Virus record (IMG/VR): IMGVR_UViG_3300025840_000060 | Span: 1-43,530 of that record | Length of the DNA stretch: 43,530 nucleotides | Reading direction: 5' to 3' (one strand) | Origin: a virus | Part shown: positions 1 through 43,530 of the stretch, one piece after another | Layout: each line of letters starts with the position of its first letter | How positions within the stretch are numbered: position 1 is the first letter of the stretch | Made by a program: the position numbers and the translations under genes | The notes under the pieces: generated by a model | Database searches by the model: none | The model's input: only the letters and a program-made list of their open reading frames with translations | Told to the model about the DNA's origin: nothing

Positions 1-3000
1 GTTGTGTGCAACATTTGCTGTGCTGATATAATTATACCCATTATCAGCATTAAATCCATCATCAGTGAACCATTCTTTGAAAGTCCCTGGTGCGGCATCA
101 CCGCCGCTTGGTGATGGTCCAGAGCCATCATCTGGCACACCAATTCGGGCATAATTTTTGAAACCGCCGCTAATGTAATTTGGGTATGCGTTCCATATGT
201 CTAAATCTGGTTCAGGCGGGCCACTTGACAAGTAGACAATCAATTGGTCATCACCCCAACCACTAAAGTAATATACGCCTGTGTGTGGAGCAAACATATA
301 TCCTTTTAGTTCATATGAATGCTGACCTTGTCCTGAATTATATTTGTGGAAGGATTTTACAGTTCTATTTACTATTGGTGCAGACCCTGCTGTACGTGTT
401 CGCCATGGCTTCCAAATGTTAGAGTTTGAGAAACTTTTGAAATACGAAGGAGAAATATACAAGTCATGGTACGGCCAATATACGTTGTCAACTTCACGTT
501 TAGAACCCCACCAATCTTCTCCGTGTTTTGCATCTTGTGCAGAGTTGTTATCATCTCTGAGGGCTTTCCAGCCTTTTAATACAGCACCATTTCTATATGC
601 TCTACTTGGTCTATTAGTATCATCACAAGAAGGTCCTGGTGGCACATAGTCATCTGGCTTTTCGCCTACAAATCTTATCACCGCTTGGTTTCTTATTATT
701 GAAGGTCCGTCTGCTGTATCGTCAGCCGCTTCAAAATAATTATATGCATGACTGTAGTCATTAGCATACGAGCCGTTAACATCTCTAAGTGTGTTACCTG
801 CTGTATCTGAAAGTGAAGGTACCATCCATAATGTGATGTATTTGCCTTTATTACAATCTACATTTAATGCTCTAATATAGCCAATGCCATTGAAACCAAA
901 CTCATTGTTTTCGTTAAAGCCTTTGCCTGTCATCTCAGTGGCAAGATCACTATCCCAATCTGACCATTTAACAGAGATATCATCGTCGTTGAGTTCTGAT
1001 ATTAATCTTGTGAATGTTAAATCATTATAGAGTCTTGTTTCGTTGTTTGAAATATTCTCTACATTATCATACGTGTGTAGGCCTTTGTCATTGGTATCAA
1101 ATATAGCATCAACTTGTGTATATCTATTAGCACCAGATGTTAAATTTTGATCTACACCATATCTAGATATTTGATCACCATTTCTGGTTGGAATATCATT
1201 TGCATTGTTCATTGTGGTTTTAAGCAGTCGTGTGTCCGGGTCTGCTAACCAAGCACCTAGATCAAGATGATTGGTCATAACTTTGCTGGATCCAAACAAC
1301 GGCTGTTTACTTTGCCATAAAACATAACCAGTTGCATTACCCCAAGGTTTTGCTTTTATGGTGTCGTTTTCAACATGAGAATTTAGGAATACATCTATAC
1401 TGCCTGATGTTGCTATTTCAACTGTTTTGCTAAAGAAGAATTGCATGTCACCACCGAATCCATATTGATTACTATCAAAAAATGCTTGACAATTTGTTAA
1501 TGTATTAAGCATTAGTTGTGTAGTAAATGATCTCCCGGCATCGGTTGTATTAACTGAGCCAGTTGGATTACTTTTTCCTTCGAGGCCGTCATTCATTTCC
1601 TCAAAGAAATACTGTGTTTCTTTTTCTGTACACACACCTGGTGCAGTTGTGCCAGGAGGCGTAGGATCATCTGGCGTTTCTATTGCTAAACAAGGACCAG
1701 GTGCCTGGGTAATTTTTGCCAGTGTGTTTACAGGTGCGCCACCCTCTACTGTGGGTACAGATTGGAAGCCTAATTGTTGTTCTAATTCGCCACTGCTGAG
1801 TAATCTTGTATTACTCAAACTGTAATTTTGTGTACTTCCTGCAACTGGTATAGGTGTTGCACTTCTAGTCAATGCTGGAAGATCTACAACTAAGGTATCG
1901 TCATCACCAGTACTAGCACTGCCAGTTTCTACAGGATCAAATTGATCTATATAACTATCAACATCATCTGGTGTGAGTATTGCTCCTGATTGGTTAATAG
2001 CATAATCAACTGTTACATTATTCCAGCCTTTTCCAGCCCAACCTGTGTCAGGTATCAATCTTCTTGTGATTGCATTTGGTGGTAATTCTGTAAGCCTGAT
2101 ATATTTTACACGTACAACTGTGCCGTCGTAATCACTGTAAATAGGTGCTGGATTGCCGTCTGCATCAAGTTGATCATAGTTATAACCTGTTATCTGATCA
2201 ACGTATGTGAATGGCTCTGTCCAAAAACATGCAACAAATATATGTTCTGGGCGTAGTAATGTGTTGTCCTCGTCGTTGTCATTTTCATTTGCAACGCCGT
2301 CACTGACCACTTCATCAATTTCTAAATAGTCCCACCACTCTTCATCAAAGAAGAAGTTGTAATCAATTTCTCTATCAACGCCATTGATATCTTCGAATAT
2401 GCCATCCCAAAATGCTTGATTAGAGTCACCTTCTCTTGATCTGCTGTCTGGTTGCAATCCAGTAAGATCTTCTTCTGTATATCTAACACCATTAATTTCG
2501 TATAAACGTCTGTCAACGTTAAATACAGGAGGATTTACAGTAAATCTTCTACTGTATTTGAATCTAGAAATAGGCTTGTCATATGTAAGGTCACTTACAT
2601 CGGGATAGTCTAATGCATCATGGTCGTCACCTGCTTGATAATATCCACTACCGTAACCTAGTGTTTCATTATCTACTGATCCAGGGCCGCCTGATGTAGG
2701 TGCCCATTGACCTGGTGCTAGACCTGGTGTCCATAGAAGGAATTGGCCAAAGCCTGTTTGTGGAACATATATTTCTTCTCCTTCGGCACCACCTGGTAAT
2801 ATACCTCCTGGCTCTCCAATTGGATAATCTATATACGTAGATAGTTTGGCCTGTGTTCCGCTTGGTAATGCTGTAAAGTTTGCTATTCGATCTGAATTAT
2901 TTCCACCTGCTAACGCAAAAGGTTCTGGAATCAATTGAGGGCCTACATAAGCGGCCGGTTCAACTGCTTTTAAGTTTACAATGTTTTTGGTTTTTCTCAA

Positions 3001-6000
3001 TCTAATAGGATCTTTTGGTTCTGTAATCTTATTATCAGAATCAATTGAAGGTAATATCTCATTTCTCCAATAGTAATCTGTTGTGTCATATTGACCAAAA
3101 TCGGCATACCTATTGAGAGTAGCATTAAAATCATGATCTATGTTAGGTGGATTACTCTCATCCAACTTAATATAATAAACATGATTATCTGAATTTTGTA
3201 CTGCTTGGTAAATCAAAAATACATTTTCATTTTTAATTGCACGTAACCTGTATGTAGGAATACTAATAGAATCTGAACCTGCAGTAAACGTCTTTTTATC
3301 AAGCATGTTGTATGTTTGTTGTTTTCTACCAGGCCTCCAAGATCTACTTGAGTTTGCACTACCAGGAATTTGTTTTAGAACTAAATCCTCATTTATATAA
3401 TCTAGGTTATTAGTTTGCATGTAGGTACCAACATGAAACTCCGGCATTGGAGGAATTCTTGGTTCTTGTTTGTCATTTACAATTACACCATCTTTCACAA
3501 TAGTTTCTTCGGGCACATACATTTGTATTTCGTTATCCCAAATATAATTGATATCATCTTTAACATATCTCAATCCGTACACAGGACCTGATTGTATTGG
3601 GCCTTTATAAAAATTAGGATCTATTCTGGATTCATCCTCTGAACCAATTACCATTGAACCAGTAACAGAATTTTCTTGAATGCTATTTAATGCTTCAGTG
3701 CTTAAAACATAAGGCCCGTAATCATGAATTAACGGTGCAGGTGTATCTCCTACAACAGGTATCCACGGACTTTTCAACATTGGAATTTTAAGTTGCATAG
3801 ATGGTAATCCTGTTTTTGGATTAACTGTTGTCATGCTAGTTGGATCTGTGAAACTTTGTTTTAATTTAATAGTTCTGTTTAGGTCGTTTTCCAATGCCTG
3901 TGGATTCAAATAACTAGTTAAATGTTGTTGACTGCCTTTAAGTGTAACAACACCCTGGTCCACAGTACTTAATTGTGGATATAAAATATTTCTACCCATG
4001 TCTCTTTGTACATCAACATCAATACTAATTTGTGTATCACTTGGTAATGCATCTGGGTGTATTACACAAACACTTCCGTCCTCTACAATGCTTACAAATC
4101 TTGGATTAACAATTTCAGCATTGCTTGAATACTTAACAACTGTTTCTGTTAAATCTGTGCTTCTGGTTAATCCTATACTGTTAGTTGAGTTTGCAAAATC
4201 AGCATTTATGTTACCAGATTCATATGGCACACTGCCATTGATTGTTCCTATTTTGTGATCATAGTAAATCTGTGTTGTAGTTGACTTAGCCCAACGATTA
4301 TTAATGTATAATTCTTTTGGTGTAACTTTATTAATGCTGTAAATTTGATTGTATGCTTTTGGACTAGCAAAGTGTACAGCAATGCGTTTTCCATATTCAG
4401 CATATAGAGGCGATATACCATGATCACTTACTGTTTTAATTTTGATTCCTTCAGTGGTAATGGTACCTGACTGGTATCCAAATGTAAACGGAGAAGGAAT
4501 TGTAATATTGCCATTTTCAGAACTTTTAACTCTAAACATACCTTCAAAGTTATTTGCAAATACTCTCACAATATCATTATCGCTTAGTGGAAGATCTGGG
4601 TTGCGTGTAACTAATTTTGTATTGTTTAAGTGTCTAACACTTAAGGCATTACCAGCAACACTATTAGGTCTTGTAATGGTAAAACTTCTTTGTGTGACAT
4701 TGCTAACAATGTGATATCTACCTGTATCACTAGAATAATCTTTATATGATTTTATAACAAATGCTAAATTGTTAATGTTACTTACAACATTAGCATCTTC
4801 GAGCAAAGGCTCATTTATATGGAGCAATGCATTTGTAGGATTTTGTGAATAGCCAATCAGTTTATGAGTTTTTGTAAACAGTGATTGAATTTTAGCAATA
4901 GTTGCTGTGTTTGCATCTGATGGTAAACCAAATTGTGTGTCTACATTGATGCTACCAGTAACCGTTATACTGGTATTTGCAAAACTACCACTAGAGTCAT
5001 CAAGAATATTTTGATCAATTTCAGCATTTCCAAAATTCATATTAGGTGTTGCTGTTGCTGAACCACTGATACTGATTGTTGGTGTGCTAGTAAAGCCTAC
5101 ACCGCCATTCACAACATTTAGTGCTGTAACTTTGGCATTTATTACTGCTTCGCCTGAGAAACCTGTGCCGTCACCGTGTATGGTTACTGCTGGTGCTTGA
5201 GTATATCCAGAGCCAATGTTTGTAACAACTGCTCTCACATTACCTTGTAGAATTGGTACTGCGGTTGCATTTTGTCCGCCTGTGCCTGTGATTGTCACAG
5301 TAGGTAAATTGTTACTTTCATAACCGCTACCACGTTCTAAAATATTGATATTTAATATTTGACCAGTTACTGGGTCAACGTCCATGTCTCTGACTTCTGC
5401 TGTTGCTGTTGTTCCTGAACTAGGTGTAGTAATTGTTACTGTTACTGGATTAGTAGCATTGTAATCGCCGTTACTGTCAGGTCCAGTGTACAAATAATCT
5501 TGTCCTGGGTCGGTAATTGTAAAGCCCACAATTTCAGCATCAAAAATATCTGTACGCACTGTAGCGCCTGTTCCACCACCACCGCCAAGTGACACATTAG
5601 CACGTTGGAAATTGTTGTCAGTGATAATGTTTACGGTGCTTACATTACCTTCTATGTTTGCTGTAATGGTTGCACCTAAGTCTGGTGTTACTGTAACAGT
5701 AGGTGGTTCTGAGTATCCTGAGCCTGCACTTGTAATTGTTAAGTTAGCAATACTAGTTGGGTTAAGAGATACATTACCTGATGTTACTGTAGCAACTACA
5801 GCGTCACGTTGTACTTTAGTACCAATGTTATCTATGATTTGTACAGCATCACCGTTACTGATAGTGCCTATAGACCCGGTTAATTGTACGGTGTTTCCAT
5901 CACTGCTACTTACAATACTAGCACGTAATCCAGACAACACTTGGCTTACAACTGGTTCTGTAGATATAATGTCATAACTGTTAAGAGGACCAATAGATTG

Positions 6001-9000
6001 AATTCTTGCTTCAATCTGCCTTGGTGCCTCAAAGCCTCTAACTTTGCTGGTTGCTTCTCTAATTATTCTTTCGTTGTTCCATACAACAATGTTATCATTT
6101 ACATTTGCGTTTTGTAATGACAACACAAAATCTAAATATTTTCCAGTATTGATTTCGCCAATTTGGTTGCTGTCAATGTATGATATCAAACTGTAATTTG
6201 TAAACAGTGTTACATTGCCACTTTCACTTCTTTCTAGATAGTTTACTTTTTTACTTGCTGTTTCGCTTAATAAATTATCACCTGCAGGAATTAATTCGTA
6301 TACGTTCCAATCTTCGTTTTCTGATTTAGCAACATGTATGTAATCATTTTGTTTTGGCTTGAATATAAAATCATCTCTGTATAAATCACTAATACTTTCT
6401 ACATCAAATGCCAAGAAGTTAACATTCGCTGAGTTTACATAACCAGCATTACTAATTCTAGGATAGTTACTGTCTGTCATGCCAAATATATCAACGTTGG
6501 CTGTAGTTGGCCAAAGTTTGCTGATTTTATCACCTTCTGGTTTCTTCAAGAATCTTGTAGCATCGTCAATATCAAATACTAGTATGTCTTTTGACGATGA
6601 CGGCACAACATCATATGTTCGCTTGATTCCTACTCTAGGGGCAATACCTTCTTTAGCAGTTACTTTGATTCTCACTTTAGAATTAGGTAGATCACCAACA
6701 AAATTTTCAGTGAAAGTTAGTGTAGGTCTTTCTATAATTTGTATTACAGCATTTTCATCTAACGCATAATAAGTGTCACGTTGTTGTTCGTTTGCATCAT
6801 AATCTCCTGGTGGATTAACTTTTGCTGTTAATACAGAATCAGGTAACAGACTAATATCATTAAAAGTAATACTGTTTGTAGCCAATGTAAACACATTACC
6901 ATTTGAAACTAATGTACCATCTGAAGTGTATGTGCTAGGCGAATTATAAATTCTCACATTGTTTACAAAAACTTCAACGTATTTGTATTGGCTGTTGTCG
7001 CCTTTAACTAAATTAGATGGATCTATGTTTTGAGCACTATTAAATGCTAAAGATACACTGTTATTAACTAATTCAAATGCATTGTTGTCTGCATCAGCAA
7101 TATTACTTGTATTAAGTGATGGATATTCTGCAAGTGTTGTAATTGAAAAATTAGAACCTTCGTCAAATGTCCAGTATATATCTAAAGGATTATTCGGATC
7201 AACTCTAGGTACATTTGCATCATCAACTTCCACAACTATATCATTTGCTGTAGTTGTATAAGTAGGATCTTCGTTTGCTAATGCGCCAACAAGACTAAAT
7301 TTTTGTTGAGGTTGATATCTAGCATTAGTTATTCCAATGTTTGCGCCGTCTACCACAGTAAAATCACTACCTGATAAAGTAATAATATCTTTTGCAACTA
7401 AATCAATTACAGATGCGTTTGCATCAAGGTCTGTATAGTTTGTTATGCTACTTGCTGTGACATTAACGTTCAGACTAGTATTACTGTTAATTGCACTTGC
7501 AATATTTGCACCAGTAACGTTTGAAGTACCGTCTGAATGTGTAACAGTAAGCCTAACAGTGCTTTCAGAAACATGATCTGTGATCTCAAATTCTGTAGAA
7601 GTTGTGTCAGTAATGTATGTATTACCAATTGCTAATGCTTTGTCAAGCACAGTTTCTACTTCATTGATTAATACATTTGAAGCAACTACTCTTGCGGCTA
7701 ATGCAGTTGGGTCATCATAACCTGAACCAGACTCCGTTACAATAATACTGTCTAATTTGTTATTGCTGTTTAACTTAGCAACTGCTGTTGCACGTTTTCC
7801 TTTAGGATTACTAGGCATTGATATTTCAATCTCTGGTAATCTTTCGTAATTGTATCTTGCTTCGAACACATCTATGCGTTCAATACAATTAGTTGTACTT
7901 TGTGGATAATCTAATTTTATTAATTGACTATTCTGTTTGAAGTCTGTTTTGTATAATTTAAGTTCAATGTTTTGCTTGTTTTTTGTATTACCAAAATCGC
8001 CTACACGTAATGCCCATTCGTCGTATACAGTAATGTTGCCTTGGACAATACTGTTACTGTTAGCCAAACGTGTTAAACTTTCCTTAGTACCTTTATTCTG
8101 AATCATGCCTTGATAGAATTCAAACTGTTGTTCATCAAGCACATCAAGTTCTGTTAGATAACTTTTTTCTTGGTAGCCAAACAATGCTCTACTTTGTTCG
8201 TATAGTTGTTTTTCAACAGGCACAAATCCTAATTCATGATAGCGACCTAAACTTTCCGCCATATTATCTAAGTTTGGTCTAAGTTCGTCACCATCAATTA
8301 TAAAGCCTTCTGAAAAGAATTTACCTGTCCAGTTCTTTGTTCTGTTTGCTTTGATCTTGATTCTCTTATGTCTTTGATCATATAAATTATCAAAGATTAC
8401 ATCAGCAAACACAGTTTGATTATCAAACACTAGTGCATGTTCAATTTCTTTTGTGAACAACATGCAACCATAAATTTGTTGTCCTAGCGGAGGAATAATT
8501 TCTATTTGAGACCCTTCTCTATTAATTTGGCATTTACCAGGATCAACAACTGCGCCTGTTTGATCTATGATAGAAAATTGATCTCTGTCAGTCCTATTAA
8601 TCTTAGCAATAAAACCTCGAGGAGCAGTAAACAACAAACGTTTTGCAAGTGGTGATAATTCAATGGTATTACCTATTTCCCATTTACCTGTTGTCCAAAA
8701 CAAAAATTGTTTGCCAGCATACATCCAGTCATTGACATCATTGATAGCACCGTCAAATTCTCCAAAGTCAAAACCTTCCTGATTATTATAAGCACCTAGG
8801 CCTATTAATAAGTCAAAAACTTCTTGTATAGTTTCAAATTCTGTATCATAGTATACTCTAACTGGTACTGATTTTCTAACTTGATACAATGCCGCTTCTG
8901 CACCATTTTTCTGTGGTAATTTACTTAATGTATTCCAATACTGTGGATCAAAATTTGTACCAGATGTAACATTTAGTTTTGCTCTAAAGTAACTTCTATT

Positions 9001-12000
9001 ATACTCAACTATTGTGCCTTTAGGATAACTTTGTTCTGGTGCCCATTTAACATGTGGTGCTGGTTCGCCACCAACAGAAATTAACGATTTAGGACTCTTA
9101 GGATCAACTGGTAATACATTAAAGTATCCTCTGTTTTTATCGTACCCTCTTACAATATACCCACCAGCACTTTTTTCAATAATAATGCCGCTATAAAAAT
9201 TCCTTGATTTATAATTACTACTATGTAGGTTGACATTTATATTCTCTTGTGGTATAATTAAACTTGTAGCATTACCGTCATTACTATATTGGTCTGTTCT
9301 AGCAACCATGGTGTCTTTATCAATGAAGCCACTCATTCTCTGTGCTAAATTGGTATTCAGGGTTCTCATTTTAGTTGCAAAGTCATCTACAATGCTGAGA
9401 TTTTGAAACTTTAACCATGTGTATATAAATTGTGTATAACCAATTGCTGTTATGAAATTTTTATTTTGATCTAGTTCGCCATGTATATGGAATTCCGTTG
9501 GATCATAAAACTTCCAAAACTCTCCAGTATTTTTATTGAGAATATATTCTTTGTTACAACTAGGCCTTGTTAAAGAAATTGGATTACTAAAGAAAGTAGC
9601 AAACAATCCTGGTTTGGATAATAGCAGTGCCTCCGACATTGCAAAAGGAAATTCTTCTGTGTTCCTCCACGCATACTCTGCTGGACTGCAATCACCAAAT
9701 GACCATTTACCAGAAATACCGGTTGTGCTAACCACTGAAGTATTTAATGTGCTTCTTATATAATAATCAGCATCTTGATTTATATACCCATTATTTTTGT
9801 TATTGTCTGTTTCATCTATAACTACTTCTAATATAGCTCTGTAGCCATCACCTTGTATAGTTGCTAATGCTTCAGTGTAACCTGAGCCGGAATTTGTGAT
9901 TGTAATTGCTTGTATAGCACCATCAACAATAGTTGCAGTAGCAGTAGCACCACTTCCGTTGCCAGTAATTGCAACTGTTGCGTTAGTGTACTGCCCACCT
10001 TTGTTTTTGATTTTTATTTCTTTTATTAAACCTGTATCAGGAGCATTTGAATAAAAACAATTTTGATAAACATTATTACCTGAAGTTCCTTGCCCTGAAC
10101 TTCCGCCTACATGGAAAGGGAAAACAGGTTTGTTGTTTTCATCTACTGTGGCAACATAAAATCTAATAGGTGTATTCGGTGATTCTGGTGTACGTGCATA
10201 TCTAACATTATATTCATCAACATACTCGTCACCACTGCCGGCAGTTGGTTCCCAGTCTTCTATAAATTGACCAGTGTAAGCACCACCTGGACCAGATTGT
10301 CTTGTACCTGATCTCACTGCCCATTTAGATTTAATTCTCACAATACTGTTTGAGTCTATACCTTGAGCACCACCGTATCCATATGGACCATAAATAGGCA
10401 GACCATCTAATGCCCAACCTACTATTGGGGAGTGTTCAGTTGTACTCCACTCAGTTAATCCTGCTACACGTGGACTAAAGACATGATAGTGTAAAATGCC
10501 GTCCTCAACACTTGCATGACCTGAATCCGGATCATGATTTTTTGTAACAGTTGAGTAATGCCATTCACCTTCGCCTTTCCAACTTTCTTCTGATTTAATA
10601 TTGTATACCGGTATACCATTTACTGCCACAGCAACAGGACCCTTGCCTTGCTTTTGTGAATTGCCTGTAGGAGGTATATTTGCTAAATCTCTTTTTGGAA
10701 TAGTGTAACTTACAGCATCAAATTCAATTGACTCGCCATCTAGTGTGGCGTGTCCAGAATGTTCGTAGTGTAACCCGTCTAGTGTATGATTAGGTATAGT
10801 ATGACTTTGTACATACAAATTACCGCTATCTAGTGAAACTGATACACCGTCGTTTCTAGCAAATGATGTTACTTGAATATCTGTAAGGGCATTTACAAAT
10901 TCGTTATTCCATTGCTTTGTTAGTGTTGTGGTATCTGTAGAAATAATATCAGCAGGTGCAATCAAGTCGCCGTTGCTGTCAACTGGAATTACTTCATGCA
11001 GTCCAATTCTTCTAAAGGGGTTGTTCTTCTTGAACGCATCATTGTGAATATTTGCTCTAGGGCCTTTTCTTATTATGCCTTGCTCTAAATCATTCCATAA
11101 TTTTTCATTGGTAGGAGAATAATCTATAATAGGACTTACTTTGTTTGTATCGCCCGAAGCATACAAAGCATATTCGCTGTCCCACCATATAGGCTTTTCT
11201 GTAAAGCCTAACATTTCCCATGGATGAGTATTTGGTTTAATGGTATCGTAGTAATACAAATAGAAGCCTTTCCAATGCCCTGGTATTAAACCTGTATTTG
11301 CATAGTTCCATGTAAATTTATTATTTTCATCATAGAATTCATTGACTGTACCATCGAGATTATTTCTCTGCAACCAACTAGAGTATGAACTTATCATCAA
11401 GTCATTGAACTCTTTATACTCTAATGATGTTTTTCTAAATTCGCCATTTTGTGAACTAAACACACTATGTTCTGGCATGCTGTTATTAGTTCTAAACTCT
11501 GCTTTAGCACTGTTAAATATTCTCTTTTCAAATTCTAATAACAAGTCATCACGTAAGTCTCCCTTGATAGGTGTCTCACTTCCGTCATGGCCTATAATAA
11601 CCTTTAAGGGTTGAGAGAAACTCTTGTCTATTGTAATTTCAGGTTTGAACAGTGGATATAATCCCATTGTGCTTGGAGTAGGAGGACATTGAGCACTATC
11701 TCTTTCTGCATCGTATAACTTAAATAAAACAGTATCACCAGAACTCAAATTAACACTGTCTTGTATTGTAATGGTTAAAGGTTCAAACGAACTTATTACA
11801 TAATCGTGATCAACAGTTAATAATTTTTGATTTAGAAATACCAATAAACTGTGTTCAAGTTTGTCTAGGTCTGCATCATATACACTTGTAAATGTCTTAT
11901 CTGCAGGCGTACTTGGAATGCCAACTAAAAATTCTTCTTCTTTGTAATTGTCACCATATGGCAAAATATATGTTCTATTAAATACATCTCTGCCTACTTT

Positions 12001-14259
12001 GTAACTTTGTGTATTTCGAATAACTTGTTCTAAAATATCACTGACAGCAATACCATCTGTATCTTTGGTATCATAGTATTTGTTAATTTCATTTTTGATT
12101 CTGTTTTTGAATTTCACATACTCAGCTCTATTAAATTTCAAAGCATCTATTAAGTTGTGTGGTTGATCATCAAGTAAAAATGAACCTAGTATAACATTTT
12201 GATCAGTGTTTACAATTTTGTTTGCAAATGTATCACTTTTAACAATACTATCAGAATTATTTGAACCAAATTTTAATCCAGAGAAACCTTCTTGGTTGCT
12301 CATGTAATCACTAAAGTGTTCCATATATTGTGGCTGACTTATACCAACAATATCTTGTTTTAGTACATTGTTTTTCCAACCAATTGGTAATTCGTATTTA
12401 GAAATATTTTGATCGTCAATTAATCCTACTTCTGAATTTACACTGATTTCTAAAATATCATTTGCTGAATATGGAATAGAATCTAGTCGTATAAAACCTT
12501 TGTTGGTGCTAAAGTATTGAAAGCCTGTGATTTCATCACCGTTAAGTGTAACTGTAATTTCGTAGCCGCTACTAAATTTAGGATTGCTTTTTGGTTCAGC
12601 ACCAATATAAAAATCTTTTATTTGTCTATCAACAACTGCTTGTGGTAAAGAATATGTAGAAACAATTTTTTGTACATTAGGTTCTGAAACATGTTTCCAA
12701 TGTGCATGATATTCTACAACTTTTTTGTTTAACTTGTAAAATTTGTAACCACTGATGTTTTTGCTTGAGTTGCCACCAAACGGAATAAAATTATAGTTAC
12801 CTGTTTTTTGAAAATTTTCAAACAGTATTTCTGAACTAGATTTGAATTGCTTGTATACTAACGGAAACCCAAGCTCTATATCAGAAACCAAACTTACACT
12901 TGTGTTACTTTCCCCGGTAGGAATGCTAGTTGCATAACCAAAGATTTTGTTTCCTGTAAAGTTGTTCTGAGGATATAAATCACTATCACCTAAATATTGT
13001 CCTTTGTTATCATAGAGATTAAATAAAGGCTCTTGATTAATTTTTGATTTGTGCTGTGCTTGTACCCAACCTACACTAGTCCAGACATATTCGGAACCAA
13101 GATATTTTGAACCTGAATCTACGCAAACAACATCACCAACTACTGGCGTCATTGGTATAAAATTATCATCGCCGTCAACTGCGCCTGCTGGATTATTTAA
13201 TGCTGGAACTCTAGATAGTGTAACAAATGCTTGTGCGTTTGAGCCTTGATAGATGTATTGTGAAACTTCCTTATCTTCATTAGGAAAGATCATATATGCA
13301 TTTGATACATCTACTGAATCAACTAATTGTCCTGTTTTAAGTCCCTTTACGTCAGCAATTGAGAAATCAGCCACAGAAACATTTACAGTGTAAAGTAATT
13401 TCTCTCCATGCTTGTATAATTCTAATTCTTTATCAAACTCTATAATAGGTCTATTTGCACGTTTGGTTTTTTCTGGTATTGAATCGCCAGCATCTCTGAA
13501 ATTTTCTATGTGGTACCAATGATTAACTCTACTCCAAGCGTTTTTATTAGTAGCACCACGCTCCTGAATTAAGTAATCTTTTTCCCAATCTACTGATGTA
13601 TCAAGTCTATAAGATACAGGATTGTTTGATGTTATTTCAGTTAATTTTATTGCATCGCCAACACCAGATACAATAAATGTTTTGCTAGTTTCTGTTGCTG
13701 GAATGACATAGTTGCCTGAGAACTCTACCTTCATTCCGTTTCTCATAGACTTACCATTAGGCAATGTATAAGTTTTTTTACCAAGTATGTCTAAGTCTAT
13801 ATCTATATAATTAGATGCTGTACCAGTTATTGTGATTACCGATGGTCCTTCTGGTACCCAATAATATTCTTGGTAATTAATAAATTTGTCAACATTTATA
13901 GGAGGTAAAAATGTACTATATCTATCTGAAAATAATTTATTATGGTTTTTTGTCTGTACACCATAACTTTTTAATAAGTCTATAAACTCATCATAAAAAA
14001 TTAAATTTTCTGGCTTGTTAGTATCTGATGTTTTTGTACTAACTGTAGGCGATAAACTATAGAAACGTTTTGACGCAGTAGGGTGTATAATATATGCACC
14101 TTCTACATCATGGTCTTCGCCACGTTGGCTACCAATAAACCCTTTGACTAATTCAACATTAGCCTTGCTGAATAATTGCTCAACAGTGTTATCAAAGAAA
14201 TTTTTGATAGCATTAGTTTGATGTATAACTGGTAACTTTTTATAAATCTTATCAGCCAT
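1..14259 (-). CDS. Giant virion structural protein (partial, C-terminus beyond left edge)
   Basis: I read the whole frame line by line and found no stop from the ATG at 14259 to base 1, so at least 4753 codons are present and the C-terminus is missing. The start overlaps the gp6 stop as TAATG, so the two are translationally coupled. The gene sits where T4 has gp7, but the length is over four times that of T4 gp7 (about 1030 residues). Visible parts: an N-terminal region rich in aromatic residues (YYWVPEGPS, NHWYH), a YHYH-type domain around residues 1165-1300 (LHYHVFSP, HSPIVGW, ALDGLPIYGPYGYGG), and scattered GSGY beta-type repeats near residues 1410-1475, 2175-2195 and 2830-3070. No signal peptide or membrane segment was noticed. 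From memory, T4-like marine phages carry giant structural proteins next to gp6. A role in the baseplate periphery or fibre attachment is inferred. Confidence 0.85.
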   Translation of the reverse strand, partial: MADKIYKKLPVIHQTNAIKNFFDNTVEQLFSKANVELVKGFIGSQRGEDHDVEGAYIIHPTASKRFYSLSPTVSTKTSDTNKPENLIFYDEFIDLLKSYGVQTKNHNKLFSDRYSTFLPPINVDKFINYQEYYWVPEGPSVITITGTASNYIDIDLDILGKKTYTLPNGKSMRNGMKVEFSGNYVIPATETSKTFIVSGVGDAIKLTEITSNNPVSYRLDTSVDWEKDYLIQERGATNKNAWSRVNHWYHIENFRDAGDSIPEKTKRANRPIIEFDKELELYKHGEKLLYTVNVSVADFSIADVKGLKTGQLVDSVDVSNAYMIFPNEDKEVSQYIYQGSNAQAFVTLSRVPALNNPAGAVDGDDNFIPMTPVVGDVVCVDSGSKYLGSEYVWTSVGWVQAQHKSKINQEPLFNLYDNKGQYLGDSDLYPQNNFTGNKIFGYATSIPTGESNTSVSLVSDIELGFPLVYKQFKSSSEILFENFQKTGNYNFIPFGGNSSKNISGYKFYKLNKKVVEYHAHWKHVSEPNVQKIVSTYSLPQAVVDRQIKDFYIGAEPKSNPKFSSGYEITVTLNGDEITGFQYFSTNKGFIRLDSIPYSANDILEISVNSEVGLIDDQNISKYELPIGWKNNVLKQDIVGISQPQYMEHFSDYMSNQEGFSGLKFGSNNSDSIVKSDTFANKIVNTDQNVILGSFLLDDQPHNLIDALKFNRAEYVKFKNRIKNEINKYYDTKDTDGIAVSDILEQVIRNTQSYKVGRDVFNRTYILPYGDNYKEEEFLVGIPSTPADKTFTSVYDADLDKLEHSLLVFLNQKLLTVDHDYVISSFEPLTITIQDSVNLSSGDTVLFKLYDAERDSAQCPPTPSTMGLYPLFKPEITIDKSFSQPLKVIIGHDGSETPIKGDLRDDLLLEFEKRIFNSAKAEFRTNNSMPEHSVFSSQNGEFRKTSLEYKEFNDLMISSYSSWLQRNNLDGTVNEFYDENNKFTWNYANTGLIPGHWKGFYLYYYDTIKPNTHPWEMLGFTEKPIWWDSEYALYASGDTNKVSPIIDYSPTNEKLWNDLEQGIIRKGPRANIHNDAFKKNNPFRRIGLHEVIPVDSNGDLIAPADIISTDTTTLTKQWNNEFVNALTDIQVTSFARNDGVSVSLDSGNLYVQSHTIPNHTLDGLHYEHSGHATLDGESIEFDAVSYTIPKRDLANIPPTGNSQKQGKGPVAVAVNGIPVYNIKSEESWKGEGEWHYSTVTKNHDPDSGHASVEDGILHYHVFSPRVAGLTEWSTTEHSPIVGWALDGLPIYGPYGYGGAQGIDSNSIVRIKSKWAVRSGTRQSGPGGAYTGQFIEDWEPTAGSGDEYVDEYNVRYARTPESPNTPIRFYVATVDENNKPVFPFHVGGSSGQGTSGNNVYQNCFYSNAPDTGLIKEIKIKNKGGQYTNATVAITGNGSGATATATIVDGAIQAITITNSGSGYTEALATIQGDGYRAILEVVIDETDNNKNNGYINQDADYYIRSTLNTSVVSTTGISGKWSFGDCSPAEYAWRNTEEFPFAMSEALLLSKPGLFATFFSNPISLTRPSCNKEYILNKNTGEFWKFYDPTEFHIHGELDQNKNFITAIGYTQFIYTWLKFQNLSIVDDFATKMRTLNTNLAQRMSGFIDKDTMVARTDQYSNDGNATSLIIPQENINVNLHSSNYKSRNFYSGIIIEKSAGGYIVRGYDKNRGYFNVLPVDPKSPKSLISVGGEPAPHVKWAPEQSYPKGTIVEYNRSYFRAKLNVTSGTNFDPQYWNTLSKLPQKNGAEAALYQVRKSVPVRVYYDTEFETIQEVFDLLIGLGAYNNQEGFDFGEFDGAINDVNDWMYAGKQFLFWTTGKWEIGNTIELSPLAKRLLFTAPRGFIAKINRTDRDQFSIIDQTGAVVDPGKCQINREGSQIEIIPPLGQQIYGCMLFTKEIEHALVFDNQTVFADVIFDNLYDQRHKRIKIKANRTKNWTGKFFSEGFIIDGDELRPNLDNMAESLGRYHELGFVPVEKQLYEQSRALFGYQEKSYLTELDVLDEQQFEFYQGMIQNKGTKESLTRLANSNSIVQGNITVYDEWALRVGDFGNTKNKQNIELKLYKTDFKQNSQLIKLDYPQSTTNCIERIDVFEARYNYERLPEIEISMPSNPKGKRATAVAKLNSNNKLDSIIVTESGSGYDDPTALAARVVASNVLINEVETVLDKALAIGNTYITDTTSTEFEITDHVSESTVRLTVTHSDGTSNVTGANIASAINSNTSLNVNVTASSITNYTDLDANASVIDLVAKDIITLSGSDFTVVDGANIGITNARYQPQQKFSLVGALANEDPTYTTTANDIVVEVDDANVPRVDPNNPLDIYWTFDEGSNFSITTLAEYPSLNTSNIADADNNAFELVNNSVSLAFNSAQNIDPSNLVKGDNSQYKYVEVFVNNVRIYNSPSTYTSDGTLVSNGNVFTLATNSITFNDISLLPDSVLTAKVNPPGDYDANEQQRDTYYALDENAVIQIIERPTLTFTENFVGDLPNSKVRIKVTAKEGIAPRVGIKRTYDVVPSSSKDILVFDIDDATRFLKKPEGDKISKLWPTTANVDIFGMTDSNYPRISNAGYVNSANVNFLAFDVESISDLYRDDFIFKPKQNDYIHVAKSENEDWNVYELIPAGDNLLSETASKKVNYLERSESGNVTLFTNYSLISYIDSNQIGEINTGKYLDFVLSLQNANVNDNIVVWNNERIIREATSKVRGFEAPRQIEARIQSIGPLNSYDIISTEPVVSQVLSGLRASIVSSSDGNTVQLTGSIGTISNGDAVQIIDNIGTKVQRDAVVATVTSGNVSLNPTSIANLTITSAGSGYSEPPTVTVTPDLGATITANIEGNVSTVNIITDNNFQRANVSLGGGGGTGATVRTDIFDAEIVGFTITDPGQDYLYTGPDSNGDYNATNPVTVTITTPSSGTTATAEVRDMDVDPVTGQILNINILERGSGYESNNLPTVTITGTGGQNATAVPILQGNVRAVVTNIGSGYTQAPAVTIHGDGTGFSGEAVINAKVTALNVVNGGVGFTSTPTISISGSATATPNMNFGNAEIDQNILDDSSGSFANTSITVTGSINVDTQFGLPSDANTATIAKIQSLFTKTHKLIGYSQNPTNALLHINEPLLEDANVVSNINNLAFVIKSYKDYSSDTGRYHIVSNVTQRSFTITRPNSVAGNALSVRHLNNTKLVTRNPDLPLSDNDIVRVFANNFEGMFRVKSSENGNITIPSPFTFGYQSGTITTEGIKIKTVSDHGISPLYAEYGKRIAVHFASPKAYNQIYSINKVTPKELYINNRWAKSTTTQIYYDHKIGTINGSVPYESGNINADFANSTNSIGLTRSTDLTETVVKYSSNAEIVNPRFVSIVEDGSVCVIHPDALPSDTQISIDVDVQRDMGRNILYPQLSTVDQGVVTLKGSQQHLTSYLNPQALENDLNRTIKLKQSFTDPTSMTTVNPKTGLPSMQLKIPMLKSPWIPVVGDTPAPLIHDYGPYVLSTEALNSIQENSVTGSMVIGSEDESRIDPNFYKGPIQSGPVYGLRYVKDDINYIWDNEIQMYVPEETIVKDGVIVNDKQEPRIPPMPEFHVGTYMQTNNLDYINEDLVLKQIPGSANSSRSWRPGRKQQTYNMLDKKTFTAGSDSISIPTYRLRAIKNENVFLIYQAVQNSDNHVYYIKLDESNPPNIDHDFNATLNRYADFGQYDTTDYYWRNEILPSIDSDNKITEPKDPIRLRKTKNIVNLKAVEPAAYVGPQLIPEPFALAGGNNSDRIANFTALPSGTQAKLSTYIDYPIGEPGGILPGGAEGEEIYVPQTGFGQFLLWTPGLAPGQWAPTSGGPGSVDNETLGYGSGYYQAGDDHDALDYPDVSDLTYDKPISRFKYSRRFTVNPPVFNVDRRLYEINGVRYTEEDLTGLQPDSRSREGDSNQAFWDGIFEDINGVDREIDYNFFFDEEWWDYLEIDEVVSDGVANENDNDEDNTLLRPEHIFVACFWTEPFTYVDQITGYNYDQLDADGNPAPIYSDYDGTVVRVKYIRLTELPPNAITRRLIPDTGWAGKGWNNVTVDYAINQSGAILTPDDVDSYIDQFDPVETGSASTGDDDTLVVDLPALTRSATPIPVAGSTQNYSLSNTRLLSSGELEQQLGFQSVPTVEGGAPVNTLAKITQAPGPCLAIETPDDPTPPGTTAPGVCTEKETQYFFEEMNDGLEGKSNPTGSVNTTDAGRSFTTQLMLNTLTNCQAFFDSNQYGFGGDMQFFFSKTVEIATSGSIDVFLNSHVENDTIKAKPWGNATGYVLWQSKQPLFGSSKVMTNHLDLGAWLADPDTRLLKTTMNNANDIPTRNGDQISRYGVDQNLTSGANRYTQVDAIFDTNDKGLHTYDNVENISNNETRLYNDLTFTRLISELNDDDISVKWSDWDSDLATEMTGKGFNENNEFGFNGIGYIRALNVDCNKGKYITLWMVPSLSDTAGNTLRDVNGSYANDYSHAYNYFEAADDTADGPSIIRNQAVIRFVGEKPDDYVPPGPSCDDTNRPSRAYRNGAVLKGWKALRDDNNSAQDAKHGEDWWGSKREVDNVYWPYHDLYISPSYFKSFSNSNIWKPWRTRTAGSAPIVNRTVKSFHKYNSGQGQHSYELKGYMFAPHTGVYYFSGWGDDQLIVYLSSGPPEPDLDIWNAYPNYISGGFKNYARIGVPDDGSGPSPSGGDAAPGTFKEWFTDDGFNADNGYNYISTANVAHN
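5041..5760 (-). repeat. Cluster of GSGY beta-type protein repeats in the giant protein
   Basis: The minus-strand translation shows successive units built as G-S-G-Y, a few residues, P-x-V-T-I-x-G, then a short Ala/Thr-rich return: GSGYTQAPAVTIHG, GVGFTSTPTISISG, GSGYESNNLPTVTITG, GSGYSEPPTVTVTP. Isolated copies lie near 7700 (GSGYDDP), 9880 (GSGYTEALATIQG) and 9990 (GGQYTNATVAITG). The pattern suggests a beta-strand solenoid or tandem beta domains, as in fibre and adhesin shafts. The repeats are diverged at DNA level and seen mainly in protein. Confidence 0.7.
10300..10770 (-). other. YHYH-type domain inside the giant virion protein
   Basis: On the minus strand this stretch encodes residues about 1165-1320 of the giant protein. 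It contains LHYHVFSP, then EHSPIVGWALDGLPIYGPYG, which fits the conserved core of the YHYH domain family (YHYH followed by HSP-(I/L)-(I/V)-G-x-A-x-DG-x-PIYGPYG). The family is known from secreted and cell-surface proteins of marine bacteria and its function is poorly defined. The first motif residue is Leu rather than Tyr. The domain is followed by two GSGY or GGQY repeats. Confidence 0.7.
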
Positions 14260-17200
14260 TAGTAACTACTGCCTCCACTTGAACTTGAACCTGTGCCAGT
14301 GCCAGACGAAGTATCAGAACTGCTACTGCTTATCGTGGTGTCTGATGTTTTATAATTTCCGTGATAGTATGTCACACCATTTGGCATATAGAAAGTTTGC
14401 CCAAAGAATGTATGCATATGAGTTGTACCGTTACCTGCTAATTCAGCAACTTCTTTTGATGAGTACAATGGATAGTAACCTTCGATTGCATATGGTCCTG
14501 CTTCTTTGTTTGCGTTTGCATATTTACTACCTACATTGACTTCTTCCTGTAAGTCGTTATTACTTAATGTTTTACTGTCCAATCTACTGATAATTTCGAT
14601 ATCATTTACAGTGGCAGTACTCAAGAATAATTCGTTGGGTTCAGACTTAACTTGGAACATTTCGCCAAACTTGCCTGTGCTGTTTTGTGGCATGATAACA
14701 ATACTACCAATCGCACTTCCTAACTGCTGGTGTATATATGTACTCAATTCTGTGAAGTAGAATGTTTCACCAAACTCCCAATTTTTCACATTGAAGTATT
14801 GATTGATTACAGAAATTATTCTAGTTTTTAATTCATTGTCACTGAATTGATCTGACAATTTGATAACTCTAAATTTTGCTCTTAATTTACTATTGGCTTT
14901 GTTACCAAATAATAATTTGAATTTTGCACTTCTAAATACTAGACTATCTGTTGCATTCTTATAATCATTTAATTTTTCAAATTCTATGCCTAACTGATTG
15001 CTTGTAGGCTCTAATGGAAATTCTGTATTTTGTCTATTTTGCCATTTGAGAACTTCTTCGTAGTATGTTGTTGTAAGCATGACCATTTCTATAATGTTAC
15101 TGATGCTTGGATCAATTCTCACATCACCGGGTGCAATATGATTCCATTTAATAATGGCATTCTCTTTAATAGGTGCTAGATTGTTTTGAGTTTGACCTCT
15201 GCCTGGCCTTGTAAAATAATCTGCGGCCTCTATTAATTTTGTTTCGGTGATAGATGTGCCAATTGGTGTAACTTGATACGTTTTATCATCATCTAACACA
15301 TAAATTATCAAACCAGACGCATTGGATTTGTTTTCAAATTCTAGTGCTAATGCTTTTGTTTTAACAACAATCCAATCTAAAGTATTAAGAGTATACTGCC
15401 TATTGAAACTGCCTGGAGACAGAATGTTTCTACTGTTTGAAATATCTAGTACAGTTTCATCTCGTAGATCTACTATGTTGCCTACAAATGGTCTATTGTA
15501 TCTATAACCGTCAAAGTCATTATAATACTCAAAATACACCAAGTCTGTTTTGTCAGCAAACTCAGAAAATTGTAAAGGATAGTCTGGTACTAAATCACCA
15601 TCAGTGTCTATTGGTGCAACTTTGATTTTCCTAGCATCAATATATCCGTCTGCTTCTTTGAATACATCTACAACGTCCCAAACAATCGGTCTATCCAATT
15701 TATCTCTGTTATTTTCATAATAGACATTTAATTTGTCGTTGCTGATATTACCACTGGTGTCTGACATATACAGATAATCTGAATTTTGTAAATTAGTATA
15801 TCGCAATGTACCTGTTCTTGTTACTGAATCCCATTTGGTAAAAAGTATTCTACCAAAATTATCTGCAATGGCATTTCCATTTTTATCTGTTGCTTGTGGT
15901 GATGTAGCACCTAAGTTTGCTTGGACAAATTGCTCAGTTGATAATGAACCGTTTTCTTGTAACTGCTTATACATAATAAATGCAACTGTACCTGAATCGT
16001 CTACAATATCAGAGCCAAATGTGGTTGCATTAAATGATATGTCTATGTATGATGGCATGGAACTAATTTTACCTGTATTAGATTGAATAACAACATTAGT
16101 TTCCGATGACACACCGCCTGAACTGCTAAATGTGTTCAAAGGAACCACAGCATCATTTACAAATAAATCTCTATCTCTGTAACTTTGTGGGGTGGCACCA
16201 ACATCAGTTCTTAAAATACCAAAATTACTTACCCAAGAAACGTTAACATCTTCCCAGGTAGTATCTCTGGTTCTCAACGGTATTTCTACCAATCTACCAC
16301 GTGGTACAGTTGAAACTCCAATTGTTTCGTTTTGCCACGCACTGCCTGTCCAACTGAATGTTTCAGTTTCGCCCGGCCTAGTATTCACTGTAGTAAAGAT
16401 TACACTATCACGTTTACTTCTGTTGTTGGAATCTAATACTTTAATACTTTTTGTGTTGTAAAATTTGAGATCGCTTTTGCTTTGAACAACATAATCAAAA
16501 CCTCTTGTTGTTAATGTGTATTTGTAAGTATTGTTATCAACAGCAGAATACTCCATAAACAATAGCCAACTGTTTGTTCCTCTGTAATTATTGTCTATGC
16601 TAAAAGCATTAGTTTTTGTATCTGTAGAGATATTTGCTGAGCTAATCACGTACCAAGAATCTTTTAATAAATCATAACCTAAAGCAAACGATTCTTCTGC
16701 TTTAATTTTATCTACGATCGTTGTTGCTTCAGTTGTAGAAAATTGTTTTCTCAATGAAGGTATAACTTCTATGAGTCTGTATCCTGTTGGTACATCTTCA
16801 CTTAGTGTCCAAGGACCAGTTCCTGTGGACAATGCACTAGACAATGCTCCGTTGTTAGAAATTTTAATGGCTCGTGCCCAAACAACTTGTGCTGTGTCAT
16901 TTGGATTTACAAATTTTAAGAAACAATTTTCTTTCAAAGGCAATAATTTATTACCATGCGTATTGTAAGTTTCTGATCCTATAGTAGGATTGTTTGTGAG
17001 CACATCAACAGAACCAGTAGAGAACTGCTCAGTTAAATATCCTGTTGTGCCTTTTGCTTTGGATGGTTGTGTGTTCCACAACACATTATCTGCTACAGTA
17101 TATTTGAATGTGTTTACACTGCCATTTGCAGTAGGGTCAGTATAAATGTTTCTCATAGAGTAGTAAACAAAATTATTTAATGATAATGTTTTTAATTTGT

Positions 17201-18740
17201 TTGTTAAAATACTTGCTGTAATTTCCACAGGTGTTGAAGTATCGTTAACAAAAATTTGTTCACTTTCAGTTGCGTCATCTATATACAAGAACGCATCGTT
17301 GGCAAATGTTTCAACACTTTTATATGCTCCAGTAGGATCGTTGATATCAATGTATCTACTGTGTCCGCTGTGAGTTCTGTTGATTGCCTTCATTTTAGTA
17401 ATGTTTGTGCTTTGACTTTGTGGGAACACATTATAGTCTTGTGCTGACACCATTCTATTTTGTGTATAGAATACCTGTGGTGCTCTTTCTTTGATAGCCG
17501 CTAAACTTTCTGCAGGTGTACTATTTCTAATAACCTCCATTAAATCGAATGTAATTGTCAAACCAAAGTTTTTACCATCTTCGTTTTTGTACGGTATTGT
17601 GATTGATTTATTTTTTGCATCATTTGGTTTGATAACATATCTAGTAGGGGAACTTATTCTATGCCATAATCTAAATACACCGTTTGGAATGTTTGCAAAG
17701 TTTCCATCGCTGAATCTAAGAGTAATTCCTGCTGTGCCTTTATTTTCTATTGCGTATAGATTACGTGTGTTCAACGATGAACTAGTGTAATTTAATGTCT
17801 GCCCAATTGTGTTTGGAATTTTTGTCCATTTATTTTTAACAGAGCCGTTTGCATTGATTTCTTGCAAGTAAACATCATCTTCATTGATATCAATTTTAGA
17901 TATTGTTTCTTGTCTATTTTCAACTGGTGTAGTAAAATTAAAATCTTGTGACTGTAAATCACCTTGCTTTATCATTACAAAAAAACCAGTATCCTTACTG
18001 TTAAGACCTTTACTGTCATTTCTATAAATCATATGGAAAGGATTTGTAGGGTCTGGGTGCCTCTCATAAAATTGATCGTTGTCTTTGAGATCTGGATTAA
18101 TTACATTGAAGTTTCTTTTCACACCATTTACTGAGATAGGAATGTTGTATGTTATAGGTGCATTCAATGCAGTATTTAATTGATACAGTTCTGAAGGAAT
18201 GTCATTGATTGTGCCTTCTTTCACAGGTGCCGAAAACCTATTTGTTTTACTCATAGCACTGTTTAAGATTGTTATAAATTGTTCGTAACTTTGACCGTTA
18301 TTAACATCGTCCCAATAAATTGTTCTACCTGATAAGTTAGTACCTAAACTGTCTGTAATAGGCTCGTTTGTTCTAACGCTGGTAACTTTCATTAGTCCAC
18401 TTGCGGCAATGTTTCTTTTAGGATTGTATCCTAACATACGTGCAAGTTTGAAAACAGAATCTCTACTTTCAGCAGTTTCTAAAAAGTTTTCTCTGCTGTT
18501 AAGATCCATTCTGAAAGAAAGTGATTGTGAAAGGTATGCTAACAGATCAATGATGGCAATAAATTCTGAACTGTCAATGTAATCATTGAAATTTTCAGGA
18601 TAATTTTTCCTAATGTAATCTACTAAAGAACTTCTTATAGTATCAAAGTCGTATGCTTGAAAGTTAATTTTAGTATATGCTTTATATGCAACTTTCCAAT
18701 CTTCTGCCGCAAATAAATTATTTTGTCTATTAATAGCCAT
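14259..18740 (-). CDS. gp6: Baseplate wedge protein gp6-like, enlarged
   Basis: This 1493-residue protein starts with a region typical of T4 gp6 (NFQAYDFDTIRSSLVDYIRK, then EFIAIIDLLAYLSQSLSFRMD and ARMLGYNPKRN), the family that forms the inner wedge ring of T4-type baseplates. T4 gp6 is 660 residues, so there is a large central expansion. The end contains YYPLYSS (near residue 1422), THMHTFFGQTFYMPNG and YYHGNY, followed by a Ser/Gly-rich tail over about residues 1465-1493. The ATG at 18740 overlaps the gp25 stop as TAATG, and the stop overlaps the giant gene. gp25-gp6-giant is therefore a coupled transcription unit, matching the T4 wedge group in content. gp6 identity is firm by N-terminus and context. 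The function of the expansion is unknown. Confidence 0.9.
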   Translation of the reverse strand: MAINRQNNLFAAEDWKVAYKAYTKINFQAYDFDTIRSSLVDYIRKNYPENFNDYIDSSEFIAIIDLLAYLSQSLSFRMDLNSRENFLETAESRDSVFKLARMLGYNPKRNIAASGLMKVTSVRTNEPITDSLGTNLSGRTIYWDDVNNGQSYEQFITILNSAMSKTNRFSAPVKEGTINDIPSELYQLNTALNAPITYNIPISVNGVKRNFNVINPDLKDNDQFYERHPDPTNPFHMIYRNDSKGLNSKDTGFFVMIKQGDLQSQDFNFTTPVENRQETISKIDINEDDVYLQEINANGSVKNKWTKIPNTIGQTLNYTSSSLNTRNLYAIENKGTAGITLRFSDGNFANIPNGVFRLWHRISSPTRYVIKPNDAKNKSITIPYKNEDGKNFGLTITFDLMEVIRNSTPAESLAAIKERAPQVFYTQNRMVSAQDYNVFPQSQSTNITKMKAINRTHSGHSRYIDINDPTGAYKSVETFANDAFLYIDDATESEQIFVNDTSTPVEITASILTNKLKTLSLNNFVYYSMRNIYTDPTANGSVNTFKYTVADNVLWNTQPSKAKGTTGYLTEQFSTGSVDVLTNNPTIGSETYNTHGNKLLPLKENCFLKFVNPNDTAQVVWARAIKISNNGALSSALSTGTGPWTLSEDVPTGYRLIEVIPSLRKQFSTTEATTIVDKIKAEESFALGYDLLKDSWYVISSANISTDTKTNAFSIDNNYRGTNSWLLFMEYSAVDNNTYKYTLTTRGFDYVVQSKSDLKFYNTKSIKVLDSNNRSKRDSVIFTTVNTRPGETETFSWTGSAWQNETIGVSTVPRGRLVEIPLRTRDTTWEDVNVSWVSNFGILRTDVGATPQSYRDRDLFVNDAVVPLNTFSSSGGVSSETNVVIQSNTGKISSMPSYIDISFNATTFGSDIVDDSGTVAFIMYKQLQENGSLSTEQFVQANLGATSPQATDKNGNAIADNFGRILFTKWDSVTRTGTLRYTNLQNSDYLYMSDTSGNISNDKLNVYYENNRDKLDRPIVWDVVDVFKEADGYIDARKIKVAPIDTDGDLVPDYPLQFSEFADKTDLVYFEYYNDFDGYRYNRPFVGNIVDLRDETVLDISNSRNILSPGSFNRQYTLNTLDWIVVKTKALALEFENKSNASGLIIYVLDDDKTYQVTPIGTSITETKLIEAADYFTRPGRGQTQNNLAPIKENAIIKWNHIAPGDVRIDPSISNIIEMVMLTTTYYEEVLKWQNRQNTEFPLEPTSNQLGIEFEKLNDYKNATDSLVFRSAKFKLLFGNKANSKLRAKFRVIKLSDQFSDNELKTRIISVINQYFNVKNWEFGETFYFTELSTYIHQQLGSAIGSIVIMPQNSTGKFGEMFQVKSEPNELFLSTATVNDIEIISRLDSKTLSNNDLQEEVNVGSKYANANKEAGPYAIEGYYPLYSSKEVAELAGNGTTHMHTFFGQTFYMPNGVTYYHGNYKTSDTTISSSSSDTSSGTGTGSSSSGGSSY

Positions 18741-19108
18741 TACAATCCTTCCGAAATATTTCTTATATACTCAACATAAAGTGAATCTGTGGTATTCTGA
18801 GGCACGAATGTAAATTCAATTTCGGCACGAATTACATGGTCAAGCACTATAACATTGAGTGTTTTAATCTTTGCTCTAGGATCTCTATTAAAAATTTTTT
18901 CTATATCCTCTTCAACTTCTTTTTGTAACTTTGTTGTGCTAGGCTCCATTAAAAGATCCCATATAATAGAACCAAAAGTTGGATTCATTACTCTTTCGCC
19001 TTTGCGAGTATAAAGTTCATTCAATAAATCACGTTTTACCAATTCAGAACCTGTCAACGTAAAAGGTGCTGAATTTTCTACTGTGCTGAATCCTACGAAG
19101 TTTACCAT
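18740..19108 (-). CDS. gp25: Baseplate wedge protein gp25 (GPW/gp25 family)
   Basis: The protein has 122 residues against 132 for T4 gp25. The family core is clear: LLNELYTRKGERVMNPTFGS followed by IIWDLLMEP, a segment with EEDIEKIFNRDPRAKI, and a C-terminal beta part. gp25 binds gp6 and gp53 in the wedge and helps trigger sheath contraction in T4-type tails. It begins a minus-strand unit with gp6 and the giant protein. The start at 19108 is preceded by a late promoter-like GATAAATAC only four bases upstream and no Shine-Dalgarno sequence is visible, so the message may be leaderless. The nearest alternative Met is at residue 41, inside the conserved core, and would remove family sequence. Confidence 0.93.
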   Translation of the reverse strand: MVNFVGFSTVENSAPFTLTGSELVKRDLLNELYTRKGERVMNPTFGSIIWDLLMEPSTTKLQKEVEEDIEKIFNRDPRAKIKTLNVIVLDHVIRAEIEFTFVPQNTTDSLYVEYIRNISEGL

Positions 19109-19112
19109 ACAA

Positions 19113-19145
19113 GTATTTATCTAATTTATTAAAACTAGTTTTAAT
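19113..19145 (-). promoter_or_regulatory. Extended late promoter for gp25-gp6-giant
   Basis: On the minus strand GATAAATAC lies at 19121-19113. The 24 bases before it begin ATTAAAACTAGTTTTAA, part of a perfect 18-base palindrome at 19128-19145. GATAAATA resembles the T4 late -10 box TATAAATA read by gp55. The upstream block recurs at the same spacing before gp48 and the tape measure gene. Confidence 0.65.
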
Positions 19146-19157
19146 TACCAAAAACAC

Positions 19158-19186
19158 TTGACAATACTTCTAGAGTGTGCTTAAAT
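19158..19186 (+). promoter_or_regulatory. Sigma70-type promoter for the 81-residue gene
   Basis: TTGACA at 19158-19163 is followed after 17 bases by TTAAAT at 19181-19186. The -35 is perfect and the -10 is weak. The context ACTTGACAAT is shared with the promoter ahead of gp20. Transcription would run into the small gene at 19242. Confidence 0.55.
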
Positions 19187-19241
19187 ACATACAAGCACTG
19201 CAAAGTGTGAAACCCTAAACCCACAGAAAGAGGATGCTTAA

Positions 19242-19487
19242 ATGCGTCGGTTAGCAAAAAAGTTCAGAGATATTTGGGCTGTGGCTGAGCAACGTAACAA
19301 ACAAGAGTCGGGCAGATTCCATCAAATTTATGAAACCAAAAAAGGCTTTGTAGAGATGGGCATTTACGACTACAAAACCAAAAAGTTTGTTACGTTCAAC
19401 ACTGTTAATCTAGTAGGCAACTACAGATATGATGGTGTTGACTTTCCAACTGAATTTTCGGAGATGGAAAATTTAGTGCTGTCATAA
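19242..19487 (+). CDS. Small protein of unknown function, 81 residues
   Basis: I do not recognise this protein. It has a basic N-terminus (MRRLAKKFRDIW), a middle rich in aromatic residues (YETKKGFVEMGIYDYKTKKF) and an acidic end (FPTEFSEMENL). There is no membrane segment or Cys pair. AGAGGA about ten bases before the ATG is a good ribosome site, a sigma70-type promoter lies upstream, and a strong hairpin terminator follows two bases after the stop. This complete, independent cassette supports a real gene. It runs opposite to the baseplate genes on both sides, which suggests a separately timed, possibly early, product. Confidence 0.7.
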   Translation: MRRLAKKFRDIWAVAEQRNKQESGRFHQIYETKKGFVEMGIYDYKTKKFVTFNTVNLVGNYRYDGVDFPTEFSEMENLVLS

Positions 19488-19488
19488 T

Positions 19489-19518
19489 AAAAAAGAGGGG
19501 TTTGACCCCTCTTTTTTT
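19489..19518. terminator. Strong bidirectional hairpin terminator
   Basis: AAAAAAGAGGGG (19489-19500), loop TTTGA, then CCCCTCTTTTTTT (19506-19518). Both strands carry a T-run after a GC stem, so it can end the 81-residue gene on the plus strand and transcription coming from gp5 on the minus strand. Confidence 0.85.
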
Positions 19519-19539
19519 ATAAAAGTGTAAATATTTACT

Positions 19540-19713
19540 ATGTCAAATCATGAAGACTCTAATGCAGAAATCTATCGTCGACAAATTTTAGCACTTGAGG
19601 ATACTATAAAGTTATTGAAAAGAAATCTATTGGAAGAAAGCAAATTGAAATATGATGCCTACAAACGCATCGGAGAATTGACTTCTACTAGATCTTCGTT
19701 GAATCAAAACTAA
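19540..19713 (+). CDS. Small helical protein of unknown function, 57 residues
   Basis: This is an ATG-to-TAA frame beginning MSNHEDSNAEIYRRQILALE and continuing with DTIKLLKRNLLEESKLKYDAYKRIGEL. Heptad-like spacing of Ile/Leu suggests a single coiled-coil helix. Its 3' end overlaps the 3' end of convergent gp5 by 26 bases. No good Shine-Dalgarno is seen; TATAAAAG at 19518-19525 loosely resembles a late -10 box. The sequence reads like real protein (mixed charge, no odd composition), but it is short and unrecognised. It could be a structural helper or a spurious frame. Confidence 0.5.
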   Translation: MSNHEDSNAEIYRRQILALEDTIKLLKRNLLEESKLKYDAYKRIGELTSTRSSLNQN

Positions 19714-22507
19714 AGTTTCTAAAGGCCGCTTTAATTTCGTTTATGGTTTGAGGAGCACCAAACGCCGCATTTGGATCTCCTTGGAACTTCATTTTGTGAA
19801 AATCTTGTCTCTTGTAATATAAATCTTCAGCAAGTTCGCCAAGTGGTGCGCCACCACGTGGATAATCTCTGGTAAGCCCAATACCCTGTTCATCTGATGT
19901 TTGGAATACTTCTGCTTCGTATGCTCTCATTTGCACTAACGTTTCTTGTTTTTCCATATCGCCACCTGGGGTGCTTGGTGCCATAGTCCAACCTTTCATG
20001 AGATAAGGAACAATTTCAAATTTTTCTTCATTAATTGCTCTCAGTACATTGCTGTTCAAAAATCTTTCTGGGCCAATGTGATGTGCAAAACTTGTTACTG
20101 CTAAACGTTGATTATTGCTCAGTGGAGTTTTTACAGCATGTTTAACACTTTCAAAAGATTTATTCATATCGCCAATAAAACCAACTGTTTCGCCTATAGG
20201 ACCTAAGCCATTTGAGAAATCAACAATTTGAAAACCGTTAGCATCTTCAAATATAAATCCTCCAGCATCTTGTATCATTGAAATACCTTGTGCTTCTAAT
20301 GCATTAGCAAATCCTTTTACGTCTGTGATAACACCATTGATGTCTGCAAATTGAGATTTAATGTTGTTAATCTCTCCCATTAATTCTTGTACTTGCCCTT
20401 CAAGTAAATCAACAGGTATGCCGGCTTCAAGTGCAAATGCTCTTAGCCTTGCTTCAATCTCAGTTAAATTTTTAGCCATACCAATCACTTTTTCTAGTTC
20501 AGGATTTGAAACTGCAAATCTAACTGGTGGCAACATTGCTTTGAATGCCGCGGTCATTTCATCCAATCCTGTGATCTGTAAAAGTTGATCTTTGGCCATT
20601 TCCTTGAATTCGTTATATACAGCGGCAAGTCCAGCAAAGGTTGGGATACTGTTTAATAAAGCATTGCCTGCTCCTGCAATTTGACTTGCGGCACTAACTG
20701 CTTGATCTGCGGCTCCAGTAATACTGTTTTGTAAGTCTGTTACAGTTTTTCCAGCAGAATCTACTGCACCCATAGCAACTTGTGTACCACTTGGGGTTTG
20801 AACATCACTGCCTTTGCCTGTGGTAGGGTCAACAGTGCCTTCACCTTGTGTAGCATTTTCCACTTTTTCATAAGCGGCCTTGACTGCTTCGTTTTGTGTG
20901 TCTATTGCTAGGTCACTAGGTATAAGTTGATTCTTTTCAGGATCGTAATTGTAATGCATATCAGGCTCTGGGCCTGGCAGTCTTGTTAATGTTGTTAAAA
21001 TCTCATGCACCGTGCCAGTACGTTTACCACCAGTAGTAAGTGGTGCAGTGGAATCTCTATCAAATTCTGGTGCATCTTCTGGTGCTAGTTTCTTTTTGCC
21101 TTTTGCGGTTTCACTGGCTGGTCTTGCATACGGAGGTACAGGTGGAGTAGGTGTACTTGCAAAACTGTTCAAATTCATAACAAGAGCATCAGCATTAAAT
21201 GCCAATCCACCAAACATATTAACAGCACCTGCTATCACATCAAATCCGATACCCGATAACATTGTAACTCTGCCTGCCATACATACAACTTCAAAGTTAC
21301 CTGTACCAGTAGACATAGAATTAGCGCCTGTTGTTACCAAAGTAGAACCACCACTGTTTATATTGACATCACCAGTACTGGCTGTTAAGTATGAGTTTCT
21401 ACTGGAATTAAAATGCATGTCACTGGCAGAGTCTAATTTAATTTCACCACCTGTGCCCAGTGGTCCTGTAATGTCTCCTGCTATGCCTTGTATAACAGCA
21501 CCACCTGGTGCTCGTTGTCCGGCTATGTTGTCACCTAATGCAGTTACATGTACGTTTTGCCCTGCTTCTAAATTTAAGTTGTATTCTGCACGTAAGTTTA
21601 AGTCTCCCATAGATCTGATATTGATACTGTTCTCACCAAATATATCAATTTGTCCATTGTTTTTGAACTCCATTTTTGCGGAGCCTTTTTGATTAATTAT
21701 AAATATCGAACCAGTGGTATCATCGAGCAAAAGTTGTGCGCCGCCACCGGACCTTATTCTGATAATTCTGCTGTCCTTGTGATCATCCATTATGAACTGA
21801 TGACCTGAAGCTCTAACGTTAGATTTTTTGCCGGGCTGTGTTAAATCTCCGCCGCCGCTTTTAAGCAATCGTCCTGGTGTTAGTATACCAAATACTTCAC
21901 TGGGTGCTTCACGTCTTGAACCCGAACTGCCAAATCCCCTAATAGGATCTAGTGCCAGCCCTTGCTTGACCACTGCTTCTGATAAATCAAACTCAATGGG
22001 TCTCGGTCTATCGTTTGATGTGGGCTTGCCTTCTTTGGGACTTATTTCTGTAGTAGGTAATGATACACTGCTGTCGGCATATGATACAGCCGCTGGTTGT
22101 CCTGGAATACTGTTTGAAAATTTTCCTGGAAAAACACATGATAATATTAAACCAAATTTTGAATCACCGTCACCAAATGCCACAACAACATGGTTGCCAA
22201 TATCAGGTGGTTGCATCCAAAATCCATAGGATTGTATAGCACCTTCTGGGTCTTCTATGTCGTCGCTGAGATTTGCATATCGTGTTGTACCTGCAAACGG
22301 AGAGCACCATAAGCATTGCACAATCTGAGAGCTTCTACTTTGAGTTGCTGGAATTCTCACTGCAATCGCATGTTCGAATGCTTCGTCAAGATTGTCTTCG
22401 ATGATTCCCAGTGCAATGTTTTTAGGAACACCAAGACGCTCTCTGAAATCTCTTATATTTACGATTTCATTGATGTCTCTATTTAATGTTCTAGTTGTCT
22501 GCGACAT
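19688..22507 (-). CDS. gp5: Baseplate central spike/hub protein gp5-like with partial lysozyme domain
   Basis: This 939-residue protein has an N-terminal OB-fold typical of gp5/VgrG (about residues 45-130: WCSPFAGTTRYANL, QSYGFWMQPPDIGNHVVVAF, FGLILSCVFPG). A beta-helix-like needle follows at about 235-450 (MDDHKDSRIIRIRSGGG, SINIRSMGDLNLRAEYNLNL), then an Ala/Gly-rich linker. The C-terminus holds a segment like the second lobe of phage lysozymes (about 795-865: PLSNNQRLAVTSFAHHIG, NSNVLRAINEEKF, MRAYEAEVF). The catalytic Glu with the GYGH segment of the first lobe is not visible, and the lysozyme part follows the needle instead of preceding it as in T4. AAGGA lies upstream of the ATG. The gene follows the hub-like 815-residue gene by eight bases. 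gp5 identity is secure. Enzyme activity is doubtful. Confidence 0.88.
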   Translation of the reverse strand: MSQTTRTLNRDINEIVNIRDFRERLGVPKNIALGIIEDNLDEAFEHAIAVRIPATQSRSSQIVQCLWCSPFAGTTRYANLSDDIEDPEGAIQSYGFWMQPPDIGNHVVVAFGDGDSKFGLILSCVFPGKFSNSIPGQPAAVSYADSSVSLPTTEISPKEGKPTSNDRPRPIEFDLSEAVVKQGLALDPIRGFGSSGSRREAPSEVFGILTPGRLLKSGGGDLTQPGKKSNVRASGHQFIMDDHKDSRIIRIRSGGGAQLLLDDTTGSIFIINQKGSAKMEFKNNGQIDIFGENSINIRSMGDLNLRAEYNLNLEAGQNVHVTALGDNIAGQRAPGGAVIQGIAGDITGPLGTGGEIKLDSASDMHFNSSRNSYLTASTGDVNINSGGSTLVTTGANSMSTGTGNFEVVCMAGRVTMLSGIGFDVIAGAVNMFGGLAFNADALVMNLNSFASTPTPPVPPYARPASETAKGKKKLAPEDAPEFDRDSTAPLTTGGKRTGTVHEILTTLTRLPGPEPDMHYNYDPEKNQLIPSDLAIDTQNEAVKAAYEKVENATQGEGTVDPTTGKGSDVQTPSGTQVAMGAVDSAGKTVTDLQNSITGAADQAVSAASQIAGAGNALLNSIPTFAGLAAVYNEFKEMAKDQLLQITGLDEMTAAFKAMLPPVRFAVSNPELEKVIGMAKNLTEIEARLRAFALEAGIPVDLLEGQVQELMGEINNIKSQFADINGVITDVKGFANALEAQGISMIQDAGGFIFEDANGFQIVDFSNGLGPIGETVGFIGDMNKSFESVKHAVKTPLSNNQRLAVTSFAHHIGPERFLNSNVLRAINEEKFEIVPYLMKGWTMAPSTPGGDMEKQETLVQMRAYEAEVFQTSDEQGIGLTRDYPRGGAPLGELAEDLYYKRQDFHKMKFQGDPNAAFGAPQTINEIKAAFRNFSFDSTKI

Positions 22508-22515
22508 GTTGTTCC

Positions 22516-24963
22516 TTAATTATCGCCTGGACCCATTCCAAACATATTCTCATCAAAGTTATTAGTTTCTTCTTTTTCTTCAACCTCTTCAACCTCTGTT
22601 TCAGTTTTCTTCAAAAGGTTAGTGCCTACAATTCTTGATGCTGTAACGTTTGTGGTAAACCTACCACCATTAAACGTACACACACTAGATATATATCTAT
22701 ATAGGCCGCTAAAGGTCCTGGATTCTCCGTCGTATTGCCAGTAGCCACTATTATATGCACTGTCCTCATCACGCCAGTCAATATCAAATTTTTCTGGTGC
22801 TTTGATTCTCAGTATAAAATGATTATCGTTGTGGTACCAGTCTGCACTTTCTTCATCGCTTCTTTCTATTCCAGGTGCACCTAAATACCAAGGATCTCCT
22901 CTGATTTCCATATCTAATCTAATTAAAAATGATCTGTCTTGCATGTGTTGATCAACAAGATTTCCAAACAGAGTATTTCTCACACTGTTTGATTTGTATG
23001 TGGCTTCTTTGACTGGATTAGAAGAAACATTTGTGCTTTTGGTTTGAGGGTCACTTAGTGATTCGTCAACCTCAACTTTGGTAAATCCAAGTTCTGTTAA
23101 TACATCAGATGATTGTGAACTGTCACTAGCCAATACCAAATCAGTGCTATAAATGTAAGGAGATTCATCTGGTTCATAACTGTCTACGGGCGTTACATTA
23201 ATTACATTATCGTATCCCAACGAACCAGCAAGATCTGATGCAGTATTACTGTCTATGCCACCTATGAGATCATCTAAAGCATCATCGTCACCCGAAGTAA
23301 GTATAGCAGTAACCTCATCAAGATCGGCGCCTGTTAATTCTGATAATGTACTTAATGCTGTGTTAACCGAATCCAATCCCTCATCTATTTTATCTTTGAT
23401 ATCGTTGAAGAAAGATTTTATGCTGTCTAAGTCATTTTCTTTTTTGGCTTCTTTTTCTTTTTCAACTTCAGATTCAACTGTGGTTTCTTGATCTTGAGGA
23501 ATAGTTGTACTAAGTTTGTTTGATTCCGCAACTGAAAAACTGCCTACGGAACCAAAACCTGGTGCTAACAGTAATGCCACACCAGCATCATATTTTATAT
23601 CTAATGCAATAATTTGATCATTCAGTCCAGTAAAAATATAATTGTATGCTTTTTTAAGACCGCTTTCAGCAATTATTTGTTCTAGGCGTGACTGTGCCGA
23701 ATCTGTTTTGAGATCTTGTTCATCTTCTTTAACTGCAATGTCAGTTCTAGAACTTTTATAAAGCACAGGTATATACTTGTATTTGTAAGCATACACTTTT
23801 CTTTTGCTGTCGTACCCAGTAGTTTCTGTTATTGCATTAAGCCTATACCAACTCACATAGGCTTGCTCCGGTTTAGAATCTGATCCTGGATCCTCAATAT
23901 CATCTCTTCGTGTGATTTTTGTATAAAACTCATCGTTCATGCTAAGTAATGTTGCAAAAAATTGATCTATGGTTGTTCCAATTGGAAATGTAATTTTGTC
24001 ACCATCTATGATTTTTTCTGGTGAGCCATCATTTTCAATTTTCTTGGTTTGAACAATAGCAGATTCACGTTCTATAGCATCAGCCACACTAGCAAGTTCA
24101 TTCATTTGTCTGTTTATTCTTTCAGCATCTTGTGTATCGGATGTTAGCAAGTCTTGATTTTTGATTGTGTAAAAATCGTCTTCTGCATCACCTTTGTTAA
24201 TTAACTGTGATAAATCAAATTCATATTGGTCGGGTGTTTCACTATCAGACAACTCTTCGTAGTATTTGTTAAGTGCATCTTTTAGTACGTTTACATGGTC
24301 TTCTATGGTTTTGCCACTGGTTGATATTTCAATTGGCAATTTATATACGGAACGTCTAAATGCAAAACTCTGTAGTGATGCACAGATAAAGTCATATTTA
24401 CTGCCACCATTGTCTATGGCTACAGTAAAGTTTCTAACTGCTAATTTGTATCTATATGGGCCTGATATTACCAGAGGGGAACCACCCTCATCTAATATTT
24501 CTGAACCACCTTCACTGGCAGTTGGTCCTGTGTATCCTTGAAACCTTATCTCCAAAAACAAGTTTGGATTGACATTTGGTTTCATGCCTAAATATTTCAT
24601 TGCCAATTTCATTTCGTCTATGAATGTAGCAGAGCCTGGTTGCGTAATAGTAAATTTTACACCAACTGAATTTGGGCCATTGGCATTACTGAGATTAGTA
24701 ATTTCAACATTATCTATGAGATTCCCGCCTACTACTCCTGTTTGTGCTAGTATAACCATGTCCCCTGGATTTTCAGGTGCAAGTGATGGATCAGGACTTG
24801 ATAGTTCGTCTTTGGCGTCTTTGGTTAATGTATCATTCATCATATAAAGACGAATGTTGTATGTTGGATTAGAAAAATAGTCTAAGACGTTTCCGTAAAC
24901 CTTACCAACATAAGGATCGTTAAATTCAGGTATTCTTGCATTTGAACCGAGAAATCTAGCCAT
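22516..24963 (-). CDS. Virion structural protein, probable baseplate hub component (gp27 position)
   Basis: The protein has 815 residues and starts with ATG two bases after the gp53 stop. The N-terminal half has NPTYNIRLYMMNDTL, VEITNLSNANGPNSVGVKFT and FLEIRFQGYTGPT, which reads as a beta-rich tail or baseplate protein. The C-terminus (FLIRLDMEIRGDPWYLGAPG, NDNHFILRIKAPEKFDIDW, RYISSVCTFNGGRFTTNVTA) resembles assembly domains of marine T4-like structural proteins. Between about 500 and 640 lies an acidic, Ser/Asp-rich helical insert. It lies directly before gp5, where a gp27-like partner of the spike would be expected. That assignment is from context. T4 gp27 is only 391 residues and I see no decisive motif. 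Confidence 0.6.
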   Translation of the reverse strand: MARFLGSNARIPEFNDPYVGKVYGNVLDYFSNPTYNIRLYMMNDTLTKDAKDELSSPDPSLAPENPGDMVILAQTGVVGGNLIDNVEITNLSNANGPNSVGVKFTITQPGSATFIDEMKLAMKYLGMKPNVNPNLFLEIRFQGYTGPTASEGGSEILDEGGSPLVISGPYRYKLAVRNFTVAIDNGGSKYDFICASLQSFAFRRSVYKLPIEISTSGKTIEDHVNVLKDALNKYYEELSDSETPDQYEFDLSQLINKGDAEDDFYTIKNQDLLTSDTQDAERINRQMNELASVADAIERESAIVQTKKIENDGSPEKIIDGDKITFPIGTTIDQFFATLLSMNDEFYTKITRRDDIEDPGSDSKPEQAYVSWYRLNAITETTGYDSKRKVYAYKYKYIPVLYKSSRTDIAVKEDEQDLKTDSAQSRLEQIIAESGLKKAYNYIFTGLNDQIIALDIKYDAGVALLLAPGFGSVGSFSVAESNKLSTTIPQDQETTVESEVEKEKEAKKENDLDSIKSFFNDIKDKIDEGLDSVNTALSTLSELTGADLDEVTAILTSGDDDALDDLIGGIDSNTASDLAGSLGYDNVINVTPVDSYEPDESPYIYSTDLVLASDSSQSSDVLTELGFTKVEVDESLSDPQTKSTNVSSNPVKEATYKSNSVRNTLFGNLVDQHMQDRSFLIRLDMEIRGDPWYLGAPGIERSDEESADWYHNDNHFILRIKAPEKFDIDWRDEDSAYNSGYWQYDGESRTFSGLYRYISSVCTFNGGRFTTNVTASRIVGTNLLKKTETEVEEVEEKEETNNFDENMFGMGPGDN

Positions 24964-24965
24964 TG

Positions 24966-25286
24966 TTAACCTTTCAAAGAATTCACAGAGCTCTTCGAAG
25001 GTAAAATTATTTTAGTGCCGGCCTTAAAGTCTCTGATTGGGTCTTTTAATATATCAGGATTTCTAAGTGAGAACACCCACCATAATCGTGAATTTTCGTA
25101 TATAGCATAAGCCAATAGATCTGGGCGTTCATCGTACATGGGAGCAATTACATAACTCTCATCTTTCAGTGTGCTTTTAATTTTAGGCAATTCGTTAAGT
25201 CCTAAAAACTTATTATCAATAAGTTCATCTTTACGAATAAAACTATCTCCACGATAAATTTGCTTGTTGTCTGCTGATTTAGCCAT
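24966..25286 (-). CDS. gp53: Baseplate wedge protein gp53-like
   Basis: This 106-residue protein has a LysM-like core typical of gp53: YDERPDLLAYAIYENSRLWW, FSLRNPDILKDPI, then FKAGTKIILPS. gp53 joins adjacent wedges in T4-type baseplates. It is shorter than T4 gp53 (196 residues) and lacks the extra N-terminal part. Its ATG overlaps the gp48 stop as TAATG, and the next gene begins two bases after its stop. It is therefore the second gene of a gp48-gp53-hub-gp5 unit. Confidence 0.8.
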   Translation of the reverse strand: MAKSADNKQIYRGDSFIRKDELIDNKFLGLNELPKIKSTLKDESYVIAPMYDERPDLLAYAIYENSRLWWVFSLRNPDILKDPIRDFKAGTKIILPSKSSVNSLKG

Positions 25287-26206
25287 TAAATAAATCCTGG
25301 TAATGTGCCGTTGGCAACATTGTGTATACTAAAGTTCCTTCTCACTCTGTGAGGTGTGTATGCTGTTGATAAGTTAAGCATGATGTTTGAACGCGAAGGC
25401 ACATAGGTCACTTTATCACCAAAGGTAACTGGTACATAGTCAACATCATCTGGATACTGAATAGTGTAGTTTGAAATAACTACTGGTATTTTATTAAATC
25501 CATATTCGCCCATATATTCAAATAACAATACCGGAGGTGGCGTACCATAATCTTTATCAACCACTGCTCTATCACCATAATAACCTTTTGTTGCAATTTT
25601 TATAAATGTGTAAACTGCTAAAAGATATCTTGCTTCATAATTATTAGTAGCATAGAAGTCTGCCGCAACTGGCAATTCAGGTGGTACACTTTTGTTAAAT
25701 GTTTGAACAGGATAATTCATACCTTGTTCTTGGTGAGTTTCATACTCTGCTGTACCTGATAAGAATATCTGTGGCGTTGTCTGCCATACTAAACCGCCCG
25801 AGTCTTGTATGGGTTGCATTAAATATTGGTCTGCACCTAATGCATTGTAAAATGTTTCTTCGCCACCTTTTTTTGGACGCAGTCTTGCTCTCCAGTCATA
25901 GTTTTCCATGTGAGGCTGACCAGTGTCTAGTGTTAACTCATCAGTAGATGCTGTATTAATAAAACTTTTCTTCTCTTCAAGGGATTCTGCTAACTTTTGT
26001 GCAATAACCGTATCAAATGATGAGCTACCATAATCGGCCTGGGTTCCACCAAAGCCAGGAAAAACTTTACCTAGCAATCCACCGGCTATATCACCAAGCA
26101 GTGGATTCTTATTTCTAAGTTTGTCAATACCTTTGGCCGCGGCTTGGTTAAGCACATTATCAATTGCTGTGGTAGTACTTGTAAAATCTTCTGGTCCTAG
26201 TGCCAT
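25286..26206 (-). CDS. gp48: Tail tube-associated baseplate protein gp48/gp54-like
   Basis: I take the ATG at 26206 (MALGPEDFTSTTTAIDNVL) because TAGGAGA sits just upstream and a late promoter box lies at 26231-26223. The frame can be extended upstream to 26263, but that would begin inside the promoter and give a hydrophobic leader unlike a baseplate protein. The product is 306 residues. Visible parts: a Gly-rich N-terminal segment (GDIAGGLLGKVFPGFGG), ENYDWRARLRPKKGG, then a beta-rich domain with VLLFEYMGEYGFNKIPVVIS and YPDDVDYVPVTFGDKVTYVP, where tube-cap proteins contact the hub. In T4, gp48 and gp54 sit between baseplate and tail tube and start tube polymerisation. The choice between gp48 and gp54 is by context. 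Confidence 0.72.
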   Translation of the reverse strand: MALGPEDFTSTTTAIDNVLNQAAAKGIDKLRNKNPLLGDIAGGLLGKVFPGFGGTQADYGSSSFDTVIAQKLAESLEEKKSFINTASTDELTLDTGQPHMENYDWRARLRPKKGGEETFYNALGADQYLMQPIQDSGGLVWQTTPQIFLSGTAEYETHQEQGMNYPVQTFNKSVPPELPVAADFYATNNYEARYLLAVYTFIKIATKGYYGDRAVVDKDYGTPPPVLLFEYMGEYGFNKIPVVISNYTIQYPDDVDYVPVTFGDKVTYVPSRSNIMLNLSTAYTPHRVRRNFSIHNVANGTLPGFI

Positions 26207-26222
26207 GGTTTCTCCTATAGTT

Positions 26223-26255
26223 GTATTTATCGAAATAGTTAAAACTAGTGTTAAT
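26223..26255 (-). promoter_or_regulatory. Extended late promoter for gp48-gp53-hub-gp5
   Basis: The minus strand has GATAAATAC at 26231-26223, preceded by a 24-base block that starts ATTAACACTAGTTTTAAC at 26255. Block and spacing match the gp25 promoter. The leader to the gp48 start is short and includes TAGGAGA. Confidence 0.68.
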
Positions 26256-26278
26256 AGCCACATTTAGTACATTTTAGG

Positions 26279-26307
26279 TTGACATAAAGGTATATATATT
26301 ATATACT
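26279..26307 (+). promoter_or_regulatory. Sigma70-type promoter for gp55 operon
   Basis: TTGACA (26279-26284), 17 bases, TATACT (26302-26307). It is close to consensus and about 30 bases before the gp55 start, which has AGGAGA upstream. A host-type promoter fits the need to make the late sigma factor before late genes are active. Confidence 0.75.
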
Positions 26308-26339
26308 GTTTGTTAAATTAATCTATTATAGGAGACTCA

Positions 26340-27221
26340 ATGGCAGTCGCAAAGAAAACAAATTACCTAAACAACAAAGACATATTAAAAGAAATACACA
26401 AAAGCAAAATGAGTTTTTGTTGGTTAACTGACGAGCAATACAGCATCTATGATATCATTTTAGATGATGTCAGCGAAATTAATTCTAACACATTGCTGGC
26501 CGCAAAAGAAAACAAGGCCGCTAGATTACAAAGTGAAGCCTATGCTGAAGCAATGAGTACACATGACAAGAAAAATTATCGAAATAAACCAAAGCAAAAA
26601 GACTTTGCTGTAGATATAGAGACCATAGGAGATGACGAAGTTGTGTTTCGCATCATGACTTACGATCACATTCCTGAAGAAGAAGGTCGTAAAAAGAATC
26701 CAAAAACAGTAGCAGACACAAAAGCAAAAGTAAACTTCCCTCCATTTCAGCATTATGCGTATGTAGGTAAGCAACTTAAAGAAGTAGCAAGAAGCCATTG
26801 GAAGGGCGATATTGCTACTGGCACGTTTGATGCAAAACACGGACAGATCACAAATAAACTAGGAACTATGTTCTTAAAACTAGTAGAACGTTACAGTCAT
26901 AGAGCAAACTGGCGTGGCTACACTTATGTAGACGAAATGCGTGGACAAGCATTAGTCCAACTAAGCCAAGTGGGCCTTCAGTTTAACGAAGCAAAATCTG
27001 ATAATCCTTTTGCTTACTATACTGCGGCAGTGAACAACAGTTTTACCAGAGTTCTAAACTTAGAAAAGAGAAATCAAACTATCAGAGATGATATCCTTAT
27101 TGAGCAAGGTCACTTACCAAGTTTCAGCAGACAAATTGCACACGAAGATGAAATGAAAAGGTTACGTGAAAGTGCTGAAAAAGAACCCACAAATTCAGAC
27201 ACAGAGGCATTCGATTACTAA
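26340..27221 (+). CDS. gp55: Late-transcription sigma factor gp55-like
   Basis: This 293-residue protein has an N-terminus similar to T4 gp55 (NYLNNKDILKEIHKSK) and a sigma region 2-like block at about residues 188-245 (RANWRGYTYVDEMRGQAL, then SDNPFAYYTAAVNNSFTRVL and NLEKRN). gp55 replaces sigma70 on host RNA polymerase and reads the late -10 box; in T4 it also binds the sliding clamp through its C-terminus. The end here, TEAFDY, is acidic-hydrophobic and could be that contact. T4 gp55 is 185 residues, so there are about 100 extra residues, mostly a Lys-rich stretch at about 65-165. It is the first gene of a plus-strand operon and overlaps gp47 as TAATG. Confidence 0.85.
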   Translation: MAVAKKTNYLNNKDILKEIHKSKMSFCWLTDEQYSIYDIILDDVSEINSNTLLAAKENKAARLQSEAYAEAMSTHDKKNYRNKPKQKDFAVDIETIGDDEVVFRIMTYDHIPEEEGRKKNPKTVADTKAKVNFPPFQHYAYVGKQLKEVARSHWKGDIATGTFDAKHGQITNKLGTMFLKLVERYSHRANWRGYTYVDEMRGQALVQLSQVGLQFNEAKSDNPFAYYTAAVNNSFTRVLNLEKRNQTIRDDILIEQGHLPSFSRQIAHEDEMKRLRESAEKEPTNSDTEAFDY

Positions 27222-28237
27222 TGAGTTCGCTGTTTAAGACAGCGGCTTGCTTTACAGATATACACTACGGATTAAAGCAAAACAGCCGCTTACATTTAGA
27301 CGACTGTCATAGATATATTGACTGGTTCATTGCAGAAGCAAAAGCAAGGAATGCAGAAACCTGCATATTCCTCGGAGACTGGAGTCATCATAGAGCAAGT
27401 GTAAATGTTGCTACACTGAATGCTTCAATTCAAGATCTAAAAAAACTTAATGACGCATTTGAAAAAGTGTATTTCATTACAGGTAATCACGATTTGTATT
27501 ACAGAGATAAACGTGAACTAAACAGCATTGAGTATGCCAGAGACCTTTCTAACTTTGTTATGGTCGATGACATGTTCCTTGAAGATGACGTTGCTATTGT
27601 ACCGTGGCTTGTAGGCGACGATTACAAAACTGTAGCAAAAATGAAATGCAAATACATGTTTGGGCATTTCGAATTACCGTACTTCAAAATGAATGCAATG
27701 GTAGAAATGCCAGACCATGGTGGCATCAATGACACAATGTTAAGTGGTCCTGAGTATGTGTTCAGTGGACACTTCCACAAACGTCAATACAAAAACAACA
27801 TACACTACATTGGCAATGCTTTCCCACATAATTATGCAGACGTTTCAGATGATGAACGTGGTGCTATGTTTTTAACATGGGGCGAAGAACCTGTGTATGT
27901 GAATTGGGGTGAATGTCCTAAGTATAGAGTTTTTACACTTAAACAATTACTTGATGATCATGAAAATCTACTTGACAACTATACGTATGCTCGTGTAAAA
28001 TTAGATATAAGCATTAGTTACGAAGAAGCAACTTTTATTAAAGAAAAGTTTGCTGAACAATATAATGTTAGAGAATTACAATTACTGCCTATCAAAGAAG
28101 AAGAAAACGAGTTTGAAGGTGGCGAGATTAAATTTGAAAGTGTTGATCAGATTGTTATTAATCAATTAGAAACAATCGAAAGTAACACAGTGGACAAACA
28201 AAAACTTATTGATATCTATAACGGTTTAGAAATATAG
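27221..28237 (+). CDS. gp47: Recombination exonuclease subunit gp47 (Mre11/SbcD-like)
   Basis: The 338 residues carry the metallophosphatase motifs of Mre11/SbcD in order: FTDIHYG (D13, H15), LGDWSHH (D53), ITGNHD (N89, H90, D91), MFGHFELP near 148 and SGHFHKRQ (183-186). With gp46 it forms the nuclease that processes DNA ends for recombination-dependent replication; in T4 it also takes part in host DNA breakdown. The start overlaps the gp55 stop and gp46 begins one base after its stop, so the two nuclease subunits should be made together. Confidence 0.95.
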   Translation: MSSLFKTAACFTDIHYGLKQNSRLHLDDCHRYIDWFIAEAKARNAETCIFLGDWSHHRASVNVATLNASIQDLKKLNDAFEKVYFITGNHDLYYRDKRELNSIEYARDLSNFVMVDDMFLEDDVAIVPWLVGDDYKTVAKMKCKYMFGHFELPYFKMNAMVEMPDHGGINDTMLSGPEYVFSGHFHKRQYKNNIHYIGNAFPHNYADVSDDERGAMFLTWGEEPVYVNWGECPKYRVFTLKQLLDDHENLLDNYTYARVKLDISISYEEATFIKEKFAEQYNVRELQLLPIKEEENEFEGGEIKFESVDQIVINQLETIESNTVDKQKLIDIYNGLEI

Positions 28238-28238
28238 T

Positions 28239-30008
28239 ATGCTGAAAATTAAAAATGTGAGTGCCAAAAACTTTATGAGTATTGGCGCACAGACGCAGGC
28301 AGTTAATTTTGGAGATTGCCAACTTACATTAGTTTTAGGACATAATTTGGACTTGGGTGGTGACGGTAGCAGAAATGGTACTGGTAAAACCACTATCATT
28401 AATGCACTCAGTTATGCACTGTATGGCGATGCTCTCACAAACATTCGCAAAGACAATCTCATAAACAAAACAAACGGTAAGCAAATGATTGTTACTGTTG
28501 ACTTTGAAATTGACGACGTGTCATATAGAATTGAACGTGGGCGTAGACCTAACACACTGAAGTTTTTTGTTGACGGGACTGAACCTGGTGATGGTGAACA
28601 ACAAGGCGATAGCAGAGAAACACAAAAAGAAATTGAAAAAGTAATTGGCTTCCCACATGAAATGTTCAAGCAACTTATTGCACTGAACACTTACACGGAA
28701 CCTTTCCTCAGTCTCAAAGCAAACGATCAACGTGCAATGATTGAGCAACTGCTTGGTATCACAGAGTTGTCGCAAAAAGCAGAATTACTTAAAGAGTTAT
28801 TAAAGCAAACAAAAGACAATATTAAAGAAGAAGAAATTAAAATTACTGCTATCAAGAACAGCAACGAAAGAATAGAAAAAAATATTACAGAGATCGAAAG
28901 TCGCAGTAGAGCATGGGATAAAACACATCAAGATAAAGTTGTAGATCTTAAAAATGTTGTTGAAACTATGCAAGAAATTGACATTGATGTTGAACTAGAA
29001 AAACACAAACACAATGCAGAAGTTAAAGAACAAACTGATTCGTTAAAAACATTAGAAAACGAATTGGAAAGAAACAGCACATCTCTTACTCGCAGTAATA
29101 AAAAAATACAAGAACTAAAAGATAATATTGTAAAAGCAGAAGAAGGTGTATGTCCTGCATGTGAACAAAGTACAGCACACTTAGATACACACGAAGAATA
29201 CACACAAGATTTACGTGACAAGTTAGAAGCAGAAAACGAATACAATGCTGAAGTAGAATCACGAAGTAACGAACTTAGTGATGCTATAAAAACATTTGAC
29301 AAGATAGGGCAAGAAGAAGACACATTCTATAACACATTAGAAAGTGCATTAGAGCACAAACACAATTACGAAAACTTAATTACACAACTTGAAGAAAAAC
29401 TTGCTGACGTCAATCCGTACATAGAGCAAATAGAATCTCTCAAAGAATCTGGTTTGCAAGAGATTAGTTTTGACAATATAAACGAGTTAACGTTCTTAAA
29501 AGAGCATCAAGAATTCTTGTATCAATTGCTTACAAGCAAGGACAGTTTCATACGTAAACGTATTATTGATCAGAACATAGCATACTTAAATCACCGTTTA
29601 GCATGGTACTTGGACAAGATAGGATTGCCACATGATGTGAGATTTGCAAGTGATTTAGGCGTTGAAATTACAGAATACGGGCGTGACTTAGACTTTGATA
29701 ATCTAAGCAGAGGCGAACGTAATCGACTTATTTTGAGCCTAAGTTGGGCATTTAGAGACATATATGAGAGTCTAAATAGGCCTATGAATTTGCTGTGTAT
29801 TGACGAATTAATAGACAGCGGCATGGATTCTATGGGTGTAGAGAACAGTCTTGCTATACTTAAAAAAATGAACAGAGAGCAAGGTAAAAACATCATGTTG
29901 ATCTCGCACAAAGAAGAACTAGTTGGTCGTGTAAACAATGTACTCACAGTAATCAAGGAAGGCGGATTTACATCATACAACACGGACACAGAGTATGTCG
30001 ACCAGTGA
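28239..30008 (+). CDS. gp46: Recombination ATPase subunit gp46 (Rad50/SbcC-like)
   Basis: The 589 residues show a Walker A at 43-51 (GSRNGTGKT) and a long coiled coil interrupted by the zinc hook CPAC at 305-308. They then show the ABC signature LSRGERNRL near 489 and Walker B LLCIDELID near 520. This is the complete layout of an SMC-like SbcC/Rad50 ATPase, partner of gp47. Length is close to T4 gp46 (560). Its last 14 bases overlap the start of the methyltransferase-like gene. Confidence 0.95.
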   Translation: MLKIKNVSAKNFMSIGAQTQAVNFGDCQLTLVLGHNLDLGGDGSRNGTGKTTIINALSYALYGDALTNIRKDNLINKTNGKQMIVTVDFEIDDVSYRIERGRRPNTLKFFVDGTEPGDGEQQGDSRETQKEIEKVIGFPHEMFKQLIALNTYTEPFLSLKANDQRAMIEQLLGITELSQKAELLKELLKQTKDNIKEEEIKITAIKNSNERIEKNITEIESRSRAWDKTHQDKVVDLKNVVETMQEIDIDVELEKHKHNAEVKEQTDSLKTLENELERNSTSLTRSNKKIQELKDNIVKAEEGVCPACEQSTAHLDTHEEYTQDLRDKLEAENEYNAEVESRSNELSDAIKTFDKIGQEEDTFYNTLESALEHKHNYENLITQLEEKLADVNPYIEQIESLKESGLQEISFDNINELTFLKEHQEFLYQLLTSKDSFIRKRIIDQNIAYLNHRLAWYLDKIGLPHDVRFASDLGVEITEYGRDLDFDNLSRGERNRLILSLSWAFRDIYESLNRPMNLLCIDELIDSGMDSMGVENSLAILKKMNREQGKNIMLISHKEELVGRVNNVLTVIKEGGFTSYNTDTEYVDQ

Positions 30009-30669
30009 GTTTAGACAGGCTCCAACTAGTCCAAGACTAACCATTTATTTTGACGACAATCATAACGGTGATGGATTAGCAACACTCGAAGATTACAAAG
30101 CAATATTCAATAAGCATTTTTTAGGAACACAATTTCAAAATGTCATGGAATGGTGTTGTGGTCCTGCATTTGTAGGGTTTACATTTTTAGCAGAAGGTAT
30201 TTTTAGAAACTTAACTTGTGCTGACATTGAAGCAGATGTAGAACGCAGTATAAATGAAACATTAAAACACAAGCAAAATTACAATCACAGAGTGAGTTTT
30301 ATTCAAAGCGATTGCTTTGATAATATAGAACAGAAGTTTGATCTAATAGTAGGTAATCCCCCTCACTTTATAGATGACAGTTCCGGTGAATATCAAACCT
30401 TTTTAGATAGGAATATTGATCACAAAACTAAATATGATTGCGAACGAACAGCAATCGACTGGGACTGGCAATCACATAAAAAATTCTTTCAGCAAGTACG
30501 GCAACACCTCAATCCAGGCGGATATGTAATACTTAATGAAAATGCACAAGGTGCAACCGAAGAAACATTTGAACAAATGATTGCTGATTCTGGTTTGCAA
30601 AAACATGCGGTTTATCGTAGCAAGAATCCTTCTAGACCATTTTACTGGTACATGATATTGAAGGGCTGA
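29995..30669 (+). CDS. Class I SAM-dependent methyltransferase-like protein
   Basis: This 224-residue protein has a degenerate SAM-binding segment (VMEWCCGPAFVGFTFLAEG, near 39-57), an acidic strand end (LTCADIEADVER), a DCF segment and then FDLIVGNPPHFID near 113-125. NPP(Y/H) is typical of methyltransferases acting on planar nitrogens, such as adenine N6 or glutamine N5. A C-terminal NPGGYVILNENAQGA strand-loop also fits. No DNA-recognition domain is visible, so a protein or small substrate of the PrmC/HemK type is possible. It overlaps gp46 by 14 bases. A link to recombination is only positional. Confidence 0.7.
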   Translation: MSTSEFRQAPTSPRLTIYFDDNHNGDGLATLEDYKAIFNKHFLGTQFQNVMEWCCGPAFVGFTFLAEGIFRNLTCADIEADVERSINETLKHKQNYNHRVSFIQSDCFDNIEQKFDLIVGNPPHFIDDSSGEYQTFLDRNIDHKTKYDCERTAIDWDWQSHKKFFQQVRQHLNPGGYVILNENAQGATEETFEQMIADSGLQKHAVYRSKNPSRPFYWYMILKG

Positions 30670-30680
30670 TAAATCAATGT

Positions 30681-31106
30681 ATGTCTTATTGGATCTATAA
30701 AGGAAAACAAATTGACGAGCTACCAGAAGGGTGCGAAGCATTTGTATACTTGATCACAAACAAGAAAAATGGCAAAAAATACATAGGCAAAAAACTAGCA
30801 AAATTCAAAACCACTAAACCACCACTTAAAGGCAAAAAAAGAAAACGCAAAGGCACCAAAGAAAGTGATTGGCGAGAATACTGGGGCAGTTCAGATCATC
30901 TCAAAGCAGATGTAGAAAAGTATGGCGAAGAAAATTTTTTTCGTGAAATACTGCATGTTTGTCCAAGTAGAGGTGTAGCCAGTTACTTAGAAGCACAGGA
31001 ACAATTTGAACGCAAGGTATTGCTCACTGATGATTACTATAATGGAATTATCAACGTAAGAGTAGGAGGTTCAAAAATCTTACGTGAAGCACTGAACAAG
31101 GACTAA
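30681..31106 (+). CDS. GIY-YIG family endonuclease
   Basis: This 141-residue protein has the GIY-YIG fold signature in variant form: FVYLITNKKNGKKYIGKK at about 21-38, a very basic loop (PPLKGKKRKRKG), ESDWREYWGSS near 60-70, KYGEENFFREIL near 80-91, and a Glu in SYLEAQEQFERKVL that fits the catalytic Glu. It lacks an obvious extra DNA-binding domain, so it may be a free-standing nuclease of the Seg type or a repair or host-DNA nuclease. It follows the methyltransferase by 11 bases and ends the plus-strand operon. The start at 30681 follows GATAAAT at 30668, which may be chance. Confidence 0.75.
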   Translation: MSYWIYKGKQIDELPEGCEAFVYLITNKKNGKKYIGKKLAKFKTTKPPLKGKKRKRKGTKESDWREYWGSSDHLKADVEKYGEENFFREILHVCPSRGVASYLEAQEQFERKVLLTDDYYNGIINVRVGGSKILREALNKD

Positions 31107-31348
31107 CTATAACTTGCAGGCACACATGGCATTCACAGACACCAAGTCTTTCACATAATTTATAAACAGCACACAAGGTTAGCAGGCCGGATAGTAATAC
31201 TGCTGTGGAAAAAGTATCCGAAAAGTAGGAACACACGCAACACATTGAGACACACCCATGGTGTTAAGTATTGATGTAGATTGAATGCTGTCAATCAAGA
31301 ACCACATAGCTCTTAAAAACTGTAACGAGTAGGAACGAGGTTACAGGT

Positions 31349-31385
31349 AATACACTGAATGTATTTTATAATACACTTAATGTAT
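31349..31385 (+). promoter_or_regulatory. Direct-repeat pair overlapping a perfect TATAAT box
   Basis: AATACACTGAATGTAT (31349-31364) and AATACACTTAATGTAT (31370-31385) match at 15 of 16 bases with a 21-base period. Each is a partial dyad (ATACA/TGTAT). TATAAT at 31367-31372 lies between and into the second copy. No good -35 is seen. It may be a regulated promoter with two operator half-sites firing into the structured region just downstream. Confidence 0.4.
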
Positions 31386-31392
31386 GATGTCG

Positions 31393-31527
31393 ACGTAGGT
31401 TGGGAAAGGTCAGAGCCCATAGAGCAGTGAAAACACCTACTTCCAAGTCAGGCCGACGCGACTCACGTGAAGCCAATTTTTTTTTGATGGAACCGTAACA
31501 GGTTCCGTCTGACCTCAACATCTACGT
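31393..31527 (+). ncRNA. Candidate structured RNA closed by an 18-bp stem
   Basis: Three segments pair in order: ACGTAG (31393-31398) with CTACGT (31522-31527), GTTG (31399-31402) with CAAC (31516-31519), and AGGTCAGA (31407-31414) with TCTGACCT (31508-31515). Only small bulges separate them. Inside are GGAACC/GGTTCC (31489-31506, next to the closing stem) and GTAGGT/ACCTAC (31396-31401 with 31435-31440), which competes with the outer helix. A T9 run lies at 31477-31485. Strand is assumed plus because the TATAAT box points this way. I recognise no known RNA family. Confidence 0.4.
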
Positions 31528-31610
31528 GAAACTGAAATGTTCTTTCTTCGAAAGAAATTTCGAACAAATGAATGAGTGAAGTGAAACGAACGAATGAATG
31601 CAGTTAGAAA

Positions 31611-31625
31611 AGGCCTTACAGGCCT
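31611..31625 (-). terminator. Hairpin terminator after gp26 unit
   Basis: AGGCCT (31611-31616), loop TAC, AGGCCT (31620-31625). On the minus strand the hairpin comes nine bases after the stop of the -1 frame and runs into TTTTC, so it fits an intrinsic terminator for the gp26 transcript, with a short T-run. Confidence 0.5.
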
Positions 31626-31633
31626 AATAAGTA

Positions 31634-31882
31634 TTAAAGTTCTTCTTGAACACCTTTGCCGGATTTGAGTCTATTATAATTATTGATGGTTTTTACAGCA
31701 AGGTTTCTTTCACGTGCGGACATGAGTTGTGCATCTGACCAAGAAATACTACCGCCTGAATACACAGCAATTTCGATGAGGGATTTTTCTAGTAGGTCTG
31801 CTTCTGAGCGTAATCTATTAAGTAACTTAACGATTTCCTCAGATGTTTGTGTTGCTAAGAAGCGGTGAAAAAATTTACAGGA
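31634..31882 (-). CDS. Second (-1 frame) reading frame after gp26, gp51 position; probably a frameshift extension
   Basis: The open frame is 82 codons long (31882-31634), bounded upstream by TGA at 31885-31883 and ending TAA. It has protein-like sequence: TSEEIVKLLNRLRSEADLLE, KSLIEIAVYSGGSISWSDAQ, LMSARERNLAVKTINNYNRL. No ATG, GTG or TTG occurs before the middle of the frame (GTG at about codon 40, ATG at about 51), so the first half cannot be reached by normal initiation. It overlaps the 3' end of gp26 in the -1 frame across a slippery run. Translated by frameshift, it would add 77 residues to gp26, giving about 355. T4 has gene 51 directly after 26. This positional match is suggestive, but I see no sequence proof of gp51 identity. 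Confidence 0.65.
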   Translation of the reverse strand, partial: SCKFFHRFLATQTSEEIVKLLNRLRSEADLLEKSLIEIAVYSGGSISWSDAQLMSARERNLAVKTINNYNRLKSGKGVQEEL

Positions 31883-32700
31883 TCAAAATTTATCTCCTGT
31901 TCAAATTGTTCATTACACTTTTCACATTCTAGTAAAACTTTCTTTTCAACACCAATCTTGTTTACTTCAGCAATGTTTTCTTCAATGGCTCTGCCAATTT
32001 TTGCATCGCAGTTTTCCATAAACTCTCTGATTGATTTTTTATCAGTTACCACAAAATCGTCGCCTTCAGCATCTTTGCCTTTGATACTGGCAACACTGTC
32101 AACCATTAAGTCAAAGTTGAGAGCGGCAATCTGTATAAAGTTTGTGTTGAATGCTTTGAGCTGTTCCATTTCGTCATTGATAGACTGAATGTTTTGTAAA
32201 CTTCTTGTGGTTTGAAAATTTGCAATACCTGCCTTCACAGAACTTTCGTAAGTGAACGGTCTCACTTCAATTGACAAACCGTTGTCAGTTTCAAAACTGT
32301 AAGTTTCTTCTAGAGTTGTCATGCTTTCAAGTGCAGATTCGATACTGCCTACAGAAGTAACTTCTTCTTTGCACTTGGGGCATTGTCCAGTAACATCAAT
32401 ATCGTCACCGTTTGTGGCTCCTTGCATTGCAATTAATAATGCATCAACATCATTACTTAATAGTTCTCTAGGTTTTTTAACAGCAGGCACACAACTTTGG
32501 ATAACTTGTGCTACTGCTTCACCATTTAACAATGCATCAGGATTCTTCATGATCATTTCGTCTTTTGACGTCATGGGGAAAATAGGTAATTCTCCGTTCT
32601 CTGGCATGTCAATGACTTGATCAGAATAAAATTTACCCTTAGATGGTAATTGTGTGTATAACCTAGGTGCTCGGTAAAAGCCCTGTAATGGATTTGCCAT
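31855..32700 (-). CDS. gp26: Baseplate hub/tail assembly protein gp26-like with zinc-ribbon cysteines
   Basis: I choose ATG at 32700 (MANPLQGFYRAPRLYTQLPS) because GGAG lies eight bases upstream. A longer frame to 32760 would start in the promoter region. The product is 281 residues. FYSDQVIDMPENGELPIFPM and DEMIMKNPDALLNGEAV fit the T4 baseplate protein family of gp26. Two Cys pairs, CPKC (107-110) and CEKC (259-262), could form one zinc site. The frame ends within a slippery run that leads into a -1 frame, recalling tail assembly chaperone pairs such as lambda G/GT, which also sit next to the tape measure gene. Here the neighbour is the divergent tape measure gene. The role as a chaperone or hub-assembly catalyst is inferred. 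Confidence 0.78.
   Translation of the reverse strand: MANPLQGFYRAPRLYTQLPSKGKFYSDQVIDMPENGELPIFPMTSKDEMIMKNPDALLNGEAVAQVIQSCVPAVKKPRELLSNDVDALLIAMQGATNGDDIDVTGQCPKCKEEVTSVGSIESALESMTTLEETYSFETDNGLSIEVRPFTYESSVKAGIANFQTTRSLQNIQSINDEMEQLKAFNTNFIQIAALNFDLMVDSVASIKGKDAEGDDFVVTDKKSIREFMENCDAKIGRAIEENIAEVNKIGVEKKVLLECEKCNEQFEQEINFDPVNFFTAS
31867..31876 (-). promoter_or_regulatory. Candidate -1 ribosomal frameshift site in gp26
   Basis: The gp26 codons GTA AAT TTT TTC end four codons before the stop. They contain two heptamers in the right phase: A AAT TTT (31876-31870) and T TTT TTC (31873-31867), the latter a X XXY YYZ site. A slip of -1 on TTT TTC continues as His-Arg-Phe-Leu into the overlapping frame. 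No strong downstream stem is obvious; GCT/AGC is only 3 bp. Confidence 0.6.
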
Positions 32701-32733
32701 ATTAAAACTCCAGTTAATTATTTCGATAAATAC
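32701..32733 (+). promoter_or_regulatory. Extended late promoter for the tape measure gene
   Basis: GATAAATAC at 32725-32733 is preceded by a 24-base block starting ATTAAAACTCCAGTTAATT at 32701, matching the gp25 and gp48 promoters in spacing; its last five bases (ATTTC) equal those of the gp48 block. It overlaps the gp26 ribosome site on the other strand. Confidence 0.62.
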
Positions 32734-32762
32734 ACTAATAAAGCAGTGATTTATACGCAAAG

Positions 32763-32792
32763 GTATTTATCACCATAAAAACATGTGTTAAT
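32763..32792 (-). promoter_or_regulatory. Late promoter for gp26
   Basis: The minus strand has GATAAATAC at 32771-32763 and ATTAACACATGTTTTTA upstream (32792-32776), a variant of the shared block placed three bases closer. The start codon at 32700 lies about 60 bases downstream. It is divergent from, and overlaps in leader with, the tape measure promoter. Confidence 0.6.
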
Positions 32793-32803
32793 GGATTTTT
32801 TGA

Positions 32804-35800
32804 ATGGCAGGCAAAACCACAGTTAATATACCAGGAGAAGACGGCAGAGATCGCGAGGTTACCTTACCTGCATACGCCATGGACTCTACTCTGAGAGATT
32901 TGGTGAAAGCCATGTCTGCTCTGTCTGGTATCAGTGAAGAAACTAAAAAAGCCATGGAAAATCTTGGCAAAGACACCAACGATAATTTCAAGAATCAAAA
33001 CGCAACAGACAAAAAACGAAACGAAATAGCCAACAATCAATTAAACAGTTTGAAGAATCTTAATAAAACTGTTGAAGAAAATGCTGAAGACGCCAAAAAA
33101 CAAACTGGTGTTTTAAGAGAAGCATTCGAAGATGCTGGCGGAGTACTGAAATCTTTATTCCTTGGCGCAATCAGTTTAACAAGCACTGCATTGTACAACT
33201 TGGTGACTACTGGTTATAACACTGGACAAGTTTTAGTTGATCTAAACAGACAAGGTATACTGTTTAACAAAACCCTAGATGGCATGACTGCCAGTGAGGC
33301 GTTTGGTAGTTTGACTGCACTAGGCATGCAGGCATCTGATGCAGGACAAATTCTTGGGGATTATTCCAGAGTGGTTGCCACACTTGGTGTTAGTGCAATC
33401 ACTGATCAATCTAGAGCAATAGCAAACAGTACCAAAATGGGTGCAGAATTTGGTATGACCATGAGTGAGCTCACTGGTTATATTTCAGATGAATTAGACA
33501 TCAGACAAACTTTGGGTATGATTGATCAATTACAGAGATCAAGAGTATCAAAAAGTTCAGAAGAATTATTCAGAAAACAAATACAGTTTTCACAGGTACT
33601 AGGTACTTCCATGGATGACCTTCAAAAATCTGCCGCTGGCATACTTGATAACCCAATGGCTAGATCTGCTTTTGCATTGATTGACGAATTAGGCACATCC
33701 TCAGAAGACCTTGCAAATCAATTAAGAATCAGTACATCACAAATGGCAGGTATGGGATTTGATCAAAAATTAATAGATCAAATTGGCAACGAAATGTTTG
33801 ATATCACTGCATTTTTCAGCGATGCAGGTATGAATTTACAGGCCGCGTTTGCTTCAACTGGTACAGCCGCAGGTAAAGAAGTAGTAGGCATGATATCTGA
33901 AATAAACAGTGCTATTGCAAATAATGATATTAAAACAGCCACAAAAAAAATTGGAGACCTTCCTGGATTCATGGAAGATGCAATCAATGATATGGGTCCA
34001 GAAGGCATTGCAAGTTTCAGAAGGGTAGCAACAGAAATTGGCGGCGAGATGGGTGCGTCATTATTGATGAGCATGAACTCAGTGAGATTGTATCAGAAAA
34101 ATTTAGAAGCACTAACTGAAGCTCACAAAAAGCAAGGCGATACAACCAAACTTACAACTGATGAGTTTCAAAGTATGTTTAATAATTTAGCACAAGCCTC
34201 TAAATCATTTGAACAGTCTAAGAAATCTATCACCGGTGCGTTAGATACTATCAGAATGGCATCCACTGGTATATTACAACAAAGTGGTATTGCTGATGCA
34301 GTAACAAATGTCTTAACCAGATTTTCGTCGATGCTTGTTGACAGAAGTAAGGAAATTAATGATGCAATAACAAGATTAGCAAAAAGATTTGGTTTTCTTG
34401 ATGGCAATGCAGACGATTTGTCTACAACCATAGGCGAAGGTTTAATAGACACAATGGGAAATTTTATTGATCATGCTTTAGACTTTATAGAAAGCATTAA
34501 CCCAGAAATGTTAAGTGGCCTGTTTGATACTGTTACAAGCACATTTACCTCCGCAATAGATGCTGTAAACTTAGTGATTGCTGGATTAAGTGCATTTGGT
34601 AATTTCCTAACTAGTTCTATGTTCAGCGACGATGCAAGTTTTTGGTTAAAAGGTGCAGAACTATTTGCCAAAGTATTCGGAACTGCATTTCTTGCTTCTG
34701 CCGCTGTTAGATTAGTCGGTAAAGGTGTTTCAGCAGTTACTGGAGGATTACTTGGTGGCAAGGACAAAGCGGCACCAAGCAGTGTGGCCGCAGGTGTTGG
34801 CCAAGGCTTAGGCAAGGCAGGTGCTGGTATCAAGATGTTTGGTAAAGGACTAGCAAGTTTCCCAGCCGCGGCCATTCTTGGCGCAGGCAAGTTAGCCGCC
34901 GCAATAGCAATTATTGCTGGCGCAGTGGGACTATCAGGATATATCATAGGCCTAGGCTTAGGGTCAATGGCAGAAGCATTCAAAAAATTCAATGAAGTAG
35001 ATGGCATGAACTTGTTGAAAGTTGGTGGCGGATTGATTGCTCTCAGTGCCGGCATGTTGGCTTTTGGTGCTGGTGCAGTTGTGGGTGCCATTGGTAACAT
35101 TGTGGGCGGCATATTAGACGGTCTTAATGAAATGTTTGGTGGCGAGTCTATGTTTGACAAACTGAAAACGTTTGGCGAAATGGAATTAAACTATAACGGC
35201 ATTAGAAACAATGCAGAAGCAGTAGCGGCATATGGTGTAGCAATGGGCAAACTAGGCGGTGGCCAGTTAGCCGCAGGGTTTGGTAATTTAGTTGGCACAC
35301 TAATGGATGGCCTCAATGAATTTTTTGGTGGCAAGACACCATTTGAAAAAATGGAAGAGTTTGGCAACATGAATTTTGACACAGAACGCATTGCTAGAAA
35401 TGCAGGTGCGTTTGGTATTTTTGCTGAAGCACTCAGTAAAGCCAGTAAAGCAGATTTCACTGCACTAGATGACATTGGCGACATCATGGACGATGTCAAT
35501 GATGAATTAGAACATTTTTCAAACACCAAGAAAATTGATCCTGTGGGTCTAGCAAGTAATGCCAATTCATTGAAAGTGTATGCTGGAGCATTAAAAGAAT
35601 TAAGCAGAGTAAACCCAGACAAAATTACCAGTTTAGGTGAAGCCATTGGAGTGTTACATCAAGCACTAAGCAATTACACTGGACCTGGCTACTTTGAATC
35701 TTTAGCTCAAATGAGTGGACAAACACTTGATGTGGTTTCTACCATGATGTTTGGCAACGGCGAAAATGCACAACCAAGCACAGAAGCAGTTTCAACTGCA

Positions 35801-35932
35801 GATAGTGGTTCCGAATCATCTAAAGAAGCTCAAGCCAGAGCAACACTGTTTAATGCCATGATAGATCCAGCACAATTAAACCGATTAGAAAAAGTTCTTA
35901 TAAGAATTGAAGAGAAAACACTAGGCGCATAA
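32804..35932 (+). CDS. Probable tail tape measure protein (gp29-like role)
   Basis: This 1042-residue protein fits tape measure proteins by size, helical Ala/Gly-rich composition and context. It starts with a charged coiled-coil region (about 35-105: ETKKAMENLGKD, QLNSLKNLNKTVEENAED) and continues with long helical stretches (EELFRKQIQFSQVLG, LEALTEAHKKQ). It has strongly hydrophobic helices at about 685-720 (AAAIAIIAGAVGLSGYIIGL) and 744-772 (GGGLIALSAGMLAFGAGAVV). Two later segments repeat a pattern (GNIVGGILDGLNEMFGG and GNLVGTLMDGLNEFFGG). Tape measure proteins fix tail length and pass through the tube at DNA ejection. In T4 this job is done by gp29 (590 residues). Only a weak GGA lies before the ATG. 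Confidence 0.7.
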   Translation: MAGKTTVNIPGEDGRDREVTLPAYAMDSTLRDLVKAMSALSGISEETKKAMENLGKDTNDNFKNQNATDKKRNEIANNQLNSLKNLNKTVEENAEDAKKQTGVLREAFEDAGGVLKSLFLGAISLTSTALYNLVTTGYNTGQVLVDLNRQGILFNKTLDGMTASEAFGSLTALGMQASDAGQILGDYSRVVATLGVSAITDQSRAIANSTKMGAEFGMTMSELTGYISDELDIRQTLGMIDQLQRSRVSKSSEELFRKQIQFSQVLGTSMDDLQKSAAGILDNPMARSAFALIDELGTSSEDLANQLRISTSQMAGMGFDQKLIDQIGNEMFDITAFFSDAGMNLQAAFASTGTAAGKEVVGMISEINSAIANNDIKTATKKIGDLPGFMEDAINDMGPEGIASFRRVATEIGGEMGASLLMSMNSVRLYQKNLEALTEAHKKQGDTTKLTTDEFQSMFNNLAQASKSFEQSKKSITGALDTIRMASTGILQQSGIADAVTNVLTRFSSMLVDRSKEINDAITRLAKRFGFLDGNADDLSTTIGEGLIDTMGNFIDHALDFIESINPEMLSGLFDTVTSTFTSAIDAVNLVIAGLSAFGNFLTSSMFSDDASFWLKGAELFAKVFGTAFLASAAVRLVGKGVSAVTGGLLGGKDKAAPSSVAAGVGQGLGKAGAGIKMFGKGLASFPAAAILGAGKLAAAIAIIAGAVGLSGYIIGLGLGSMAEAFKKFNEVDGMNLLKVGGGLIALSAGMLAFGAGAVVGAIGNIVGGILDGLNEMFGGESMFDKLKTFGEMELNYNGIRNNAEAVAAYGVAMGKLGGGQLAAGFGNLVGTLMDGLNEFFGGKTPFEKMEEFGNMNFDTERIARNAGAFGIFAEALSKASKADFTALDDIGDIMDDVNDELEHFSNTKKIDPVGLASNANSLKVYAGALKELSRVNPDKITSLGEAIGVLHQALSNYTGPGYFESLAQMSGQTLDVVSTMMFGNGENAQPSTEAVSTADSGSESSKEAQARATLFNAMIDPAQLNRLEKVLIRIEEKTLGA

Positions 35933-35952
35933 TCATTTCTCTTTCCAAATAC

Positions 35953-35981
35953 TTGACAATCCTGATAAATACTGCTACAAT
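35953..35981 (+). promoter_or_regulatory. Sigma70-type promoter overlapping a late box, for gp20 head cassette
   Basis: TTGACA (35953-35958), 17 bases, TACAAT (35976-35981). A late-type GATAAATAC lies in the spacer at 35964-35972. The order GATAAATA then TACAATAG also occurs before the fibre gene. The head genes may therefore be read by both host and gp55 polymerase. The gp20 start lies about 20 bases downstream. Confidence 0.68.
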
Positions 35982-36002
35982 AGTTAAAAATATGGATCAT
36001 TT

Positions 36003-37721
36003 ATGAGCTGGAGAAAACATTTTACACCTGTAGACAATAGTGGTTTACCACTAAATGTGCAGGGTACAAATACAAGTGACGGACCGGGCTTCGGTGCTAA
36101 CCAATTAAGCAGTTGGTTACCAGAAGTTTATTCTGGCTCTCCAAACAGATTGATGCGTTATCTGCAATATGATAACATGGATACTGATACAGAAATTAAT
36201 GCCGCATTAGATACCATTGCAGAGTTTGGCACACAAGAAGAAGAAAACAATTCTCTGCCTTTCGCAATCAATTACTTAACTGATCCTAGTGACACTGAAA
36301 GTAAAATCATTGACAAAACACTTACACAATGGTGTAATCTCAACAATCTTTACAAAAGAGCATTTAGAATTTTCCGTAATACTATCAAGTATGGCGATCA
36401 AGTGTTTATCAGAGATCCTCAAACATATGAATTGTACTGGGTTGATCCTGCTAATGTTGAAAAAGTGATTGTGAATGAAACGGAAGGCAAAAAGATTGAA
36501 ACATATTTTATTAAAAATCTAGATCCTATCTTCCAAGAGCAAATTGCTACCGATGCTAGTGCATTACATCAAAGACCATATGGTAGTGGACAAGGTATTG
36601 CCGGAATTATGAATCCTGTAAATCCAAACACAGGTGGTTCATACAGTGCAGGTGCAATGGACGGTGTTGATCAAGGTGTGCCTGTGAGTGCAGAACACAT
36701 TGTACACATCAGTTTAACAGAAGGAATGGACAGTGCATGGCCTTTTGGTATCAGTATTTTAGAACCAATATTCAAAATCTTTAAGCAAAAAGAACTTTTA
36801 GAAGACAGTATTATTATATACAGGGTACACAGAGCACCAGAAAGACGTGTGTTCTTTATTGATGTTGGTAATATGCCACCTCACAAAGCAAGACAGTACT
36901 TAGAACAAGTAAAATACGAAGTACAACAAAAACGTGTACCAGGTAAAAACGCACAAGGACAAAGTGTTGCTGATAGTGCATACAATCCAATGAGTATGTT
37001 GGAAGATTATTTCTTTGCACAGACAGCAGACGGTAGAGGTAGTAAAGTTGACACACTACCAGGCGGTGAAAACCTAGGACAAATTGACGATTTAAGATAT
37101 TTCAATAACAAATTATTACGTGGTTTGCGTATTCCAAGCAGTTATTTGCCTACAGGACCTGATGATGGTTCTGCAATATATCAAGATGGCAAAGTTGGTG
37201 TAGCATTTATACAAGAATACAGATTTGCAAAGTATGTAGAACGTTTACAAAAACAAATTCAAGAAGATATTGACAGAGAATTCAAAATGTATCTCAAACA
37301 CAGAGGTATAGAAATAGATTCAGGTAACTTCTTCTTAGAATTTAACAAACCAATGAACTTTAGCAGTTACAGAGAACTGCAAATTGAAACAGAACGAGCA
37401 ACACTGCTTAATAGTGTGATGAATGTACCATTCTTGAGCAATCAATTCAAGCTCAAGAAGTATTTAGGCTTAACTGAAGACGAAATTAGAGAAAACGAAG
37501 AGCTTTGGCGTCAAGAAAACGATGTTCAAAAGTTTGAATCTATCCAAACTGACGGCGGTGGAGCGTCATTGTCGAGTATTGGCATAAGACCTGAACCAAA
37601 TGCAGACGTAGATCTAGATGCAGAAGTACCATTAGAAGATTTACCTGCAGAACCAGGCGCTGAAGCAGGATTAGATTCGTTAGCGGCACCAGAAACGCCG
37701 CCAACAGGAGGAACAGTATAA
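36003..37721 (+). CDS. gp20: Portal vertex protein gp20
   Basis: This 572-residue protein is close in size to T4 gp20 (524). Portal family sequence is clear: NRLMRYLQYDNMDTDTEINA, ALDTIAEFGTQEE, RIFRNTIKYGDQVFIRDP, AWPFGISILEPIFKIFKQKE, IIIYRVHRAPERRVFFIDVG, GGENLGQIDDLRYFNNKLLR and LRIPSSYLP. The portal dodecamer forms the DNA entry channel, starts head assembly and docks the terminase and tail. The C-terminus is acidic and Pro-rich (DVDLDAEVPLEDLPAEPGAE). It is the first gene of the head cassette, and the next small gene starts in its stop codon (TAATG). Confidence 0.95.
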   Translation: MSWRKHFTPVDNSGLPLNVQGTNTSDGPGFGANQLSSWLPEVYSGSPNRLMRYLQYDNMDTDTEINAALDTIAEFGTQEEENNSLPFAINYLTDPSDTESKIIDKTLTQWCNLNNLYKRAFRIFRNTIKYGDQVFIRDPQTYELYWVDPANVEKVIVNETEGKKIETYFIKNLDPIFQEQIATDASALHQRPYGSGQGIAGIMNPVNPNTGGSYSAGAMDGVDQGVPVSAEHIVHISLTEGMDSAWPFGISILEPIFKIFKQKELLEDSIIIYRVHRAPERRVFFIDVGNMPPHKARQYLEQVKYEVQQKRVPGKNAQGQSVADSAYNPMSMLEDYFFAQTADGRGSKVDTLPGGENLGQIDDLRYFNNKLLRGLRIPSSYLPTGPDDGSAIYQDGKVGVAFIQEYRFAKYVERLQKQIQEDIDREFKMYLKHRGIEIDSGNFFLEFNKPMNFSSYRELQIETERATLLNSVMNVPFLSNQFKLKKYLGLTEDEIRENEELWRQENDVQKFESIQTDGGGASLSSIGIRPEPNADVDLDAEVPLEDLPAEPGAEAGLDSLAAPETPPTGGTV

Positions 37722-37921
37722 TGAGATTAGACGAATTTTATAGTCCAGAAGAAGATCAAAAAGACAAATTAAAGAAAACTGACACCAGAAAGACTAGATT
37801 AACACTAGAACAACTAAATAAGTTGCGTAAAGTCAGAGACATGAAGGAAACGGAAGAAGCAGAACATGAAAAATTTGTTCGCAAAATGTATTCTGCTCCT
37901 GCCCAAACACCTACACTGTAA
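37721..37921 (+). CDS. Small charged protein in the head cassette
   Basis: This 66-residue protein begins MRLDEFYSPEEDQKDKLKK and is highly charged and helical (LTLEQLNKLRKVRDMKETEE), with a short C-terminal tail. It overlaps the gp20 stop by one base, so it is surely translated. Similar small genes follow the portal gene in T4-like phages (T4 has 67 and 68 there). I do not recognise it by sequence; a core or portal-associated helper role is inferred from place. Confidence 0.7.
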   Translation: MRLDEFYSPEEDQKDKLKKTDTRKTRLTLEQLNKLRKVRDMKETEEAEHEKFVRKMYSAPAQTPTL

Positions 37922-37933
37922 AAACACTGTTTT

Positions 37934-37979
37934 AAGTGGCGATTTTCTGTATATAAATAAAATACAGTCAAAATCACTT
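37934..37979 (+). promoter_or_regulatory. T4-type late box TATAAATA in the loop of a bulged stem
   Basis: TATAAATA (37952-37959) matches the T4 late -10 box exactly. It lies between arms AAGTG, ATTTT, CTGTAT and ATACAG, AAAAT, CACTT that pair with two small bulges. It is placed between the 66-residue gene and the acidic core gene, about 150 bases before the latter. The dyad could act as a terminator, a promoter or a processing site. Confidence 0.45.
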
Positions 37980-38057
37980 CAAAAAACACCCATTTTACCT
38001 ACATAAACTCAAAAACACATAAGTAATAGTAAGAACTAGGTACTGAAATGTGCCTGA

Positions 38058-38078
38058 TTCTGTAACATTGTTACAGAA
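38058..38078 (+). repeat. Perfect 9-bp hairpin in leader of the acidic core gene
   Basis: TTCTGTAAC (38058-38066), loop ATT, GTTACAGAA (38070-38078). It lies 32 bases before the ATG and just upstream of GGAGG. It has no T-run, so it is a translation or stability element, or an operator, rather than a terminator. The CTGTAAC/GTTACAG arms recur at 31320-31346. Confidence 0.5.
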
Positions 38079-38110
38079 GTTTGAACATTTATACTAATTG
38101 GAGGCCACAA

Positions 38111-38911
38111 ATGTCAGAATCAAACAAATTAGAGCAGATTCTCGAACTCCTTCTTGCAGAAGAAAATGAAAAAGCAGAAGAGCTTTTACATGAGTACGTT
38201 GTTGCTAAAGCCCGTCAGGAATATGAAAAAGTTTTAGACGAAGCAACAGAGGAAGTTGAGGAGTCTGAAGAAGAATCAGTAGAAGAAGCAACCGAATCAG
38301 AAGAAGAAGCAGTAGAAGAGGCTGAAGAATCTGATGAAGAGGCTGTAGAAGAGTCAGATGTTGACGAAACAATTGATCAAAGCAGTGACTTTGAGCAAGA
38401 ACTTTCAGCAGACGAAGAAGAAATTGATGCAGAAGAAAACGGATTTTCAGAAGAAGAAGGTGACGATGAGGAACCTGAAGGTGACGAAGACTTAGAAGAC
38501 AAAGTTGATGAGTTAGAAGCAGAACTTGAAGATCTACGTGCAGAATTCGAAAAGTTAATGTCAGATGATGACGGCGACGATGCTGAAGAAGTTGACATGG
38601 AACCAGAACTAGATATGGACGGTGACGTGGAAATGGATGATGAAATGGAATCCGTTGAATATGACATCGAAGAATCAATTGAAGACGAAGTTGTTGAAGA
38701 AGCAACTAAGTTAAGCGATTCAGTAGCAGAGCCAAAAGGCGGCGAAGCAGACAGCAACGAATCACCTTTTTCAAAAGCACCTAAGCAGTCTAAAGTAGAA
38801 GGCGCAGGCGCACCAGTTAAAGCCAAAGACGGCGGCGACGGTAACAAAGGTGAATCAGCAAAAGATCACACACCATCAGACAACATTAAAGTAGAACCTA
38901 AAAAGGTTTAA
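38111..38911 (+). CDS. Acidic prohead core protein (gp67-like position)
   Basis: I choose ATG at 38111 (MSESNKLEQILELLLAEENE) because GGAGG lies directly upstream; the frame can extend to 38081 but that adds an unlikely leader. The 266-residue product starts with a short helical region (EKAEELLHEYVVAKARQEYE) followed by a very Glu/Asp-rich middle (EEVEESEEESVEEA and similar to residue about 205). It ends with a Ser/Pro/Lys tail. T4 gp67, a small acidic prohead core protein encoded between 20 and 21, has the same design of helical start plus acidic tail but is about 80 residues. The repeated acidic stretches may expand and contract. A core scaffold role is inferred. Confidence 0.6.
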   Translation: MSESNKLEQILELLLAEENEKAEELLHEYVVAKARQEYEKVLDEATEEVEESEEESVEEATESEEEAVEEAEESDEEAVEESDVDETIDQSSDFEQELSADEEEIDAEENGFSEEEGDDEEPEGDEDLEDKVDELEAELEDLRAEFEKLMSDDDGDDAEEVDMEPELDMDGDVEMDDEMESVEYDIEESIEDEVVEEATKLSDSVAEPKGGEADSNESPFSKAPKQSKVEGAGAPVKAKDGGDGNKGESAKDHTPSDNIKVEPKKV

Positions 38912-38930
38912 TTGCTGAGGGTTATAGATT

Positions 38931-39563
38931 ATGGCGCAAGTACGTAAACTTTACGAGTATATGAGCTCAGACCATGCAGGTCTAAAATTGATGGAATCTG
39001 AAGACGGAAAGGACTTGTTTATGCAAGGACTTTTCATCCAAGGTGAAACCAAAAACCAAAATGGTCGTGTTTATCCAAAGAGCGAAATCGAAAAAGCAGT
39101 AGAAAGCGTCAGAGGAAGATTGAGTAAAGGCGAAACTGTTCTAGGTGAGTTAGATCATCCAGAAGAGTTACAAATTAACTTAGATAGGGTAAGTCACATC
39201 ATCACAGAAATGGTTTGTGATGGTAGTGATGGACTTGGTAAACTAAAAATCATAGATACTCCAATGGGAAATATTGCACGTAGTCTGTTAAAGGCAGGTG
39301 CTAAATTGGGCGTAAGTAGTAGAGGTAGTGGCAATGTAAACGAGTCCGGCAAAGTCTCAGATTTTGACATTGTTACTGTTGATATTGTGGCCCAGCCCAG
39401 TGCACCAGATGCATACCCAAAGACTATCTATGAAAGTTTATTTAACATGAGAGGCGGTGCAGTTATTTTTGATACAGCACAAGCCGTCACACACGATAAT
39501 AGTGCAGAAAGACATCTAATGAAGCAGATCACTAGTTTCATTAGAGAATTAAACTTAAAGTAA
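38931..39563 (+). CDS. gp21: Prohead core protease gp21
   Basis: The 210 residues match the T4 gp21 protease family: QNGRVYPKSEIEKAVES near 43-59, catalytic His in GELDHPEEL (H76), Ser in LGVSSRGSG (S129 or S130), and VDIVAQPSAPDAYP near 150-163, which supplies a candidate third residue (D151). The protease sits inside the prohead and cleaves scaffold, core and capsid proteins at (L/I)-x-E sites before DNA packaging. GAGGG lies before the ATG. It lies between the acidic core gene and gp22, as in T4. Confidence 0.95.
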   Translation: MAQVRKLYEYMSSDHAGLKLMESEDGKDLFMQGLFIQGETKNQNGRVYPKSEIEKAVESVRGRLSKGETVLGELDHPEELQINLDRVSHIITEMVCDGSDGLGKLKIIDTPMGNIARSLLKAGAKLGVSSRGSGNVNESGKVSDFDIVTVDIVAQPSAPDAYPKTIYESLFNMRGGAVIFDTAQAVTHDNSAERHLMKQITSFIRELNLK

Positions 39564-39576
39564 GTAGGAGACTACT

Positions 39577-40686
39577 ATGGCAGTGACATTTAACGAACTA
39601 CTTGAAGGAACAGAGCTCTCAGAAGAGGTTCGTGGTTCTATTCAAGAAGCCTGGGATAGCAAACTGTCAGAAGCAAAAGAGCAATTAACTGCTGAACTTC
39701 GTGAAGAATTTGCCCAAAGATACGAGCATGACAAGAGTCTAATCGTTGAAGCAATGGACAATTTTATTACGACAAAAGTAACAGCAGAAGTTGAAGAACT
39801 TGCTGAAGATAGAAAAGCTCTTGCAGAGCAACAAGTTAAGTATCGCAAGGCTGTAAGTGAACATGCTAAACTACTTGACAGATTTGTAACTGAAGCAGTT
39901 GCAAAAGAAGTCAAAGAGTTACGTGCTGACCGTGAAAGAGTGGCAGAACATGTAACAAAACTTGACGGTTTTGTAACAGAGCAACTCGCAGAAGAACTTT
40001 CAGAGTTCCACGAGGATAAGAAAGCATTAGTTGAGCAAAAAGTCAAAATGGTTAGAGAAGGCAAAAAGCAACTTGCTGAAGCCAAAAAAGATTTCATTAG
40101 TAAAGCCGCTGACAAAGTTGAAAACGTTGTCAACAAGGTTATTACAAATGAAGTTAAATCTTTCCGTGATGACATCACATCGGCCCGCGAAAATGACTTT
40201 GGTCGTAGAATCTTCGAAGCATTTGCAACAGAATATGGCGTGAGCTATTTGAATGAATCAAATGAAGTTAAGAAGGTTCAAAAGACATTAGCCGAAATGG
40301 AAACAAAACTAAGAGATGCAAACGAAAAACTTAATGAGCAATCAGAAAGTACTAAACTTGTAGAATCTAAGTTGAGAGTAGCAGAAGACAAATATGCTCG
40401 TAAAGAGAAATTGTCTGAGTTATTATCACCATTAGGCAAAGAGAAGAAAGAGATTATGTCTGACCTACTTGAAAGTGTTAAAACAGAGAACTTAGAGAAG
40501 AAATTTGATCAGTATCTCCCATCTGTTTTAGATGGTGAAACACCAAGAGTGAAGAAGACACTAACAGAATCAGTGACAAAAGAACACACTGGTAATAAGA
40601 AGGCACCTGCGAAAGCAGAGGCCAATGACAGCACGGAAGTTGTTGAAATCAACACTATCCGTAAATTAGCCGGACTTTCAAATTAA
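39577..40686 (+). CDS. gp22: Prohead scaffolding core protein gp22
   Basis: This 369-residue protein is almost entirely charged helix (AEVEELAEDRKALAEQQVKY, AEHVTKLDGFVTEQLAEELS), fitting a coiled-coil scaffold. A less charged C-terminal part contains LSELLSPLGKEKKEIMSDLL and ends in NTIRKLAGLSN, which probably contacts the shell. The scaffold shapes the prohead and is then degraded by gp21; several L-x-E sites are present. T4 gp22 is 269 residues. Three related segments with (V/A)E(E/H)-x-DRK/DRE/DKK patterns near residues 65-150 suggest internal duplication. AGGAG is placed before the ATG and gp23 follows 13 bases after the stop. Confidence 0.88.
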   Translation: MAVTFNELLEGTELSEEVRGSIQEAWDSKLSEAKEQLTAELREEFAQRYEHDKSLIVEAMDNFITTKVTAEVEELAEDRKALAEQQVKYRKAVSEHAKLLDRFVTEAVAKEVKELRADRERVAEHVTKLDGFVTEQLAEELSEFHEDKKALVEQKVKMVREGKKQLAEAKKDFISKAADKVENVVNKVITNEVKSFRDDITSARENDFGRRIFEAFATEYGVSYLNESNEVKKVQKTLAEMETKLRDANEKLNEQSESTKLVESKLRVAEDKYARKEKLSELLSPLGKEKKEIMSDLLESVKTENLEKKFDQYLPSVLDGETPRVKKTLTESVTKEHTGNKKAPAKAEANDSTEVVEINTIRKLAGLSN

Positions 40687-40699
40687 TAGGAGTTAAGAA

Positions 40700-41842
40700 A
40701 TGGCAAATTTATTTGAAAGCAACTGGTCCGCAACCAAAGAAGCATTGATGGAAGGCCTTAGTGGTCAACGTCAAAAAACCATGGATGTGGTACTCGAAAA
40801 CGCAAAGCGTCAATTGTCAGAGGCCGCAACATCAGGTGCTACAGGTGCAGGTTCAGTCGCAACATTAAACAAGGTAATGTTACCTTTGATCAGAAGGGTT
40901 ATGCCTTCCGTGATCGCAAACGAGCTTGTTGGTGTTCAGCCAATGAGTGGTCCAGTTGGACAAATCCACACACTAAGAGTCCGTTATGCGGAATCAGGTG
41001 GTGGCGCAACAGCAGGTGATGAGGCTCTTAGCCCATTCAAACTTGCTTCATCTTATGCAGGTAGCCCAGATGCAACAGCAGTTGCTGAAGGTACACCAGG
41101 TAGAAAGATGTCAATCCAAATCTTAAAAGAAACTGTCGAAGCAAAGACAAGACGTTTAAGTGCTAGATGGACATTTGAAGCCGCTCAAGATGCAGAAGCA
41201 ATGCATGGTGTTGATGTAGAAGCAGAAATTATGCAGGCATTAGCACAAGAGATCGTTGTTGAAATCGACCAAGAAATTATCGGTTCACTACGTTCTTTAG
41301 CCGGTACAGGTACTAACATTATTAACTTTGGTTCATTAAGTGGACAAAGTGTATACGTTGGTGACAGACATGCGGCACTTGCTATTGAAATTAACAGAAG
41401 TGCAAACAGAATCGCGGCTAGAACTAGACGTGGTGCTGGTAACTACGTTGTAGTTTCTCCAGAAGCATTGACAATCCTACAAAGTGCGTCAACTTCAACA
41501 TTTGCACGTACAACTGAAGGTTCTTTCGAAGCACCAACAAACACTAAGTTTGTAGGTACATTGAACGGAACAATCAAAGTATTTGTTGATAACTATGCCG
41601 CTGATGGTTCAGACATTTTGGTTGGTTACAAAGGTTCATCTGAGACAGATGCTCCTGCGTTCTACTGCCCATATGTTCCATTAATGAGCACAGGTCCAGT
41701 TATGGATCCTGCTACATTCGAGCCAGTTGTATCATTTATGACACGTTACGGTTACAAAGAACTTACAAACACTGCAAGTTCATTGGGTAACGCGGCAGAC
41801 TACGTGGATCACATTACTTTGCAAAACGTAGCATTCCAGTAA
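40700..41842 (+). CDS. gp23: Major capsid protein gp23
   Basis: The 380 residues carry typical gp23 sequence: LNKVMLPLIRRVMPSVIANE, GPVGQIHTLRVRY, RRLSARWTFEAAQDAEAMHG, then LAQEIVVEIDQEI, NRIAARTRRGAGNYVVVSPE and the end MTRYGYKELTN. It forms the hexamers of the head. T4 gp23 is 521 residues; the shorter form fits marine relatives and probably lacks the T4 insertion domain. A likely gp21 cleavage site is L39-S40-E41, giving a mature N-terminus of AATSGATG; LME at 16-18 is an alternative. AGGAG precedes the ATG and a strong terminator follows the stop. No separate gp24 vertex gene is seen immediately downstream. Confidence 0.96.
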   Translation: MANLFESNWSATKEALMEGLSGQRQKTMDVVLENAKRQLSEAATSGATGAGSVATLNKVMLPLIRRVMPSVIANELVGVQPMSGPVGQIHTLRVRYAESGGGATAGDEALSPFKLASSYAGSPDATAVAEGTPGRKMSIQILKETVEAKTRRLSARWTFEAAQDAEAMHGVDVEAEIMQALAQEIVVEIDQEIIGSLRSLAGTGTNIINFGSLSGQSVYVGDRHAALAIEINRSANRIAARTRRGAGNYVVVSPEALTILQSASTSTFARTTEGSFEAPTNTKFVGTLNGTIKVFVDNYAADGSDILVGYKGSSETDAPAFYCPYVPLMSTGPVMDPATFEPVVSFMTRYGYKELTNTASSLGNAADYVDHITLQNVAFQ

Positions 41843-41865
41843 GATTACCTTTACAGGAAAAAGAG

Positions 41866-41893
41866 AGCCCAGTTTTTACTGGGCTTTTTTTTT
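41866..41893 (+). terminator. Intrinsic terminator after gp23
   Basis: AGCCCAG (41866-41872), loop TTTTTA, CTGGGCT (41879-41885) followed by a T-run to 41893. It closes the head cassette 24 bases after the gp23 stop. Confidence 0.92.
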
Positions 41894-41916
41894 GATTTCT
41901 CAAAATAAGTTTAATT

Positions 41917-41934
41917 GATAAATAGTTACAATAG
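41917..41934 (+). promoter_or_regulatory. Late promoter for the fibre-like gene
   Basis: GATAAATAG (41917-41925) is followed two bases after the GATAAATA core by TACAATAG (41927-41934), the same pair as before gp20. Upstream AAAATAAGTTTAATT (41902-41916) loosely resembles the shared late block, at shorter spacing. No TTGACA is present, so late use is more likely. Confidence 0.55.
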
Positions 41935-41958
41935 ACACTAAACCTGTTGGAATTATAA

Positions 41959-43530
41959 ATGGCAAAACGAACTTACATTAATGCAGACGAAGAACTTATT
42001 ATTCAGGGTAAGTTGATCCTTGAAGGTAATATAGAACAGAGACAATTTGTTCACAACGTAGAATTCACACAACAAGATTTTGCAGGAGATATTCTTGTTG
42101 TTAATAGTGGTGGTGTTGACACCACAGGTTCAGCCACTGATGGTGAGATAAGAATTGTAAGTGGCTCATCATATGGTTCTATTAATTATTCAGAGTCAGC
42201 AAACATTGTAACATTTAATGCAAATGTTGCTTCACCTTATTTTATTGGTGCTATTAGTTCTGCAGATGGTTTAACTTCAGCAGTTAACATTGTTCTTTCC
42301 ACAGACGCAACAGGTAGTTCAAGTTTTCAAAATGGTGGCGACACAGCAACCATTCCAGTAACACTGGCAACAGTTAACACTGATGTAACAAGTCCTAGTA
42401 CCACATATGGTAATGCAACACACGTTGCAAGAGTTCAAATTAATCCTAAAGGTCTTGTAACTGCATCAAGTGTAAATGAAATTAATATTCCACACAATCA
42501 AATTACAGATTTTGATTCTGCTGGTAGAGCACTTATAAGTGTAACAGACAGCGGCGGTGATGGCTCACTGGCCTACAACAGCACAACAGGTGTAATCACT
42601 TACACAGGACCAAGTGCAAGTGAAGTACAAGCACATTTTAGTGCCGGCACAAATACAACATACAGTGCTGGTACGTTTGATATTACAGATTCCACAATCA
42701 GAAGCAAAGTAAGTGCAACTGACGCAGGTGGTGACGGCTCATTTGCTTACAATAGTGGCACAGGTGTATTCACATACACAGGTCCAAGTCAAGCAGAAGT
42801 GTTAGCACACATCAGTGGTGGCACAGGTATTAGCATAGATGGCAGTGGTGTAATTACTACAACCGATAGTGAAATTATACACGATGATTTAAGTGGCTTT
42901 GTTGCAGATGAACATATTGCTCACAGTGGTGTAACACTCACTGCAGGTGCAGGCTTAACAGGCGGTGGTACTATTGCCGCTTCTAGAAGTTTTGCAGTAG
43001 GTCAAAATGCTGATGATAGTATTATTGTAAATGCTGATGATGTACAACTTAATGTTTCTTATGCTAGAGGCCTAGTTGATGCAACTGATGCAGGCGGTGA
43101 CGGATCATTTAGTTACAATGATAGTACAGGTATATTTACATATACCGGACCAAGTGCAAGTGAAGTTAGAGCTCACTTTAGTGCTGGAACAGGTATAGAA
43201 ATTTCAAGTGGTGTTATAGCAATAAACAATCCAATTACGGAAGATTTTGTTTTTGCAGGAAATTTGGAAGTACAAGGCAGTTTAATTGTAGGCCCAGATG
43301 CCATTGAAGATGTACATGAAAGTTTCTATGTCAATACCAACGGTGCATTAACATATACACATAATGCATCAGGAGCCTATTATGCGGTAGCAAAAGGTGA
43401 CGGTATTGTATTAACTGCTAACACAGTGGCAGTTGGTGCAGGTGACGGTATTACAGTTAATGCCAATGATGTACAAGTTGACAGCACAGTTATAAGAACA
43501 ACAGGCAATCAAAGTTTAGCAGGAACAAAA
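41959..43530 (+). CDS. Tail fibre-like repeat protein (partial, C-terminus beyond right edge)
   Basis: It opens with ATG at 41959 and is open for 524 codons to the window end. The N-terminus MAKRTYINADEELIIQGKLI is followed by beta-rich, Ser/Thr/Gly-rich sequence. Three copies of a module start near residues 196, 254 and 375: GGDGSLAYNSTTGVITYTGP, GGDGSFAYNSGTGVFTYTGP, GGDGSFSYNDSTGIFTYTGP, each followed by SxxEVxAHxSxGT. FAGNLEVQGSLIVGPDAIED resembles a segment repeated in phage fibre and neck-fibre proteins. Charged or hydrophobic helices are absent. It is probably a fibre or adhesin shaft; the receptor tip would lie beyond the edge. Its place after gp23, behind a terminator and with its own late promoter, makes it a separate unit. 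Confidence 0.75.
   Translation, partial: MAKRTYINADEELIIQGKLILEGNIEQRQFVHNVEFTQQDFAGDILVVNSGGVDTTGSATDGEIRIVSGSSYGSINYSESANIVTFNANVASPYFIGAISSADGLTSAVNIVLSTDATGSSSFQNGGDTATIPVTLATVNTDVTSPSTTYGNATHVARVQINPKGLVTASSVNEINIPHNQITDFDSAGRALISVTDSGGDGSLAYNSTTGVITYTGPSASEVQAHFSAGTNTTYSAGTFDITDSTIRSKVSATDAGGDGSFAYNSGTGVFTYTGPSQAEVLAHISGGTGISIDGSGVITTTDSEIIHDDLSGFVADEHIAHSGVTLTAGAGLTGGGTIAASRSFAVGQNADDSIIVNADDVQLNVSYARGLVDATDAGGDGSFSYNDSTGIFTYTGPSASEVRAHFSAGTGIEISSGVIAINNPITEDFVFAGNLEVQGSLIVGPDAIEDVHESFYVNTNGALTYTHNASGAYYAVAKGDGIVLTANTVAVGAGDGITVNANDVQVDSTVIRTTGNQSLAGTK
42544..43194 (+). repeat. Three diverged tandem modules in the fibre-like gene
   Basis: Units begin at about 42544, 42718 and 43081 and run about 100-115 bases each. 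They share GG(T/C)GA(T/C)GG near the start and ACAGG, CCAAGT near the end. DNA identity is clearly above that of flanking sequence. Such repeats can change number by recombination. Confidence 0.7.

Follow-up and report, generated by a model that had tools for sequence, protein, structure and literature searches.

The 3' end of the gp26 gene in the window (the whole stretch of DNA analysed here, a 43,530-base IMG/VR virus record) raises the question of how the protein-like sequence that overlaps it in the -1 frame is translated. An earlier note had proposed that a programmed -1 frameshift fuses this frame to gp26, by analogy with the tail assembly chaperones of other long-tailed phages, and had suggested a comparison of related phages. 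Its mechanism has withstood most of the sequence tests that it set, and we conclude that gp26 and its -1 extension are very probably a tail assembly chaperone pair made by programmed -1 frameshifting.

The 3' end of gp26 and the overlapping frame

The gp26 gene ends in the codons GTA AAT TTT TTC ACC GCT TCT TAG, the first four of which (minus strand, GTA at 31878-31876, AAT at 31875-31873, TTT at 31872-31870 and TTC at 31869-31867) hold two slippery heptamers, both canonical and both in the correct phase (Table 1). The 0-frame stop lies at the identical distance from the slip site in 64 of 65 distinct relatives. The -1 frame is closed upstream by a TGA at 31885-31883, opens three codons ahead of the slip run and runs for 82 open codons to a TAA at 31636-31634, 79 of these being counted from the TTT TTT of the slip site. 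Since slippage at one heptamer or the other leads to an identical junction, VNFFH, a single fusion of 276 + 79 = 355 residues would result. When the sequence was rechecked, the earlier note proved exact in its reading of the terminal codons, of the two in-phase heptamers and of the limits of the -1 frame, including the lack of a usable start in its first half, and our codon count confirmed its sizes of 281 residues for gp26 and about 355 for the fusion.

Table 1. Features of the gp26 locus (coordinates of the window)
Feature	Coordinates	Strand	Basis or remark
gp26, TAC-N-like short product, 281 aa from ATG	32700..31855	minus	ORF; PF12322 / phrog_150 matches
Slippery heptamer A_AAT_TTT	31876-31870	minus	sequence; present in all relatives of the window's clade
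Slippery heptamer T_TTT_TTC	31873-31867	minus	overlaps A_AAT_TTT; common to jumbo phages and cyanophages
0-frame stop TAG	31857-31855	minus	3 codons past the slip site
-1 frame C-terminal domain, 79 codons + TAA	31873..31634	minus	predicted helical hairpin, resembles the T4 gp51 C-terminus
Possible stimulatory stem, GCTTCT (31863-31858) + AGAAGC (31805-31800)	31863..31800	minus	directly 3' of the slip site
1042-aa ORF	32804..35932	plus	divergent neighbour, between gp26 and portal

The -1 frame has no ATG, GTG or TTG until codon 36 past the slip site; the first GTG is that codon and the first ATG is codon 50, as read in the sequence with an identical gp26 (L001). Most sequences of the window's clade lack an ATG until about codon 46, and the conserved domain sequence begins well upstream of that point. 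The median dN/dS of the -1 frame is about 0.29 (84 pairs, window's clade), and the differences at the first, second and third codon positions (13697/9768/20527) fall mostly on the third. By these measures the -1 frame evolves as protein, under purifying selection. Within the window's clade the overlapping ORF combines selection at the protein level with the lack of any start codon that it could use; an ATG is present in some relatives.

On its profile matches, the gp26 of the window is a member of the T4 gp26/gp51 family: it matches PF12322 (T4_baseplate) with E=7.5e-16 and 58.9 bits, the curated cut-off being 24.5, and phrog_150 (baseplate hub) with E=1.6e-19, and a profile comparison with T4 gp26, T4 gp51 and the cyanophage proteins gave E=3e-15. 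The -1 domain was modelled by AlphaFold2 as a helical hairpin with fair confidence (pLDDT 82.5). A Foldseek search with this domain gave no significant match.

Conservation of the slip run and the open frame

The relatives of the window in IMG/VR comprise 65 distinct sequences, the initial set of which spans 52-100% gp26 identity. The slip run and the open -1 frame were found together in all 128 distinct IMG/VR loci (65/65 in the window's group and 63/63 of the cyanophage type), with the limitation that one of the two patterns used in the wider scan included FDPVNF[FS], so that this sample favours loci with the motif; a six-pattern search that avoided the slip site also recovered the window's group, and the cyanophage patterns likewise excluded the site. 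The same combination is present in 17 of 17 jumbo-phage isolates and in 7 of 7 isolates of cyanophages and the T4 superfamily, and the slip site spans several phage families. Conservation in 65/65 and 63/63 loci rules out chance. T_TTT_TTC or T_TTT_TTT is found in all 24 isolates, and T_TTT_TTC in effectively all 63 cyanophage-type loci; two of these loci have T_TTC_TCA at the last FS pair but carry T_TTT_TTC one codon earlier, in the context TTTTTTCTCA. Within the window's group, 52 of the 65 sequences carry AAATTTTTTC, which contains T_TTT_TTC, and the remaining 13 carry AAATTTTTCC; because the latter are TCC variants, A_AAT_TTT is their sole canonical heptamer.

The run is also constrained at synonymous positions, as the earlier note had anticipated for a functional site. 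Among 31 distinct relatives from the window's clade, no synonymous change is seen in GTA AAT TTT or in the codon that follows (100% fixed), whereas the gene as a whole averages 52%. No coding demand is apparent that would keep the A of GTA constant, since this codon precedes the shift. In 34 representatives the codon before FF specifies seven different amino acids (N, S, H, R, D, A and Y), and its third base is nevertheless always T (log10 P about -9.5 under codon usage), while the first F of the pair is always TTT (log10 P about -7.3); both values ignore kinship and overstate independence.

These patterns bear on two other ways in which the frame break might be read. The break could be a sequencing error or the mark of a decayed gene; we found no point that supports this, the break falls at one and the same codon in over 100 sequences and isolates of independent origin, and purifying selection acts on both sides of it. 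We regard the probability of an artefact, which the earlier note had itself raised as a possible objection, as negligible. Alternatively, RNA polymerase might slip on the T run and give some transcripts with one T more or two T fewer, which would encode the fusion. The coding strand does contain six T, a run that is short for polymerase slippage, but 13 of the 65 distinct sequences have only five and keep the same open -1 frame, and that GTA keeps its A and AAT its T agrees with codon-anticodon re-pairing and not with run length. Transcriptional slippage is for these reasons most improbable, and slippage by the ribosome is the reading that we follow below.

Directly 3' of the slip site, the stem formed by GCTTCT and AGAAGC is suggestive of a stimulatory element: in clade I its pairing is kept in 86% of cells with compensatory changes at 2 pairs, a covariation that related sequences can mimic, and the downstream structure has a single-sequence z of -2.4. 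RNAalifold, applied to the downstream 100 bases, gave 3 weak pairs in clade I, without choosing the GCTTCT/AGAAGC stem unaided, and a non-covarying 9-pair stem in clade II. No conserved Shine-Dalgarno-like element was seen by eye upstream of the slip site.

The closest annotated isolates are jumbo phages such as PA5oct, RaK2, 121Q, GAP32, CBB and Munch, with a gp26 identity of 25-37%. In all 17 jumbo isolates (PA5oct, Phosso, RaK2, Atu_ph07, 121Q, XaC1, XbC2, CBB, BF, Kaldavass, GAP32, Munch, Vibrio 2.275, SCTP-2, Hallingskeid, XacN1 and CM1) gp26 ends in FF, encoded by T_TTT_TTC or T_TTT_TTT, and a conserved -1 frame follows. They share with the window the T_TTT_TTY site and the -1 domain, but the distance to their 0-frame stop varies from 1 to 11 codons and several have an ATG near the stop. 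None of the 17 records annotates a joined gp26/-1 gene (the CM1 record carries no annotation), and the downstream frame is left without any annotation in the records of PA5oct and RaK2. Three jumbo-phage rows of the -1-domain alignment (L049, L051 and similar) match phrog_18291, a family of unassigned function, with a best E=1.9e-36; the role of this family is likely that of a long-form extension of gp26.

Start codons in these relatives raise a further alternative, namely that the -1 domain has a small gene of its own, which ribosomes enter from the gp26 stop by coupling or reinitiation, in the manner of the short 'gp51' of cyanophages and KVP40. An ATG overlaps the gp26 stop as ATGA in Phosso and Atu_ph07 and as TAATG in 121Q, XbC2, BF and Kaldavass, an ATG at or just past the stop is also found in KVP40, phiM12, Cr30 and many cyanophages, and several records annotate the domain as a separate CDS. 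However, most of the window's clade has no ATG early enough to include the conserved start of the domain, the PA5oct domain has no start codon at all, and the slippery heptamer persists even alongside an ATG, which counts against reinitiation because reinitiation would not require a heptamer. We therefore consider a purely separate gene very unlikely. The earlier note had named a separate ATG-started gene in relatives as an observation that would speak against frameshifting; such starts do exist in some relatives, but the heptamer is kept there and the window's clade lacks them. Because an ATG overlaps the gp26 stop in the six jumbo phages named above, the -1 domain may be made there both as a fusion and alone.

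Relation to gp51 of T4 and the cyanophages

In S-PM2, P-SSM2, HTVC008M, phiM12, Cr30, phiW-14 and KVP40, gp26 ends in T_TTT_TTY and a -1 domain follows. The -1 domains of the cyanophages, KVP40, phiM12 and Cr30 match phrog_634, 'baseplate hub assembly catalyst', and in S-PM2 and KVP40 the domain is annotated as a separate short gp51. The cyanophages and KVP40 thus resemble the window in the T_TTT_TTC end of gp26 and in a short gp51 that lies in the -1 frame. They differ from it in that an ATG is often present 3 codons past the slip site, with the domain annotated as a gene of its own, and in that nearly all have T_TTT_TTY alone, without the tandem arrangement with A_AAT_TTT. Sullivan et al. 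(2010, PMC3037559) noted that the gp51 of cyanophages, at about 20% of the full length, is missing some 200 residues at its N-terminus. A frameshift would explain this shortening, and what is called short 'gp51' in cyanophages may for the most part be the C-terminal end of a gp26-gp51 fusion.

T4 itself has two full-length paralogues of this family, gp26 (PF12322 E=9e-64) and gp51 (E=4e-52), and only gp51 has the extra C-terminal domain, phrog_634 matching its residues 147-246. T4 gp51 belongs to the same family as the gp26 of the window, and its C-terminal domain resembles the -1 domain and begins at the same FF-like junction. Direct hmmscan gave no phrog_634 match to the -1 domain of the window; its profile aligned with a set of gp51 C-terminal parts and cyanophage gp51 sequences with an hhalign E=1.6e-5 and a probability of 79% over 36 columns. 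The connection to gene 51 drawn in the earlier note was well guessed, but the relation is probably a narrower one: the -1 domain would correspond solely to the C-terminal part of gp51, T4 gp51 being itself a paralogue of gp26 that carries such a domain in the same reading frame. Unlike the window, T4 has its two forms from two genes, and the FF of T4 gp26 is encoded by TTC TTT, with no heptamer and no -1 extension. The slippery run is likewise missing from gp26 of KARL-1 (TTT GTT), Aeromonas 31 and RB43; like T4, these phages possess a separate full-length gp51. A scan of viral contigs using T4 gp26 returned 6 loci. As judged from the genomes compared, the phages are split: those with an out-of-frame domain carry the heptamer, and those in which a second gene supplies the domain lack it. 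Seen as a gene layout, the arrangement for frameshifting recurs in nearly all T4-like phages sampled, with the exception of the close kin of T4.

We lean, by a small degree, towards a history in which the -1 frameshift was ancestral to the T4 superfamily including the jumbo phages. The relatives of T4 would have duplicated gp26 to give a gp51 with an in-frame extension and would have lost the run, while the window's clade would have evolved the tandem A_AAU_UUU/U_UUU_UUC, in which the effective heptamer can move by one codon with the junction unchanged. In the comparison of these phages, gp51 takes the place of the long form in a chaperone of two forms, which in the other members of the family are apparently made by frameshifting; this makes the role of gp51 testable in T4 genetics.

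Proposed function and comparison with known systems

We infer the following course of events from the layout of the locus. Most ribosomes would terminate at the TAG and release the 281-residue short form, while a fraction would slip back by one base on A_AAU_UUU_UUC just ahead of the stop and continue in the -1 frame, giving the fusion of about 355 residues with its extra helical domain; the efficiency of slippage would set the ratio of short to long form. If the pair works like lambda G/GT, the role of the short form would be to coat or hold the complex of tape measure or hub, and the extra domain of the long form would recruit the tail tube or a hub protein to the complex of chaperone and tape measure, a linking role of the kind proposed for the extra domain of lambda GT (PMC5009743).

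Structural comparisons are compatible with a chaperone fold for gp26 but are no proof of it. The structure modelling drew on aligned rows from the window's clade only. The AlphaFold2 model of gp26 is fair (pLDDT 79.3), and its matches in a viral structure library are T4-like baseplate hub proteins. It aligns with the HK97 tail assembly chaperone 2ob9 (Z 5.7, 93/104 residues) and with YqbN 3klu (Z 5.7, 81/119 residues), and unrelated helical folds score equally. A Foldseek search of gp26 against the PDB gave no match, and profile-based sequence searches of the PDB returned nothing credible.

The neighbourhood of gp26 offers a candidate for the tape measure. The 1042-aa ORF has no confident Pfam or PHROG match; its positional counterpart in RaK2, which also lies between gp26 and portal, carries an annotation of similarity to a tail tape measure protein, and from position and this annotation the ORF may encode the tape measure or another structural protein. 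Downstream of gp26, at 30681-31106 on the plus strand, lies a SegE-like GIY-YIG endonuclease gene (PF19835, E=5.9e-35), and an endonuclease VII is found near the corresponding place in several jumbo phages. Elsewhere in the window, a 939-aa hub protein is encoded at 19688-22507 (minus); it contains a gp5-like OB domain and, near its C-terminus, a phage lysozyme domain. An open-ended ORF of 4753 codons at 1-14259 (minus), which adjoins baseplate wedge genes and runs off the contig, has a YHYH domain (PF14240, E=1.3e-26) as its sole recognised domain.

The frameshift might be real and its products be parts of the baseplate hub instead of a chaperone pair for the tape measure. Homologues of gp26 are commonly annotated as baseplate hub, that of CBB as a structural protein, and T4 gp26 has been assigned to the hub in some genetic work (PMC3004832). 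Three further points weigh against the chaperone pair: the tape measure candidate is divergently transcribed and lacks a confident family match, the match to the chaperone fold of 2ob9 is weak and stands among unrelated helical ones, and the ATG at or near the gp26 stop in many relatives makes a separately started product possible there. However, T4 gp26 and gp51 are counted among the chaperones of hub assembly and gp51 is missing from the T4 particle (PMC3004832), and the two-form design matches tail assembly chaperones. We consider hub parts unlikely, if still a serious contender, and retain the chaperone pair as our interpretation.

Frameshifted tail assembly chaperones are a classic system, in which a G/GT-type pair consists of two products that are made in a fixed ratio, are absent from the virion and bind the tape measure and the tube protein. 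The window resembles lambda G/GT and the other pairs of long-tailed phages in that the second ORF lacks a start of its own and the short form would be the more abundant by design. It differs from lambda in that its gp26 is larger than G, belongs to another family (PF12322) and has zinc-ribbon-like cysteine pairs, in that its slip site is poly-T, unlike the lambda heptamer, and in that gp26 diverges from the tape measure candidate, the lambda-type pair lying directly upstream of the tape measure.

Such chaperones were described as widely conserved in long-tailed phages 'except T4' (Atkins et al. 2016, PMC5009743). As cited in two later papers (PMC10885494, PMC12846349), Vladimirov, Gautam and Davidson (Virology 2022, 566:9-15) have since identified the chaperone genes of T4-like phages; in these citations, the frameshift is replaced in some T4-like phages by two genes, one short and one a long fusion (PMC10885494), and the chaperone genes of T4-like phages are credited with poly-T slippery sites (PMC12846349). 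To the extent that these citing papers reflect the 2022 work, the view in the earlier note that a gp26 frameshift in T4-like phages was undescribed cannot be kept in full; and since T4-like chaperones and poly-T slip sites are reported there, the window would be an instance of an established system. What may be new is its extension to the window's clade and to every jumbo lineage examined, in which the fusion is unannotated, together with the tandem A_AAU_UUU/U_UUU_UUC site with its TCC variant and the clear split between the slip-site and the two-gene solutions. For the jumbo phages this calls for a correction of annotation, the long form being nowhere annotated as a joined gene in the records examined.
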